Below the pieces are notes generated by a model. That model searched no databases and was not told where the DNA came from. It saw only the letters and a program-made list of their open reading frames with translations. This document shows positions 1 to 64,000 of a DNA stretch of 64,000 nucleotides, piece after piece. Each line of letters starts with the position of its first letter. Within the stretch, counting starts at the first letter, position 1. This stretch comes from Streptomyces durmitorensis (GTDB lineage Bacteria; Actinomycetota; Actinomycetes; Streptomycetales; Streptomycetaceae), in assembly GCF_023498005.1 (NCBI RefSeq), contig NZ_CP097290.1:62001-126000 (forward strand). Reading direction: 5' to 3'. A program made the position numbers and the translations under genes.

Positions 1-1
1 G

Positions 2-154
2 GTGGCGGCCGTGGGTGCGATGGAGGCCTGGCGCGAGCTGTCCCTCGGGGCGTTCACGCTGCGCACCATCGCCGGCTCGCACGCCGCTCCGCTGGAGAAC
101 GCCGAGGCGATGGTGGCCGAACTGCTCGCCGCGGTCCCGGGGCACGGCGTCTGA
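2..154 (+). CDS. C-terminal end of a thioesterase-like protein (partial, 5' end outside window)
   Basis: The last 50 codons of a gene that enters from the left and stops at 152-154. The visible tail has a Trp-Arg followed by a beta strand (GAFTLRTIAGSH) and then a terminal helix. In type II thioesterases and terminal PKS/NRPS thioesterase domains the same layout carries the catalytic His in a G-x-H motif, so the His in GSH is the likely equivalent. The gene could be a discrete type II thioesterase, or the terminal TE of an upstream PKS whose product would follow from the assembly line starting at 331. The serine nucleophile region is outside the window, so these cannot be separated. It is on the same strand as the PKS genes, 176 bp upstream of them. 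Confidence 0.5.
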   Translation: MAAVGAMEAWRELSLGAFTLRTIAGSHAAPLENAEAMVAELLAAVPGHGV

Positions 155-199
155 TCCGCGACTGACCTGCCCTCAGACCCAGGTCGAAGTCGAGTGCCG

Positions 200-222
200 C
201 GCGGAGTGGAGTCGACTCCGCG
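200..222. terminator. Weak hairpin in the gap before the PKS operon
   Basis: CGCGGAGT and ACTCCGCG form a perfect 8-bp stem around a 7-nt loop, in the 176-bp gap between the thioesterase-like gene and PksA. There is no T-run after it. It may end the upstream transcript or act as an operator. The rest of 155-330 presumably holds the PksA promoter, but I could not identify clear -35 and -10 boxes. Confidence 0.25.
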
Positions 223-330
223 TCAAGTGTGCCGTGGTGCCCTTGGGCAGGTGGTTCCACGGCCCCTTTGTCGACGGTTCCCGGCAGCGACCAGCACAGA
301 ACCCTGGCCGAAGCGACCAAGAGGTGTCAC

Positions 331-3300
331 ATGGGTTTTCATACAACGGAGGCAGTGGCCGTGGACATCGCGGAGTTCCTGCGCGACGCGGTCGCGGACC
401 TGCTCGGCACACCGGCGGACGCGGTTCCCGCGTCCGTCGCGCTGCGCGACCTCGGTGTCGATTCGGCAGGTGTGACCCAGCTGGCCGGTGCGCTGTCCAG
501 GCGGCTCGGCCGGCCTGTGCCCGGCTGGTTGCTGTGGCAGCACCCGACCGTGGCGGAGCTGGCTGCGGCGCTCGCCGGTGAGCGGGCGCCGGACGGCTCC
601 GCCACGGTCGAACGGCGCACTGCGGCAGGTGGCGCCGACGAGCCCATCGCGCTCGTGGGCCTGGGCTGCCGCCTGCCGGGCGGCGTCGACACACCGCAGG
701 CCCTGTGGGACGCCCTGCTCGCGGGCAGGGACGCCGTCGGCGAGGTGCCCCGGGATCGCTGGAACGCCGACGAGTGGTTCGACGACGACCCCCGGGCGCC
801 GGGCCGGATGTCCACACGCCGGGGCGGCTTCCTCGACGACGTGGCCGGCTTCGACGCCGCGTTCTTCGGCATCTCGCCCGCCGAGGCGGCCCGGATGGAT
901 CCTCAGCAGCGCATCGCCCTGGAAGTCGCCTGGTCGGCACTGGAGGACGCCAGGATCGTGCCCGGCACGCTGGCCGGCAGCCGTGCCGGGGTGTTCTTCG
1001 GCACGATGTGGCAGGAGTACCACCTGGCGACCGGCGCGGGGCCCGAGACGATCGGCTCGCACTCGGCGGTCGGCTGGGACACCTCGATCGTGCCGGCCCG
1101 CATCGCGTACGCGCTCGGTCTGGAAGGGCCGGCGTTCTCGGTGGGCTCGGCGTGCAGTTCGTCGCTCGCCGCGGTGCACATGGCGGCGCACAGTCTGCGC
1201 CGCGGCGAGTCCGACATCGCCCTGGCGGGTGGGGTCAGCCTGATGCTGCACCCGCACACCACCGTCGCGATGACGAAGTTCGGCGGCATGAACCCGGCGG
1301 GACAGTGCCGCGCCTTCGACGCGGACGCCGCCGGATACGTACGCGGCGAGGGCTGCGGCGTGGTCGTGCTGCGCCGCCTGTCGGACGCGCTGCGCGACGG
1401 CGACCGCATCTACGCGGTGCTGCGCGGCAGCGCCGTCAACAACGACGGAGCCTCCAACGGCCTGACCGCGCCCAACCCGCGCGCCCAGGCCGACGTGGTG
1501 CGTCAGGCCTGGCAGGCAGCGGGCGTCGCACCGCACCAGGTGGGGTACGTGGAGGCACACGGCACGGGTACCCCGCTGGGCGACCCGATCGAAGCGGCGG
1601 CACTCGGCGAGGTGTTCGCGCCGGGCCGCGAGACGCCGCTGCTGCTCGGCTCGGCCAAGACCAACTTCGGCCACCTGGAACCGGCCGCCGGTGTCCTTGG
1701 GGTCCTCAAGTCCGCTCTCGCCCTGCACCACGGCCGTCTCCCGGCCAGCCTGCACTTCGAACAGCCCAACCCGCTCATCGACTTCACCGCCCTGCGCCTG
1801 GAGGTGGTCACGGCCGCACGCGACTGGCCAAAGGGTCCCCGCCATGCGGGCGTGAGCGGTTTCGGCTTCGGCGGCACGAACGTCCACCTGGCCCTGACGG
1901 AGGCCCCGCACCGGCGGGCCCTGACCGCGCCCCCCGAGGCGGGGGAAGCGCCGGGCGGGGCACCGGACGTCGCGTTCTGCTTCTCCGGGCACGGCTCCCA
2001 GTGGACCGGCATGGGCCGCGATCTGCTGGCCGAGCCGGTCTTCCGGGCGGAGCTCACCGAGGCCGACCGGGCCGTGGCCGCCGTGACGGGCTGGTCCGTC
2101 CTGGAGGAACTCGTCGCCGCGGACAGCCGGCTGGAACGCACCGAGGTGCTTCAGCCCGTGCTGTTCGCCCTGCAGGTGTCGCTGGCCCGCACCCTGCGGC
2201 GCTGGGGCGTCGCCCCCGACGTGGTGTTCGGCCAGAGCGTCGGTGAGGTCGCCGCCGCCGTCGTCGCCGGCGCGCTCACCCTGGAACAGGGCGCCCATGT
2301 GATCGGCGTGTGGTCGCGGCTCGTGGCCGAACGCGCCGTCGGCACCGGGTCGATGCTGGTGTGCGAGCTGACCGCGCAACGGGCCGCCGCCCTCGCGCAG
2401 GGCCGCGTCACCGTCGCGGGGCACCTCGCGCCGGACCAGGTCTGCCTGTCGGGAGCCACGGCCGCGCTCGCCGAGGTGGAGCGCGAACTGGGCGACGCCG
2501 GCATCCGGACGTACCGCGTGCACATCGACTACCCCTCGCACAGCACGGAGCTGGCTCCGCTCGCCGACGAACTCGTCGCGCGCCTGGGCACGTTGAGCCC
2601 GGCGGCGGCCTCGATCCCCTTCCTGTCCACGGTGACCGGCGACTACGTGGAGGGGACCGCGCTCGACGCACGGTACTGGGCCCGCAACATGTGCCGCCCG
2701 ATGCTGCTCGACGAAGCTGTGCGCAGGCTGCCCCGGACCCCCGGGCGCCCGCTGCGCGTCGTGGAGATCGCCCCGCACCCGGTGGTGTCCAGGCCCGTGC
2801 GGCAGACGCTGTCCGACGCCGCGGACGACCTGGGCGACGAGACGAGGGTGCTGGCCGCGTGCCACCGGGACCGGCCCGCCGCCGAGACGCTGCAGGAGCT
2901 GCTGCACGCCCTGTGGTGCGACGGCGTCGACGTGGACTGGGCCGAGGCCACCGGCACCGCGCCGCAGACCGGCCGGGCCTGGCCGTGGGTCCTGTCCGCG
3001 AAGACCCCGGCGGCGCTGCGCGCCCAGGCCGCGGCTCTGCACGACCACGTCCGCGACCGTCCCGGTCTTTCCCTCGCCGATGTCGGCCACTCCCTGGCCA
3101 CCACGCGCACGGCGTTCTCACACCGCGCGGTCGTGGTCGCCAAGGACCGGGACGGCTTCCTGCGGGAACTCGCCGCGCTGGCCGCGGACCGCACCGCGCC
3201 CGGCCTGGTCACCGGCGACGGCGCCGAGGCGGCCGACGCGGGCCGCGGTGCCGTCATGGTCTTTCCCGGGCAGGGCGCGCAGTGGGTCGGCATGGCCCGT

Positions 3301-6300
3301 GAACTGCTCGACCACTCACCGGTGTTCGCCGACGCCTACGCCGCGTGCGCGCGGGCCCTGGACGAGTTCGTCGACTGGTCGCCGACCGAGGCGCTCGATG
3401 ACGAGGAAGCCCTGCTGCGGGTGGACGTGGTGCAGCCCGTGCTGTGGGCGGTGATGGTTTCGCTGGCCGAGCTGTGGCGCGCCCACGGAGTGCGGCCCGA
3501 GGTCGTGCTGGGGCATTCCCAGGGTGAGATCGCCGCGGCCTGCGTGGCCGGCGGTCTCTCCCTGGAGGACGGCGCCCGTGTCGTGGCGCTGCGGAGCCAG
3601 GCCATCGCGCGGTCCCTGGCCGGCCGCGGCGGCATGGTGTCGGTGGCCCTGCCGCGCACCGAGGTGGAGCGGCGCATCGCACGCTGGGACGGACGCCTGT
3701 CCGTGGCCGTGGTCAACGGCCCAGGACTGACCGCGGTGGCCGGTGCGTCCGACGCCCTGGACGAACTGCTGGAGCAGTGCGCTGCCGAGGACGTACGTGC
3801 GCGGCGTCTCGCCGTCGACTTCGCCTCCCACTCGCCCCAGATCGACACCCTGCGCGAGGAGTTGCTCGCGGCGCTCGCGCCCATCCGGCCGCGCTCCGCC
3901 GGGACACTCTTCTACTCGACGGTGACCGGCGGCCTCATGGACACGGCGGAGCTGGATGCCGAGTACTGGTTCTGCAACATGCGCAACACCGTGGAGTTCG
4001 CATCAGCCGTCGCCGCCCTCGCCGAGCGCGGGCACAGCCTGTTCGTGGAGGCCAGCCCGCACCCGGTGCTGACCCTGGCGGTCGAGGAGTCGGCGGGCGA
4101 GGCGGGCGTCACCGCGCTCAGCACCCTGCGCCGCCGCACCGACAGCACGGCCCGGTTCCTCTCCTCGGCGGCCGAGGCATGGGTGGGCGGCGCCGACGTG
4201 ACGTGGCAGGCGTCCTTCACCGCGGCCGGTCCTCGCGGTCCGCGCACGGTCGACCTGCCGCCGTACGCGTTCCAGCGCAGGCGCCACTGGCTGGACCCGG
4301 ACGAGAGCTCGCCCGCGTCGGCAGCGGCAGCGGCAGGGGACGCCGAGGACACGGAGTTCTGGTCCGCGGTGGAACGCGGCGACCTGGGTGCCCTCACCTC
4401 GTCCCTGGACGTCGACCCGGCTGCGGGCCTGGGCGACCTGATTCCCGCGCTGTCCGCGTGGCGGCGGCGCACCCGCGCGACGGCCGGGGTGCGCGACTGG
4501 CGGTACGAGATCACGTGGAAGCAGGTCGCCGACACCGCGGGACCGCCGCCTGCCGCGCCGTGGCTCGCCCTGCTGCCGGCGGGTGAGGCGCGGGCCGCCG
4601 AGGTGCTGCGGGGCCTGACGGACGCCGGTGTCGCCCTGATTCCGGTCGTCCTCGGCGACGAGGAGCGGGAACTGACCGCGAAGGCGCTGCGCAAGGCGCG
4701 CGAGGATCACGCGGCCCGCGCCGGGCAGGAGTTCGCCGGTGTCCTGTCGCTGCTGGCTCTCGCCACAGGAAGCGACCCGCGGCACTCGTCGGTGCCCGCC
4801 GGATACACAGCGACGCTGCGGGCCGTCCAGGCGCTCGGCGACGTGGAGCTCACCGCCCCGCTGTGGTGCGTGACGCGCGAAGCGACAGGAACCGGATCCG
4901 GCGACCACACCGTCGACCCCGCCCAGCGCATGATCTGGGGGCTGGGACGAGTGGCCGCCCTTGAGCACTCCGACCGGTGGGGCGGTCTGATCGACCTGCC
5001 GGGGACGCCGCACAGCGGCATGTGGCGGCAGCTGGCCGCACTGCTCGGTGGCGACGGCGCCGAGGACCAAGTCGCCGTGCGCGCCAACGGGGTACTGGCG
5101 CGCCGCCTGGTCCGTGCGGGAAAGCCGCCCCGCCGTACCTGGAGCCCCTCCGGGACCGTCCTGATCACCGGCGGCACGGGCGCGCTCGGCGGCCGTGTGG
5201 CGCGCTGGCTGGCCGAACAGGGGGCCCAGCGCCTGGTGCTGACCAGTCGTCGCGGCCCGGACGCGCCGGGCGCCGAGCAGCTCGTCGAAGAGCTGAGGGC
5301 ACTGGGCGCCGACGTGGTCGTGGAGTCCTGTGACGTGGCGGACCGCGAACAACTGGGCGCGGTCCTGGACCGTGCCGCGGCGCACGGACCGCTCACCGCG
5401 GTGCTGCACACGGCGGCCGTCCTGGACGACGCGACGATCGACGCGCTCGACCCCGGCCAGGTGGAGCGGGTCCTGCGCGTCAAGGCGCAGGGCGCCTGGA
5501 ACCTGCACGAGATGACGCAGGCGCACGACCTGTCGGCGTTCGTGCTGTTCTCGTCGTACGGGGCGACCGTCGGCATCCCCGGGCAGGGCAACTACGCCCC
5601 CGCCAACGCCTACCTCGACGGACTCGCCGAACTGCGCCACCTGCGGGGACTGCCCGCCACCTGTGTGTCATGGGGTGCCTGGGGCGGCGGCGGGCTGGCC
5701 GGCGGCGCCGTCCGGGGCATCCTGGAGCGGCACGGGGTGCCCGAGATGGACCCGGATCTCGCCCTGCTGGCCCTCCAGCAGGCCATCGACAGCGGACGGC
5801 CCTGCCAGACCGTGGCCGATGTGCGCTGGCCCCGGTTCCGCACGGCGTTCACGGCCGCCCGGCCGAGCCCGCTGCTCGCCGATCTGCCCGATGCCGTGGA
5901 GCTGGCCCGGGTGGGCTCCGCGCCCGCCGCAGTGGCGGGCCAGGACCAGGGCAAGCCGGATCTGCGCGGGCGTCTGGAGAGGCTGCCGCACGGACAGCGC
6001 ACGGACGCCGTCCTGGAGGTGGTGCGCACGCACACCTCGGCCGTCCTTGGCTACCGCCCCGAGGAGCGGGTGCAGGACCGGTCCTTCAAGGAGCTCGGGT
6101 TCGACTCGGTGACCGCTGTCGAACTGCGGAACCGGCTGAACGCGGAGACCGGTCTGCGGCTGCCGGCCACGCTCGTCTTCGAGTATCCGACGCCGACCGC
6201 GCTGGCCGGCCACGTGCTGGCCGAACTCGACGTCGGCGCCGCTGCCGGGACGCAGCGGCCGATGGACGTCGACGCGCTGGAGGCTGCCGTCACAGCCCTG

Positions 6301-6489
6301 GACGCGACGGCTCTGGCCGCGGTGGACGCGGAGCGCCTGTGGGCCGTCTCCCGTTCTCTTCAGAAGATCCTCGTCCACGCCGGTGCCCGGCAGGCGCCCC
6401 CGGAGGAACCGCACGAGGCGCCGCAGGCGCTCGACGACGCGTCGGACGACGAGTTGTTCCAGTTCATCGATGAGAAGTTCGGACTCTGA
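331..6489 (+). CDS. Type I PKS PksA: starter ACP plus extension module 1 (ACP-KS-AT-AT-KR-ACP)
   Basis: 2052 residues. The ATG at 331 was chosen because GAGGTG lies just upstream; the frame is open further upstream but those codons are not PKS-like. Domains: N-terminal ACP (about 10-85, LGVDS, Ser45); KS (about 104-525, Cys275 in SACSSS); first AT (about 545-830, GQSVGE, Ser636); a KS-AT type linker (LSAKTPAAL); second AT (about 975-1270, GHSQGE, Ser1063, VDFASHS, methylmalonyl type); KR (GGTGALGG from 1614, LDD 1698-1700, Tyr1755, B type); ACP (LGFDS, Ser1926); C-terminal docking tail. In the first AT, the residue 25 after the serine is Trp661, where the second AT has Arg1088. That Arg binds the extender carboxylate, and Trp there marks starter ATs for monocarboxylic acyl-CoAs such as the DEBS loading AT (family knowledge). 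I infer that the first AT primes the N-terminal ACP. It starts the PKS operon, and PksB begins 1 bp after its stop. Confidence 0.93.
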
Positions 6490-6490
6490 C

Positions 6491-9400
6491 ATGGCGAACG
6501 AAGACAAGCTGCGCGACTACCTCAAGCGCGTCACCGGCGAACTGGACACGGCGCGGGAGCGACTGCGGCAGGCGGAGGCCAAGCACCGGGAGCCGATCGC
6601 CGTGGTGGCGATGAGCTGCCGGCTGCCGGGCGGCGTCGCATCGCCCGAGGACTTCTGGCGGCTGCTCGACGAGGGCACCGAGGCCATCGGCCCGTTCCCC
6701 GAGGACCGGGGCTGGGACACGAAGGGGCTCTACGACCCGGACCCGGACAACGCGGGAACCGTGTACGCCACCGGCGGCGGATTCCTCGACGAGGCGGCCG
6801 CGTTCGACGCGGACTTCTTCGGGATCTCGCCCCGCGAGGCCGTCGCGATGGATCCGCAGCAGCGGCTCCTCCTGGAGAACGCCTGGGAGGCGTTCGAGGG
6901 CGCGGGCATCACCGTGGAGTCGGTGCGGGGCCGGGCGACGGGTGTCTACATCGGCACCAACGGTCAGGACTACGCGGATCTGATCGGTGGCGGCAGCAGT
7001 GAGGGGCACGCTCTGACGGGCGCCGCCGCCAGTGTCCTGTCCGGACGCATCGCCTACGCGCTGGGCCTGCGGGGCCCGGCCCTGACCATCGACACGGCCT
7101 GCTCCTCCTCGCTGGTGGCGGTGCACCTCGCGGTGCAGGCGCTGCGGCGGGGCGAATGCTCGCTGGCGCTGGCAGGCGGGTCCACGGTGATGGCCACGCC
7201 GCACCTTCTCGTCGAGTTCAGCCGGCAGCGCGGCCTGGCGCCGGACGGGCGCTGCCGGGCCTTCTCCGACCACGCCGACGGCACCGGTTTCTCCGAGGGC
7301 AGCGGCATGCTGCTCCTGGAGCGGCTCAGCGACGCCCGCCGCAACGGCCACCGTGTGCTCGCCGTGGTCCGGGGCACCGCCGTCAATCAGGACGGTGCGT
7401 CCAACGGACTCACCGCGCCCAACGGGCAGGCACAGCAGGACGTGATCCGGGCCGCCCTGGCCGACGCCGGGCTCGGCGCCGCCGACGTCGACGCGGTGGA
7501 GGCACACGGCACCGGCACCCGGCTCGGCGACCCGATCGAGGCCCGCGCACTGATCGCCACGTACGGGGCGGCCCGCGGGCCGGGCGACCCGCTGTGGCTG
7601 GGCGGAGTGAAGTCCAACATCGGTCACACGCAGGCCGCCGCCGGAGTGGCGGGCATCATCAAGATGGTCCAGGCGCTGCGCCACGACCGGCTGCCGCGCA
7701 CCTTGCACGCCCAGGAGCCGAGCACCCACGTCGACTGGTCCGGCGGCGGGGTGCGGCTGCTGTCGGAACCGGTGCCATGGACGCCTGGAGAGCGCGTGCG
7801 CCGCGCCGGTGTGTCCTCGTTCGGCATCAGCGGCACCAACGCGCACATCGTCCTGGAGGGCCCCGAGGGCAGTACGCCCGAGCCGGCACCGGACGCGGAG
7901 CCCGCGCAGGACACCGTCCGCCGCCCGGTCGTGCCGTGGCTGCTCTCCGGCCGGGACGAGAGCGCGCTGCGCGCACAGGCGCAGCGGCTCGCCGACTCCG
8001 TGACGGCCCGGCCCGCCACGGACGTGGTGGACGTGGCGTACTCGCTGGCGACCGCGCGCACCGCGTTCGGGCACCGGGCGGTGGCCGTGGGCGGCGACCC
8101 CGAGGAACTCCTGAGCGCCGTACGGGCGATCGCCGACGGCACCGCGGCCCCTGGCACCGACGCGCTGCCGGGCCGGACCGCGTTCGTCTTCCCCGGGCAG
8201 GGGGCCCAGCGGCCCGGCATGGGCCGGGAGCTGTACCGGGACTTCCCGGCGTTCGCCGCGGCCTTCGACGCGGTCTGCGCCGAACTCGACCCGCTGCTCG
8301 AACGACCGCTGCGGGACGTCGTGTTCGCCGAGCGCGGCACCCCCGGGGCGGAGCTCCTGGACCAGACCGGATGCACGCAGCCCGCGCTGTTCGCCGTAGA
8401 GGTGGCGCTGTTCCGGCTCATGGAGTCGTGGGGAGTCACCGCCGACTACGTGATGGGTCACTCGGTGGGCGAGCTGGCGGCCGCGCACGTGGCGGGCGTG
8501 CTCTCCCTCGCCGACGCCTGCGCCCTGGTCGCCGCCCGCGGCCGGCTGATGCAGGCCCTGCCCGCCGGGGGAGCGATGCTCGCCGTCAAGGCACCCGAAG
8601 CGGAGGTGGCGCCGCTGCTCGCGGGCCACGCGCACGCGGCGGGCGTGGCCGCGGTGAACGGTCCCGACTCAGTGGTGATCTCCGGGCCCGCCGAAGCCAT
8701 CGACGCGGTGGCCGCCGAACTGGCCGCCCGCGGCACCAAGTCACGGCGGCTGACCGTCTCGCACGCCTTCCACTCGCCGTTGATGGACCCGATGCTCGCC
8801 GACTTCGCCGCGGTGGCACGGCGCATGACGTACCACGCGCCGACGCTCGGTCTGATCGGCAACCTCACGGGCGAGCTCGTCGTCGACGAGGTGCGTGACC
8901 CGGACTACTGGGTGCGGCACGTGCGTGAGTCCGTCCGGTTCGCCGCCGGCACCCGTGCGCTGACCTCTGCGGGGGTGACCCGCTTCGTGGAACTCGGCCC
9001 GGACGCCACCGCCGCCGCGATGGTGCAGGACTGCCTGGCCGACCAGGGCGTCGAGGACACGACGGCAGTGGTGGCGCTCCTGCACCGCGAGCGCCCGGAG
9101 ACGCGGACGCTGATCAGCGCGGTCGCCCGCGCGCACGTCCACGGCGTCGCCGTCGACTGGGAACGGTTCTTCGCGGGCATGGGCGCGGACCAGGTGGAGC
9201 TGCCGACGTACGCCTTCCAGCGGGCGCGGTACTGGCCCGAGCCCTCGGCCGCCGCGACCGACACCGCGGCCCTGGGCCTCGGCGATCCCGCCCACCCGTG
9301 GCTGGGCGCGCTCACGGCGTCCGCCGACGGCTCCTGCCACATCTTCACCGGCCGGCTCTCGCTCGCCGAGCATCCCTGGATCGCCGACCACACGGTCTTC

Positions 9401-12190
9401 GGCCGGGCGGTGGTGCCGGGCACCGGACTTCTGGAACTGGCCCTGGCCGCCGCGCACCGGTCGGGCGCCGCCGGCGTGGCCGACCTCACCCTGGTGGCGC
9501 CGCTCGTGCTGCCCGCCGACGAGGCGGTGCACGTCCAGGTCGTCGTCGGCGGCGGTTCCGCCGCCGAGAGCGGACCGCGGACGGTGACGGTGCACAGCCG
9601 CAGCGCGGCCGGCGCCGATGGCCTTGACGACTGGACGCTGCACGCCACGGGCGAGCTGAACCCGGCTCCCGTGGACGCGTCCGGTGGCTTCGCCTGGGCC
9701 GGCCAGTGGCCGGTGCCGGGTGCGCAACCGGTCGCCATGGACGGCTTCTACGAGTGGTTCCAGGACAAGGGAATCGACTACGGCCCGGCGTTCAGGGGCA
9801 CCGCGGCACTGTGGCGGCAGGGCGACACGGCGTACGGCGTGGTGCGGCTGCCCGGCCAGGGCAGCGCCACGGACGGGTTCGGGCTGCATCCGGCGCTGCT
9901 GGACGCGGCGTTGAACGTGATGAGGGCCGTGTCGGTGGACGACAACACGGACGGGCAGGACGGCGTGCTGCTGCCGTTCGCCTGGTCGGGCGTCGAGTTG
10001 TACGCCACCGGCGCCCGCGAACTGCGCGTACGGGTCGACGTCCGTGACACCGCCGCCGGCCGGCATCTGACGGTCGAGGCCGCCGACGCCACCGGCACCC
10101 CGGTCGCCCGCGTGCAGGGCCTGGAACTGCGCCGGGCCACCGCCGCGCAGATCACGGCGGCCGTGGCGGACACCGCCGCACGGGACCTGCATGAGCTTCG
10201 GCTGCGGCCGGTGCCCCGCCCCCACGCATCGGCGCAGCGGCCCGCCACCGTCGTCCTGGGCGGCGAGGGACGCATCGCCGAAGCGCTCGACTCCCCCGCC
10301 GTGCCCTCCTTCGACGCGCTGTCGGCCACCTTGGACGGTGGTACGCCGCCGCGGCGCGTCCTCGTCGACGCGACGGGCCTCATCGACCGCTCCGACGAGG
10401 AGGTGACGCAGGCGGCGGCCGACGCCTTGGCACTGCTCAACCGGCTGCTCGGCGAACCCCGCCTGGAAGAGGCGGAACTGGTGTGGGTGACGCGGACGGC
10501 ACCGAGCCCGTACGACGACCTGGCCGCGGACGCAGGCGCGGACGCAGGCGCCGACGGCCGGGGCCTCGCTCCGGCGTCGCTGCGCGGCCTGCTGCGCACC
10601 GCCCGCAGCGAGTACCCGGACCGGTCGCTGCGCACCGTCGAGATCAGCGGCGCGCACAGCGGTTCGGCATCCGAGTCGCTGCCGCACGCCTTGGACGTGC
10701 CCGACGAACCGGAGCTCGTGGTCCGTGGCACGGACGTGTTCGCACCGCGCCTGGTGCGCGCCGAAGCATCGGCGCCCGACGTGCCGGCTCCGCCCCTGGA
10801 CCCGGACGGCACGGTCCTGCTCACCGGCGGCACCGGCGAGCTGGGACGGGCCGTGGCCCGGCATCTGCTGCGGGAGCACGGCGCACGCCGTCTCGTCCTG
10901 ACGTCCCGGCAGGGTCCCGACGCCCCGGGCGCCGACGCCCTGGTGCACGAACTGACCGCGGCGGGCGCGCTGAGCGTGCGGCTCGCCGCCTGCGACGTGG
11001 CGGACCGGGACGCGGTGGCACAGCTCCTGTCCGGCATCGACCCGGCACACCCGCTCACCGGCGTGGTGCACCTGGCCGGTGTTCTCGACGACGGCCTGGT
11101 GACGGCGCAGAACGGCGAGCGCCTGGCACGCGTCTTCGCGCCGAAGGTGCACGGCGCACTGCACCTCGACGAACTGACACGGGGGCAGAACCTGGCGGCG
11201 TTCGTGCTCTTCTCCTCGGCCGCCGGTGTGCTCGGCACGGCGGGCCAGAGCACCTATGCCGCCGCCAACACCGTCCTGGACGCCTTGGCCGCCCGGCGCC
11301 GGCAGCGCTCCGAGACGGCGCACAGCCTCGCCTGGGGCCTGTGGCAGCAGAGCGGAACCGGCATGACCGCCCACCTCGGCACGGCCGAACTGTCCCGGAT
11401 GCGGCGGCAGGGCATCGCTCCGATCCCGGTGGAGGACGGTCTGCGGCTCCTCGACGAGGCACTGTGCCGACCGCAGCAGCCGAACCTGGTGCCGCTGCGG
11501 CTCGACACCGCCGCGGCCGCCCGCCACCTCGGCGAGGGTGGCCAGGTCGCCCCGGTGCTGCGCGCGCTGGTGCGGCAGCCGGAACTGCCCCGAGCGGCGG
11601 CGGGGCCGTCCGCCGCGGACCCGGCGTCACTGCGCCAGCGGCTCGAACCGCTGACCGTGGAGCGCAGGACCCGACTGGCCACCGAGGCCGTGCTGGAGGA
11701 GGCCGCCGCGGTGCTCGGGCTGAGCAACCCGACGTCCGTCTCGGCGGACCAGGTCCTGAAAGACCTCGGCCTCGACTCGCTGATGGCGGTGGAGCTGCGC
11801 CGCCGGATCGCCGCACGGGCCGGTGTGCGGCTGCCGTCGACACTGGCGTTCGACTACCCGACTCCGGCCGCCATCGCCGGACTCATCCTGACCCGGCTCG
11901 ACCTCGCGGCCGACCCGCAGAGCACGGCAACGGCCGAGGACCCCGACACCGTCCTGGCCCGGGTCCTCGGCCGTGTGTCGGCGGACGACCTGCACCGCAG
12001 CGGCCTGTTGGAACTCCTCGTGGACCTCGCCGACCGCACGAACTCCCCGGACCCGGACGGCGCGCAGGTCGGCCCGGCCGCCCGGTCCGCATCCCCGTCC
12101 GGCACACCCCGTCCCGTGGAGCGGTCCGTCGACGACATCAACGCGGAGCTCGACAGCCTGCTGGCCTCGGTCGGCGACGAGGCCTTCTGA
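6491..12190 (+). CDS. Type I PKS PksB: extension module 2 (KS-AT-DH-KR-ACP)
   Basis: 1899 residues. The ATG at 6491 is 1 bp after the PksA stop and opens a typical N-terminal docking helix ([14 protein letters not shown]). Domains: KS (Cys204); AT (GHSVGE Ser658, Arg683, HAFH 758-761, so malonyl type); DH (His967 in [10 protein letters not shown], Asp1138 in LLDAALN); KR (GGTGELGR from 1446, LDD, Tyr1589, B type); ACP (LGLDS, Ser1763); then a long acidic tail ending in [18 protein letters not shown]. The predicted step adds a malonate unit and leaves an E double bond at the former carbonyl of module 1. One oddity is Asn1142 at the position that is His or Gln in the other DH domains of this cluster, which might slow dehydration. 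The start is probably translationally coupled to PksA, as the Shine-Dalgarno sequence is weak. Confidence 0.93.
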
Positions 12191-12269
12191 CATGCGCCCG
12201 ATGGGCCCCCTGCGGCCCACCCACGTATTCGAACCGTTCTCCGTCCTGCTCGCCTAGAAAGGCCGACCG

Positions 12270-15200
12270 ATGAGTACTCCGCCCTCCGACCGGATGGAAG
12301 CCGCCCTGCCCGCGATCCGTCTGCTCCAGAAGCGTGCGGCCGATCTGGAGGCCCAGCGCACGGAGCCGATCGCTGTGGTGTCGATGGCCTGCCGCCTGCC
12401 GGGGGGCATCGGGACGCCGGAGGCGTTCTGGGACCTGCTGTCGCGCGGCGGGGATGCGGTGGGGGGTCTGCCCAAGCGGTGGGAGAGCCTGGGTCTGTAC
12501 GACCCGGACCCGCAGTCCCCCGGCAAGTCCTATGCCCGCGAGGGCGGGTTCATCGAGGACATCGAGGGCTTCGACGCCGAGTTCTTCGGCATCTCCCCGC
12601 GTGAGGCGCAGTCGATGGACCCGCAGCAGCGGATCGTCCTGGAGACGGCATGGGAGGCACTGGAGAGGTCGGGCACCCGCCCCAGCACCCTCAACGAGTC
12701 CCGCACGGGCGTCTACCTGGGCACCATGGGCTCCGACTACGACGCCCTGACCCACTACGATCTGGACGCCCTCGACGGCTATATGAGCTCGGGCAACGCG
12801 AGCAGTGTGCTGTCGGGCCGTGTCTCCTACGCGCTGGGCCTTCAGGGTCCGGCCGTCACGGTGGACACGGCGTGCTCGTCGTCGCTGGTCGCCCTGCACC
12901 TCGCGGTCTCCGCGCTGCGTACCCGGGAGTGCGGGCTCGCCCTCGCGGGTGGTGTCACCGTCATGTCGACGCCGGCGACGTTCGTGGAGTTCAGCCGCCT
13001 CAAGGGCCTTTCGGCCGACGGCCGTTGCAGGAGCTTCTCCGCCGATGCCAACGGGGTTGGCTGGGCCGAGGGCGCAGGCATCGTGGTTCTCAAGCGGTTG
13101 TCGGATGCCGAGCGTGACGGTGACCGTGTGCTGGCCGTGATCCGGGGAAGCGCGGTCAACCAGGACGGCCGCAGCCAGGGTCTGACCGCCCCCAACGGCC
13201 CCTCGCAGCAGCGGGTGGTGCAGGACGCGCTGGCCGCGGCCCGTCTGTCGCCGGACGACATCGACGTGATCGAGGCGCATGGCACGGGCACCAGCCTGGG
13301 TGACCCGATCGAGGCCGGAGCGTTGGCGGAGGTCTTCGGCCCCACGCGTACGGCCGAACGGCCGCTGCTGCTGGGTTCGTCGAAGTCGAACATCGGCCAC
13401 GCCCAGGCGGCAGCGGGCGTCATCGGCGTGATCAAGACAGTGCTGGCCCTCCAGCACGACACCCTGCCCAAGACCCTGCACGCCGACCGCCCCAGCCCCC
13501 ACATCGAGTGGGAGGACTCGGGCCTGGAACTTCTCCAGGACGCCCGCCCCTGGGAGCGCGGCGAGCGAGCCCGCCGGGCAGGCATCTCCTCCTTCGGTCT
13601 CAGCGGTACGAATGCGCATGTGGTGATCGAGGAGGCGCCTGCTGTCGAGGTGGCTGAGGCGGTCGAGGTGCCTGAGGTTGTTGAGGGTCCTGGGCTTGCG
13701 TTGCCGGTTGTGGTGTCGGGGCGGAGTGAGGCTGCGCTGCGGGAGCAGGCGGGGCGGTGGGCGGACTGGCTGGAGAGTCACGGCGAGGTCCCGCTTGCCG
13801 ATGTGGCCGCGACGGCTGCTCTGCATCGCACTCATTTCGATGCGCGTGCGGCGGTGTTGGCGGAGTCGGTGGAGCAGGCCGCAGAGACGCTGCGGTTGGT
13901 TGCTGCGGGTCAGGCGGATGAGCGGGCCGTTACGGGGACGGCTGGGCTGGGCGGTAAGACGGTGTTCGTCTATCCCGGTCAGGGCAGTCAGTGGACGGGT
14001 ATGGGCCGTGACCTGCTGGCCCAGTCGCAGGTCTTTGCCGACACTGTTGATGCGTGTGATGCCGCGTTGAGGCCGTTCACAGGCTGGTCGGTGCGGGAGG
14101 TCCTCACCGGTGAGGGAGGAGATCACCCGCCGCTGGACCGGGTGGATGTCATCCAGCCCGCCCTGTTCGCCATGGGGATCGCCCTCTCCGCGCTGTGGCG
14201 CTCACGCGGTGTGGAGCCCGATGCGGTCATCGGCCATTCCCAGGGCGAAGTCGTCGCCGCCGTCGTGGCTGGTGCGCTCACCTTGGAGCAGGGTGCGCAG
14301 ATCGTCGCGCAGCGTTCGCAGGCGGTGCGTACCTGCTCCGGCCAGGGCGGGATGGCTTTGATCGAGCGTCCGCAGGCGGAGGTTGAGGAGTTCATCGCCC
14401 CCTACGGCGAAGCCCTCTCCATCGCCGCGGTCAACACCGCCACCTCGACGGTGGTCTCCGGTGAAGCCGCAGCGCTGGACCAGCTGGTGGCCGAGCTGCA
14501 AGGGCGCGACGTCTATGCCCGCAAGGTCAATGTCGACTACGCCTCCCACCACGCCCAGATGGATCCCCTCCTGCCGGATCTGGCGGCGGGTTTCACCAAC
14601 ATCACCCCCACCCGCACGGACACGGCGTTCTACTCCACGGTCACCGGGGAGCTGACCGAGGGTACGGATCTTGATGGCGGTTACTGGTGCCGCAACCTGC
14701 GCAAGACGGTCCGCTTCGACCAGGCCCTGACCCGTCTCCTGGACGATCACCACACCACCTACATCGAGATCAGCGCCCACCCCGTGCTGTCGATGCCGCT
14801 GACCAATGCTGCTGCCGAGCATGACGGCATCGTGATCGGCACCCTCACCCGCAACCACGGGTCCCTGGCCCAGCTCCTGCGCAACCTCAGCCTCCTGCAC
14901 GTCCAGGGCCACCCCACTCCCTGGGACCAGATCCTCCCCACTCCCACCGGGCAGGTTCTTCTGCCCACCTACGCCTTCCAGCACGAACACTTCTGGCTGG
15001 ACCCCACCCACACTCCTCAGGACACCACTTCCCTGGGCCTGCATGCTTCGGCGCATCCCTGGCTGGGTGCTGCGACCGCGCTGGCCAACGGTGAGGGTCA
15101 TCTCCTCACCGGACGCCTCTCCCCTGCCCAGCACCCCTGGCTCACCGACCACACCGTCTACAACACCCCCCTCCTCCCCGGCACCGGACTACTGGACCTC

Positions 15201-18200
15201 GCGTTCGCCGCTGCCCGTGAGGTCGGGGCGGCCGGCGTCGGAGAGCTGACGCTGACCGAACCGCTGGTGGTGCGGGATGCCGTGCGGATACAGGTTGTGG
15301 TCGGCCCGGAGTTGGACGGTCGTCGGTCGCTGGCCGTCTACAGCCAGTCGGAGGACTCGCTGGGCGGCGTGTGGCGTCGGCACGCGACGGGCGACCTCGT
15401 GGCGGTCTCGCCGGACGACGGTTCCGGCTCGGACGCGCTCACACAGTGGCCGGTCGCGGGTGCCGAACGCGTGGAACTCGACGGGTACTACGACCGGTTC
15501 GAGACGCAGGGCCTCGGGTACGGACCGGCGTTCCGGGGACTGCGGGAGCTGTGGCGTGACGGGGACCGAGCCTTCGGCCTCGTACGCCTTCCCGAGGAGG
15601 CCGGCCCGGGTGAGTTCGGCGTGCACCCGGCACTGCTCGACGCCGCCCTGCATGTCATCGCGGCGCTGCGCGACGGGGACGACTCCGTGGTACTGCCCTT
15701 CGAGTGGAGCGGCGCGGAGCTGCTGGCCGGGGGTGGTACGGAACTGCGGGTCGAGGTCGAGCTCGACCGGGCGGCGTCCGTCGCCCGCATCAGGGCGGTG
15801 GACACCGCGGGGCACCCGGTCCTGTCGGTGCGGGAGCTGCGGCTGCGCGAGGTGACCTCCGATCAGATACGGGTCGCCGAGCGGGTGGAGCACCTGTACC
15901 GGGTGGCGTTCGAGCCGCTGCGCCAGGCGGGCGCGGACGTGGCCACTGCCGGTGACGACGGCGCGGACGTGCTCGACGGTGCGGTCGTTCTCGGTGACCG
16001 GTCCGAGCTCGGTGCCGCGCTCGGCCTCGACACGGCCGCCGACGTGGACGAGCTGCTGGCCGGGGAGTCCGTACCGGGTCTCGTCCTGGTCGACGCGACG
16101 CGTTCCGTGGCGGGCGAGAGCGGTGCCACGCAGGTGGCCACCGCTGCCCTGACCACGCTTCAGAGCCTTCTCGGTGAGCCTCGCCTCGCGTCGACGGCGC
16201 TGGTTTGGGTGACGCGCCGGGCCGTGGGTGACGGTGTGGCCGACCTGGCGCACTCCCCGCTGTGGGGGCTGGTCCGGGCCGCCGCGAACGAGTACAGCGA
16301 GCGCTCCCTGCGTCTGGTGGATCTGGATGCCGGGGTGGTGGACGCGGAACTGCTGGAGCAGGCGGTCGCGGTCGAGGGTGAGCCCGAGATCGTGCTGCGC
16401 GACGGCCACATCCTCGTCGCCCGCCTGACCCGCACCGAGCAGCCCGAGCAGCCCGAGCAACCTGGGCAACCTGGGCAGCTCGACCAGCCCCAGGCCCCGC
16501 GCTTCGATCTCGATGGCACGGTCCTGATCACTGGTGGTACTGGTGAGTTGGGCAGGCAGCTGGCCACCCACCTGGTTCGTGAGCACGGCATCCGCCATCT
16601 GACGCTGACCTCGCGTCGGGGTGCCGAGGCTCCCGGTGCTGAGGAGTTGGTCGCGGCTCTGACCGAGGCCGGGGCTGACACCGTTGACCTCCGGGCCTGC
16701 GACATCAGCGACCACCAGCAGACAGCCGCTCTCATCGGCGCGCTGGAACGCCCTCTCACCGGTGTCTTCCACCTGGCGGGCACTCTCGACGACGGTCTCA
16801 TCACCGCCCAGACCCCTCAGCGTCTGGAGAAGGTACTTGCCCCCAAGGTCGATGGTGCCCTGCATCTCCACACGCTGACCGCCGATCACGACCTGGCCGC
16901 CTTCGTACTGTTCTCCTCCGCCGCCGGAATCTTCGGTACGGCGGGGCAGAGCACCTACGCGGCGGCCAACACCTTCCTCGACGCGTTGGCCGAACGCCGT
17001 CACGCGCAGGGGAAGGTCGCCACCAGCCTCTCCTGGGGGCTGTGGCAGCAGGCGGGCATCGGCATGACCGCCCACCTCGGTGACACCGAACTCGCCGAGA
17101 TCCGTCGCCAGGGCATCGGTTCGCTGTCGGAGGCGGAGGGTCTGCGGCTGCTCCACGCCGCGCTCGCCCAGCCGCATGCGCACCTCGCCCCGGTGAAGTT
17201 GGAGCTGGCCGAGTTGCAGCGATCCGCGGACCGGGGTGGCGAGGTCACGCCGAGGTTCCGCGGGCTCGTGCGGCCGCGGCTGCGGCAGGCGGGCCGGGCG
17301 GCGGCACGGCCGTCAGCGCTCCGGGACCGCCTGGCCGCCCTGTCCGCCGCCCAGCGGCACCAGGATCTGACGCGTCTGGTGTGCGACGAGGCGGCGATCG
17401 TCCTCGGCGTGTCCGACGCCGCAGGCCTCGGTCCGGACCAGGTCCTGAAGGATCTGGGCATCGACTCGGTGATGGCGGTCGAACTGCGCCGTCGCCTGTC
17501 GGCAGCGACGGACACCGCCCTGCCCGCGACGCTCGCCTTCGACTACCCCACTCCCACCGCCATCGCCGGACTCCTCCTCGACAAGCTCGACCTGACGAAC
17601 GCTCCCCAGCGGACGGCCACCCCGCGCCGCACTCGCCGCGCAGGAGCGGACGAACCCATCGCGGTGGTGTCGATGTCCTGCCGCCTGCCCGGTGGCATCA
17701 ACACCCCTGAGGACTACTGGCAGTTGTTGGTCAGTGGCGGGGATGCGGTGGGGGGTCTGCCCAAGCGGTGGGAGAGCCTCGGTCTGTACGACGCGGACCC
17801 GGAGGCGCTCGGCAAGTCCTACGCCCGCGAGGGCGGGTTCATCGACGACGTCGAGGGCTTCGACGCGGAGTTCTTCGGGATCACGCCGCGTGAGGCGCAG
17901 TCGATGGATCCGCAGCAGCGGATCGTCCTGGAGACCGTGTGGGAGGCCCTGGAGAGGTCGGGCATCCGCCCCGAGACGCTCGCGGAATCCCGCACGGGTG
18001 TCTACCTGGGCACGATGGGCTCCGACTACGACAACCCCCACAACCACGACTACGAGGCTCTCGACGGCTACCTCGGCACGGGCAACACGAGCAGTGTCCT
18101 GTCCGGCCGCGTGTCGTACACCCTCGGTCTGCAGGGCCCCGCCCTGACCGTGGACACGGCGTGCTCGTCGTCGCTGGTCGCCACTCACCTCGGTGTGACC

Positions 18201-21200
18201 GCGCTGCGCAACGGCGAGTGCGACACCGCCTTGGCCGGTGGCGTGACGGTCATGTCGACGCCCGCTCTCTTTGTGGAGTTCAGCCGCCTGAAGGGCATGG
18301 CCGCGGACGGCCGTTGCAAGAGCTTCTCCGCCGACGCCGATGGTGCCGGCTGGGCCGAGGGCGCGGGCGTACTGGTCCTGAAGCGGCTCTCGGATGCCGA
18401 GCGTGATGGTGACCGTGTGCTGGCCGTGATCCGGGGCAGTGCGGTCAACCAGGACGGCCGCAGCCAGGGCCTGACGGCCCCCAACGGTCCCTCGCAACAG
18501 CGTGTGGTGCAGGATGCGCTGGCCGCGGCCCGTCTGTCGCCGGATGACATTGACGCGATTGAGGCGCACGGCACGGGCACCAGCCTGGGTGACCCGATCG
18601 AGGCCGGAGCGTTGGCGGAGGTCTTCGGTCCTACGCGTACGGCTGAACGGCCGTTGCTGCTGGGTTCGTCGAAGTCGAACATCGGTCACGCCCAGGCGGC
18701 GGCCGGAGTCGCGGGCGTCATCAAGATGATCCTGGCCCTCCAGCACGGCACCCTGCCCAAGACCCTGCACGCCGATGAGCCCAGCTCTCACATCGAGTGG
18801 GAGGACTCCGGGCTGGAACTTCTCCAGGACGCCCGTCCCTGGGAGCGCGGCGAGCGGACTCGCCGGGCAGGTATCTCCTCGTTCGGTCTCAGCGGTACGA
18901 ATGCGCATCTGATCCTGGAGGAAGCACCCGCCGTCGAGACCACGCAGACGGTTGAGGGTCCTGGGCTTGCGTTGCCGGTTGTGGTGTCGGGGCGGAGTGA
19001 GGCTGCGCTGCGGGAGCAGGCGGGGCGGTGGGCGGATTGGCTGGAGAGTCACGGCGAGGTCCCGCTTGCCGATGTGGCCGCGACGGCCGCTCTGCACCGC
19101 ACCCACTTCGACACCCGCGCCGCCGTCCTGGCCTCGTCAGCCGATGAGGCGGTGGCCGGACTTCGGGCGGTTGCTGCGGGTCAGGCGGATGAGCGGGCCG
19201 TTACGGGGACGGCTGTGCCGGGTGGTAAGACGGTGTTCGTCTATCCCGGCCAGGGCAGCCAGTGGACCGGCATGGGCCGTGACCTGCTGGCCCAGTCACA
19301 GGTCTTCGCCGACACCGTTGACGCCTGCGATGCCGCGTTGCAGCCGTTCACCGGCTGGTCGGTGCGTGAGGTCCTCGTCGGTGAGGGAGGAGAGCATCCG
19401 CCGCTGGACCGGGTGGATGTCATCCAGCCCGCCCTGTTCGCGATGGGTGTTGCTCTGTCTGCGCTGTGGCGCTCACGTGGTGTGGAGCCCGATGCTGTCA
19501 TCGGCCACTCCCAGGGCGAAGTCGTCGCCGCCGTCGTGGCTGGTGCGCTCACCCTGGAGCAGGGTGCGCAGATCGTCGCCCAGCGTTCGCAGGCGGTGCG
19601 TACCTGCTCCGGCCAGGGCGGGATGGCCCTGATCGAGCGTCCGCAGGCGGAGGTTGAGGAGTTCATCGCCCCCTACGGCGAAGCCCTCTCCATCGCCGCG
19701 GTCAACACCGCCACCTCCACGGTGATCTCCGGCGAAGCCGAAGCACTGGATGAGATCGTCGCCCGCCTGACCGAGGACGGTGTCTATGCCCGCAAGGTCA
19801 ATGTCGACTACGCCTCCCATCACGCCCACATGGACCCCCTCCTGCCCGGCCTTGAGGTGGGCTTCACCAACATCACCCCCACCCGCACGGACACGGCGTT
19901 CTACTCCACGGTCACCGGGGAGCTGACCGAGGGCACGGATCTCGATGGCGGTTACTGGTGCCGCAACCTGCGCAAGACCGTCCGCTTCGACCAGGCCCTG
20001 ACCCGTCTCCTGGACGATCACCACACCACGTACATCGAGATCAGCGCCCACCCCGTGCTGTCGATGCCGCTGACCAATGCGGCCGCCGAGCATGACGGCA
20101 TCGTGATCGGCACCCTGACCCGTAACCACGGGTCCCTGGCCCAGCTCCTGCGCAACCTCAGCCTCCTGCACGTCCAGGGCCACCCCACCCCCTGGGAGCA
20201 GATCCTCCCCACCACCAGCCCCACCAGCCAGGTCCTCCTGCCCACCTACCCCTTCCAGCACGAACACTTCTGGCTGGAGTCCACGAGCCGTGGCACCAAC
20301 CCCGGCTCACTCGGCCTGGACGCTTCCGCGCATCCCTGGCTGGGTGCTGCCACCGCGCTGGCCAACGGTGAGGGTCATCTCCTCACCGGACGTCTCTCCC
20401 CTGCCCAGCACCCCTGGCTCACCGACCACACCGTCTACAACACTCCCCTCCTCCCCGGCACCGGACTACTGGAGCTGGCCTGGACCGCAGCCACCGAAAC
20501 CGGCGCCGCACGAGTCGAGGAACTCACCCTCGCCGAACCCCTCGTACTCCCCGAACCCGGCGACAACAACAGCCACATACGCCTCCAGGTCACCGTCGGT
20601 GCGGCCGAGGTGGACGGACGGCGTCCGCTCTCGGTGCACAGTCGGCGGGAGGACACCCAGGAGGAGTGGACCTGCCACGCCACCGGTCTGCTCGGTGCCG
20701 ACGCGGTCGACGCCGGTCTCCAGGGAGGCGGCGATGCCGGCGGGTCGGGTCGGGAGTTCGCCGAGCTGGCGCGCTGGCCTGTAGCCGGTGCGGAACCGCT
20801 GGACGTGGCCGCCTTCTACGAGCGGTACGCGGCGCAGGGAGTGGGGTACGGTCCGGCGTTCCGGGGCGTGACCGAGCTGTGGCACCGGCAGGGCAGCGCC
20901 TTCGCTCTGGTCCGGCTGCCGGACGGGCTCGACGGGTCCGCGTACGGCGTGCATCCGGCGCTGCTCGACGCGGCGGTCCAGACGCTCGCGGCGGCGCGTG
21001 ACGCGAACGCCGCGGCCGGTACGGAGCCGGATCAGGTACTGCTGCCGTTCGAGTGGAGCGACGCCGAGCTGCATCGTGCCGGCGCCTCCGAACTGCGCGT
21101 GCGCGCCGACTGGGACCAGGACACTGCCGAGGGCAGCGTCTGGGTGGTGGACGCCACCGGGAGCCCGCTGGCCTCGGCCCGGCTGCGGGCCAGGGCGGCG

Positions 21201-23168
21201 ACGCCGGACCAGATCCGCGCGAGCCGCCCGGTGGAGCACCTCTACCGGGTGGAGTTCCAGGCCGCGCCCCTGCCCACCGGGGCGGAGGCACCGGCCACCT
21301 GGGTCGTCGGCAGCGGAGACCGTCTCGCACAGGCGCTCGGCGCGCACCGGGTGGTCGATCTGGCCGCACTGGCCGCCGAGCTGGAGAACGCGGACGGACA
21401 TCCTTCCCGCCTCGTTCTGGATGTGACCGGCAAGGTACCGGGAGACAGCGCGCAGGCGGCACGGCAGCTGGCGGCGGACACGTTTGAGGCCTTGCGGCTG
21501 GCCCTGGACGATGCGCGTCTGGAGACCACCGAACTGGTCTGGGTCACCCGAGAGTCGGTCGTGGCCGTGCCGTCCGACGGCGTGCCCGACCTGGCGCAGG
21601 CACCTCTGTGGGGCATCCTCCGCGTCGCCCGCAACGAGCACCCCGAGCGGCCGATCCGCCTGGTCGATCTGAGCGCCGATGAATCCGACACGGACGTACT
21701 GGCCCGTGTGCTCGGTATCGAGGGCGAGCCGGAGCTCGTGGTCCGGCAAGGTGTTCCGTACGTGCCTCGCCTGGCCCGAGTCGGGCATGGGGACGGCGGT
21801 GAGACGGGCGCTGCGCGCTTCGATCTCGATGGCACGGTCCTGATCACCGGTGGCACCGGTGAGTTGGGCAGGCAGCTGGCCACCCACCTGGTTCGTGAGC
21901 ACGGCATCCGCCATCTGACGCTGACCTCGCGCCGGGGAGCCGATGCGCCTGGTGCCGAGGAGTTGGTCGCGGCTCTGACCGAGGCCGGGGCCGACACCGT
22001 TGACCTCCGGGCCTGCGACATCAGCGACCACCAGCAGACAGCCGCTCTCATCGGCGCGCTGGAACGCCCTCTCACCGGTGTCTTCCACCTGGCGGGGACT
22101 CTCGATGACGGTCTTATCACTGCCCAGACCCCTCAGCGTCTGGAGAAGGTACTTGCTCCCAAGGTCGATGGTGCCCTGCATCTCCACACGCTGACGGCCG
22201 ATCACGACCTGGCTGCCTTCGTACTGTTCTCCTCCGCCGCCGGTGTCCTTGGCGGTGCGGGGCAGAGCACGTATGCGGCGGCCAACACCTTCCTTGACGC
22301 GTTGGCCGAGCACCGTCACGCGCAGGGGAAGGTCGCCACCAGTCTCTCCTGGGGGCTGTGGCAGCAGGCGGGCATCGGCATGACCGCGCACCTCGGCGAC
22401 GCCGAGCTGGCCCGCATGCGCCGTCAGGGCGTCACTGCCCTCACCACCGAACAGGCCCTCCGCCTCCTCGACACCACCCTCACCACCGGCCACCCCCACA
22501 CCGTGCCCGTGAAGCTCGACCTGGGCGCGGTGCGCCGTGAGGCCGAGCGGAGCGGTGACATGCCCGCCCTCCTCCGCGGCTTGGTGCGGGCGAGGCAGCG
22601 CCGGGCCGGTGCGGCAGCGGCTCCGGGCGCACTGCGCGACCGGCTGGCCGCGCTGCCCGAGGAGGAGCGGCACGCATCGGTGATGGAGGTGGTGCGGCGC
22701 GAGGTCGCCGTCGTCCTGGGCATCGCGGATGGCGCGAGCGTCGGCGCCCAGCAAGTACTCAAGGATCTCGGCATCGACTCGGTGATGGCGGTCGAACTGC
22801 GCCGCCGTCTGTCGGCCGAGACCGGGGTGTCGCTGCCCGCGACCCTCGCCTTCGACTACCCCACCCCCACCGCCATCGCCGGACTCCTCCTCGGCAAGCT
22901 CGAACTGGGCGGCGCCGGTTCGGGGGCCTCGGCACCTCGCCTCACGAAGAACCAGATCGACGCACTCGTGGAACTGCTGCGTTCCGCGACGCCGGAACAG
23001 CTCGCAACGCAAGGCCTCGTCGCCAGCTTCGGCGACCTGCACACGGCGCTGTCGAAGACGGCTGCCGCCGAGCCCGGCGAACCCGACATGGACGCCGCGG
23101 ACGTCGCGGACGGCAGTCAAGAAGACCTTCTCGAATTCCTGGACCGCAAGTTTGGAGTGGGCAAGTGA
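12270..23168 (+). CDS. Type I PKS PksC: extension modules 3 and 4, both KS-AT-DH-KR-ACP
   Basis: 3632 residues; ATG at 12270 with AGAAAGG upstream. Module 3: KS Cys202; AT Ser657 with VDYASHH (His760), methylmalonyl type; DH His961; KR from 1422 with LDD and Tyr1563; ACP Ser1733. Module 4: KS Cys1965; AT Ser2414 with VDYASHH (His2517), methylmalonyl type; DH His2720; KR from 3194 with LDD and Tyr3335; ACP Ser3504. The DH motif reads HTVYNTPLLP in both, with Asn where Gly is usual; the catalytic His and Asp are present. Each module should add a methyl-branched E alkene. The two modules share long near-identical DNA with each other and with PksD module 5. The C-terminal tail (EDLLEFLDRKFG) resembles that of PksA. 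The stop overlaps the GTG start of PksD, so translation is probably coupled. Confidence 0.93.
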   Translation: MSTPPSDRMEAALPAIRLLQKRAADLEAQRTEPIAVVSMACRLPGGIGTPEAFWDLLSRGGDAVGGLPKRWESLGLYDPDPQSPGKSYAREGGFIEDIEGFDAEFFGISPREAQSMDPQQRIVLETAWEALERSGTRPSTLNESRTGVYLGTMGSDYDALTHYDLDALDGYMSSGNASSVLSGRVSYALGLQGPAVTVDTACSSSLVALHLAVSALRTRECGLALAGGVTVMSTPATFVEFSRLKGLSADGRCRSFSADANGVGWAEGAGIVVLKRLSDAERDGDRVLAVIRGSAVNQDGRSQGLTAPNGPSQQRVVQDALAAARLSPDDIDVIEAHGTGTSLGDPIEAGALAEVFGPTRTAERPLLLGSSKSNIGHAQAAAGVIGVIKTVLALQHDTLPKTLHADRPSPHIEWEDSGLELLQDARPWERGERARRAGISSFGLSGTNAHVVIEEAPAVEVAEAVEVPEVVEGPGLALPVVVSGRSEAALREQAGRWADWLESHGEVPLADVAATAALHRTHFDARAAVLAESVEQAAETLRLVAAGQADERAVTGTAGLGGKTVFVYPGQGSQWTGMGRDLLAQSQVFADTVDACDAALRPFTGWSVREVLTGEGGDHPPLDRVDVIQPALFAMGIALSALWRSRGVEPDAVIGHSQGEVVAAVVAGALTLEQGAQIVAQRSQAVRTCSGQGGMALIERPQAEVEEFIAPYGEALSIAAVNTATSTVVSGEAAALDQLVAELQGRDVYARKVNVDYASHHAQMDPLLPDLAAGFTNITPTRTDTAFYSTVTGELTEGTDLDGGYWCRNLRKTVRFDQALTRLLDDHHTTYIEISAHPVLSMPLTNAAAEHDGIVIGTLTRNHGSLAQLLRNLSLLHVQGHPTPWDQILPTPTGQVLLPTYAFQHEHFWLDPTHTPQDTTSLGLHASAHPWLGAATALANGEGHLLTGRLSPAQHPWLTDHTVYNTPLLPGTGLLDLAFAAAREVGAAGVGELTLTEPLVVRDAVRIQVVVGPELDGRRSLAVYSQSEDSLGGVWRRHATGDLVAVSPDDGSGSDALTQWPVAGAERVELDGYYDRFETQGLGYGPAFRGLRELWRDGDRAFGLVRLPEEAGPGEFGVHPALLDAALHVIAALRDGDDSVVLPFEWSGAELLAGGGTELRVEVELDRAASVARIRAVDTAGHPVLSVRELRLREVTSDQIRVAERVEHLYRVAFEPLRQAGADVATAGDDGADVLDGAVVLGDRSELGAALGLDTAADVDELLAGESVPGLVLVDATRSVAGESGATQVATAALTTLQSLLGEPRLASTALVWVTRRAVGDGVADLAHSPLWGLVRAAANEYSERSLRLVDLDAGVVDAELLEQAVAVEGEPEIVLRDGHILVARLTRTEQPEQPEQPGQPGQLDQPQAPRFDLDGTVLITGGTGELGRQLATHLVREHGIRHLTLTSRRGAEAPGAEELVAALTEAGADTVDLRACDISDHQQTAALIGALERPLTGVFHLAGTLDDGLITAQTPQRLEKVLAPKVDGALHLHTLTADHDLAAFVLFSSAAGIFGTAGQSTYAAANTFLDALAERRHAQGKVATSLSWGLWQQAGIGMTAHLGDTELAEIRRQGIGSLSEAEGLRLLHAALAQPHAHLAPVKLELAELQRSADRGGEVTPRFRGLVRPRLRQAGRAAARPSALRDRLAALSAAQRHQDLTRLVCDEAAIVLGVSDAAGLGPDQVLKDLGIDSVMAVELRRRLSAATDTALPATLAFDYPTPTAIAGLLLDKLDLTNAPQRTATPRRTRRAGADEPIAVVSMSCRLPGGINTPEDYWQLLVSGGDAVGGLPKRWESLGLYDADPEALGKSYAREGGFIDDVEGFDAEFFGITPREAQSMDPQQRIVLETVWEALERSGIRPETLAESRTGVYLGTMGSDYDNPHNHDYEALDGYLGTGNTSSVLSGRVSYTLGLQGPALTVDTACSSSLVATHLGVTALRNGECDTALAGGVTVMSTPALFVEFSRLKGMAADGRCKSFSADADGAGWAEGAGVLVLKRLSDAERDGDRVLAVIRGSAVNQDGRSQGLTAPNGPSQQRVVQDALAAARLSPDDIDAIEAHGTGTSLGDPIEAGALAEVFGPTRTAERPLLLGSSKSNIGHAQAAAGVAGVIKMILALQHGTLPKTLHADEPSSHIEWEDSGLELLQDARPWERGERTRRAGISSFGLSGTNAHLILEEAPAVETTQTVEGPGLALPVVVSGRSEAALREQAGRWADWLESHGEVPLADVAATAALHRTHFDTRAAVLASSADEAVAGLRAVAAGQADERAVTGTAVPGGKTVFVYPGQGSQWTGMGRDLLAQSQVFADTVDACDAALQPFTGWSVREVLVGEGGEHPPLDRVDVIQPALFAMGVALSALWRSRGVEPDAVIGHSQGEVVAAVVAGALTLEQGAQIVAQRSQAVRTCSGQGGMALIERPQAEVEEFIAPYGEALSIAAVNTATSTVISGEAEALDEIVARLTEDGVYARKVNVDYASHHAHMDPLLPGLEVGFTNITPTRTDTAFYSTVTGELTEGTDLDGGYWCRNLRKTVRFDQALTRLLDDHHTTYIEISAHPVLSMPLTNAAAEHDGIVIGTLTRNHGSLAQLLRNLSLLHVQGHPTPWEQILPTTSPTSQVLLPTYPFQHEHFWLESTSRGTNPGSLGLDASAHPWLGAATALANGEGHLLTGRLSPAQHPWLTDHTVYNTPLLPGTGLLELAWTAATETGAARVEELTLAEPLVLPEPGDNNSHIRLQVTVGAAEVDGRRPLSVHSRREDTQEEWTCHATGLLGADAVDAGLQGGGDAGGSGREFAELARWPVAGAEPLDVAAFYERYAAQGVGYGPAFRGVTELWHRQGSAFALVRLPDGLDGSAYGVHPALLDAAVQTLAAARDANAAAGTEPDQVLLPFEWSDAELHRAGASELRVRADWDQDTAEGSVWVVDATGSPLASARLRARAATPDQIRASRPVEHLYRVEFQAAPLPTGAEAPATWVVGSGDRLAQALGAHRVVDLAALAAELENADGHPSRLVLDVTGKVPGDSAQAARQLAADTFEALRLALDDARLETTELVWVTRESVVAVPSDGVPDLAQAPLWGILRVARNEHPERPIRLVDLSADESDTDVLARVLGIEGEPELVVRQGVPYVPRLARVGHGDGGETGAARFDLDGTVLITGGTGELGRQLATHLVREHGIRHLTLTSRRGADAPGAEELVAALTEAGADTVDLRACDISDHQQTAALIGALERPLTGVFHLAGTLDDGLITAQTPQRLEKVLAPKVDGALHLHTLTADHDLAAFVLFSSAAGVLGGAGQSTYAAANTFLDALAEHRHAQGKVATSLSWGLWQQAGIGMTAHLGDAELARMRRQGVTALTTEQALRLLDTTLTTGHPHTVPVKLDLGAVRREAERSGDMPALLRGLVRARQRRAGAAAAPGALRDRLAALPEEERHASVMEVVRREVAVVLGIADGASVGAQQVLKDLGIDSVMAVELRRRLSAETGVSLPATLAFDYPTPTAIAGLLLGKLELGGAGSGASAPRLTKNQIDALVELLRSATPEQLATQGLVASFGDLHTALSKTAAAEPGEPDMDAADVADGSQEDLLEFLDRKFGVGK
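13955..15195 (+). repeat. Internal repeat, AT-DH segment, copy in module 3
   Basis: From the start of the methylmalonyl AT through the DH N-terminus, the DNA is nearly identical to 19228-20600 and 24838-26215. Identity runs through many synonymous positions, so it reflects recent duplication or gene conversion as well as protein conservation. Confidence 0.8.
16437..16478 (+). repeat. Short tandem repeat coding a Gln-Pro-Glu/Gly linker in module 3
   Basis: Reiterated GAGCAGCCC/CAACCTGGG units code EQPEQPEQPGQPGQ, just before the NADPH-binding half of the KR. The same linker in modules 4 and 5 is a non-repetitive GHGDGGE-type stretch. Probably a slippage-prone flexible linker. Confidence 0.8.
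16498..17100 (+). repeat. Internal repeat, KR segment, copy in module 3
   Basis: The catalytic KR half is nearly identical in DNA to 21812-22510 and 27395-28095, including synonymous positions. It diverges at the 3' end, after the GMTAHLGD codons. Confidence 0.8.
19228..20600 (+). repeat. Internal repeat, AT-DH segment, copy in module 4
   Basis: Near-identical to 13955-15195 and, over a longer stretch that continues past the DH His region, to 24838-26215. Modules 4 and 5 are closer to each other here than to module 3. Confidence 0.8.
21812..22510 (+). repeat. Internal repeat, KR segment, copy in module 4
   Basis: Near-identical to 16498-17100 and 27395-28095. The match to module 5 continues to the codons for HTVPVKL, beyond the point where module 3 diverges. 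Confidence 0.8.
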
Positions 23169-26100
23169 GCGCTACCGACGTGCAGAAGCTCGAGACCTAT
23201 CTGCGACGTACGACGAACGCGCTGCTGCAGGCCGAGAACGACCTCGCCTCGGAGCGCGCCGCGAAGACGGAGCCGATCGCGGTGGTGTCGATGTCGTGCC
23301 GCCTGCCCGGTGGCATCAACACCCCTGAGGACTACTGGCAGTTGTTGGTCAGTGGCGGGGATGCGGTGGGGGGCCTGCCCAAGCGGTGGGAGAGCCTTGG
23401 CCTGTACGACGCGGACCCGGAGGCGGTCGGCAAGTCCTATGCCCGCGAGGGCGGTTTCATCGACGACATCGAGGGCTTCGACGCCGAGTTCTTCGGCATC
23501 TCCCCGCGTGAGGCGCAGTCGATGGACCCGCAGCAGCGGATCGTCCTGGAGACGGCATGGGAGGCACTGGAGCGCGCGGGCATCCGCCCCGAGACGCTCT
23601 CGGAGTCCCGCACCGGCGTCTACCTGGGCACGATGAGCTCCGACTACGGCAAGCAGACGGGCCTCGGCGACCTGGACGGGTACGTCAGTACGGGCAATGC
23701 GAGCAGTGTGGTGTCGGGCCGTGTCTCCTACGCGCTGGGCCTTCAGGGTCCGGCCGTCACGGTGGACACGGCGTGCTCGTCGTCGCTGGTCGCCACCCAC
23801 CTCGGCGTGACCGCGCTGCGCAACGGTGAGTGCGACACCGCCCTCGCCGGTGGCGTGACGGTCATGTCGACGCCCGCTCTCTTTGTGGAGTTCAGCCGCC
23901 TGAAGGGCATGGCCGCGGACGGCCGTTGCAAGAGCTTCTCCGCCGACGCCGATGGTGCCGGCTGGGCCGAGGGCGCGGGCGTACTGGTCCTGAAGCGGCT
24001 CTCGGATGCCGAGCGTGATGGTGACCGCGTGCTGGCCGTGATCCGGGGCAGCGCGGTCAATCAGGACGGCCGCAGCCAGGGCCTGACCGCCCCCAACGGC
24101 CCCTCGCAGCAGCGGGTGGTCCAGGACGCACTCACCGCCGCCCGCCTCACCCCCGACGACATCGACGCCATCGAGGCGCATGGCACCGGCACCAGCCTGG
24201 GCGACCCCATCGAGGCCGGAGCACTCGCCGAGGTCTTCGGCCCCACGCGTACGGCCGAACGGCCCCTGTTCCTGGGTTCGTCGAAGTCGAACATCGGCCA
24301 CGCCCAGGCGGCGGCCGGAGTCGCGGGCGTCATCAAGATGATCCTCGCTCTTCAGCACGGCACCCTGCCCAAGACGCTGCACGCCGATGAGCCCAGCTCT
24401 CACATCGAGTGGGAGGACTCGGGCCTGGAACTTCTCCAGGACGCCCGTCCCTGGGAGCGCGGCGAGCGGACTCGCCGGGCGGGTATCTCGTCGTTCGGTC
24501 TCAGCGGTACGAATGCGCATCTGATCCTGGAGGAAGCCCCCGCCGTCGAGACCACGCAGACGGAGGGCACGGACGCACCGCATCTCCCGGTGCCCATCCT
24601 CCTGTCGGGCCGGGACGAGACAGCCCTGCGCGCCCAGGCACAGCGCTGGGCCGACTGGCTGGAGAGCCAGCCCACCGTGTCACTGACGGATGTGGCCACC
24701 ACAGCCGCCCTGCACCGCACCCACTTCGATGCGCGTGCGGCGGTGCTGGCGGAGTCGGTGGAGCAGGCCGCAGAGACACTGCGGTTGGTTGCTGCGGGTC
24801 AGGCGGACGAGCGGGCCGTGACCGGCACGGCTGTGCCGGGCGGTAAGACGGTGTTCGTCTATCCCGGTCAGGGCAGTCAGTGGACCGGTATGGGCCGTGA
24901 CCTGCTGGCCCAGTCGCAGGTCTTTGCCGACACCGTTGACGCCTGCGACGCAGCGTTGAGGCCGTTCACTGGCTGGTCGGTGCGGGAGGTCCTCACCGGC
25001 GAGGGAGGAGATCATCCGCCGCTGGACCGGGTCGATGTCATCCAGCCCGCCCTGTTCGCCATGGGTGTTGCCCTGTCCGCGCTGTGGCGCTCACGCGGCA
25101 TCGAGCCCGATGCGGTCATCGGCCACTCGCAGGGCGAAGTGGTTGCGGCTGTGGTGGCTGGTGCGCTCACCCTGGAGCAGGGCGCGCAGATCGTCGCCCA
25201 GCGTTCCCAGGCGGTGCGCACCTGCTCCGGCCAGGGCGGCATGGCCCTCATCGAGCGCCCCCAGGCCGAAGTTGAGGAGTTCATCGCCCCCTACGGCGAA
25301 GCCCTCTCCATCGCCGCGGTCAACACCGCGACGTCCACGGTGGTCTCCGGCGAGGCCGCAGCACTGGACCAGCTGGTGGCCGAGCTGCAAGGGCGCGACG
25401 TCTATGCCCGCAAGGTCAATGTCGACTACGCCTCCCACCACGCCCACATGGACCCCCTGCTTCCCGGCCTTGAGGCGGGCTTCACCAACATCACCCCCAC
25501 CCGCACGGACACGGCGTTCTACTCCACGGTCACCGGGGATCTCACCGAGGGCACGGACCTTGATGGCGGCTACTGGTGCCGCAACCTGCGCAAGACCGTC
25601 CGCTTCGACCAGGCCCTGACCCGTCTCCTGGACGACCACCACACCACGTACATCGAGATCAGCGCCCACCCGGTGCTGTCGATGCCGCTGACCAATGCCG
25701 CTGCCGAGCATGACGGCATCGTCATCGGCACCCTCACCCGCAACCACGGGTCCCTGGCCCAGCTCCTGCGCAACCTCAGCCTCCTGCACGTCCAGGGCCA
25801 CCCCACCCCCTGGGAGCAGATCCTCCCCACCACCAGCCCCACCAGCCAGGTCCTCCTGCCCACCTACGCCTTCCAGCACGAACACTTCTGGACGGACCCC
25901 ACCCACACTCCTCAGGACACCACTTCCCTGGGCCTGAACGCTTCCGCGCATCCCTGGCTCGGTGCTGCGACCGCGCTGGCCAACGGTGAAGGCCATCTCC
26001 TCACCGGACGTCTCTCCCCTGCCCAGCACCCCTGGCTCACCGACCACACCGTCTACAACACCCCCCTCCTCCCCGGCACCGGACTACTGGAGCTGGCCTG

Positions 26101-29100
26101 GACCGCAGCCACCGAAACCGGCGCCGCACGAGTCGAGGAACTCACCCTCGCCGAACCCCTCGTACTCCCCGAACCCGGCGACAACAACGGCCACATACGC
26201 CTCCAGGTCACCGTCGGCGCGCCGGACGATTCGGGCCGGTGCGAGGTGGCCGTCTACAGCCAGCAGGAGGACGGTCAGGAGACCTGGACGTGCCACGCCA
26301 CCGGTGTCCTCGGGGGCGGTTCGGACGAGGACGGCTCTGATGCCGCCGCTTCCGGGGCGACGTCCGCGCTCGCGCAGTGGCCAGTGCCCGGAGCCGAGCG
26401 GATGGATCTGGACGGTCTGTACGACCGGTTGGCGGGGCAGGGTCTCGGGTACGGGCCCGCCTTCCAGGGGCTGCGGGAGCTGTGGCGCAAGGACGGCGCC
26501 GGATACGGCCTCGTACGTCTTCCCGAGGAGGTCGGGACGGGTGAGTTCGGCGTGCACCCGGCGCTGCTCGACGCCGCCCTGCACACCCTCACGGCGCTGC
26601 GCAGCACCGAAGAGGCGGTGATCCTGCCCTTCGAGTGGAGCGGTGCCGAACTCCGTTCGACCGGGCCCCGCGAGCTGCGGGTCCGGGTCGAGCTTGACGA
26701 TGCTCAGACGTCGGCGCGGGTGCTCGCAGCAGATCCGGCCGGAAACGTCGTGGTGTCGGGAACGCTGGCGCTGCGCGAGGCGACCCGCGAGCAGATTCGC
26801 AGCAGCCGGTCCGCCCGGCATCTGTACCGGGTCACGTTCACGCCTGCCCGCGCTCTGCGCGAAGTGCCGCACGACGATCTGTGGGTGCTGGGCGGGACGG
26901 GCGACCTCGCCCGCGCGCTGGGCGCCGAGGCCTTCCCGGACCTGGCGGCCGCGCTCGCCGGGCTCGGCGAGGACGAGCTGCCGCCCGCGCGGATCGTGGT
27001 GGACGCCACGGGCGCCGCGTCGGGCGGAGCCGTGGCGGACGCGGAGTCTGTGCGGCAGGCCGCAGCGACTGTCCTGACGCAGGTTCAGGACGTCGTCGCC
27101 GAGCCGCGGCTTTCCGGGACCGAGGTGGTCTGGGCAACTCGTGGCGCCGTGGGTGAGGCCGCGTACGACCTGACGCACGCACCGGTGTGGGGCGTGGTTC
27201 GCGCGGCCCGCGCGGAGTACACGGAGCGTTCCCTGCGTCTGGTGGATCTGGATGCCGGGGTGGCGGACGCGGAACTGCTGGAGCAGGCGGTCGCGGTCGA
27301 GGGGGAGCCCGAGATCGTGCTGCGCGACGGCCACGTCCTCGTCGCGCGCCTGGCGCGAGTCGGGCATGGGGACGGTGGTGAGGCGGGCGCTGCGCGCTTC
27401 GATCTCGATGGCACGGTCCTGATCACTGGTGGCACCGGTGAGTTGGGCCGGCAGCTGGCCACCCATCTGGTCCGTGAGCACGGCATCCGTCACCTGACGC
27501 TGACCTCGCGCCGGGGAGCCGAGGCTCCCGGTGTCGAGGAGTTGATCGCGGCTCTGACCGAGGCCGGGGCCGACACCGTCGACCTCCGGGCCTGCGACAT
27601 CAGCGACCACCAGCAGACAGCCACCCTCATCGGCGCGCTGGAACGTCCCCTCACCGGTGTCTTCCACCTGGCGGGCACTCTCGATGACGGTCTTATCACC
27701 GCCCAGACCCCTCAGCGTCTGGAGAAGGTTCTTGCTCCCAAGGTCGATGGTGCCCTGCATCTCCACACGCTGACGGCCGATCACGACCTGGCTGCCTTCG
27801 TGCTGTTCTCCTCCGCCGCGGGTGTTCTTGGCGGTGCGGGGCAGAGCACGTATGCGGCGGCCAACACCTTCCTTGACGCGTTGGCCGAACACCGTCACGC
27901 GCAGGGGAAGGTTGCCACCAGTCTCTCCTGGGGTCTGTGGCAGCAGGCGGGCATCGGCATGACCGCGCACCTCGGCGACGCCGAGCTGGCCCGCATGCGC
28001 CGGCAGGGCGTCACCGCCCTCACCACCGAACAGGCCCTGCACCTCCTCGACACCACCCTCACCACCGGCCACCCCCACACCGTGCCCGTGAAGCTCGAAC
28101 TCCCCTCATTGCAGCGGGACTTCGACCGTGACGGTGAGACGCAGCCGTTGCTGCGGTCGCTGTTGCGTGCCCCGCGCAGGCGGGCGTCCGGCACCGTCGA
28201 GGGCGGCACGCTGCGCGATCGGCTCGCACCGCTCTCCGACGAGGAGCGGGGCAAGGAGCTGACCGCTCTCGTACGCGGTGAGGCCGCCGTGGTGCTCGGC
28301 ATCGCGGACGGTTCGGGCCTCGGGGCGGACCAGGTCCTGAAGGATCTGGGCATCGACTCGCTGATGGCGGTCGAACTGCGCCGCCGTCTGTCGGCCGCGA
28401 CCGGGGTGTCGCTGCCCGCGACCCTCGCCTTCGACTACCCCACCCCCACCGCCATCGCCGGACTCCTGCTCGACAAGCTCGCACTCGGCGGCACCCCGAA
28501 GCAGGCCACCCCGCGCCGCACTCGCCGCGCAGGAGCGGACGAACCCATCGCGGTGGTGTCGATGTCCTGCCGCCTGCCCGGCGGCATCAGTACCCCCGAG
28601 GACTACTGGCAGCTGCTGGTCAGCGGCGGCGACGCCGTCGGCGCATTCCCGGGCCGCTGGGCCGGACTCGATCTGTACGACGCGGACCCGGAGGCGGTCG
28701 GCAAGTCCTACGCCCGCGAGGGCGGGTTCATCGATGACATCGAGGGCTTCGACGCCGAGTTCTTCGGGATCACGCCGCGTGAGGCGCAGTCGATGGACCC
28801 CCAGCAGCGGATCGTCCTGGAGACCGTGTGGGAGGCCCTGGAGCGCGCGGGCGTCCGCCCCGAGACGCTCTCGGAATCCCGCACCGGCGTCTACCTGGGC
28901 ACCATGGGCTCCGACTACGGGAATCTGCACAACCACGATCTGGACGGGCTCGACGGCTATCTGAGCACCGGCAACGCGAGCAGTGTCCTGTCCGGCCGGG
29001 TGTCGTACACCCTCGGTCTGCAGGGCCCCGCCCTGACCGTGGACACGGCGTGCTCGTCGTCGCTGGTCGCCACTCACCTCGGCGTGACCGCCCTGCGCAA

Positions 29101-32100
29101 CGGAGAGTGCGAGACGGCGCTGGTCGGCGGTGTCACCGTCATGTCGACACCGGCGACCTTCGTGGAGTTCAGCCGCCTGAAGGGACTCTCGGCCGACGGC
29201 CGTTGCAGGAGCTTCTCCGCGGATGCCGATGGCGCAGGCTGGGCCGAAGGCGCGGGCGTCCTCCTCCTCAAGCGGCTCTCGGATGCCGAGCGTGATGGTG
29301 ACCGCGTGCTGGCCGTGATCCGGGGCAGCGCGGTCAACCAGGACGGCCGGAGCCAGGGCCTGACCGCCCCCAACGGCCCCTCGCAGCAGCGGGTGGTGCA
29401 GGACGCACTCACCGCGGCCCGCCTCACCCCCGACGACATCGACGCGATCGAGGCGCACGGCACGGGCACCAGCCTGGGCGACCCCATCGAGGCCGGAGCA
29501 CTCGCCGAGGTCTTCGGCCCCACGCGTACGGCCGAACGGCCCCTGTTCCTGGGTTCGTCGAAGTCGAACATCGGTCACGCCCAGGCGGCGGCCGGAGTCG
29601 CGGGCGTCATCAAGATGATCCTCGCCCTCCAGCACGGCACCCTGCCCAAGACTCTCCACGCGGACGAGCCCAGCTCTCACATCGAGTGGGAGGACTCCGG
29701 CCTGGAACTTCTCCAGGACGCCCGCCCCTGGGAGCGCGGCGAGCGAACCCGCCGGGCGGGCATCTCCTCCTTCGGTCTCAGCGGCACCAACGCCCACCTC
29801 ATCCTGGAGGAAGCCCCCGCCGTCGAGACCACGCAGACGGTTGAGGAAACGGACGCACCACACCTGCCGGTGCCCATCCTCCTGTCGGGCCGGGACGAGA
29901 CAGCCCTGCGCGCCCAGGCACAGCGCTGGGCCGACTGGCTGGAGAGCCAGCCCACCGTGTCACTGACGGATGTGGCCACCACAGCCGCCCTGCACCGCAC
30001 CCACTTCGACACCCGCGCCGCCGTCCTCGCCTCGTCGGCCGACGAGGCGGTGGCCGCACTGCGGGTACTGGGCGACGGCGCCTCGCACGCCGGTCTCGTA
30101 CAAGGCGAGGTGACCGGCGAGGTGACCGGCGACGCCGGGCTCGGCGTCCTGTTCACCGGGCAGGGCAGCCAGTACGGCGGTATGGGGCGGCAGTTGTACG
30201 ACGCCTTCCCCGCTTACCGGGCCGCGTTCGACGCCGTGTGTGAGGCCGTCGATCCGCACCTGGAGAGGTCTCTGGCCGATGTGGTGTTCTCCGGCGGTGA
30301 CGACGGTGACGATCGTGACGGCAGGGGCGCCCTGATCCACGAGACCCAGTACACCCAGCCCGCGCTGTTCGCGCTGGAGGTCGCTCTCTACCGGCTGTGG
30401 GAGTCATGGGGCGTCGTCGCGACGACCGTGGCGGGCCACTCCGTCGGCGAGTTCGCCGCGGCCCATGTCGCGGGGGTGCTGAGCCTTCAGGACGCGGCTC
30501 GGCTCGTCGTCGCCCGCGGCCGTCTGATGCAGTCCTGCCGCGCCGACGGCGCGATGGTCTCCGTCGAAGCCGGCGAGGCCGTGGTGCTCGACGCGATCGG
30601 CGACCGTGCGGGCATCGGCATCGCCGCCCTCAACACCCCGGCGCAGACCGTCGTCAGCGGTGACGCCGACGCCGTCGCCGCCCTCGCCGAGCACTTCGCC
30701 GCCCAGGGGCTGCGCACCCACCGGCTGACCGTCTCGCACGCCTTCCACAGCACGCACATGGACGCGATGCTCGACGAGTACGCCGCCGTGGCCGCCACCT
30801 GCGGCTACCGGGCACCCGCGATCCCGCTGGTGGACACGCGCACCGGCGCCTGGCACTCGTCCGGCACCGCCGAAGGCGAGGGGATCCGCTCGCCGGAGCA
30901 CTGGGTGCGCCAGGTCCGCGACGCGGTCCGGTTCACCGACGCCCTCGGCACGCTCGCGGAGCACGGTGTCCGGCGCTTCCTGGAGTGCGGCCCGGCTCCC
31001 GCGCTCACCCACATGGGCACGCAGACGCTGAGCACCGGTCACTTCACACCGAGCATGCGCAACGCCGCCAAGACGAGCGAGGGCACGGCGGACGAACCCC
31101 GCACGCTGCTGACCGCGCTGGCCCGGCTGCACACGGCGGGCCACCGCGTGGACTGGTCGCGCACCCCGCTGCCCGGCTCGGGCCGCCCCGTCGAGCTGCC
31201 GACGTACGCCTTCCAGCGCACGCGTTACTGGAAGGAGCAGGCGTCCCGCACGGACGTGCGCGGATCGGGTCTGGGGCAGGGCAGCCATCCCTGGCTGCCC
31301 GCGACGGCGGTGCTCGCGGGCGGCGACGGGCATCTGCTGTCCGGTGCCGTCTCCGCGGCCGAGTACCCCTGGCTGGCCGACCACGCCGTGTTCGACTCCG
31401 TGCTGCTGCCCGGCACCGGTCTGCTCGACCTGGCCTGGGCGGCCGCGCACACCGTGGGCGCCGCACGCGTCGCGCACCTCACCCTCGCCCGGCCGCTGGT
31501 TCTCGACGGCTCCGCACGGACCCGGCTCCAGGTGCGCGTCGGCGGGCCTTCGCCGGAGGGACAGCGCGCGATCGCCGTCTACAGCCAGCCCGAGGACGTC
31601 GCCGACCAGCAGGAGTGGACCCTGCACGCCGAGGGAGAGCTGGACGACGTCCAGGTTCCGGGCGACGAGGCGTTCGCCGAGCTGAGCGCCTGGCCCGTGC
31701 CCGGTGCGGACGGCGTGCAACTGGGCGGCTTCTACGACGGGATGGCGGAGAAGGGCGTCCGGTACGGGCCTGCCTTCCGCGGCCTGACGGAGCTGTCGCG
31801 CCGGGACGGTGTCGCCTACGGGCGCATCGTGCTGCCGGAAGGCGACGGCGTCGGCACGAGCGGATTCGGGGTGCACCCGGCGCTGTTCGACGCGGCCCTG
31901 CACACCCTCGCAGGCACCACCCCGGACGAGCAGGACACGGACGGCGACACGGTGTTGCTGCCGTTCGCCTGGACGGACGTCACGCTGTACGCGACGGGCG
32001 CCACGGAGCTGCGGGTCCGCGTCGAGCTCGAGCCGTCCGGCGAGGGCGGCGAGACCCGCGCTTCGGTGCTCCTCGCCGACGGAGCGGGCCGGCCGGTGGC

Positions 32101-35050
32101 ATCGGCACGCGGCCTGCGCCTGCAGCGGGCGAGCGCCGAGCAGCTGCGTGCCGGCGGGCGCGACACCGACCATCTGTACCGCGTGGAGTTCCAGCCGGTG
32201 GAGGCGGAGGCGCTGACCGCGTCCGGCGCCGACGATGCTGCCGGCACGCTGGTCCTCGGCGACGGGGAGGGCCTCGTCGCCCGGTCCTTGAACGCCCTGG
32301 CCTTCGCGGACCTCGATGCGCTCCTCGCCGCAGACCCGGCGCCGCGCCGCATCGTGGTCGACCGCACACCGCGGCCGTCCTCCGCAGCCCCCGCCGCGGA
32401 GCCGTCCGTGGCCGAGCAGGCGCATGCCACCGCGATCGGCGAACTCGCCCTGGTCCAGCGGCTGTTGGCATCTCCGGCGCTGGTCGACACCGAGGTCGTG
32501 TGGGTGACCGGCGACGCGGTCAGCACCCGCCCGGACGACACGGTCGCCGCGCTGGGCACCGCCCCTGTGTGGGGTCTGGTCCGCTCGGTGCGGGCCGAGA
32601 GCCCGGAGCGGACATGGCGTCTGGTCGACGTGGGCGCGGACGCCGCGGCACCGGAACTGCTCGCGGCGGCGCTGGCCGTCACCGGTGAGCCGGAGGTGGC
32701 ACTGCGCGGCGAGATGGTGTTCGTCCCGCGTCTGGCACGGGCCGGTTCCGGCAGCACGGTACGGGTGCCGGACGCCGGGGCATGGGCCCTGGACGTGCGG
32801 GAGAAGGGCAGGCTCGACACGTTCGAGGCGGTGCCGCTGGACACCGGCGAGCCGCTCGGCCCCGGCGAGGTCCGGGTGCAGGTGCGCGCGGCCGGCCTGA
32901 ACTTCCGTGACGTCCTCAACGCACTGGACATGGTCCACGCCCCGAAGTTCGGCCTCGAATGTGCCGGAGTCGTGCTGGAGGCCGGTGCGCAGGTGGAGCA
33001 TCTGCGGGTCGGTGACCGGGTGATGGGTCTGGCGGTGGGTTCGTTCGGTACGGAGGTCCGGGCTGATGCGCGGGTCATGACTCCCATCCCGGAGGGTTTG
33101 TCGTATGCGCAGGCTGCGACGGTGCCGTTGACGTTCCTGACGGCGTATCACGGTCTGGTTGATCTGGGTGGGCTGCGGGCGGGCGAGAAGGTGCTGGTGC
33201 ATGCGGCCGCCGGTGGTGTGGGCATGGCCGCGGTTCAGCTGGCCCGGCATCTTGGCGCCGAGGTGTACGGCACGGCCAGTTCCGGCAAGTGGTCTGCTCT
33301 GCGTGCCATGGGTCTGGCCGATGACCACATTGCCTCCTCCCGGGACACCGGTTTCGCGGAGGGCTGGCGGGAGGTGTCCTTCGATGTGGTCCTGAACTCT
33401 CTGGCGCGTGAGTTCGTCGACAGCACGCTGGGGATGCTGTCCGACGGCGGGCGTTTCCTGGAGATGGGCAAGACCGACATCCGTGAGGCGGGTCAGGTCG
33501 CCTCCGATCATCCCGGTGTGCGCTACCAGGCCTTCGACCTCATGGACAGCGGCGCCGACCGTATCCAGGAAATGCTCCTGGAGATCACCGCACTCCTGGC
33601 CGACGGCACGATCCGCCCGCTGCCACTGCACGCCTACGACGTCCGCGAGGCACCCAGCGCCTTCCGGTTCATGGCGCAGGGCAAGCACACCGGCAAGCTG
33701 GTCCTCACCCTCCCCCGGGCTCTCGACCCCGAGGGCACCGCGCTGATCACCGGCGGTACCGGGGCGCTTGGCCGGGCCGTCGCCGAACACCTCATCCACA
33801 CCCACGGCATACGCCACCTCGTCCTCACCTCCCGCCGCGGCCCCGACGCGCCCGGCGCCGACACCCTGATCACCCACCTCCAGGCGGCAGGCGCCACCAC
33901 CGTGCGCATCGTCGCCTGCGACGTCAGCCGTCGCGACGACGTCGCCGCCGCCGTCTCCGCCGTGGCCACAGGCCACCCGCTGACCGCGGTGGTGCACCTG
34001 GCCGCAGTCCTCGACGACGGCATCGCACGCAACCAGGACGCGGATCGGATGGCCGCGGTCCTCGCACCGAAGGCCGACGGCGCGCTCCTCCTGCACGAGC
34101 TGACCGCCGATCAGGATCTGGCCGTCTTCGCCCTGTTCTCCTCGGTGGCGGGCACGTTCGGCTCCCCGGGGCAGACCAACTACGCGGCCGCCAATGCCTT
34201 CCTGGACGCCTTCGCCGCCTACCGCCACACCCTCGGGCTGCCGGGGCTCAGCCTCGCCTGGGGGCTGTGGGACCAGGGCGGAACGGGCATGACCGCCCAC
34301 CTGGGCGAGGCCGAACTGGCCCGGATGCGCCGCGGAGGCGCCCGCGCCCTCGGCGTCGACGAAGGGCTCGCGCTGTTCGACGCCGCACTGCTCCGCCCCG
34401 AGGCGCAACTGGCCCCGGTCAGGCTCGACCTGGCGGCGCTGGCGCAGCAGGAGGACGTGGCACCGCTGCTGCGGGCCCTGGTGCGGCCGCGGCTGCGGCA
34501 GGCCGCGGCCACCGCGCAGCAGGGCTCGGACTTCCTCGACCGGCTCGCGGCGCTGGGCGAGGCGGAGCGCTTCGAGACGCTCACCGAGTTCGTCCGCGGT
34601 GAGGTGGCGGCCGCCGTCGGCCTGCCGGGCGCACACGCGGTGGCCGCGGAGAAGCCGCTGCAGGGCCTGGGCCTGGACTCGCTGATGTCCGTCGACCTGA
34701 AGAACCGCATCGCCGCCCGGACCGGCGCCGAACTGCCCAGCACGCTGGCGTTCGACTACCCGACGCCGAGGGCGATCGCGGAGTTCCTCCTCGGCAAGCT
34801 GCGGCTCGGCGGCGCGGCACAGGACGTCCCGCCGCAGGACCCCATGGCCGCGGCCCAGTGGGCCATCGGCAAGGCCGGTCCCGCGCTGCTGCGGGAGAGC
34901 GGACTGCTCGCGCAGCTGCTCGACCTGGCGCAGGGCACGGACCTGCCGAAGCAGAACGGGGCGGACGACGCCCTGAGGGCGGCCGAATCGCTCAGCGACT
35001 CGGACATCGACCGGGCCCTGGACATGGTGCTCGGCGACTTCGCCGCCTGA
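23165..35050 (+). CDS. Type I PKS PksD: module 5 (KS-AT-DH-KR-ACP) and module 6 (KS-AT-DH-ER-KR-ACP)
   Basis: 3961 residues. The GTG at 23165 overlaps the PksC stop and opens a docking helix (VQKLETYLRRTTNAL). Module 5: KS Cys204; AT Ser655 with YASHH, methylmalonyl type; DH His961; KR from 1422 with LDD and Tyr1563; ACP Ser1732. Module 6: KS Cys1963; AT Ser2426 with HAFH 2525-2528, malonyl type and clearly different from the module 3-5 ATs; DH His2740 (HAVFDSVLLP); ER (LNFRDVL; HAAAGGVG with Gly3350); KR from 3530 with LDD and Tyr3673; ACP Ser3839. Module 6 should reduce its beta carbon fully to CH2. There is no TE: the protein ends in a docking-like tail (SDIDRALDMVLGDFAA), so the chain should pass to another PKS that is not in this window. 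The flavin monooxygenase gene follows 33 bp later. Confidence 0.93.
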   Translation: MSATDVQKLETYLRRTTNALLQAENDLASERAAKTEPIAVVSMSCRLPGGINTPEDYWQLLVSGGDAVGGLPKRWESLGLYDADPEAVGKSYAREGGFIDDIEGFDAEFFGISPREAQSMDPQQRIVLETAWEALERAGIRPETLSESRTGVYLGTMSSDYGKQTGLGDLDGYVSTGNASSVVSGRVSYALGLQGPAVTVDTACSSSLVATHLGVTALRNGECDTALAGGVTVMSTPALFVEFSRLKGMAADGRCKSFSADADGAGWAEGAGVLVLKRLSDAERDGDRVLAVIRGSAVNQDGRSQGLTAPNGPSQQRVVQDALTAARLTPDDIDAIEAHGTGTSLGDPIEAGALAEVFGPTRTAERPLFLGSSKSNIGHAQAAAGVAGVIKMILALQHGTLPKTLHADEPSSHIEWEDSGLELLQDARPWERGERTRRAGISSFGLSGTNAHLILEEAPAVETTQTEGTDAPHLPVPILLSGRDETALRAQAQRWADWLESQPTVSLTDVATTAALHRTHFDARAAVLAESVEQAAETLRLVAAGQADERAVTGTAVPGGKTVFVYPGQGSQWTGMGRDLLAQSQVFADTVDACDAALRPFTGWSVREVLTGEGGDHPPLDRVDVIQPALFAMGVALSALWRSRGIEPDAVIGHSQGEVVAAVVAGALTLEQGAQIVAQRSQAVRTCSGQGGMALIERPQAEVEEFIAPYGEALSIAAVNTATSTVVSGEAAALDQLVAELQGRDVYARKVNVDYASHHAHMDPLLPGLEAGFTNITPTRTDTAFYSTVTGDLTEGTDLDGGYWCRNLRKTVRFDQALTRLLDDHHTTYIEISAHPVLSMPLTNAAAEHDGIVIGTLTRNHGSLAQLLRNLSLLHVQGHPTPWEQILPTTSPTSQVLLPTYAFQHEHFWTDPTHTPQDTTSLGLNASAHPWLGAATALANGEGHLLTGRLSPAQHPWLTDHTVYNTPLLPGTGLLELAWTAATETGAARVEELTLAEPLVLPEPGDNNGHIRLQVTVGAPDDSGRCEVAVYSQQEDGQETWTCHATGVLGGGSDEDGSDAAASGATSALAQWPVPGAERMDLDGLYDRLAGQGLGYGPAFQGLRELWRKDGAGYGLVRLPEEVGTGEFGVHPALLDAALHTLTALRSTEEAVILPFEWSGAELRSTGPRELRVRVELDDAQTSARVLAADPAGNVVVSGTLALREATREQIRSSRSARHLYRVTFTPARALREVPHDDLWVLGGTGDLARALGAEAFPDLAAALAGLGEDELPPARIVVDATGAASGGAVADAESVRQAAATVLTQVQDVVAEPRLSGTEVVWATRGAVGEAAYDLTHAPVWGVVRAARAEYTERSLRLVDLDAGVADAELLEQAVAVEGEPEIVLRDGHVLVARLARVGHGDGGEAGAARFDLDGTVLITGGTGELGRQLATHLVREHGIRHLTLTSRRGAEAPGVEELIAALTEAGADTVDLRACDISDHQQTATLIGALERPLTGVFHLAGTLDDGLITAQTPQRLEKVLAPKVDGALHLHTLTADHDLAAFVLFSSAAGVLGGAGQSTYAAANTFLDALAEHRHAQGKVATSLSWGLWQQAGIGMTAHLGDAELARMRRQGVTALTTEQALHLLDTTLTTGHPHTVPVKLELPSLQRDFDRDGETQPLLRSLLRAPRRRASGTVEGGTLRDRLAPLSDEERGKELTALVRGEAAVVLGIADGSGLGADQVLKDLGIDSLMAVELRRRLSAATGVSLPATLAFDYPTPTAIAGLLLDKLALGGTPKQATPRRTRRAGADEPIAVVSMSCRLPGGISTPEDYWQLLVSGGDAVGAFPGRWAGLDLYDADPEAVGKSYAREGGFIDDIEGFDAEFFGITPREAQSMDPQQRIVLETVWEALERAGVRPETLSESRTGVYLGTMGSDYGNLHNHDLDGLDGYLSTGNASSVLSGRVSYTLGLQGPALTVDTACSSSLVATHLGVTALRNGECETALVGGVTVMSTPATFVEFSRLKGLSADGRCRSFSADADGAGWAEGAGVLLLKRLSDAERDGDRVLAVIRGSAVNQDGRSQGLTAPNGPSQQRVVQDALTAARLTPDDIDAIEAHGTGTSLGDPIEAGALAEVFGPTRTAERPLFLGSSKSNIGHAQAAAGVAGVIKMILALQHGTLPKTLHADEPSSHIEWEDSGLELLQDARPWERGERTRRAGISSFGLSGTNAHLILEEAPAVETTQTVEETDAPHLPVPILLSGRDETALRAQAQRWADWLESQPTVSLTDVATTAALHRTHFDTRAAVLASSADEAVAALRVLGDGASHAGLVQGEVTGEVTGDAGLGVLFTGQGSQYGGMGRQLYDAFPAYRAAFDAVCEAVDPHLERSLADVVFSGGDDGDDRDGRGALIHETQYTQPALFALEVALYRLWESWGVVATTVAGHSVGEFAAAHVAGVLSLQDAARLVVARGRLMQSCRADGAMVSVEAGEAVVLDAIGDRAGIGIAALNTPAQTVVSGDADAVAALAEHFAAQGLRTHRLTVSHAFHSTHMDAMLDEYAAVAATCGYRAPAIPLVDTRTGAWHSSGTAEGEGIRSPEHWVRQVRDAVRFTDALGTLAEHGVRRFLECGPAPALTHMGTQTLSTGHFTPSMRNAAKTSEGTADEPRTLLTALARLHTAGHRVDWSRTPLPGSGRPVELPTYAFQRTRYWKEQASRTDVRGSGLGQGSHPWLPATAVLAGGDGHLLSGAVSAAEYPWLADHAVFDSVLLPGTGLLDLAWAAAHTVGAARVAHLTLARPLVLDGSARTRLQVRVGGPSPEGQRAIAVYSQPEDVADQQEWTLHAEGELDDVQVPGDEAFAELSAWPVPGADGVQLGGFYDGMAEKGVRYGPAFRGLTELSRRDGVAYGRIVLPEGDGVGTSGFGVHPALFDAALHTLAGTTPDEQDTDGDTVLLPFAWTDVTLYATGATELRVRVELEPSGEGGETRASVLLADGAGRPVASARGLRLQRASAEQLRAGGRDTDHLYRVEFQPVEAEALTASGADDAAGTLVLGDGEGLVARSLNALAFADLDALLAADPAPRRIVVDRTPRPSSAAPAAEPSVAEQAHATAIGELALVQRLLASPALVDTEVVWVTGDAVSTRPDDTVAALGTAPVWGLVRSVRAESPERTWRLVDVGADAAAPELLAAALAVTGEPEVALRGEMVFVPRLARAGSGSTVRVPDAGAWALDVREKGRLDTFEAVPLDTGEPLGPGEVRVQVRAAGLNFRDVLNALDMVHAPKFGLECAGVVLEAGAQVEHLRVGDRVMGLAVGSFGTEVRADARVMTPIPEGLSYAQAATVPLTFLTAYHGLVDLGGLRAGEKVLVHAAAGGVGMAAVQLARHLGAEVYGTASSGKWSALRAMGLADDHIASSRDTGFAEGWREVSFDVVLNSLAREFVDSTLGMLSDGGRFLEMGKTDIREAGQVASDHPGVRYQAFDLMDSGADRIQEMLLEITALLADGTIRPLPLHAYDVREAPSAFRFMAQGKHTGKLVLTLPRALDPEGTALITGGTGALGRAVAEHLIHTHGIRHLVLTSRRGPDAPGADTLITHLQAAGATTVRIVACDVSRRDDVAAAVSAVATGHPLTAVVHLAAVLDDGIARNQDADRMAAVLAPKADGALLLHELTADQDLAVFALFSSVAGTFGSPGQTNYAAANAFLDAFAAYRHTLGLPGLSLAWGLWDQGGTGMTAHLGEAELARMRRGGARALGVDEGLALFDAALLRPEAQLAPVRLDLAALAQQEDVAPLLRALVRPRLRQAAATAQQGSDFLDRLAALGEAERFETLTEFVRGEVAAAVGLPGAHAVAAEKPLQGLGLDSLMSVDLKNRIAARTGAELPSTLAFDYPTPRAIAEFLLGKLRLGGAAQDVPPQDPMAAAQWAIGKAGPALLRESGLLAQLLDLAQGTDLPKQNGADDALRAAESLSDSDIDRALDMVLGDFAA
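24838..26215 (+). repeat. Internal repeat, AT-DH segment, copy in module 5
   Basis: Near-identical in DNA to 19228-20600 (module 4) and 13955-15195 (module 3). The copy is in PksD, so the homogenised unit spans two genes. Confidence 0.8.
27395..28095 (+). repeat. Internal repeat, KR segment, copy in module 5
   Basis: Near-identical to 21812-22510 and 16498-17100. The KR of module 6 (from about 33740) does not belong to this repeat set. Confidence 0.8.
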
Positions 35051-35083
35051 CCCGTACCCAATGATCACGAAAGGAAGACGACG

Positions 35084-36466
35084 ATGAGTGCCCGGACCGT
35101 GGTGATGGGTGGAGGGATCTCAGGTCTGTCCGTGGCGCTGCTGCTGGCGCGGCGGGGCTTCGAGGTGACCGTGCTGGAGCGCGACCAGGCCCCGCCCGGG
35201 GATCTGGCCGCCATCGGCGACTGGCACCGCCCCGGTGCCCCGCAGACCCGCCAACTGCACACCTTCCTGGGGCTGTTCCGGCAGCACCTGCGCACGCACC
35301 TGCCCGATGTGTACGAGGACCTGCTGGCCAACGGCGCCGAGGAGGTCAGTATCGCCACACCCGACGGCACCACCCCGGCCGGTGCCGAGGACCTCGCGGT
35401 CCTCGCGTCGCGGCGCCCGACCGTGGAGTGGGCACTGGAACGCGCCCTGCGCCGGGAAGCGGGCGTCGAGATCCAGTACGGGACGTCGGTCCGCAGGGCC
35501 GAGGTGAAGGACGGCCGGATCACCGGCGTACGGGTGCGCGGTGGTGTCGTCGACGCGGACGTGCTCCTCGACGCGGCCGGCCGCCGCTCGCCGCTGCGTG
35601 ACGACTTCACGGTCCTGGAGGGGGACGAGGACTGCGGGGTCGTGTACAACACGCGGTTCTACCGGCTGCTTGACGGGGTGCCGCGGCCGCCGCTCAAACG
35701 CGGTGTGACGACGATGGTCGCGGGCGACGGATTCGGCGGCGGGCTGTTCTACCACGACAACCGGACGTTCGCGATCGGCATCGGCCGCCTCCCCGACGAC
35801 AACGACCTCAAGGCACTGCGTGAAGCGGAGGCCTTCGACCAGGTCACCGCGCTGTTCCCGGAGTTCGAGCCATGGCTGCGCCCCGACGTCAGCGAGGTTC
35901 TGACCGAGGTCGTGCCCATGGCCGGGCTGCGCAACACCCTGCGCGGCCTGGCGCCCGGAGCCCCCGTGGGCTACGGCGTCCTGGGCGACGCGCTGTGCAC
36001 GACCGATCCTGCCTTCGGGCGCGGTGCCTCGGTGGCGCTGCATCAGGCCGTGCTGCTCGCCGAGGCGTTCGCCGCGGACCCGGGCGCTCTGCCCGGGCTC
36101 GTGCGGGACGTGACCGCCCGGGCCCAGGCCTGGGTGCGGCCCTGGTTCGACGACTCGGTCCAGGCCGACGTCGCCCGCACCCGGCTCTGGCAGGCCGTGG
36201 CCGACGGGCACCAGCTGCCGCAGGGCGCGGGGATGGCTGTGCCGCCGGTGAGCCTGTTCAGCCTCATGGACGCCGGGGAGCACGATCTGCACCTGTGGCA
36301 GGCGGCGCAGCGCGTGGCCGGTCTCCTGGCCCCGGTGGACAGCCTGGACACCCCGGAGAACCGGCGGCGTCTGCAGGAGGTGTGGGCGTCGGGCCGGCGT
36401 CCGCAGGCTCCCTCCGGGCCGAGCCGGGCCGACCTCGTCGAGGTGCTGTCCGCGTCCTCCCGCTGA
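35084..36466 (+). CDS. FAD-dependent monooxygenase (possible polyene epoxidase)
   Basis: 460 residues; ATG at 35084 preceded by AAAGGAAG. The N-terminus has the Rossmann FAD motif (GGGISGLSVALLLARRG, about 9-25), then P-Q-T-R-Q-L-H near residue 52. A second FAD motif, GDALCTTDPAFGRG, lies near residue 300. This layout, including the Q-x-R-x-x-H stretch, fits flavin monooxygenases of the type that includes the polyether epoxidases Lsd18 and MonCI (comparison from memory). It could epoxidise or hydroxylate the conjugated alkene region predicted for the PKS product; the substrate is inferred. No signal peptide or membrane segment is visible. It lies 33 bp after PksD on the same strand, so it is probably in the PKS transcript. 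Confidence 0.8.
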   Translation: MSARTVVMGGGISGLSVALLLARRGFEVTVLERDQAPPGDLAAIGDWHRPGAPQTRQLHTFLGLFRQHLRTHLPDVYEDLLANGAEEVSIATPDGTTPAGAEDLAVLASRRPTVEWALERALRREAGVEIQYGTSVRRAEVKDGRITGVRVRGGVVDADVLLDAAGRRSPLRDDFTVLEGDEDCGVVYNTRFYRLLDGVPRPPLKRGVTTMVAGDGFGGGLFYHDNRTFAIGIGRLPDDNDLKALREAEAFDQVTALFPEFEPWLRPDVSEVLTEVVPMAGLRNTLRGLAPGAPVGYGVLGDALCTTDPAFGRGASVALHQAVLLAEAFAADPGALPGLVRDVTARAQAWVRPWFDDSVQADVARTRLWQAVADGHQLPQGAGMAVPPVSLFSLMDAGEHDLHLWQAAQRVAGLLAPVDSLDTPENRRRLQEVWASGRRPQAPSGPSRADLVEVLSASSR

Positions 36467-36492
36467 ACGCGTCGGCAAGGGCGAGGCGAAGG

Positions 36493-36546
36493 CAGGACCA
36501 CACACGAACGCAGGACCACACACGAACGCGACACCACACACGAAGG
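36493..36546. repeat. 18-bp tandem repeat (about three units) upstream of the ferredoxin gene
   Basis: CAGGACCACACACGAACG occurs twice head to tail at 36493-36510 and 36511-36528, followed by a third unit matching at 14 of 18 positions (36529-36546). The array fills the short gap between the flavin monooxygenase and the ferredoxin and ends at the ferredoxin Shine-Dalgarno region. It may be slippage or a binding array. Confidence 0.85.
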
Positions 36547-36561
36547 AACGAAGGATCCTGG

Positions 36562-36759
36562 ATGAAGATCATTGCCGATGCCGGTCGCTGCATCGGAGCC
36601 GGCCAGTGCGTCATGGCTGCCGACTCCGTCTTCGACCAGTCCCCGGCCACCGGCGAAGTCATGCTGCTGGCGGCGAGGGTTCCGGCCGACGAGGTGGACG
36701 CCGTCCTCGAGGCGGTGTCGACCTGCCCCACCGGCGCTCTGTCCACGGCGGAGGACTGA
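36562..36759 (+). CDS. [3Fe-4S] ferredoxin, P450 redox partner
   Basis: 65 residues; ATG at 36562 after GAAGGATCC. The Cys pattern is C-x5-C (CIGAGQC, Cys10 and Cys16) and a later C-P-T-G-A (Cys54). This is the three-cysteine pattern of the small ferredoxins that pass electrons to actinobacterial P450s. There is no matching ferredoxin reductase in the window, so a housekeeping reductase must serve it. The P450 at 36876 is the obvious partner. Confidence 0.92.
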   Translation: MKIIADAGRCIGAGQCVMAADSVFDQSPATGEVMLLAARVPADEVDAVLEAVSTCPTGALSTAED

Positions 36760-36875
36760 GCGCGTCGCGACGTCTCCTCGCACGGCTCCGAGGCCGGCCA
36801 CCCCCACGTGCGCCGGCCCGCGGCGATCAGCCGCGGAGCCCACGATCGAACACCTCCCCCACGATCGGAGAACGT

Positions 36876-38096
36876 ATGACGACCGAGACCACTCGGGAGT
36901 CCCACCCCGCCAGGGACACGGCGGACGAGCCGCGGCCCATCCCGCTGACCCGGTCCTGTCCCTTCGCACCTCCCGCCGAACTGACCGCCCTGCGTGAGCG
37001 CGAACCCCTCAGCCGCATCGCGAACCCGGACGGCACGACCGGCTGGCTCGTCACCGACCACGCGCTGGCGCGGAAGGTGCTCGGCGATCCCCGCTTCAGC
37101 GCCCGCCAGGAGCTGATGAGTTCACCGCTGACCGCCCGCAGGGCCGAACCGGCGATGCCGGGCGGCTTCCTGTTCATGGATCCGCCGCAGCACACCCGCT
37201 ACCGCAAACTGCTCACCGGTCAGTTCACCGTGCGCCGCATGAGACGGCTCGAGGCACGGGTCGAGGAGGTCACCGAGCGGCAGCTGTCCCTTCTGCGTGC
37301 CCAGGGGAAAGGCGCGGATCTGGTCGAGCACTTCGCGCTGCCGGTCCCCTCGCTGATGATCTGTGAGCTGCTCGGAGTGCCGTACGAGGACCACGAGTTC
37401 TTCCAGTCGAGGGCCGTGGCGATCTTCCGGCTCGTGCAGGATCCCGAGGAGTCCGGGGCGGCGTACGCGGCGTTGCGCACGTATCTGCTCGACCTGGTGC
37501 GGCGGCGCCGCGGGGAGCCCGCCGACGACATCCTCAGCGACCTGGTGACGGGCAGCGACCTCACGGACGACGAGCTGATCGGCATGGCCCTGCTGCTGCT
37601 CCTGGCCGGCCACGAGACCACCGCGAACATGCTCGCCATGGCGACCTTCGCGCTGCTGAGCCACCCCGGCCAGCTGACGCTGCTGCGCGAGGACCCCTCG
37701 CTGATCGGGGGCGCGGTGGAGGAGTTGCTGCGCTACCTGAGCATCATGCACGTGGGTCTGCCGCGCGCCGCGCTGGAGGACGTCGAGCTGGCCGACCGTG
37801 TGATCGCGCAGGGCGACACCGTCACGGTGTCCGTGGCGGCGGCCAACCACGACCCGCGGAAGTTCGGCCCCGCGGACGGCCTGGACATCACCCGCTCGGC
37901 CACCGGGCACGTGGCCTTCGGGCACGGCATCCACCAGTGCCTGGGACAGCAGCTGGCCCGCATCGAGATGCGGATCGGCATCAACGGCCTGCTGCGCGAG
38001 TTCCCCGGGCTGCGACTGGACGTCCCGGTCTGCGAGGTGCCGGTCCGCAGCGACATGGGCGTCTTCGGCGTGCACCGGCTTCCGGTCACCTGGTGA
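36876..38096 (+). CDS. Cytochrome P450 (CYP105-like), tailoring oxidase
   Basis: 406 residues; ATG at 36876 with CGGAG five bases upstream; an in-frame extension to 36606 overlaps the ferredoxin gene and is not P450-like. Motifs: MDPPQHTRYRKLLTGQFT (C-helix region), AGHETT (I helix), EELLRY (ExxR), and the heme loop FGHGIHQCLG with Cys355. It is soluble, as expected for bacterial class I P450s. It is the last gene of the rightward block and is paired with the ferredoxin, so a hydroxylation or further oxidation of the polyketide is likely. Regiochemistry cannot be read from the sequence. Confidence 0.93.
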   Translation: MTTETTRESHPARDTADEPRPIPLTRSCPFAPPAELTALREREPLSRIANPDGTTGWLVTDHALARKVLGDPRFSARQELMSSPLTARRAEPAMPGGFLFMDPPQHTRYRKLLTGQFTVRRMRRLEARVEEVTERQLSLLRAQGKGADLVEHFALPVPSLMICELLGVPYEDHEFFQSRAVAIFRLVQDPEESGAAYAALRTYLLDLVRRRRGEPADDILSDLVTGSDLTDDELIGMALLLLLAGHETTANMLAMATFALLSHPGQLTLLREDPSLIGGAVEELLRYLSIMHVGLPRAALEDVELADRVIAQGDTVTVSVAAANHDPRKFGPADGLDITRSATGHVAFGHGIHQCLGQQLARIEMRIGINGLLREFPGLRLDVPVCEVPVRSDMGVFGVHRLPVTW

Positions 38097-38109
38097 CCTG
38101 CCGATGAGC

Positions 38110-38145
38110 CCCCGCTCCACGGGCCTTGCGGCCGGTGGAGCGGGG
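38110..38145. terminator. Hairpin terminator between convergent P450 and HTH genes
   Basis: CCCCGCTCCAC (38110-38120) and GTGGAGCGGGG (38135-38145) form a perfect 11-bp stem around a 14-nt loop. It lies just after the P450 stop and just after the stop of the minus-strand HTH gene, so it can serve both strands. Confidence 0.8.
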
Positions 38146-38155
38146 ATGCCGTGCC

Positions 38156-38344
38156 CTATCCGGCGTTCTTCGCGATCAGCGCGGTGAGTTCCTGGAGGGA
38201 GTACTCACGACGGCCGGGACGGCCGTAGCGGGTGAGTTTGCCGCGCGTGGCCCACTGCCGGATCGTGGCCTCGGAGACTCCCGCGGCCAGGGCGGCGAGC
38301 TGGGTGGGGACCGTGCGCGAGCCGGCCTTCTTGACGGCGGTCAT
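38156..38344 (-). CDS. Small MerR/BldC-type helix-turn-helix DNA-binding protein
   Basis: 62 residues; ATG at 38344 with GGAAGG six bases upstream. Almost the whole protein is one winged-helix domain of the MerR/excisionase type: a turn (AALAAGVSEATIRQWATRGKL) followed by a short wing (TRYGRPGRREYS) and a last helix. The size resembles BldC-like regulators. It lies 50 bp downstream of the OvmZ-like gene, on the same strand. An excisionase role is unlikely, as no integrase is nearby. I infer a transcriptional role; targets are unknown. Confidence 0.75.
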   Translation of the reverse strand: MTAVKKAGSRTVPTQLAALAAGVSEATIRQWATRGKLTRYGRPGRREYSLQELTALIAKNAG

Positions 38345-38394
38345 GGTGCGCCTTCCGTGAGTTGGTGGTGTCGGGGCCGGTGGGCCGGCGGGGC

Positions 38395-39021
38395 TCACGC
38401 CCGGCCGCTCAGCAGCAGCCAGCGGTCCGGCGGCAGCACGTGACCGGCCCCGCAGCGCACCACGTGCGTCAGATCGGGGCCCGGCGACGTGCGGACGCTT
38501 TCCTCACAGTCGGTGAACGGGCAGGGGCCGAGCTCCTGCGGGACGGCAGGCCTGGGAGCGAGCGCGGAGCGCGCCACGTTGGTGACCCTGCGGACCTCGG
38601 CCGCGCACTCCCCCGCGGCCGGGTGGGCGGCCAGCCAGTCGAGATGGCGGGCCAGGAACGCCGCGAGCGTCCCCACCTCGCGTCGGGGCAGACCGGTCAC
38701 CCCCCGCTCCGCGACGATGGCGCCCGCCCACGAGGCGAGCACGGCGACCATGTCGCTGCGGGCCTGCAGCGGCGCTTCGTTGAGCCGGATGCCCTGCCGG
38801 GCACGGCCCGAGCTGACCCGCTCGGTGATTCCACTCCGGGCGGGCGAGAGCACTTCCTCGCAGCCTTCGTACAGGCCCGGAAGACGGACGAGGTCCTCCT
38901 TCAGCCGGGCACGGCACACCAGGCACAGCCGCTGGCCCGAGGCGGCCGTCCGCGGCTGGGGCTTCCCGGACTGCCGGTCGTGACGGCAATGGACTGCTTC
39001 GCACAGTGACTGAATGGCCAT
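38395..39021 (-). CDS. Cys/His-containing protein resembling OvmZ, possible regulator
   Basis: 208 residues from the ATG at 39021, with GGAGGG upstream; longer in-frame starts run into the neighbouring hairpin. Cys pairs sit near the N-terminus (CEAVHC, then CLVC) and near the C-terminus (CPFTDCEE, then RCGAGH), with a helical middle (GLYEGCEEVL, WAGAIVAERG, LARHLDWLAAHPAA). From memory this pattern matches proteins annotated OvmZ beside antibiotic clusters such as oviedomycin, which travel with a small HTH protein, as here. A metal-binding role is inferred from the paired Cys. It is not an enzyme I can name. Confidence 0.55.
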   Translation of the reverse strand: MAIQSLCEAVHCRHDRQSGKPQPRTAASGQRLCLVCRARLKEDLVRLPGLYEGCEEVLSPARSGITERVSSGRARQGIRLNEAPLQARSDMVAVLASWAGAIVAERGVTGLPRREVGTLAAFLARHLDWLAAHPAAGECAAEVRRVTNVARSALAPRPAVPQELGPCPFTDCEESVRTSPGPDLTHVVRCGAGHVLPPDRWLLLSGRA

Positions 39022-39046
39022 CCGTTCTCTGCTTCCCTCCCCCGTT

Positions 39047-39065
39047 CCTGCCGGAGACCGGCAGG
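39047..39065 (-). terminator. Hairpin downstream of the methoxymalonyl operon
   Basis: CCTGCCGG (39047-39054) and CCGGCAGG (39058-39065) form a perfect 8-bp stem with a 3-nt loop. It is about 70 bp past the FkbH stop, before the OvmZ-like gene, so it probably ends the operon. Confidence 0.55.
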
Positions 39066-39133
39066 GGCTAACAGACTCGGCCAGTATCGCGAAGCGTCCT
39101 AAAACCCGGCTCGAACCCGTATCCAGCCCCAGG

Positions 39134-40159
39134 TCAGCTCTCCACCAGGACCTCCATGTACGGCGGGAACTCGGGAACACGCGCGAGGTCGTGCTCGAGC
39201 ACGGAGATCTCGCCGTTCGTGGTGGTCTCCCGGAACCCGGCGAACTTGTAGGTGACGTACATGCTGCGGTTGCGGTTCGTCGGCACGAACTCCGCGCGCA
39301 GCCGTACCCCGGCCGCGGCCGCCTCGCGGATGAGATGGGCGAGCAGCACCGATCCGACGCCCCGGGACATCACCCGGCAGGACATCAGGAGGAGCTTGAC
39401 GGTCCAGGCGTCCTCGCCGCGCTCGACGAGCGCAAGGCCGATCTTCCCGTACGTTCCGTACCTGTCCTCCAGGCCGGCGACCAGCAGATGGTGGTCGGGC
39501 GACTGGCGGAACGCGTCCAGTTCCTCGTACGAGTAGGTGTAGCCGGTCGCGTTGAGCTGGTTGGTGCGGACGGTCAGTTCCTCGGCGCGCTGCAGGTCGC
39601 GTTCCTGGGCCGGGGTGATGGTGAAGCGCATGTTCAGGGAGCCGAGGAAGTCCTCGGCCGTGCCCTCGTGGACGGCCTCGGCCTGGTTGCGCTCGGCGTC
39701 GGCCCGGTACAGGTGACGGCGCTCCCGGGAGTCCGTGGTGACGAACCGCGGGTGCATCTCGGGCAGGTCCGGGATGCGCTCGGCGTCGAGGGCGTCGATG
39801 CACAGCACCTGCGGGTGCGTGAAGTGGACCTCGTCGCGCTCGAAGGGCTGGTCGTCGACGAAGGCCAGCGTGTCGATGCCGATGTTGATCGCCTCGGCGA
39901 CCGCCTTCACGGAGTCCGACTTGTTGCCCCAGTTGATCTGCGGGTACAGGAAGTACTCGGCGATGCCCAGTTCCTCCAGCTTGGCCGCGGCCGCGTCGTG
40001 GTCGTTGCGGCTCGCGACGGAGTGGAGGATGCCCCGCTCGTCGAGGGTCTTGAGGACGTCCACGACACCGGGCCGCAGCTGCACGTCCCCGTCCTCGAGG
40101 AGGATCCCGTCCCAGACGGTGTTGTCGAGGTCCCACACCACACATTTGACCGTTGTCAT
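39134..40159 (-). CDS. fkbH: FkbH-family glyceryl-ACP synthase (HAD phosphatase-like)
   Basis: 341 residues. The N-terminus has the HAD motif DLDNTVWDG (Asp10, Asp12, Thr14) and the C-terminal half has an acyltransferase-like region (RTNQLNATGYTYS, GSVLLAHLI, FVPTNRN) as in other FkbH proteins. FkbH enzymes dephosphorylate 1,3-bisphosphoglycerate and place the glyceryl unit on a dedicated ACP, the first step to methoxymalonyl-ACP (FK520, geldanamycin and ansamitocin pathways). Its ATG overlaps the stop of the acyl dehydrogenase gene by 4 bp (ATGA), so the two are translationally coupled. The ACP partner is at 41363. It ends the methoxymalonyl operon. Confidence 0.93.
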   Translation of the reverse strand: MTTVKCVVWDLDNTVWDGILLEDGDVQLRPGVVDVLKTLDERGILHSVASRNDHDAAAAKLEELGIAEYFLYPQINWGNKSDSVKAVAEAINIGIDTLAFVDDQPFERDEVHFTHPQVLCIDALDAERIPDLPEMHPRFVTTDSRERRHLYRADAERNQAEAVHEGTAEDFLGSLNMRFTITPAQERDLQRAEELTVRTNQLNATGYTYSYEELDAFRQSPDHHLLVAGLEDRYGTYGKIGLALVERGEDAWTVKLLLMSCRVMSRGVGSVLLAHLIREAAAAGVRLRAEFVPTNRNRSMYVTYKFAGFRETTTNGEISVLEHDLARVPEFPPYMEVLVES

Positions 40160-41340
40160 CGTCCCTCACTCCTGGGGGTTGCTGCGGCCTGCCTCCGGCG
40201 GACGAGTGAACGCTCCTGGAACGCGTACTCGGCAAGGCCGATCTGATGGATCTGGGAGCTTCCCTCGATGATCTCCATGACCCTGGAGTCGCCGAGATAG
40301 CGCTGCACCGGATAGGCGGAGCTGCAGCCGTTGGCGCCGTGGATCTGCACGGCGTCGGCCGCGGCCCGGGTCGCGGCGGTCGAGGCGAAGTACTTCGCCA
40401 TGGACGTCTGGGCCAGCGCGCCGGGATCGCCCTCGTCGCGCAGCCGGCCGGCCTCCAGGCACAGCAGCCGCGCCGCACGGGCGTCGGTGTACATGCCGCT
40501 GATCATCTGCCGTACGAGCTGGTGGTCCTTGATGGGTGTGCCGAAGGTCTCCCGGCTGCCCGCGTAGTCGACGCTGGCCTCCAGACAGGCGTCGACGATG
40601 CCCGTGCAGCCCCAGCCGACGGTGTAGCGGCCCAGGTCGAGCGCCGTACCGACGACGTGGGACAGGCCGAGGCCGGGCCGGGCGAGCACCTGGCCGGCCG
40701 GGATGCGGCAGCCCTCGAAGTGGACGTCCGCCGTCATGGAGGCGCGGATGCCGATCAGGTCCTCGATCAGCTCCGTGCGCACCCCGGCGGTGGCGCGCTC
40801 CACCAGCACCGCCGTGGGCCCTTCGGGGGAGCGCCCCAGGACGAGGAAGACGTCGGCACTCTCGCCGTACGTCGTCCACGTCTTGTGGCCGTCGAGCAGC
40901 CAGGAGTCCCCGTCCGGCGTGAGCCGGGTGACGACCCCCGCCGCGTCGCTGCCTGCGCCCGGCTCGGACACGGCGAGCGCGCCGATGCTCTCGCCGCGGG
41001 CGAGCCGGGGCAGCCAGGTCTCCTTGAGTTCGCGGCTTCCCCACCGGGCGACGGCGTGCGCCACCATGGTGTGGACGGTGAGCAGGCTGCGCAGCGACGA
41101 GCAGGCACGCCCCAGTTCACCGGCGAGCAGTCCGAGCGTCACCGCGTCACATCCGCCCCCGCCGTACTGGGGCGCGACCGGCAGACCGAGCAGGCCCTCG
41201 GCCGCCAGCAGTTCGACGATCTGTGGCGGAGTGCGCTGAGCGCGATGGTAGGCGTCGGCATGCGGAACGATGTGGCGGTCGGCGAAGGCCCGGAACTCCT
41301 TCTGGGCCTGGGCCTGCGCCGCCGTGAGCGTGCTGGTCAT
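40156..41340 (-). CDS. fkbI: Acyl-CoA/ACP dehydrogenase of methoxymalonyl-ACP synthesis (FkbI type)
   Basis: 394 residues, the normal length for an acyl-CoA dehydrogenase. The mid-region AVSEPGAGSDAAGV and WTTYGESAD stretches are the FAD and substrate loops of the family, and EIIEGSSQIHQ near the C-terminus is the usual catalytic-Glu region. In the FkbG-K pathway this flavoenzyme oxidises the intermediate between hydroxymalonate semialdehyde and hydroxymalonyl on the ACP. It lies between the ACP and FkbH genes and overlaps FkbH by 4 bp. Function follows mainly from this context, because acyl-CoA dehydrogenases are hard to separate by motif alone. Confidence 0.88.
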   Translation of the reverse strand: MTSTLTAAQAQAQKEFRAFADRHIVPHADAYHRAQRTPPQIVELLAAEGLLGLPVAPQYGGGGCDAVTLGLLAGELGRACSSLRSLLTVHTMVAHAVARWGSRELKETWLPRLARGESIGALAVSEPGAGSDAAGVVTRLTPDGDSWLLDGHKTWTTYGESADVFLVLGRSPEGPTAVLVERATAGVRTELIEDLIGIRASMTADVHFEGCRIPAGQVLARPGLGLSHVVGTALDLGRYTVGWGCTGIVDACLEASVDYAGSRETFGTPIKDHQLVRQMISGMYTDARAARLLCLEAGRLRDEGDPGALAQTSMAKYFASTAATRAAADAVQIHGANGCSSAYPVQRYLGDSRVMEIIEGSSQIHQIGLAEYAFQERSLVRRRQAAATPRSEGR

Positions 41341-41362
41341 CGGTGTGGCGTCCCCTCGTGGG

Positions 41363-41617
41363 TCAGGACGCCACAGCGGCGGATTGCTTACGGGTGACGA
41401 ACGCGTCGAGAGCTCCGACGGAACGGAAGTTGTCCAGTTCCAGGTCGTCGTTGTCGATGGTGAGGCCGAACTCGTGCTCCACGAAGGAGACGAGCTGGAT
41501 GGCGAACATCGAGCTGACGAAGCCGAGCTGGAAGATGTCGTCGTCGTCCTTGAGGTCCTGCACGGGGAAGAAGCGGGACAGGTACTCCCCGATCTTCGCC
41601 TTGTTGTCCATGCTCAT
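41363..41617 (-). CDS. fkbJ: Discrete acyl carrier protein for methoxymalonyl synthesis (FkbJ type)
   Basis: 84 residues. The phosphopantetheine site is LGFVSSMFAIQLV. FkbJ-type ACPs carry a similar V-N-S-L/M site in place of the D-S-L of ordinary PKS ACPs, so the modified residue should be the second Ser of VSSM. It carries the glyceryl unit loaded by FkbH while the dehydrogenases convert it, and then delivers the finished extender unit. It sits between the hydroxyacyl dehydrogenase and acyl dehydrogenase genes. A second ATG two codons in is possible. Confidence 0.9.
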   Translation of the reverse strand: MSMDNKAKIGEYLSRFFPVQDLKDDDDIFQLGFVSSMFAIQLVSFVEHEFGLTIDNDDLELDNFRSVGALDAFVTRKQSAAVAS

Positions 41618-41672
41618 GTCGTGATTCCGTCCTGTTCGTGTGCGGCCTGGCGGTGGGTGCGCCCGGGCCGGG

Positions 41673-42524
41673 TCAGCGGTAGTTGAAGAAGCCTTCGCCG
41701 CTCTTGCGGCCCAGCAGGCGGGCGGCGACCATCTTCTTCAGGAGCGGGGCCGGCCGGTACTTGCTGTCGTTGAAGCTCTCGTAGAGCACCTCGACCGACT
41801 TCAAGATGGTGTCGAGACCGATCAGGTCCGCCGTCTCCAGCGGCCCCATCTTGTGGTCGAAGCAGGTCTTGAAGATGCGGTCGACGTCGGTGGGCGAGGC
41901 CACCCCGTCCTGCACCAGGAAGACGGCCTCGTTGATGGTGAGCATCAGGACCCGGTTGGAGACGAAGCCCGGCACGTCCTCGACGACGATGCACTCCTTG
42001 CCCATCTCGGCGAGGAACCTGCGGGCGGTGTCGATGGTCTCCGGGGTGGTGTGGTGGCCGCGGATGACCTCCACCATCGGCTTCATCGGCACCGGGTTCA
42101 TGAAGTGCATGCCGACGATGTTCTGCGGGCGGTCGGTGACCGAGCCGACGCGGGTGATGGAGATGGCCGACGTGTTGACGGCGATCCGCACCTCGGGGCG
42201 GCAGATGCGGTCCAGCTGCTCGTAGACCTTCTCCTTGATGCTCCAGTCCTCGGTGACGTTCTCGACGACGAAGTCGGCCTTGGCCAGCAGCTCGTAGTCG
42301 GTGGTGAACTCGATCTTCTCGATCACCGCCGCCGGGTCTACGGCGGCGGCGCGGTTGAAGAGGGCGAAGGCGCGCAGGCTGGTGCGCAGTTCGCGCTTGG
42401 CGTTGTCGAGCACCTCCTCGGAGACATCGACCAGGATCACCTGGTGCCCGGTCTGCGCGAGGTTCTGTGCCACACCGACGCCCATGACGCCGGCGCCGAC
42501 GACTCCTACCGTGGTGAATTCCAT
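41673..42524 (-). CDS. fkbK: 3-hydroxyacyl-CoA dehydrogenase type enzyme of methoxymalonyl-ACP synthesis (FkbK type)
   Basis: 283 residues, typical for the HBDH/FadB2 type. The N-terminal Rossmann motif is VGAGVMGVGVAQNLAQTG; later MHFMNPVPMKPMVEV (with the active His of the HFxNP motif) and PGFVSNRVLM mark the 3-hydroxyacyl-CoA dehydrogenase family. In this pathway it oxidises the glyceryl-ACP alcohol with NAD. It lies between the fused AT-ACP-methyltransferase gene, 16 bp away, and the ACP gene, all on the minus strand. Because a housekeeping 3-hydroxybutyryl-CoA dehydrogenase would look similar, the assignment rests on context. Confidence 0.9.
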   Translation of the reverse strand: MEFTTVGVVGAGVMGVGVAQNLAQTGHQVILVDVSEEVLDNAKRELRTSLRAFALFNRAAAVDPAAVIEKIEFTTDYELLAKADFVVENVTEDWSIKEKVYEQLDRICRPEVRIAVNTSAISITRVGSVTDRPQNIVGMHFMNPVPMKPMVEVIRGHHTTPETIDTARRFLAEMGKECIVVEDVPGFVSNRVLMLTINEAVFLVQDGVASPTDVDRIFKTCFDHKMGPLETADLIGLDTILKSVEVLYESFNDSKYRPAPLLKKMVAARLLGRKSGEGFFNYR

Positions 42525-42540
42525 GACTCGTCCGGCTCCG

Positions 42541-45036
42541 TTACCGTGCGCCGCGTACGGCGAAGATGTTGTAGATGTCCGTGCCGACGTACAGCTCGTC
42601 CTGCTCGGCCTTGACGGTGAAGCCCCGGTCCTCGAGCAGCTTCGCGAGGCGTTCGACCTCGCCGTCGGCGTCGTGCGCCTCGAGGACCATCTGCCGGATC
42701 TTCGGCCAGTCCTCGTCGGCGATTCCGTCGATGACCTGTCGTTCGCTCTTCTGTACGTCGATCTTGATGAGGTCGATCTGCTCGATGCCCTGCTCGCGGA
42801 TGACGGCGCTCAGCGGACGCAGCCGGGCCGTGTACTGGATGGCCTCGAAGCGGACGTCCATCAGCTCCTCGGCGTACGCGGTCAGCCGGCGGGCCTCCGC
42901 GTCCGTGTTCTGCTGATTGGCGATGATCGTGCGCAGGTTGTGCTTCTCCTCCTCCTCGTCCGGGTGGAACGAGGACATCCCGGAACTGCGGGGGTAGAAG
43001 GTGAAGCTCGCCTGGGCCTCGGCGTCGGAGATGCCGATGTTGAACAGCTTCGCGTCCACACCGTGCTCGGCGACGTTCCTGCTCAGGAGCTCGAACAGCG
43101 GCGGGGCCGGCTCGAAGGTGAAGACCCGCACGTTCTGCGCCTCGTAGTGCGCGAACAGCGTGAACAGGCCGATGTTGCCGCCGACGTCGACGACGGTGTC
43201 GCCGCTGCGCAGCGAGATGCCGTTCTTGGCGTAGACACGGTGGTCGAAGATGTCCTCGTAGAAGTGCCGGGTCTCGGCCTCGTTCTGGTGGTGGACCGTC
43301 AGGCCGTTGGGCAGCCGGAAGCGGGCCTGGCTGCTGCCGGTGTGCGAGGAACCGGCCTTCTCCCCCGCCGTCTGCGGGTCGCCGCCGCCACGCAGTGCGT
43401 CGATGGCCGCGGCCATGCGCGCGAGGGTGGCGAACTCATAGACCTGACGCAGCGTCAGTTCGACGGCGAAGGCCCGGCTGATGCGCAGCATCAGACGCGT
43501 GGCGAGCAGCGAGTTGCCGCCCAGCTCGAAGAAGCTGACGTCGCGGGCGAAGTCCTCGTTCTTCAGGATCCTGGCCCACACGGCCCGCAGCGCGGTCTCC
43601 GTCTCGGTGAGCTCCGCTGCGCCGTCCGCATCCGTTGCGTCCGTATTCCTGGTGTCCGTGTCCGGCACGGGAACCTCCTCGGTGGCGGCCAGATCACTGC
43701 AGGGCAGGCCGTGCCAGGCCGCGTCGGCGTCCGCGAGCCACAGGCGGCCCAGAGCCTTGAGAGCGACCGTGGTGTCGGCGTGCGGCTCCAGCGAGTGGCG
43801 CATGGAAGCGACGATGGTGCCCGTGTCGCCGCCGCGGACCACGGTCGCCAGGCTGCTCAGCGTCTGGCCGGGGCCGGACTCCAGCAGCAGGCGCTCCTGG
43901 CCCAGGTGGCTCAGGCCGTCGGCGAAGCGGACCGGGCTGAGCAGGTGGCGGGCCCAGTACGCCGGGTCGGTGGCCTGCTCGTCGGTGATGGGCCGGCCGG
44001 TGACGTTCGAGATGTAGGGAATGCGGGGCACGTTGAGCGTCAGACCGCGGGCGATCTCGGTGACCCGGTCGGCGATCGGCTCCATCATCGAGGAGTGGAA
44101 CGCGTGCGTGGTCGTCACCTTGCGGGTGATCACGCCGCGTCCCGCGAGCGTGCGCTCCAGCTCGAGGATGTCGGCCACCGGGCCGCCCACCACGCAGAAC
44201 TCGGGGCCGTTGACGGCGGACAGCGAGATGTTCCCGCCCGTCAGCGGACGCACCTGCTCCTCCGGCAGCATCACGGCGAGCATCGTGCCCTCGGGCAGCT
44301 CGTCGATGAGTGCGGCCCGGCGGGCCACCAGGACCAGCGCGTCCTCCAGCGACAGAACGCCGGCGAGCGTGGCCGCGACGTACTCGCCGAGGCTGTAGCC
44401 GATCATCGCGGCCGGCCTGACGCCCCACGACTCCCACAGGGCCGCCAGGGAGTACTCGATCACGAAGAGCGCGGGCTGGGCCATGCGTGTGGCGTTGAGG
44501 CGCCGCTCCTCGGGGCTCTGCTCACGCGTGCCGACGCCCAGCATGCGGCGCAGGTCCATGGCCAGGGCGTTGCCCGGCGAGACCGGCTCGGGACGTCCGG
44601 CGGCGGAGAAGATCACCTCGCGGATGTCCAGGCCGAGCTCCGCGGTGAGCGCCTCGGCGCAGCGGTCCACGGAGGTCTTGAACACGGGGAAGTCGCGGTA
44701 CAGGTCGCGCCCCATGTCGAGGTAGTGGTCGCCGAGGCCGGGGAACATGAAGGCGACCGGGGCGCCACTGCCCGCGGTCTGCGCCGACCCCAGTTCCACC
44801 GCGCCGTCGGGGCCCGTGAGAACGGCCGCGCGGTGTCCGCCCGTCCGTCCGCCGACGCGCAGCACGCCGACCTGTTCGGCGTCGGCGCCGCCGGCCCTGG
44901 TGCGCAGCGCGGCGAGGCCGGCGTCCAACAATGCACCGTCGGCGGCTTCGGCAAGTGCCAGCTGCCACCGGTGCTGCGCGGCGGCCGGTGTGGCCGCCGC
45001 GCGTTCTTCTTCGGCTGTGATCGTGTAGGGGCTCAT
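42541..45036 (-). CDS. Trifunctional AT-ACP-FkbM O-methyltransferase (SorC-like), methoxymalonyl pathway
   Basis: 831 residues from the ATG at 45036, which has AAGGAGAGGC directly upstream; a longer start at 45084 lacks this. Domains: AT (about 95-400; FMFPGLGDHYLDMG, GYSLGEY with Ser215, Arg239/240, HAFH 311-314); carrier domain (about 480-545, LGGNSL with Ser509, closer to PCP-type sites than to PKS ACPs); FkbM-family methyltransferase (about 571-831, SAM motif VDVGGNIGLFT at 616-626). It supplies the O-methyl step that FkbG provides in FK520. The same AT-ACP-methyltransferase order is known for SorC in soraphen (from memory). The role of the AT is open: it may take hydroxymalonyl from the FkbJ ACP or pass the unit on. 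GYS replaces the usual GHS. Confidence 0.88.
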   Translation of the reverse strand: MSPYTITAEEERAAATPAAAQHRWQLALAEAADGALLDAGLAALRTRAGGADAEQVGVLRVGGRTGGHRAAVLTGPDGAVELGSAQTAGSGAPVAFMFPGLGDHYLDMGRDLYRDFPVFKTSVDRCAEALTAELGLDIREVIFSAAGRPEPVSPGNALAMDLRRMLGVGTREQSPEERRLNATRMAQPALFVIEYSLAALWESWGVRPAAMIGYSLGEYVAATLAGVLSLEDALVLVARRAALIDELPEGTMLAVMLPEEQVRPLTGGNISLSAVNGPEFCVVGGPVADILELERTLAGRGVITRKVTTTHAFHSSMMEPIADRVTEIARGLTLNVPRIPYISNVTGRPITDEQATDPAYWARHLLSPVRFADGLSHLGQERLLLESGPGQTLSSLATVVRGGDTGTIVASMRHSLEPHADTTVALKALGRLWLADADAAWHGLPCSDLAATEEVPVPDTDTRNTDATDADGAAELTETETALRAVWARILKNEDFARDVSFFELGGNSLLATRLMLRISRAFAVELTLRQVYEFATLARMAAAIDALRGGGDPQTAGEKAGSSHTGSSQARFRLPNGLTVHHQNEAETRHFYEDIFDHRVYAKNGISLRSGDTVVDVGGNIGLFTLFAHYEAQNVRVFTFEPAPPLFELLSRNVAEHGVDAKLFNIGISDAEAQASFTFYPRSSGMSSFHPDEEEEKHNLRTIIANQQNTDAEARRLTAYAEELMDVRFEAIQYTARLRPLSAVIREQGIEQIDLIKIDVQKSERQVIDGIADEDWPKIRQMVLEAHDADGEVERLAKLLEDRGFTVKAEQDELYVGTDIYNIFAVRGAR

Positions 45037-45080
45037 GCCTCTCCTTGGAGATGACGGCCGGCCGGAAGGTGTGAGCGCGC

Positions 45081-45911
45081 TCACTGCCGCCCCGTTCCCT
45101 CCGAGGTGTCCGCTGTCATGCCGACCTTGGCGGCACCGACTTGAGCGAGACCGGAGCAGTAGTCGGGCGCGCGGTTCACCGTGGTCCGGCAGGCGCGGCC
45201 GAGCAGAGCGGGAAGCTCCGGGCCGCCCGCGAAGTAGTGGTCACCGGGCACGGTGTGCACCGTGAGGGGGCCGGTGGTCCACTCCCGCCAGCCCGCCATG
45301 TCACCCGGACGCCCCAGGGGATCGCGGTCCCCGCAGACCGCAAGCAGCGGCACGTCGGGCGGCCCGCCCGAGGCCGGCCCCCGGGCGGCGACGCGCAGCC
45401 GGTGCCCCAGCGCCAGATCGTCGCGCAGCACCGGCAGCACGGTGCGGTACCAGAACCCGCCGGGTGCCGCCCTGTCCGGTACGGCGCCCATCTCGGCCAG
45501 CAGGCCGACGAGTTCGGCCGCCGGCGCCGCCCAGGAGTCGGACAGCGGTGAGATCACCGTGGGCGGGGGGCAGGCCCCGACGGCGAGCAGTGCGGGCCCG
45601 GGCAGGCCGACGTCGTGCAGCGCGCGCGTCACCGTGTAGGCGACCATCGCGCCCAGGCTGTGCCCGTACAGCGCGAACGGCTGTGAAGGCGGTGCCGCGG
45701 CGAAGTGGCCCATCAGGTCGGCCAGGAGGGCCTCGCGCGTGGTGATGGTCGGCTCGCCGGCGCGGCTGCCCCGGCCGGGCAGCGGCAGCGGTACGACCTC
45801 GACGCCCGGACCGGTCCGGCCCGCCCAGCCCTCGAACGAGGAGGTGCCCGCGCCGGCGTGGGCGAAGCAGTACAGGCGCACCGGCCGGATGCCGCCCTGC
45901 CCGTCGGTCAC
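45081..45911 (-). CDS. Type II thioesterase
   Basis: 276 residues. The start is a GTG at 45911 that overlaps the MetK stop (GTGA). Motifs: FAHAGAG near 16, GHSLGAM with Ser85, GDRDPL (acid region) and PGDHYFAGG (catalytic His). These discrete alpha/beta hydrolases remove wrong or stalled acyl groups from PKS carrier domains. The tail after the His is longer than usual (about 45 residues, rich in small residues). It lies 44 bp upstream of the AT-ACP-methyltransferase gene, on the same strand. A second type II thioesterase lies at 50000. Confidence 0.92.
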
Positions 45912-47137
45912 GTGCCCAGGCCCGCGGCCGCCGCGAGCGACTCGGCCCGGTCGGTGCGCTCCCAGGTGAAGTCGGGCAGCTCGCGGCCGAAGTGGCCGTA
46001 CGCGGCGGTCTGCGCGTAGATCGGGCGGAGCAGGTCGAGGTCGCGGATGATCGCGGCCGGGCGGAGGTCGAAGACTTCGGTGACCGCCTGCTGCAGGCGG
46101 TCCAGGGGGACCCGTTCGGTGCCGAAGGTCTCGATGAACAGACCCACCGGCTCGGCCTTGCCGATCGCGTACGCGACCTGGACCTCGCAGCGTGCGGCGA
46201 GGCGTGCGGCGACGACGTTCTTGGCGACCCAGCGCATCGCGTACGCCGCGCTGCGGTCGACCTTGGAGGGGTCCTTGCCGGAGAAGGCGCCGCCGCCGTG
46301 GCGGGCCATGCCGCCGTAGGTGTCGATGATGATCTTGCGGCCGGTCAGGCCTGCGTCACCCATCGGGCCGCCGATCTCGAAGCGGCCCGTCGGGTTGACC
46401 AGGAGGCGGTAGTTCCCGACGTCCAGCTTGATGCCCTCGTCCAGGAGCGCCTGCAGCTCCGGCTCGACGACGAACTCCTTGATGTCCGGCACCAGGAGCG
46501 AGTCCAGGTCGATGTCGGCGGCGTGCTGCGAGGAGACGACGACGGTGTCCAGACGGACCGCCTTGTCACCGTCGTACTCGATGGTGACCTGCGTCTTGCC
46601 GTCCGGGCGCAGGTAGGGAATCGTGCCGTTCTTGCGCACGTCGGACAGTCGCTTCGACAGGCGGTGCGCCAGGAAGAGCGGCAGCGGCATCAGCGTCGGC
46701 GTCTCGTCCGTCGCGTAGCCGAACATCAGGCCCTGGTCGCCCGCGCCCTGCTTGTCGAGCTCGTCACCTGCTTCTCCGCGGGAGGCACCCTCGACACGCT
46801 TCTCGTACGCCGTGTCGACGCCCTGGGCGATGTCCGGGGACTGCGCGCCGATCGACACCGACACACCGCAGGAGGCGCCGTCGAAGCCCTTCTTGGAGGA
46901 GTCGTAGCCGATCTCGAGGATCTTCTCGCGGACCAGCTGCGCGATCGGCGCGTACGCGGTGCTGGACACTTCGCCGGCCACGTGCACCAGGCCGGTCGTG
47001 ATCAGGGTCTCGACGGCGACGCGGGAGGAGGGGTCCTCGCGCAGGAGCGCGTCGAGAATGGTGTCGCTGATCTGGTCAGCGATCTTGTCGGGGTGCCCCT
47101 CGGTCACGGACTCCGAGGTGAACAGACGACGGGACAT
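45908..47137 (-). CDS. metK: S-adenosylmethionine synthetase
   Basis: 409 residues, full family length. [22 protein letters not shown] at the start (His-Pro-Asp-Lys ATP loop), [16 protein letters not shown], and [19 protein letters not shown] are the three classical MetK signatures. It makes SAM from ATP and methionine in the cytoplasm. Placed in the cluster between a thioesterase and a phosphopantetheinyl transferase, it probably boosts SAM for the FkbM methyltransferase domain. Whether it is the only metK of the organism or a cluster-specific extra copy cannot be seen from one window. The last 62 bp of the phosphopantetheinyl transferase gene overlap its 5' end. Confidence 0.96.
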
Positions 47138-48023
47138 GGCTCTCCAGAGGTTCGGAAAAGGCGTGTTGACGGGAAAGACGGTCGGCGAGCGTGCTCAGGA
47201 CGGTCTCGTCGAGCGGTGCGGTGAGGGCCTGGCCCGGCACGGTGACCACGCCGGTGTCCTGGCAGGCCACGCTGACCAGGTAGCGGCCGCCCAGGACGCG
47301 GTAGGTGGCGAAGGTCCATGTGTCGCTCTCCACCGGCCGGCCGTCGGGCGCGCACAGCAGCGCGCACCGGCCGTTGCCGGCGCTGTCGCGGCACGTCTCG
47401 CACGCGGTGAAGCCGAACTCGGTGAAGCCGAGGGGCAGTCCCTGGCCCAGCGCCTTGGAGTACGCCTCCTTCAGCGTCCACAGGCGCAGGCGCGCCGGGT
47501 GCTGCTGCGAGGGGGGCAGCAGGCCGAGCTCGGCCTGCTCGGCGGCGGTGCACACATGGCCGAGGAACCCCTCGGCGGGGGGCTGCGTGTGCGCCGGTTC
47601 GGCGTCGACGCCGATCCTGCCGGTGCGGCTGATGCCCACGGCGATCAGATCCTCGGAGTGGGTCAGGCTCATGTCGAGTTGCCCGAATCCGCGCAGGTAC
47701 GGGCGGCCGCTGGGCGTATAGGCGAGATCGAGCTCGGCGGGTTCGGTACCCAGAGCGGCGGCCGCCGTGTACTTGACGGCGAGCCGGGAGGCGGCGAACC
47801 GGTAGCGGACGACCGGGTCGGGGGTTCGCCGGTAGCGCTGCCAGTCCGGGCCGAGCATCTCGCGCAGGCCGCCCCCGGCCAGCGCGGCGTTGAGCCACTC
47901 CCCCCAGGTGGTGAGGACCGTGGCGTTGCCGGTCAGCCGTATGCTCTCGCGCACTTCGTGCCAGGGACCGCGGCTGCCGCTGGCCTTGAAGGGCGGTGCG
48001 ATGTGCACCGCGTGCGCCGTCAC
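47076..48023 (-). CDS. Sfp-type 4'-phosphopantetheinyl transferase
   Basis: 315 residues. The GTG at 48023 overlaps the stop of the upstream acyl-CoA-dehydrogenase-like gene; the frame is open further upstream but codes no PPTase-like sequence there. Signatures: [42 protein letters not shown] (Mg-binding Asp and Glu) and [16 protein letters not shown]. It transfers phosphopantetheine from CoA to the conserved Ser of carrier domains, and so should activate the many ACPs of this cluster. The C-terminus runs 62 bp into metK in another frame, an unusually long overlap; a sequencing or natural frame change near the 3' end is possible. Confidence 0.92.
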
Positions 48024-49837
48024 GGTGCCAGCTCCGTGGCGTCCAGGTCGTAGCTGAGGTGCTCGTGGCAGCGGCGTACGAGTTCGTGGTGCACCAGTTC
48101 CTCCACCCCCTGCGGCAGGGGCGGAACGGGTGCGCCGAGGCGCCGGGCGATCCGGGACAGGGCGAGCACCGGCCAGGCGGGTGCGGCGAGGAAGGGGTCG
48201 GCGCCGTCCTGGCTCTCCCACACGCCGAGGACCGCGGCGGCGGCCAGCACGAGGGCGTAGCGGTCGACGAGCGCGCACACGGCGGCCACGGGCAGCGGCC
48301 CCGCCCCCGGGCCGGGCAGCGCACGGCACCTGGCGCGCAGCGCGTGCAGTTCGGTGACCAGGCTCTGGGCGAGTTCCGCGAGGGCGGCCGTGTGGCCACC
48401 GACGCCGCGGAACTCGGCGAACCGCGCCGCCGATCCGGACAGGGAGGCGGCCAGGAAATCCCCGCGGCCCGCTGCGGCGAGGGAAGCGAAGTCGAGGGCG
48501 GGCAGGTCGGCACCGCCCCGGAACAGCGTCGGCTCCGGTTCCGGCTCGGTGAACCAGGAGTGCTCGGCCAGGGGCCGCAGATGGGGGGCGATCACCGCCT
48601 GGCCGTCGGCCGCGCCGGTGCGTGCGGGGCCACAGGCGGCGAGCGGCAGGGCCTGCATCAGCCTGCCGAGGGCTCCGTGGTGGGCGCTTGCCCGGTCGTG
48701 GCGACGTGCGCCGAGCACGCAGGCGAGCGCTTCGAGGTCCTCCCGCAGCAGCGCGGGGACCAGGTAGTGCACGGCGGCGGCCGGCACCTGGGCCTGGGCG
48801 GGCAGCAGACTCAGCGCACGCAGGGCGACACCGGAGAAGCTGTCGCAGGCCAGGATGTCGGCGAAGACCCCGGCCAGGCGGCGGTGCGGGCGGCCGGGCG
48901 GCACCGTGATGGCGGCCGCGCGCACGGCGGAGCGCAGTGCGGTGTCCGCGGCGGCGACCAGCAGCGCGGGCACCAGGGCGTGGCCGACCTGCTGCGTCCG
49001 CAGGGCCAGCGGCACCCCCTCGCCCACGGGTCCCAGGAACGCGTCGTGAGGTACGGCGTGATCGTGCAGTTCGAGCTCGGTCCGGGGCAGGCGGAGCCGT
49101 CCGGGGGAGGTGGCCCTGCCCGTCTCCCGGACCGCGCGTGGGGCAAGACGTTCGCCGTCCAGGAGCACGGCGGTGTGGCTGTGCGGGGAGTGGGCCGGGC
49201 CGGTGCGGGCCTGCACGACGTACAGGCGGGCACCGGTCGCGTCCGGGGCGGCTTCGGCCCGGCCCTCCAGCAGCAGGCCGCCGTCCGGGGCGGGGCGTGC
49301 GGTGATGCCGTACGGCGTGCTGCCGTGCGGCCCGGCGCTGTCGGTCCGGCCGTGCCCGTGCGGCACCAGCCCGACCCGGCCGCCGCCCAGCAGCAGCGCG
49401 GCGGTGTCCGCGCGCCGGTCGGGGCTGCCTGCGGCCCACACCGGTCCGGCGGCCAGCACCGGGGCGGTGCCTCGTGCGGTTCCCAGGGCCACATCGCGGC
49501 GGAAGAGGGGCCTGAGCACCCTGGCGAGCAGGTCGGCCCTGGTCAACCGCCCGCCGTCCGCGACGGGTACGCATTCGGCGCTCAGCCCGAACCGCTCAAG
49601 GAGCAGGTGTGTCTGCTCGGGCGGCCGTCCCCGGGTGTCGGCGTCGAACAAGGCGGTCAGCCCGTGCGGGTTGTCGGGGGCGTAGGGATCGCCGAGGAGC
49701 ATTTCGAGCCGCGCGGCACGCCGGTCGGCGTCGGCGGCGGACGGGGCGACCGGGCCCGACGGACCTGACGGACCTGACGGACGGGCAAGATCACCGGCGA
49801 CGGCCAAGTCCCTTGTGGTGGCGGCTGCTACGGCCAT
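48020..49837 (-). CDS. Divergent acyl-CoA dehydrogenase-like protein of unknown substrate
   Basis: 605 residues; ATG at 49837. The middle region (RTQQVGHALVPALLVAAADTALRSAV, then a helical domain with [24 protein letters not shown]) resembles the C-terminal helical bundle of acyl-CoA dehydrogenases. The beta domain before it (GGGRVGLVPHGHG, PHDAFLGPVGEGVPL) is recognisable but poorly conserved. I do not see a clear FAD-contact loop or catalytic Glu, so activity is uncertain. The N-terminus has a short GPSGPSGP repeat and is probably disordered. Its stop overlaps the PPTase start by 4 bp. It may modify the starter or an extender acyl group; the function is not established. Confidence 0.6.
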   Translation of the reverse strand: MAVAAATTRDLAVAGDLARPSGPSGPSGPVAPSAADADRRAARLEMLLGDPYAPDNPHGLTALFDADTRGRPPEQTHLLLERFGLSAECVPVADGGRLTRADLLARVLRPLFRRDVALGTARGTAPVLAAGPVWAAGSPDRRADTAALLLGGGRVGLVPHGHGRTDSAGPHGSTPYGITARPAPDGGLLLEGRAEAAPDATGARLYVVQARTGPAHSPHSHTAVLLDGERLAPRAVRETGRATSPGRLRLPRTELELHDHAVPHDAFLGPVGEGVPLALRTQQVGHALVPALLVAAADTALRSAVRAAAITVPPGRPHRRLAGVFADILACDSFSGVALRALSLLPAQAQVPAAAVHYLVPALLREDLEALACVLGARRHDRASAHHGALGRLMQALPLAACGPARTGAADGQAVIAPHLRPLAEHSWFTEPEPEPTLFRGGADLPALDFASLAAAGRGDFLAASLSGSAARFAEFRGVGGHTAALAELAQSLVTELHALRARCRALPGPGAGPLPVAAVCALVDRYALVLAAAAVLGVWESQDGADPFLAAPAWPVLALSRIARRLGAPVPPLPQGVEELVHHELVRRCHEHLSYDLDATELAP

Positions 49838-49999
49838 GGTGACGCGGATCAGCCCCCCTTCGGCTCCTGCGGGCCTGCGGCGACGAGCCGCGCGCCGGTC
49901 TGCCGCGAGCGCGCATCGGCCCGTGACGACTGTGCCGACGGTGACTCGACGACCGCTCGAACGCCGGTCGGCCTGGACTCGACGGACTCTGCGCGCAGT

Positions 50000-50773
50000 T
50001 CAGGAGCAGGGGCGCAGCACCCGGTCCTGAAGGTGGCCGGTGACCGTGTCCAGGACGGCCTCCCGGCGGTCGGCGAGGTAGAAGTGCCCTCCGGGGTGGA
50101 CCTCGGCGGTGAACGGTCCCGTGGTGTGGTGTGCCCAGGAGCGCACCTGGTCGACGTCGACCCGCGGGTCGTCGGCGCCGGCGAACGCCGTGAGCGGGCA
50201 GGCGAGCGGAGGCTGCGCGCGGTACTCGTACTGCTCGATGGCGCGGTAGTCGTTGCGCAGCGCGGGCAGGAGCATGTTCCGGATGTCGGGGTCGTCGAGC
50301 AGCTCGGATCCGGCGCCGCCCATGGACTGCACCCGGGCGACGAACTCGGCGTCGGGGGCCCGGTGCCACATCTCGCCGCGCCGCTCCACGGAGGGGGCAC
50401 GGCTGGCGGAGGCGAACAGTTCGACGGGGCCGCGGCCCGCGTCCTCCATCCGGCGTGCCACCTCGAAACCGACGATGGCGCCCATGCTGTGCCCGAACAA
50501 CGCGTAGGGCCGGTCGGTGTACGGCATCAGGGCGTCGGCGATCTTGTCGGCGAGGGTGGCGATGTCCGCCACCAGCGGGTCGCCGTGCCGCTCGTGGCGG
50601 CCCGGGTACTGCACGGACAGGACCTCGACGCGGGGTGCGAGAGCCTGGGCCACCGGGACGTAGAAGCTGGCTGCCCCGCCGGCGTGCGGCAGGCAGACCA
50701 GACGGACGGAGGCGTCCGGGGACGGGCGATAGACGGTGAGGTACGGGCTGCGTGTACCGGGACGTGCCGTCAT
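50000..50773 (-). CDS. Type II thioesterase (second copy)
   Basis: 257 residues, the usual length. The ATG at 50773 is preceded by GGGAGAAAG; the alternative start five codons earlier would overlap this site. Motifs: CLPHAGGAASFY, QYPGRHERHGDP, GHSMGAI with Ser96, GADDPRVD (acid) and HPGGHFYL (His). This is a textbook editing thioesterase of the GrsT/RifR type and looks more canonical than the one at 45081. It is separated from the downstream acyl-CoA-dehydrogenase-like gene by 162 bp with no recognisable feature, so it may have its own transcript. Confidence 0.95.
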   Translation of the reverse strand: MTARPGTRSPYLTVYRPSPDASVRLVCLPHAGGAASFYVPVAQALAPRVEVLSVQYPGRHERHGDPLVADIATLADKIADALMPYTDRPYALFGHSMGAIVGFEVARRMEDAGRGPVELFASASRAPSVERRGEMWHRAPDAEFVARVQSMGGAGSELLDDPDIRNMLLPALRNDYRAIEQYEYRAQPPLACPLTAFAGADDPRVDVDQVRSWAHHTTGPFTAEVHPGGHFYLADRREAVLDTVTGHLQDRVLRPCS

Positions 50774-50851
50774 GTCTTTCTCCCCCACTTACTGGTTCGG
50801 GTCAGCCCGTATCCAGTCACGCGGCGGTCTCGTGGCGCCGGAGCGTCCGTG

Positions 50852-50893
50852 GAGGGCGGCTCGAACGGCCGTCGGCCGCGCTGCGCCGCCCTC
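50852..50893 (-). terminator. Hairpin after the second P450 gene
   Basis: GAGGGCGGC (50852-50860) and GCCGCCCTC (50885-50893) are a perfect 9-bp inverted repeat with a 24-nt GC-rich loop, 21 bp past the P450 stop on the minus strand. It probably separates the signalling locus from the biosynthetic operon. Confidence 0.5.
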
Positions 50894-50913
50894 GTCCCGA
50901 CCGGACGGCTGGT

Positions 50914-52161
50914 CTACTTCTCCGGGTGCTCCGCAGGCCGGCCAAGGAGCACGGGCAGGGAGCCGTATCCGTTGACGATGAAGGACGGCACGGGATCGAT
51001 CTCGTCGGCCGGGACGGCGAGCTCCATCTGCGGGAACCGCTCGAAGAGCCCGGCCAGAGCGCTGGTGGCCTCCAGCCTGGCCAGCGAGGCGCCCATGCAG
51101 AAGTGAACGCCGTGCCCGAAGCCGATGTGGTCGCGGCGCCCGGGCCGCGCCAGGTCGAAGCGGGTGGCGTCCGGTCCGTGCTGTCCGGGATCGATGCCCG
51201 CCGCGGCGAAGGAGACGATGATCGGGTCCCCCTTGCGGATCAGCACTCCGTCCAGGTCGATGTCGTCCACCGCGAACCGCATGGGCGAGTAGGCAGCGGG
51301 GTTGCGGCTGCGCAGCGTCTCGCCGATGACGTCGCCCCAGTCGGCGCGCCCGGACCGCACATGGTCCAGCTGCTCGGGGTCGGCGAGCAGCGCGCCCACG
51401 GCGTTGGCGATCAGCGTGCAGGTCGTCTCCTGACCGGCCGCGATCATCAGGTAGAGGGTGCCGAGCAGTTCCTCCTCGCTCAGCGCCCCGTCCTCGTCCC
51501 GGGCCGCGATCAGGGCTGACGTCAGGTCGTCGCCGCGCTCGTCCTGCTTCTGCCGGACCAGGACGCCCAGCATCCCGAAGACCTTCAGCTGCGCGGCGGC
51601 CATCTCCTCCGCTGCCGCCGACGTGCTGAACACCATCTCAAGGGCCGTGCACAGCGGCTGCCTGAGGTCCTGCGCGACACCGAAGAGCTCACAGATGACG
51701 CGCAGGGGCAGCAGCTTGGCGTACTGGGCGCGCAGGTCGGTCCGTTGGCCGGCCGGCAGCAGCGCCAGATCGTCGAGGAGCTCGGCCGCGATCGCCTCCA
51801 CGCGGGGCCGCAGGGCCTCGGCGCGCCGCACCGTGAACGCGCTGGCGATCAGGCGGCGCAGCCGGGTGTGCTTCTCTCCGTAGGCGAAGAGCATGTTCTC
51901 GTTGGCCACCCAGGGATACAGCGGCCATGCGTCGGATATCTGCCCCTCGATGAACGCCGGCCAGTGCTGCCGGGCGTCCTTGGACACCCGCGGATCCGTG
52001 AGCAGTTGCTTGACGTACCGCTGCCGGGTGACCGCCCAGGCCCGCACCCCCCCGGGCAGCTCGACCTCGACGGCGGGGCCGGTGCGCTGCAGCATCGCGG
52101 CCTCGCCGGTCAAGTCACGCCCGAGAACGTCGAGCGCGTATGGGCAGGTAGTCGCTTCCAT
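50914..52161 (-). CDS. Cytochrome P450, probable Cyp17-like enzyme of butenolide hormone synthesis
   Basis: 415 residues; ATG at 52161 with GAGGGGGA upstream. Motifs: AGQETT (I helix, Gln replacing the more usual His or Asp), GETLR (ExxR) and the heme loop [10 protein letters not shown] with Cys355. The neighbours are a receptor-type repressor and a divergent acyl-CoA oxidase. In S. avermitilis the same three genes (cyp17, avaR1, aco) make and sense avenolide, and Cyp17 hydroxylates the acyl chain (established there). By synteny I infer a hormone role. A tailoring role on the polyketide remains possible; no ferredoxin is adjacent. Confidence 0.9.
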
Positions 52162-52252
52162 TCGTGTTTCCCCCTCGTAACTGACTGTTTCGTGCCCGTC
52201 GGGCACCGGTCGAACAGCAGGAACGCGTCGTACCCCAGGCCCCCCGGGCGCA

Positions 52253-52954
52253 TCACCGCATGGCGCCCTGGGCGACCTCCGGTTCCGCGCCGGCCTGACG
52301 GAGTTTCATGGCCTCCTGGTAGACCCGCGGGCCCCGGTCCGACCCGAAGTCCAGGTGGGAGAGCACCCCGGGCGCCGCGGCGGCCGCCATCAGGTTCCGG
52401 TAGAGGTCGATGACCCTCTCCGGCATGTCCTGACGGTCGGTCATGATGTTGGACAGCACCTGAATTCCGGTGAAAGCTCCGACCGCGAGCTTCGCGAGGC
52501 CCAGCGTGTCGACGTGCGGCAACAGCTCGCCGTTCGTCTTCGCCTCGTCCAGCAGGGCATGGGTGTGCTCGACCCACGCCTGCATCGGAAGCCGCGCATC
52601 GAGCCCTCCCTGGGCCGCCCCCTGGTCGATGGTCAGCCGCACGCTGCCGCGGACGATGGGGTCGCCGCTCTCCCGCCTGAGCAGATAGGCAAGCAGCAGA
52701 GCCTCGTCCAGCGACTCCTGCAGCTTGAGCTCCTGCTTCGGCACCGGTGGGAGCGCATCGACCTGCACGGCCAGCACCCCGTGGGCCAGTTCCTCCTTGG
52801 AACCGAAGTGGAAGTACAGAGCACCCCTCGTCAGCCCCGACCGCTTGAGGATCTCGGCGATCGTCGCCGCCTCGTATCCGACCTCGTCGAATACTTCGGC
52901 CGCGGCTTCGAGGATCGCCCTGCGTGTCCGGATCGCCCGTTCCTGCAGTGCCAC
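52253..52954 (-). CDS. Gamma-butyrolactone-receptor-type TetR repressor (ArpA/ScbR/AvaR family)
   Basis: 233 residues from a GTG at 52954 with a strong AGGAGGT seven bases upstream; a longer ATG frame runs through the promoter and is rejected. The HTH is [23 protein letters not shown] (about 35-57), and the family length and the [17 protein letters not shown] region fit hormone receptors. Such proteins bind AT-flanked palindromes (AREs) and are released by gamma-butyrolactones or butenolides. A palindrome lies between its Shine-Dalgarno sequence and the upstream region, so autorepression is likely. Position between a P450 and an acyl-CoA oxidase matches AvaR1 of the avenolide locus. Confidence 0.9.
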
Positions 52955-52973
52955 CGTTCTACCTCCTGTCAGA

Positions 52974-52991
52974 AAATACCAGTCGGTATTG
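52974..52991. promoter_or_regulatory. ARE-like operator at the repressor gene
   Basis: AATACC-AGTC-GGTATT is a 6+4+6 palindrome directly upstream of the repressor Shine-Dalgarno sequence. It has the ACC/GGT half-site style of autoregulatory elements bound by butyrolactone receptors. Bound repressor would block its own promoter or early transcription. Confidence 0.7.
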
Positions 52992-53102
52992 TTCTGCCTG
53001 CAGGTTAACCCCACCACTCTCGCCCCCGTAGACGGGAAAAGCCTGGTGACCCGCGAAGAGTCCAGCTTCTGCACGGGCGGTGGCGCAAGCGACCCTCACT
53101 TT

Positions 53103-53122
53103 AAAACCGATCAATCGGTTTT
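53103..53122. promoter_or_regulatory. ARE-like operator upstream of the acyl-CoA oxidase
   Basis: AAAACCGAT and ATCGGTTTT are perfect 9-bp inverted arms with a 2-bp centre, about 126 bp before the oxidase ATG. It is one of the few AT-flanked palindromes in this GC-rich region. Together with the site at 52974 it implies that both divergent genes are under one repressor. Confidence 0.72.
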
Positions 53123-53247
53123 TCAAGACTTCCCCAAATGTGATGGGAACGGGAAGATGGGCCGCACCGATGGACTGATCGGTACGGGAGCCGGGGGGTT
53201 CTCCCCCGCTTCTGCCCATGGCATGACATGTCTTTACGGGGGATTTC

Positions 53248-55182
53248 ATGACCAATGCACTCCTTCCTACCCATCTTCCCTCCGGGACCGTGGTGTTCCC
53301 ACTCGCTGAGGACACCTCCCGGAGCGAGCGGAGTTCCCGGCCGCAACTGCAGCATCCGCAGCAGCCGCCCCACGTCCTCAGCGGGGAACTCACCCGGCTC
53401 CTCTTCGACGGGGAGAGCCGGACGGCCGTGCACGCCACCTGGCGCGGCCTGCTCACCGACGAAGGGTTTCACCACCGGCCGGGCCTGACGCCCGAGCAGC
53501 GCATCGCGCTCTCGTACGAGCGTCTCCGCCAGGTCAACGAAGCGATCGACTCGCCCGAGCAACTGGCCCGCGACCCCGAGCGGCTCGCCGCGCTGCACGA
53601 GTGGACCGGCGTCGTCGACGGGGGCCTGTGCACGCTGGCGAGCATCCACTACAACCTGTTCCTCGGCAGTCTGCTCGACCACGACAGCGCAGGCCGGGAT
53701 CTGTCCGACTTCAGCTCCATGCGCCGCACGGGCACGTTCCTGTGCACCGAACTCGACCACGGCAACGACGCTCCGGCCCTGCAGACCACGGCCGAACTCG
53801 ACCCTGAGACAGGTGAGTTCGTCCTGAACACGCCTGTCGCCGGAGCCCAGAAGTTCATGCCGAACACCAGCCTCACCGGCGGCCCCAAGACCGCCGTCGT
53901 GGCCGCGCGGCTGCTGATCGACGGCGAGGACCAGGGCGTCTACCTCTTCCTCACCCCGCTGAGCGACGACAAGGGCCACCTGCCGGGCATACGCGTGCGA
54001 CGGCTGCCCGACCGGACCGGCACCCCGGTCGACCACTGCCTCACGGAGTTCGACCAGGTCCGCCTCCCCCGCGAGGCCCTGCTCCAGGCCGACCACGGCC
54101 GCCTCGACGCGGACGGCACGTTCACCAGCACCCTGGGCAACCCGCGCAAGCGGTTCCTGCAGTCCATCGACCGTGTCACCACCGGCAAGCTCTGCATGAG
54201 CGCCGGGACCCTCGGCATGGCGCGCGCCTCCGTGGTCATCGCGGTCCGCCACGCCCACTCACGCCAGATCAGCGGACACCGAAAGGGCCTGCGCGTGCCG
54301 CTGATGGCGCACCGCAGCCACCACGGCCGTCTGCTGCACTCCCTGGCACTGGCCTACGCCATGACCTTCCTGCACCGGTCCGTGCTGACCCGCTGGGTCG
54401 AGCACGACCCCAAGGACCGCGAGGACGCCGCGCGCCTGGTGGCCGTCGCCAAGGGCTGGATCACCTGGCAGGCCCGCGCCATCACCACCGAGTCCCGCGA
54501 ACGGTGCGGCGCCCAGGGCTTCTTCCCCGTCAACGGCATGTCCGACCTGCCGCTGAACGTGGAAGGGGGCATCACGGCCGAGGGCGACAACCTGGTGATC
54601 TGGCTGAAGGCGGCCTCCGAGATGCTCTTCGAACGCCAGAGTGAGGACCGGCCCGCAGCCGACGGCGAGCTGAGCGAGAGGTCGCTGACCGACCTGTCGT
54701 TCCTGCGCGAGCTGCTGGCGAAGGTCGTGGCCGGCTGGCAGAGCCGGGCACGCAACGCCCTGCGTCAGGGGCCCAAGGGCGACCCGCTCGCCCGCTGGAA
54801 CGAGGCGTCGGCACCCGCGCTGGAGATGGTCTCGGCGTACGCCTGCCTGCAGGCGACCGACGCCTTCACAGCCGCCGCGGCCCGGGCACAGGACCCCGAA
54901 GCCCGCCGGACACTCGAGGAGTTGTGCCGCCTGTTCCTGCTCCAGCAGCTCAGCACGCACAGCGGACTCCTGCTGGCCGACAACCACATGACGGCCGAGC
55001 ACGTCCGCTCGCTGTGGTCCACGGTCAACGATCTCGTCGCCCGGCTGGCCCCGCACACCATGGCACTTGCCGATGGGTTCGACCTGCCCGCGGAGTTCCT
55101 TGCCACTGTTCCGATCGCCGACGGGGGGCGGATCGGCCACGAGCACTGCGAACAGCCCGACGCAGGAGCAGACCTGGGGTGA
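53248..55182 (+). CDS. aco: Acyl-CoA oxidase, probable autoregulator (avenolide-type) biosynthesis
   Basis: 644 residues, the length of the two-domain acyl-CoA oxidase family and longer than simple dehydrogenases. Conserved parts include FLCTELDHGND, VLNTPVAGAQKFMPNTS (FAD/substrate loop), GKLCMSAGTLGMARASVVIAVRHAHSRQ, and ERCGAQGFFPVNGM. The last 180 residues form the second helical domain. In S. avermitilis Aco is essential for avenolide, introducing unsaturation in the acyl precursor. The divergent receptor gene and P450 next door give the same three-gene set. The promoter region holds a perfect palindrome. Alternatively it could act on a PKS starter acyl-CoA, but synteny favours hormone synthesis. 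Confidence 0.85.
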   Translation: MTNALLPTHLPSGTVVFPLAEDTSRSERSSRPQLQHPQQPPHVLSGELTRLLFDGESRTAVHATWRGLLTDEGFHHRPGLTPEQRIALSYERLRQVNEAIDSPEQLARDPERLAALHEWTGVVDGGLCTLASIHYNLFLGSLLDHDSAGRDLSDFSSMRRTGTFLCTELDHGNDAPALQTTAELDPETGEFVLNTPVAGAQKFMPNTSLTGGPKTAVVAARLLIDGEDQGVYLFLTPLSDDKGHLPGIRVRRLPDRTGTPVDHCLTEFDQVRLPREALLQADHGRLDADGTFTSTLGNPRKRFLQSIDRVTTGKLCMSAGTLGMARASVVIAVRHAHSRQISGHRKGLRVPLMAHRSHHGRLLHSLALAYAMTFLHRSVLTRWVEHDPKDREDAARLVAVAKGWITWQARAITTESRERCGAQGFFPVNGMSDLPLNVEGGITAEGDNLVIWLKAASEMLFERQSEDRPAADGELSERSLTDLSFLRELLAKVVAGWQSRARNALRQGPKGDPLARWNEASAPALEMVSAYACLQATDAFTAAAARAQDPEARRTLEELCRLFLLQQLSTHSGLLLADNHMTAEHVRSLWSTVNDLVARLAPHTMALADGFDLPAEFLATVPIADGGRIGHEHCEQPDAGADLG

Positions 55183-55195
55183 GAAAGCCGTCCAC

Positions 55196-55234
55196 GCGGT
55201 CCGTGGCCGGGCACACCGCCCGTCCACGGACCGC
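55196..55234. terminator. Bidirectional terminator after the acyl-CoA oxidase
   Basis: GCGGTCCGTGG (55196-55206) and CCACGGACCGC (55224-55234) form a perfect 11-bp stem. It lies between the convergent oxidase and RibD/DHFR-like genes and marks the right edge of the biosynthetic/signalling region. Confidence 0.8.
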
Positions 55235-55255
55235 CCGGTCAGCTGCGGCCGTTGC

Positions 55256-55840
55256 TCAGGGCTGGGCCTTGGCGTACGTCATGACCGTGACGCCGCTGTC
55301 GAAGACCTGGCCCGAGACGACGTCGTAACGCTGAGGTGAGTAGCCGGAGTCGAACAGCGGGATGCCCGAACCGATCACGATCGGGTTGATCTTGACGATG
55401 ATCTCGTCGATCTCGTCCCGCAGCGACGCGGCGGCCTTCCCGCCGCCGCACAGCCAGATGCCGAGCCCGTCGTCCTCTTTCTTCAGCGTCCGGACGGAAT
55501 CAAGCGGATCCCCCGACAGCACCTCGACCCCGGCGCCCGGGGCGCTGTCCATGCTGTCGGAGACGACGTACTGCCGCAGGTGCTGGAAAGGGCTGGTGAA
55601 GCCGTCACGCACACCGTGCTCGTAGGTGCCCCGGCCCATCACCACGGTGTCGAACCGCTGGTTGCCTCTCTCGGCGAGGCCGGGAACCTGCTGCCGCATC
55701 GCGGTCGGAATGGTCTCCGGCAGCTGGTCGAGCATCCACGCTCCGTGATCCTGCCCCTCGAGGAACATGCTGTAGTCCGAGTCGGGAGAGGCGATGAAGC
55801 CGTCCAGGGTCGCGGCGACGAAGTAGGTGAGCTTGCGCAT
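55256..55840 (-). CDS. Dihydrofolate reductase/RibD C-terminal family protein (YyaP-like)
   Basis: 194 residues. The ATG at 55840 (MRKLTYFVAATLDGFIA) fits the family start; a TTG three codons earlier is less likely. The N-terminal strand ATLDGFIA, the VVMGRGTYEHG helix-loop and the CGGGKAAASL stretch are typical of this fold, which binds NADPH. The substrate is not known for most members. No Shine-Dalgarno sequence is visible before the ATG, and a promoter-like sequence ends only about 10 bp upstream, so the mRNA may be leaderless. It converges on the oxidase and probably belongs to the flanking replicon, not to the biosynthetic pathway. Confidence 0.85.
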   Translation of the reverse strand: MRKLTYFVAATLDGFIASPDSDYSMFLEGQDHGAWMLDQLPETIPTAMRQQVPGLAERGNQRFDTVVMGRGTYEHGVRDGFTSPFQHLRQYVVSDSMDSAPGAGVEVLSGDPLDSVRTLKKEDDGLGIWLCGGGKAAASLRDEIDEIIVKINPIVIGSGIPLFDSGYSPQRYDVVSGQVFDSGVTVMTYAKAQP

Positions 55841-55848
55841 AGTAACCA

Positions 55849-55860
55849 ACCGTATCGCAC
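55849..55860 (-). promoter_or_regulatory. Possible -10 region shared with the tap promoter
   Basis: On the minus strand this reads TGCGATACGGTT, the same sequence as at the tap gene (62202-62212 core). It lies 9-20 bp upstream of the DHFR-like ATG. It may be a -10 element or a shared operator; this is inference from the match alone. Confidence 0.35.
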
Positions 55861-55876
55861 GCGTAACATCCGCCTT

Positions 55877-56281
55877 TCACAACGGCAGCGTGACACCGGT
55901 GCCCCGCCGGGTCCCCGCCGCAGCCGGGCCGTCTTCGGAGCGCCGGGTCTTGCGGCCCTTCACCCGTGCGGCGAGCGTGCCGGGGTCGATCGCCTCGGCG
56001 GGAGCTCCCTTGGCGTACAGGCCCTCGGGCACGGAGTCGCGGTCGTGGGGCAGGAGCCAGAAGACGCGGCGCCGGAACGTACCCGAGGACCGGGAGGGTT
56101 TGGCCGTCGGGCCGAGCAGGGCGTAGCCGACCAAGCGGCCGTCGCGGTGGTAAGCGGGCTTCCCGCGGCGGGTCGGCAGCCGGTCCAGGCTCTGCCGTAC
56201 GTAGTCGAGACGGTCGACGTCCTCCAGCCAGACGATGTCCGTCTCGTGGCTGATCTCGTCCTCGGTGATCAGGGAGCTCAT
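55877..56281 (-). CDS. Small conserved actinobacterial protein (DUF6009-like), copy 1
   Basis: 134 residues; the ATG at 56281 overlaps the helicase stop (ATGA), so it is the last gene of the PrimPol-helicase operon. Recognisable features are VWLEDVDRLDYVRQSLD, TRRGKPAYHRDGR, GYALLGPTAKPS and RRRVFWLLPHDRD, with a basic tail. From memory it resembles the family labelled DUF6009. A paralogue with the same blocks lies at the right edge (63649). No catalytic motif or membrane segment is visible, and I assign no function; the operon suggests a link to plasmid replication. Confidence 0.75.
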   Translation of the reverse strand: MSSLITEDEISHETDIVWLEDVDRLDYVRQSLDRLPTRRGKPAYHRDGRLVGYALLGPTAKPSRSSGTFRRRVFWLLPHDRDSVPEGLYAKGAPAEAIDPGTLAARVKGRKTRRSEDGPAAAGTRRGTGVTLPL

Positions 56282-57807
56282 GCGGCGGCGTCCCTCTCCT
56301 CGTCGGTGAGCAGTCCGATGCCCGGGTAGTGCTTGCGCTGGTTGGACAGGATCATTTCCTTGGGCGAGGCAAGGCCCACCAGTTCGCGCGTCCGGGCGGC
56401 GAACGCGCGTGAGGACGCCACGGGCGCGCCCTCGCTCTGGCACCACGTGCGGTACACGGCGTAGAGAGCCGTCTGCTCGGCGCGCAGATCGGGCTTGAGG
56501 ACACAGCACTCGTCGTAGAAACGGCCGGTGTGATCCTCGGTCTCGGCGTAGGCCGTGGTGGCGATGCGGACGCGCTCGGGCCCGGCCAGGTCCCGGTCTC
56601 CGGCGAGGTAGCGCCGGGCCCCCTCGACGAGCCATCCGAGGATGCCGGGGCCCTCCTCGGTGACCAGGATGTCGGCGAGATTCTCGATCTTGCGGTCGTC
56701 GGGGACGACGCGTTCGAAGGGCAGCAGTCGCATACGGCGCCAGAAGGCGAAGCCCCCGGTGCCGACTTCGGGCCGGTGGTTGCCGAGCAGCCAGAGCTTG
56801 TGGGTGGGCTGGAAGCTGAAGAAGTCCTGCCGCATGCGGCGGGCCTTGATCCGGTCGCCGCCGGTGAGGAGTTTGACGCGGGCCTCGTCGAACCTGTCCC
56901 CCGGCTTGACCTCGCTGCACACGATGACGCGGCGGCCGTGGAGTTCGGCGAGGTCGGTGGGGTGGCCTTCGTAGGGGCGCGCCATGAGGAAACCGGGCGG
57001 GGCGGCGTCGGCGTAGTCGCCCAGCAGCTTCATCAGCACGTCAAGGAGGACGGACTTGCCGTTGCGGCCGGAGCCGAACAGGAAGGGCAGGACCTGTCCC
57101 CCGACGTCGCCGGTGACGGAGTACCCCAGCAGCAGCTGGAGGTAGTCGATCATCTCGCGGCCTTCGGCGTCGTCGCCGAAGGTGTCCGTCAAGAAGCGGT
57201 CCCAGCGCGGAACGGGCACGTGCTGGGGGCCCACGGCGGTGGAACGGGAATGGAAGTCCTTGTTCGGGTCCGGGCTCTTGATCCGGCCGGTGCACAGGTC
57301 CACCACACCGTCAGGAGTGCACAGGGCGTACGGGTCGGCGTCCAGGAGCGCGGCGTTGAGCACCATGCCGGGGGCCGATCTGGCCTGCGAGAGCATGGCG
57401 TTGATGCCGGTGGTCGACAACGCCCGGCGGCGGTGCTGCTGCAGGGCACGGTCGTTGAAGACGCCGCGGGGGTCATGGGCGGCGATGTGCTCGGCCAGGT
57501 CACCGGCCGCCCACAGCACGGTGTCGTCCTCGTCGATCTGCCACCGGGTCGTGTCCCACCGGTACCAGCCGATGCCCGGCACATGCCGGTAGTCGTTGGC
57601 GTACAGCTTGACGAACAGCTTGGCGTTGCCACGGTCGGAGAGGGTGTCGGGCAGCAGCCCGTCGGCGACCGCCCCACCGGCATCGTGCCCCGCCACGGCC
57701 CGCGCCGGGCCGGGCACTTGGCCCTGGCCGGGGATCTGGCCGCGGATCTGGGCAGCGACGGCTTCAGGATCGAACGCGAAGAGGGCCTCGTCGTCGTACG
57801 TCTTCAC
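56278..57807 (-). CDS. Phage/plasmid P4-type primase-helicase (D5/superfamily 3 helicase)
   Basis: 509 residues from a GTG at 57807 that overlaps the PrimPol stop (GTGA) and follows GGAGAAGG. The central domain has Walker A GSGRNGKS (Lys251 at nt 57055-57057), then RVIVCSEVKPGDRFDE (Walker B region), KLLTGGDRIKARRMRQDFFSF and KLWLLGNHRPEV (sensor). The D5_N-like region lies before it (NAMLSQARSAPGM, LCTPDGVVDLCTG). Such proteins unwind plasmid or phage origins. With the PrimPol gene upstream and iterons beyond that, it should be the replicative helicase of the element. The N-terminal 70 residues are low-complexity (GQIPGQGQVPGP). Confidence 0.93.
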   Translation of the reverse strand: MKTYDDEALFAFDPEAVAAQIRGQIPGQGQVPGPARAVAGHDAGGAVADGLLPDTLSDRGNAKLFVKLYANDYRHVPGIGWYRWDTTRWQIDEDDTVLWAAGDLAEHIAAHDPRGVFNDRALQQHRRRALSTTGINAMLSQARSAPGMVLNAALLDADPYALCTPDGVVDLCTGRIKSPDPNKDFHSRSTAVGPQHVPVPRWDRFLTDTFGDDAEGREMIDYLQLLLGYSVTGDVGGQVLPFLFGSGRNGKSVLLDVLMKLLGDYADAAPPGFLMARPYEGHPTDLAELHGRRVIVCSEVKPGDRFDEARVKLLTGGDRIKARRMRQDFFSFQPTHKLWLLGNHRPEVGTGGFAFWRRMRLLPFERVVPDDRKIENLADILVTEEGPGILGWLVEGARRYLAGDRDLAGPERVRIATTAYAETEDHTGRFYDECCVLKPDLRAEQTALYAVYRTWCQSEGAPVASSRAFAARTRELVGLASPKEMILSNQRKHYPGIGLLTDEERDAAA

Positions 57808-58856
57808 GGGCACCTTCTCCGGGCGTGCAGGGGCCGTTCGAGGCCGGCGGCCATGCCGCTGCGGATGATCTGCTCGGTCCGGCGCTCCTGGCCCGGACGG
57901 GCTGCGAACGCGACGTCCCGCAGGGCCGGTTCGGCCTCGTCCCGGGAGACACGACCTGCGGCGACGAGCCCGCCGATGGTGTACGCGGCGCGGTTGAGGG
58001 CGTCGGAGAACCCGGCGCCCTCGGGGACGTGGCCACACCTCGCGACCGGAGCCAGGACAGTGCTGAGGCTCTGGTGCGTGCCGTGCGACGCACGACCGGC
58101 CGCGAGAACGGCCTGTCGGGCACGTGGCGGCACCCATCGCGGCGCGGGCACGGCCGGCAGATGGCTGGTGCGTTCCAGCTCCCCGGCCAGCCAGGCGGGC
58201 AGTGGCGCGGGCTCACGCACGGGCCCGACGGGCGTGTAAGCCCCCGCAGCGGTGGCAGTGCCCGGCGCGACGATGTATCCGCCGTGCGCACGTACGTCGA
58301 CCTGCCAGGCGAGGGAACGGCCGCCGCCCGAGCCGGTGGAACACTGCCAGCGCTGACTTCGGTGCGCCCGGTACCAGACGTGCAGTCCCCCGGAGGGAGT
58401 GCGCACCCGCAGAGTGGTGTCGTCGTCCGCCGGGCTGGCCGCCCCACTCAGAGCGGCCAGCAGACCCAGCGTGTGGAAGCCGTTGGCCAGCCCGGTCAGG
58501 TCGACCTGCTCGGGGATGGGGATGCCGGGCAGGAGCTGGTCCCTGGGTGGCAGCGGCCGCGCGTGCGCGTCGATGTCGATGACGACCAGTCCGGCATGTC
58601 CGCAGGCCACCCCCACCCCCACCCCCATGCCGGGGCGCCTCCCCCACCACTGGTCGACCCGTGCGCGATCGAGGGTGGCGGCATGGAAGCCGTGGCACCA
58701 GCGGCCACCCGTCAGGCAGGGACACCTCCGGCGGGAGTGGCCCGGCACGCGGCACGCCTCGCAGTTCGCCACCGGTGTCTTTCGGCCCCGCGCCAGAGGG
58801 TGCACCGGCCACCCCTGCTCGACGCACCAGCGGGCTGTGCGCAGTCCAGCAGCCAT
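57804..58856 (-). CDS. PrimPol-type primase/DNA polymerase (bifunctional prim-pol N-terminal domain)
   Basis: 350 residues from the ATG at 58856, preceded by GGGGGTGGG. Earlier in-frame starts would translate the iterons upstream (SLRSLRSL), so they are rejected. Motifs: a Cys-rich stretch (Cys32, Cys35, Cys45, Cys47, Cys54) that ends in CHGFHAAT, the catalytic VVIDIDAH (Asp94, Asp96), GGLHVWY (His) and DVRAHGGYIVAPG. It makes primers, and perhaps extends them, at the replication origin. It is coupled to the helicase by a 4-bp overlap. This primase-helicase pair is common on actinobacterial plasmids and prophages. Confidence 0.92.
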   Translation of the reverse strand: MAAGLRTARWCVEQGWPVHPLARGRKTPVANCEACRVPGHSRRRCPCLTGGRWCHGFHAATLDRARVDQWWGRRPGMGVGVGVACGHAGLVVIDIDAHARPLPPRDQLLPGIPIPEQVDLTGLANGFHTLGLLAALSGAASPADDDTTLRVRTPSGGLHVWYRAHRSQRWQCSTGSGGGRSLAWQVDVRAHGGYIVAPGTATAAGAYTPVGPVREPAPLPAWLAGELERTSHLPAVPAPRWVPPRARQAVLAAGRASHGTHQSLSTVLAPVARCGHVPEGAGFSDALNRAAYTIGGLVAAGRVSRDEAEPALRDVAFAARPGQERRTEQIIRSGMAAGLERPLHARRRCP

Positions 58857-58869
58857 ACCCACCCCCATC

Positions 58870-59318
58870 AGCGACCGAAGCGACCGAAGCGACCCAACGA
58901 CGGACACAGGCTAGCCACTTCTTGTGACACATGAGGCGGCCGCGAACCTCCGGCCCCCTCTGCGGCACGGCACGCCCCCAGCGACTGTCACACCGTCGGT
59001 AGCTGGCCCGAGAGTTAAACAAAAGCGCAGGTCACAGCCTCACGGAGACCTAAGTAGCGACTGAAGCGACTGAAGACTCCTATATATGACGCATACACAC
59101 ACGCACGAAGGTCTTCATATACCCCTCCCCTGAGTCGCTTCAGTCGCTCACTCCCCGAAGAACCCCCTGTGACCTGCGGTTTCTTCAAAGAGAAGAGCGA
59201 CTGAACAAGAGCCCAGTAGCTCTTGTTCAGTCGCTGCCCCGCCGATCCCCCGTCAGGCACTTACCAGCCACCCCGGGAACAGCGACTGAAGAGACTCAAG
59301 CGACTCACGAGCGACTCT
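58870..59318. other. Putative iteron-type replication origin
   Basis: The 554-bp gap between the PrimPol and tpg genes (58857-59410) has no credible gene. It has AGCGACTGA-like units at 58870, 58879, 58888 (AGCGACCGA/CCA), 58980, 59056, 59065, 59196, 59281, 59299 and 59310, and reverse-strand copies at 59131, 59140 and 59227. An AT-rich spot (TATATATG, near 59080) lies among them and could be the unwinding site. Iterons beside a primase-helicase pair are the signature of a plasmid origin. Streptomyces linear plasmids such as pSLA2 have iterons near their replication genes (from memory). The initiator that binds the iterons is not identified. Confidence 0.8.
59196..59235. repeat. Perfect 17-bp inverted repeat within the iteron region
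   Basis: AGCGACTGAACAAGAGC (59196-59212) and GCTCTTGTTCAGTCGCT (59219-59235) surround a 6-bp centre. Each arm begins with an iteron core. It could be a cruciform, a dimer-binding operator or the origin's nick or assembly site. Confidence 0.9.
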
Positions 59319-59393
59319 CGACCCGCAGGCTGTCCCGCATCCAGTCGGTGACGATAGGGGCGGACGGCGGACGGCGGACGGCGGAAGGACGGC

Positions 59394-59411
59394 GAGGCCC
59401 GGCAGGGCCTC
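59394..59411 (-). terminator. Short hairpin at the tpg stop codon
   Basis: GAGGCCC (59394-59400), loop GGCA, GGGCCTC (59405-59411): a 7-bp stem that reaches the tpg stop. A run of GGACGGC-type 7-mers lies just beyond it at about 59358-59392. It likely ends the tap-tpg transcript before the origin. Confidence 0.5.
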
Positions 59412-59968
59412 TACAGATCGAACTCCAGGCGCTCGACATCCGTGAAGCGGACCTCCTCCAGGGAGCCGGCGCGGCGGCCGCCGTCCTGGAAGTAGGTCTC
59501 CTTGAGACCTTCGGCGGCGATCTGCCGCAACTGGTCGTCGCCGGCGCCCTGTTCCTGGGCGGCAAAGAGGCGGGCGGCAAACCGAGGGGGCAGCGCGACG
59601 GTCAGGTCCCGCATCCGGTCCTCATCCGTCGACCCGATCGGCGCGACGTACCCGAGCCGGGCCCGGGTGTCGATGACGATGCCGTCCGTCGTCGCCGCCT
59701 TCTCGCGGGCCTTGGCCCTGATCTGCGGCTGCCACCGCTTCTTGACCTCGCCCTGCAGCCGGGCCGCGAGGTCCGCGCGGGGCTTCTTGATCTGGTCCTT
59801 CACGTACCGCTCCACGGTGCGCTGGGAGATCCGCAGCATCTGGGCGACCGCCTTGGTGCCCTTGAGCTGCTTGACCAGGTACCGCATCTGCGCGCCCGCA
59901 GACTTCGGGATCGGGCGGGTGAATGCCTTCTGTACCGCTTGGTCCAGGCCGTCGCCGAACATGCTCAT
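59411..59968 (-). CDS. tpg: Telomere terminal protein Tpg
   Basis: 185 residues, matching the usual Tpg length. The N-terminal half (LDQAVQKAFTRP, PKSAGAQMRYLVKQLKGTK, VAQMLRISQRTVERYVKDQ) has the conserved HTH-like region of Streptomyces terminal proteins. Tpg is joined covalently to the 5' ends of linear chromosomes and plasmids and primes filling of the 3' overhang (established for S. coelicolor and S. rochei plasmids). It starts 6 bp after tap, in the known tap-tpg order. Its presence says that the replicon here, or its ancestor, is linear. Confidence 0.93.
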   Translation of the reverse strand: MSMFGDGLDQAVQKAFTRPIPKSAGAQMRYLVKQLKGTKAVAQMLRISQRTVERYVKDQIKKPRADLAARLQGEVKKRWQPQIRAKAREKAATTDGIVIDTRARLGYVAPIGSTDEDRMRDLTVALPPRFAARLFAAQEQGAGDDQLRQIAAEGLKETYFQDGGRRAGSLEEVRFTDVERLEFDL

Positions 59969-59974
59969 GCCTGC

Positions 59975-62182
59975 CTACTCCCCGTTGTCCTGGTCGGTGA
60001 CAGTGCCGTCCTTGATGTACCGGGCGAGGTTGAGCTCCGGGGCCGTGAACTGCTCCCGCACCCCCTCGCCCCACAGGACGCTCTGGGTGCCCTCCCACTT
60101 GACCAGGCCGGGGTTCACGCCGAGCTTGAAGCCGCCGGGCAGGGGCTTGCCCTCGCGGTAGGGCAGGAAGTCCAGTGGGGAATCGCCGTCGACCGCGTAC
60201 ACGACGCAGTCGGAGAGGATCGCGACCGGGTACTGCCCGGTGAACGCCGCGTGCTTGAGCACCTTGCGGTGGAGGTTGATCCGCGTACGGGAGATGACGG
60301 CCGCGCGGATGTCGGGCCGCCAGGTGGGCCGGGACAGCGCGCGCCACGGCTGGCCGGGCTTCCAGCCCTCGCCGCGCGGTCGTTCGCGCAGTTTGCCCAG
60401 GCCGCCCTTCACCGTTGCCTTGACCGCGGACACGACGATCGCCAGCTCGGGATCGCGCTGCCGGTAGCCGTCCATCGCCGCCAGGAACTCCTTGGGCGAG
60501 GCGTCGGCGGGCACCCCGAGGTCGGCCATGGTGGCCAGGTAGGCGTCGCGCAGCCGGTTGTACCAGCTGTCCAGGTAGCGGCCGTTGTCGTGCCGCACCC
60601 AGGCCTCGATCGGTGTCACCTCGTAGCCGAGCTCGACCGCGTACGCCACCGTGGGCGTCGCGTACCAGGCCGGCCCCTGGGGGTGCTCGCCCTTCGGCGT
60701 GAACGGGCTGGGCAGCAGGCTTCCGTCCAGCTCCACCCACTCCTTGCCCAACTTCACCTTGGACAGGTCGACATGACTCAGGTCGACCAGCCAGGAGCCG
60801 GGCAGCTTCGGGTCGAACACCGGCGCCTTCACGTGTGTCGGCGCGCCGAGGCCGACGATCAGGCCGTTTGCTCCGGCGGCGAAGGCCAGGTTCACGTCGA
60901 GGCCCACCAGGTTCGCGTGCATGCACTCGTCGTCGGTGAGCGGGCGCGCCCAGTCGTAGGCCTCCTCGAACAGCTTCTGGTCGGGGCCGCGGACGTGGAA
61001 GCGGGGAAGGTCGGCGAGCAGCGGGTGCCCGTCGGGGGCCTCGCACGGCGCGCAGTCCACCGGGTCCTTCCCCAGCGAGCCCGGGTTGTGCTCGGAGTGC
61101 CGCTTTCCGTTCGCGTCGGGGGCGGAGGCGCGGGTGGGCGGGTGCAGGGCGGTCATCAGCTCCAGGCCGGTGACGGCGGCCGACCCGCGCGGCGTCATGA
61201 CCCGGGTCGCGTACGTGCCCAGGAGCTGGGCCAGTTCCGCCGGCGGCAGTTGCCCGGCGTGGCCCCAGTGGCGGGTGTCCAGCGCGTTCCACGACGGGAT
61301 GCACAGCTGGACGCAGGAGCGTTCGGAGCCCTGCGCGGGGCGGTAGATCCGAGCCCACGGACCGAACCCGCGCTTGGTCAACTGCCATTTGGCACGGGCC
61401 AGTTGCTTGATGACCTTGTGGCCCTCCGGGATCCGCCCGGCGATCCGCTCCTCGTCCGTGAGCGTGAGGGGCAGGCCGTAGCGCTCCAGTGCGGCCTCGG
61501 TGAGCACGAGCAAGGGATCGGCATCCTTGCCCGGCCCGGCCAGCTTCGGCGCCCCGAGCCCGGCTTCCTGCAGTGTCCAGTCGACCAGGGCCGGGAGCGA
61601 CTTCGCGGGCACATCCAGGACCAGGCCGCCGAAGCAGTACGCCGACACGTGTCCGTCGGTGACGTCGATGACCGCGAGCGGACCGTTCTCGAAGCGCGGA
61701 TCGACGCCCGCCGGGGTTCTCGCCGGAGCGGCCTTCCCGGCGCCCGGCCGGTGCGACGTCGACGTCGACTTGGCCGGGCCCGTGGGACGCGGCACGGCCG
61801 CCGGGGCGGAAGGGGCGGTGGCGTCGCCGGTGTGGGTGCTCGTGTCTACGGGTGTGGTGGCAACGTCCGTTAGCGGGGCGCCGCCAGAGGTCTCGGGCGC
61901 CGCCGTGTCCGGGTCGGGCTCGGCCGCGTTGGAGGGGGCGGGGTAGATCTCTGCGAGCTGGTCCAGCAGCCGTGCGTACGCCTCGCGTTCCGGGCCGCGC
62001 GGTTCGGTGGGCTTCTTGCTGGACTCCCAGCCGCTGACGGTCGCCCGCCGCACGCCCAGGGCGCCGGCCACCTCGTCCAGCGTCAGGCCGTGAGCCTGCC
62101 GCAGCCGCTTGCGCTCCTCCGGCGGCGGCAGCGGGGAGCGGGACGCGACCAGCGCATCGATACGGTCGAACAACTCGGACAC
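59975..62182 (-). CDS. tap: Telomere-associated protein Tap
   Basis: 735 residues, the usual Tap length; GTG at 62182 with GGAGG six bases upstream. The N-terminus is an HTH (RLRQAHGLTLDEVAGALGVRRATVSGWESSKKPTEP), followed by a low-complexity Thr/Pro/Ala stretch (about 80-160). The long C-terminal part is the conserved Tap core (QLCIPSWNALDTRHWGHAGQLPPAEL, YDWARPLTDDE, YLDSWYNRLRDAYLATMADLGVP, RTRINLHRKVLKHA). Tap binds telomeric 3' overhangs and brings Tpg to them (established in Streptomyces). It is the first gene of the tap-tpg operon and is divergent from the gene at 62438. Confidence 0.94.
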   Translation of the reverse strand: MSELFDRIDALVASRSPLPPPEERKRLRQAHGLTLDEVAGALGVRRATVSGWESSKKPTEPRGPEREAYARLLDQLAEIYPAPSNAAEPDPDTAAPETSGGAPLTDVATTPVDTSTHTGDATAPSAPAAVPRPTGPAKSTSTSHRPGAGKAAPARTPAGVDPRFENGPLAVIDVTDGHVSAYCFGGLVLDVPAKSLPALVDWTLQEAGLGAPKLAGPGKDADPLLVLTEAALERYGLPLTLTDEERIAGRIPEGHKVIKQLARAKWQLTKRGFGPWARIYRPAQGSERSCVQLCIPSWNALDTRHWGHAGQLPPAELAQLLGTYATRVMTPRGSAAVTGLELMTALHPPTRASAPDANGKRHSEHNPGSLGKDPVDCAPCEAPDGHPLLADLPRFHVRGPDQKLFEEAYDWARPLTDDECMHANLVGLDVNLAFAAGANGLIVGLGAPTHVKAPVFDPKLPGSWLVDLSHVDLSKVKLGKEWVELDGSLLPSPFTPKGEHPQGPAWYATPTVAYAVELGYEVTPIEAWVRHDNGRYLDSWYNRLRDAYLATMADLGVPADASPKEFLAAMDGYRQRDPELAIVVSAVKATVKGGLGKLRERPRGEGWKPGQPWRALSRPTWRPDIRAAVISRTRINLHRKVLKHAAFTGQYPVAILSDCVVYAVDGDSPLDFLPYREGKPLPGGFKLGVNPGLVKWEGTQSVLWGEGVREQFTAPELNLARYIKDGTVTDQDNGE

Positions 62183-62201
62183 AGAGCACCTCCTGACCGG
62201 A

Positions 62202-62256
62202 ACCGTATCGCATCAACCGTACTGATGGCGCTCATTGACCGTACGCATCGCGTACG
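62202..62256. promoter_or_regulatory. tap promoter/operator region with ACCGTA repeats and a palindrome
   Basis: ACCGTA occurs at 62202, 62216 and 62238. CGTACGC (62240-62246) and GCGTACG (62250-62256) form a perfect 7-bp inverted repeat with a 3-bp centre. The whole lies in the 255-bp divergent gap between tap and the gene at 62438, 20-75 bp before the tap start. Likely a regulated promoter; the rest of the gap shows nothing I can name. Confidence 0.5.
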
Positions 62257-62437
62257 AATGGCGTAAGGTCAGGCTTTTGGCGGTGCGGGCCGGGCCGACC
62301 AGCTCTGACGCTCCGGCTGGCGAACCGCTATAGCGCGCTGTGCCCGCCGTGGCTCGCGCTGGACAACAGGTCGTCCCGCCCGTGTCACACTCCTGTAGCA
62401 CGCAGACAGCACAACGTAAGAGTGTGTCGGAGGCATC

Positions 62438-63052
62438 GTGAGGATCACCATCGAGGGCGCGAGCGAGGCCTTCGAGCACAAACTGCTCGCCCTGCTCGCC
62501 GAGCACCGTGACGAACTGGCCGTCACCGTCGACACCGCCTGGAACGTGCAACGGGCAACGACTTTCCTGAGCACGCTCAACCCGGGCGCCCGCCTCTTCG
62601 TCCGGCTCGTCATCGATGCGGGGGGACAGATCGACGCGGCCGTGCTGCGCGAGAAGCTCGATCGCGGACTGCGCGGCCCCACCGTTGCCCTCTCCAACGC
62701 CCTCAAGCGCGGGGTCCGGCACGGCTGGTGGCCCGAGGGCACCGAGGCACCGGTCGCCGTCGTCTACGGAGGACCGCACTCGCCGGCCTGGCGCCAGGCG
62801 GACTCCTACGAGCTGACCGAGGGGAACCTGCCCGTCTTCCGGGAGGCCCTGGCCCGCCTGGACGACGCCCGGCGTAAGCGGGACCACCTGGGCCCGCTCA
62901 CGCCGGGCACGGCGGCGGCCCCGGAGGACGACCTGGCCGTGACGGGGAACTGGGAGGCAGGGGATGTGCCCTCCGGGCTCGACTCCCCGCCGCCTGGCTG
63001 GGGAGACACCGAAGACGTCCCGCGTGCACTCCTGGACGAGGACGGCAGGTGA
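62438..63052 (+). CDS. Hypothetical protein divergent from tap
   Basis: 204 residues; GTG at 62438 with GGAGG six bases upstream. I do not recognise a family function. The N-terminal 60 residues form an alpha/beta unit (MRITIEGASEAFEHKLLALLAEH), followed by a possible winged-helix-like stretch (GGQIDAAVLREKL, ALKRGVRHGWWPEG) and then an acidic, Pro-rich tail (about 150-204). No signal peptide or membrane segment is visible. Its position across a shared control region from tap suggests a plasmid or telomere-linked role, but this is inference only. Confidence 0.7.
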   Translation: MRITIEGASEAFEHKLLALLAEHRDELAVTVDTAWNVQRATTFLSTLNPGARLFVRLVIDAGGQIDAAVLREKLDRGLRGPTVALSNALKRGVRHGWWPEGTEAPVAVVYGGPHSPAWRQADSYELTEGNLPVFREALARLDDARRKRDHLGPLTPGTAAAPEDDLAVTGNWEAGDVPSGLDSPPPGWGDTEDVPRALLDEDGR

Positions 63053-63205
63053 GCAATCCGGGCGGTTGCGCGGCTAACCCCGCGCTCCCCGATAGTCGGC
63101 GCGGCCCGTCCAACCGGCGGGCCGTCCCGGCTCTTTGGAGGCCCCCTGTGTTCCCCGCCCGTGGCGCCATGCGCTCCGTCCGTCCCTCGGAGTGAGGCCC
63201 GCCCC

Positions 63206-63537
63206 ATGTCGTCGCTCATCGACCTTCCCGGCCTGGTCACCACCCTGCTCGGCACCGTCGTACTGGCGGGCATCGCCGCCACCTGGCGGTGGCTGCGCGC
63301 CCGCCGCGCTCCCAGCACCCCAGAGCCCGACACCCTGCCGGAGGGGCCGCGCAGGCTCCGCCCTACACCCTGCTGCGTACGACCGGATCCGACGGCGCCC
63401 CGGACCGCTACGAGACGACCCGGCCGCCCGGCACCGTCATCACCCACCGGGTGGACGGCTTCCCGCAGCGTTTCGAGCTGACCGATGCCCCGCTCGGCGA
63501 CGGCACCTTCGCCGCCGAGCCGCTCGACTCCCCGTAG
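63206..63537 (+). pseudogene. Small membrane-anchored protein gene, apparently frameshifted
   Basis: From the ATG at 63206 the first frame codes MSSLIDLPGLVTTLL, one hydrophobic segment (about 5-25) and a basic stop-transfer (WRWLRARRA), then loses character after LPEGPRR. The frame one base over continues with a well-formed sequence (PPYTLLRTTGSDG, VTHRVDGFPQRFELTDAP-like strands) to the stop at 63537. The switch lies at about 63350-63370. A single-base indel, natural or a sequencing error, would join both into one protein of about 110 residues. The upstream gap 63053-63205 shows no clear feature. Confidence 0.5.
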
Positions 63538-63648
63538 GAAGCCGACCGGGGAACGGGTCGCGGTCGCTCGTTCTCGTAGCCCTTTGTTCCCGTGCCCTCG
63601 TCAGTGCGGCTCCGTGGGACCGCCTTCATCCGGCGGGCCGGGTCATGG

Positions 63649-64000
63649 TTATGAGCGGGCGGGGGCTATCTCGCCGGTGGCCTGGGACCGGGGGGTTTTT
63701 GTTCCGGTCTTGCCTGCCTGGACTGTGCGGGGGTCGATGGCTTCCAGTGGTGAGCCGACCCGGTAGGGGCATTCGGGGTCGTCGGGCCGGTTGGGGCGGT
63801 CGTGCGGCAGCAGGTAGAAGGTGCGGCGGGCGAAGAGGCCGCTGTCGGCGCTGCGGGGCGCGTTCGGTGCCAGGTTCGAGTAACCGATCATCCGGCCGTC
63901 CCGCTCGTAGCGCGGTTTGCCCTTACGGGTACTGACCTTGTCCAGGGCCTGGCGGACATAGTCGAGGTCCTCGGTGTCCTCCAGCCACACGACCTCGGCT
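63649..64000 (-). CDS. Small conserved protein (DUF6009-like), copy 2, truncated by the window edge
   Basis: At least 117 codons; the 5' end lies beyond the right edge and the stop is at 63649. It carries the same blocks as the protein at 55877: VVWLEDTEDLDYVRQALD, TRKGKPRYERDGR, GYSNLAPNA and RRTFYLLPHDRPNRPDD, with about half the residues shared. The two copies bracket the replication/telomere module. Function unknown. The 111-bp gap to the left (63538-63648) holds nothing I can name. Confidence 0.75.
   Translation of the reverse strand, partial: AEVVWLEDTEDLDYVRQALDKVSTRKGKPRYERDGRMIGYSNLAPNAPRSADSGLFARRTFYLLPHDRPNRPDDPECPYRVGSPLEAIDPRTVQAGKTGTKTPRSQATGEIAPARS

Follow-up and report, generated by a model that had tools for sequence, protein, structure and literature searches.

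A probable split loading module, ACP-KS-AT-AT-KR-ACP, in a Streptomyces durmitorensis polyketide synthase and its relatives in Actinomycetota and Myxococcota

INTRODUCTION

In modular polyketide synthases (PKSs), malonyl-type substrates are bound through their free carboxylate by an active-site Arg of the acyltransferases (ATs). The loading didomains of the DEBS and avermectin systems, ordered AT-ACP, use an AT without this Arg that passes the acyl group of an acyl-CoA to the first acyl carrier protein (ACP). A different order has been described for a small set of starter modules. According to the accessible text of PMC10051162, MiuA of the miuraenamide pathway is an ACP-KS-AT-AT-KR-ACP protein, a starter module layout regarded there as unusual, and the starter modules of soraphen, myxothiazol, myxalamide, and chondramide are listed as being of the MiuA type. 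The available part of PMC6117699 presents JomP1 of jomthonic acid biosynthesis in Streptomyces caniferus as ACP-KS-AT1-AT2-KR-ACP, terms this order rare and earlier described in myxobacteria, cites soraphen, myxothiazol, and myxalamid as precedents, and conjectures that the first AT loads the starter. Given MiuA and JomP1, the split design is known in both Streptomyces and myxobacteria, and the original prediction for the protein analyzed here, which could name no described example, has to be corrected in this respect. Our literature search returned no paper using the term "split loading module" for polyketides of myxobacteria.

RESULTS AND DISCUSSION

Domain organization of g3

The stretch of DNA analyzed here (the window, 64,000 nucleotides) covers positions 62001 to 126000 of contig C2 (147,211 bases) of S. 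durmitorensis, whose genome (G000) comprises 9.86 Mb in two contigs. The six PKS genes of the cluster share one orientation: g1 and g2 lie upstream, with g2 ending at window position 154, and g3 to g6 lie within the window. The gene g3 is an open reading frame from an ATG at 331 to a stop codon at 6487-6489, encoding 2,052 amino acids with no internal stop. The features referred to below are as follows, in window coordinates.

1..154, + strand: 3' end of g2, PKS/NRPS (whole gene G000 C2:47224-62154)
331..6489, + strand: g3, probable split loading module plus extension module 1 (ORF, Pfam, seed scans)
367..582, + strand: N-terminal (starter) ACP, carrier Ser45 (seed scan, residue check)
634..1920, + strand: KS1, active-site Cys275 and both His (seed scan, residues, KS tree)
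1957..2940, + strand: AT1, probable starter-loading acyltransferase (GQS with Ser636, Trp661 at the Arg site, His737)
2989..3189, + strand: KS-AT linker domain, between AT1 and AT2 (PF22336, PF22621)
3253..4200, + strand: AT2, extender AT, putatively methylmalonyl-like (GHS with Ser1063, Arg1088, FASH)
4348..4476, + strand: PKS dimerization element (PF18369)
5131..5700, + strand: KR, NYAPAN and LDD motifs (seed scan, residues)
5998..6237, + strand: C-terminal ACP of extension module 1 (seed scan, residues)
6238..6486, + strand: C-terminal tail of g3, probable docking region
6491..12190, + strand: g4, next PKS, KS-AT-KR-ACP, starting with docking domain PF08990
12270..23168, + strand: g5, bimodular PKS
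23165..35050, + strand: g6, bimodular PKS

Pfam detected in g3 a KS, a KR, two acyltransferase stretches, and two PP-binding stretches, in agreement with the seed scans, which placed the domains at residues 13-84 (ACP), 102-530 (KS), 547-850 (AT1), 975-1290 (AT2), 1601-1790 (KR), and 1890-1969 (ACP). The coordinates 331..6489 and the order ACP-KS-AT1-AT2-KR-ACP are thus exactly those originally predicted, and so is the location of the extra AT between KS1 and the KS-AT linker, since PF22336/PF22621 (residues 887 to 946-953) follow AT1 and precede AT2. The first domain is an ACP with no AT ahead of it and no Pfam docking domain before it, while the two ATs are contiguous between the KS and the reductive part, as in a split module. 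This is neither an AT-ACP didomain, in which no KS intervenes and the ACP does not come first, nor the AT-KSQ-AT-ACP order of the Kid13 type. A plasmid of Streptomyces canus carries a relative of the same order, which argues that the layout of g3 did not arise by chance and, together with the stop-free frame, rules out a frame artifact.

Active-site residues and structure of the two acyltransferases

AT1 and AT2 differ at the position 25 residues after the catalytic Ser (Ser+25), AT1 having GQS (634-636) and Trp661 and AT2 having GHS (1061-1063) and Arg1088, a contrast which the residue check found exactly as it had been anticipated. Catalytic residues are kept in both (Ser636/His737 in AT1, Ser1063/His1167 in AT2), as are the carrier Ser45, the KS Cys275, the NYAPAN and LDD motifs of the KR, and the Ser of the C-terminal ACP. 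The original prediction had proposed an alignment with DEBS and avermectin loading ATs as a check; in the displayed alignments with solved ATs (two sets of five, with ATs from DEBS, from the pikromycin PKS, and from one further modular PKS and with the mycobacterial ATs of PpsC, PpsA, and the MAS type), Trp661 falls on the Arg, gap-free from the Ser, and AT1 has no Arg at that site. The structure model of AT1 has a pLDDT of 94.2. Fold comparison singles out no loading AT, because the extender ATs 8jpu, 2hg4, 8g4u, and 8jpt score level with 4rl1; the avermectin loading AT was compared with AT1 at the level of the fold and of tabulated matches. VinK is not among the 50 fold matches listed, from which we conclude nothing. 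AT1 and AT2 share 35% identity and lie in separate regions of the AT tree, on which grounds we rejected the idea that AT2 had recently been duplicated in tandem to give AT1.

KS1 has Cys275 where the KSQ of a KSQ-AT-ACP loading module has Gln and is therefore not a decarboxylating KSQ. The FASH motif of AT2 is close to YASH, given as the methylmalonyl-type motif in the available text of PMC10646177, and the extender chosen by AT2 is predicted from this motif to be methylmalonyl-like. The LDD motif, described as the mark of B-type KRs in the part of PMC5785472 at hand, is present in the KR of g3.

We compared Ser+25 across distinct AT domains of the collected loci, leaving out AT matches shorter than 240 amino acids, those without a GxSxG-type motif, and exact duplicates (among those removed were the AT1s of L194 and of L196 and, in L038, the dead AT2, whereas the pair of L212 was counted in both the AT1 and AT2 totals). 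Arg occupies this position in 70/70 AT2s and in 187 of 196 single ATs, compared with 19 of 69 AT1s, the remainder of which have His (18), Trp (14), Tyr (10), Gln (4), Met (3), or Leu (1). GQS occurs in 41/69 AT1s and in 0/70 AT2s. These counts suggest that AT1 is a relaxed position and AT2 an ordinary extender AT. Since 19 AT1s retain Arg, including a Streptomyces group with a KR (L088, L201, and L203 to L205), loss of the Arg is not a defining mark of the AT1 position. The AT Ser and His are invariant across the aligned rows.

Position of g3 in the gene cluster

Among the six PKS genes, only g3 begins with an ACP; in the other five, a leader of about 31 to 41 residues precedes an initial KS. 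According to Pfam, the product of g2 ends in a thioesterase and also has condensation, adenylation, and carrier domains. Because g3 alone is ACP first and a thioesterase ends g2, the order of the PKS/NRPS line most likely starts with g3 and finishes with g2, as judged from domain content. Pfam placed docking domains on g4 and g2 and none on g1, g3, g5, or g6 when the six genes were scanned. As g1, g5, and g6 also lack one, the missing docking domain of g3 is weak evidence for its first place. Chain delivery from g2 to the N-terminal ACP of g3 was judged unlikely since g2 ends with a thioesterase and g3 has no docking domain, the latter argument being weak for the same reason. Similar DNA is found on S. 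canus plasmids, in one of which the next upstream gene is annotated as an adenylation-domain protein.

The region window:39134-47137 encodes a HAD-like protein, an acyl-CoA dehydrogenase, a 3-hydroxyacyl-CoA dehydrogenase, an AT-ACP-FkbM methyltransferase fusion, a thioesterase, and a SAM synthetase, and resembles a methoxymalonyl-ACP cassette that carries a fused AT of its own.

Occurrence of the tandem arrangement in other genomes

Reading of one S. canus plasmid revealed the relative with identical domain order, and three further S. canus plasmids match AT1 at 67%. The same order is present in four of six plasmid regions (S. canus, Streptomyces sp. WA1-19, NBC_00162, and NBC_01296), the other two being decayed (Streptomyces griseofuscus) or an ordinary module (Streptomyces scopuliridis). 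A gene for citramalate synthase is located between the PKS genes of WA1-19; our guess is that it would suit a branched short-chain starter in that strain. Selection by AT1 similarity gave 47 genome loci, three of which have the tandem order (L041 to L043, two from Crossiella and one from Actinokineospora pegani).

A profile of the AT1-linker-AT2 junction was built from 12 tandem modules, including that of the window, and applied at E limits of 1e-60 and 1e-70; a full or near-full match was read as tandem ATs and a half match as an ordinary module. Each census scored 5 to 20 candidates per genome. With so few candidates per genome and a profile built from tandem modules, the following counts are lower bounds biased toward similar modules: tandem junctions occur in 33/392 Streptomyces genomes (35 places, own genome counted) and in 19 of 108 genomes of the family of Sorangium (58 places), while a class-wide sample gave full-length junction matches in at least 5 of 394 genomes, own counted. 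Among the matches listed for the 188 genomes of the phylum sample around Sorangium, G041 alone had a full-length junction. The arrangement is not singular; the original prediction had proposed a search for it in other clusters as a check.

We read 58 stretches, two of which (L213 and L214) had been chosen for a stand-alone AT. The other 56 have contiguous AT stretches, and 52 of them begin ACP-KS-AT-AT, including L196, in which the AT matches are broken in three; the exceptions are L208, L212, and L218 and L232, both truncated by contig ends. A conserved Streptomyces protein, mostly of about 2,030 amino acids, recurs in L180 to L193, L195, L207, L209, and L211; it begins ACP-KS-AT-AT, its AT1 has GQS and a His at the Arg site, and no KR was detected in it. 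L212 (G338) has a near-identical tandem AT pair in the middle of a PKS and outside the KS1 clade described below, perhaps owing to recent duplication or to an assembly error.

Descent of KS1, AT1, and AT2

Trees were calculated for ATs (166 rows, after dropping rows more than 93% alike and adding 30 random Arg-bearing single ATs) and for KSs (98 rows, after dropping those more than 90% alike), both from short searches with SH-aLRT support only. In the KS tree, 51 of the 52 KS1s of tandem modules fall in one clade with support of 98, which otherwise takes in only L214 and one long-branched row; all ten KS rows from the other PKS genes of the window lie outside it, and the single tandem module outside is L212. 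In the AT tree, one clade with support of 99 holds all 14 AT1s with Trp, together with two AT1s with Leu or Met and four stand-alone ATs. Its Trp AT1s come from Streptomyces, Pseudonocardiaceae, and three loci of the Sorangium family (L168, L223, and L226). The AT2 rows require 13 changes and are scattered among extender ATs of two types, one shared by the window, S. canus, and Crossiella and the other by WA1-19, NBC_01296, Actinokineospora, and the myxobacterial Trp modules.

The KS1 and AT1 of g3 hence share descent with those of other split modules, myxobacterial ones among them, none of the tree rows bearing the name SorA, MxaF, StiA, or JomP1. Given the KS1 and AT1 clades and the scatter of AT2, KS1 and AT1 appear from these trees to have been inherited together and AT2 to have been exchanged between modules.

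Stand-alone and decayed relatives of AT1

Within its own genome, the best relative of AT1 (56% identity) is a stand-alone AT that has GAS and Trp and occupies C2:10937-12316 (start inferred). This AT belongs to a block about 50 to 55 kb upstream of the window start (L009:7399-12316, G000 C2) comprising genes for a P450, a terpene synthase, a polyprenyl synthase, and the stand-alone AT; all four genes recur in unchanged order, at 66 to 95% protein identity, in G913, in G882, and on the WA1-19 plasmid. Including the contig of the window itself, four genomes or records have free ATs with GQS or GAS and Trp next to genes for a P450, a terpene synthase, and a prenyl synthase. In G882, the stand-alone AT and the terpene genes (L214:3615-8501) lie upstream of a PKS whose first KS is a member of the KS1 clade but has no starter ACP before it and no AT1. 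Between the block and this PKS come two frames named by reading, one P450-like and one small and ferredoxin-like. On the contig of the PKS cluster, L009:12238-15627 carries a lanthionine synthetase-like gene (DUF4135, LANC_like).

The plasmid pSGRIFU1 of S. griseofuscus encodes a 1,269-amino-acid ACP-KS-AT1-AT2 relative within a type II PKS cluster (L038:10291-14100). In this protein, the Ser of the ACP, the Cys and one of the two His residues of the KS, and the Ser of AT2 are gone, and the Ser, Trp, and His of AT1 are retained. As AT1 is intact amid this decay, it seems able to persist alone, which fits an autonomous transferase. We put forward, tentatively and as a rather doubtful proposal, that GQS/GAS-Trp ATs form one mobile family of starter transferases, working in cis in split modules and in trans as free genes, the free forms acylating a carrier or a terpenoid. 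If true, the free ATs would represent an undescribed use of a PKS loading AT.

Proposed loading mechanism and alternatives

We propose, with a probability of about 0.85, that g3 joins a myxobacterial-type split loading module to extension module 1, with AT1 loading the starter and AT2 the first extender. AT1 would take a monocarboxylic acyl-CoA, Trp661 standing in for the carboxylate-holding Arg, and would place the acyl group on the N-terminal ACP, its probable partner, which may then pass it to Cys275 of KS1. The Arg-containing AT2 would charge the C-terminal ACP with the first extender, methylmalonyl-like by motif, whereupon KS1 would condense, the KR would reduce, and the diketide would go on to the next protein. 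The role of AT1 in this scheme is argued from the domain and residue facts and from the printed proposals for the same order. The part of the original prediction in which AT1 loads the upstream ACP is favored by its intact Ser and His, the missing Arg, the likely first place of g3, and the ACP as likely partner, the monocarboxylic chemistry being inference only. Against this scheme speak the Arg kept in 19/69 AT1s, a fold match that does not discriminate, the argument made for JomP1 that its AT2 may be inactive and its module may not extend the chain, and the dual-AT protein Kid13, which uses dicarboxylic units.

AT1 might instead be an ACP-to-ACP acyltransferase of the VinK kind that receives its starter from another carrier rather than from CoA. 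SceG/VinK, in the accessible accounts, moves a starter from a free carrier to the loading-module ACP in macrolactams, and AT1 has relatives that are stand-alone genes; yet no AMP-binding enzyme of a starter pathway was found among the 27 distinct flanking proteins scanned, a subset of the neighbors, and the adenylation domain seen belongs to g2. We deem this unlikely. Still less credible, and in our opinion very improbable, is that both ATs load dicarboxylic extenders or that AT1 assists AT2 as in Kid13: the available description of Kid13 mutants indicates possible cooperation of its dual ATs, but the order given there is AT-KSQ-AT-ACP, and g3 has Cys275 in KS1 and no Arg in AT1. That AT1 is a nonfunctional remnant, with another enzyme loading the starter ACP, would agree with GQS in place of the usual GHS and with the suggestion for JomP1, in the text available, that one of two ATs can be defective, but it is the least probable reading, as every aligned row keeps the Ser and the His, GQS is shared by 41/69 AT1s, and AT1 is the domain left intact in pSGRIFU1.

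Comparison with known systems

The data indicate that the order ACP-KS-AT-AT is a recurrent inherited design across Actinomycetota and Myxococcota and no one-off rearrangement. For genome mining, this offers a rule of thumb for reading the starter (the KS1 lineage, an AT2 with Arg kept, and an AT1 often missing it), and it points to KS1-AT1 as a natural unit in the engineering of starters. Co-descent of KS1 and AT1 and free-standing AT1 relatives were not met in the mostly open literature, in searches aimed at other points. What is new here is the census, the contrast between AT1 and AT2 at Ser+25, the co-descent of KS1 and AT1 with exchange of AT2, and the stand-alone and decayed AT1 relatives.

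The DEBS and avermectin didomains are unlike g3 in that the AT precedes the ACP with no intervening KS. Kid13 of kidamycin biosynthesis resembles g3 in having two ATs in one Streptomyces loading protein and departs from it in the order AT-KSQ-AT-ACP and in its dicarboxylic starters, as described in the accessible part of PMC10646177. In the soraphen, myxothiazol, myxalamid, and chondramide systems, as far as their published descriptions go, KS1 separates the loading AT from the starter ACP as in g3, benzoyl or branched acyl starters being given for three of them in the available text of PMC6117699. MiuA, compared by its partial description, has the same order, with the first AT assigned to an acetyl-CoA starter; however, it is myxobacterial, and its first extender is assigned as malonyl, compared with the putatively methylmalonyl-like extender of g3. 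JomP1 shares with g3 both the order and the genus, and its first AT is proposed, in the text available, to handle an unusual starter. According to the same description, its AT2 may be inactive, with no extension taking place, whereas AT2 of g3 has its Ser, Arg, and His.
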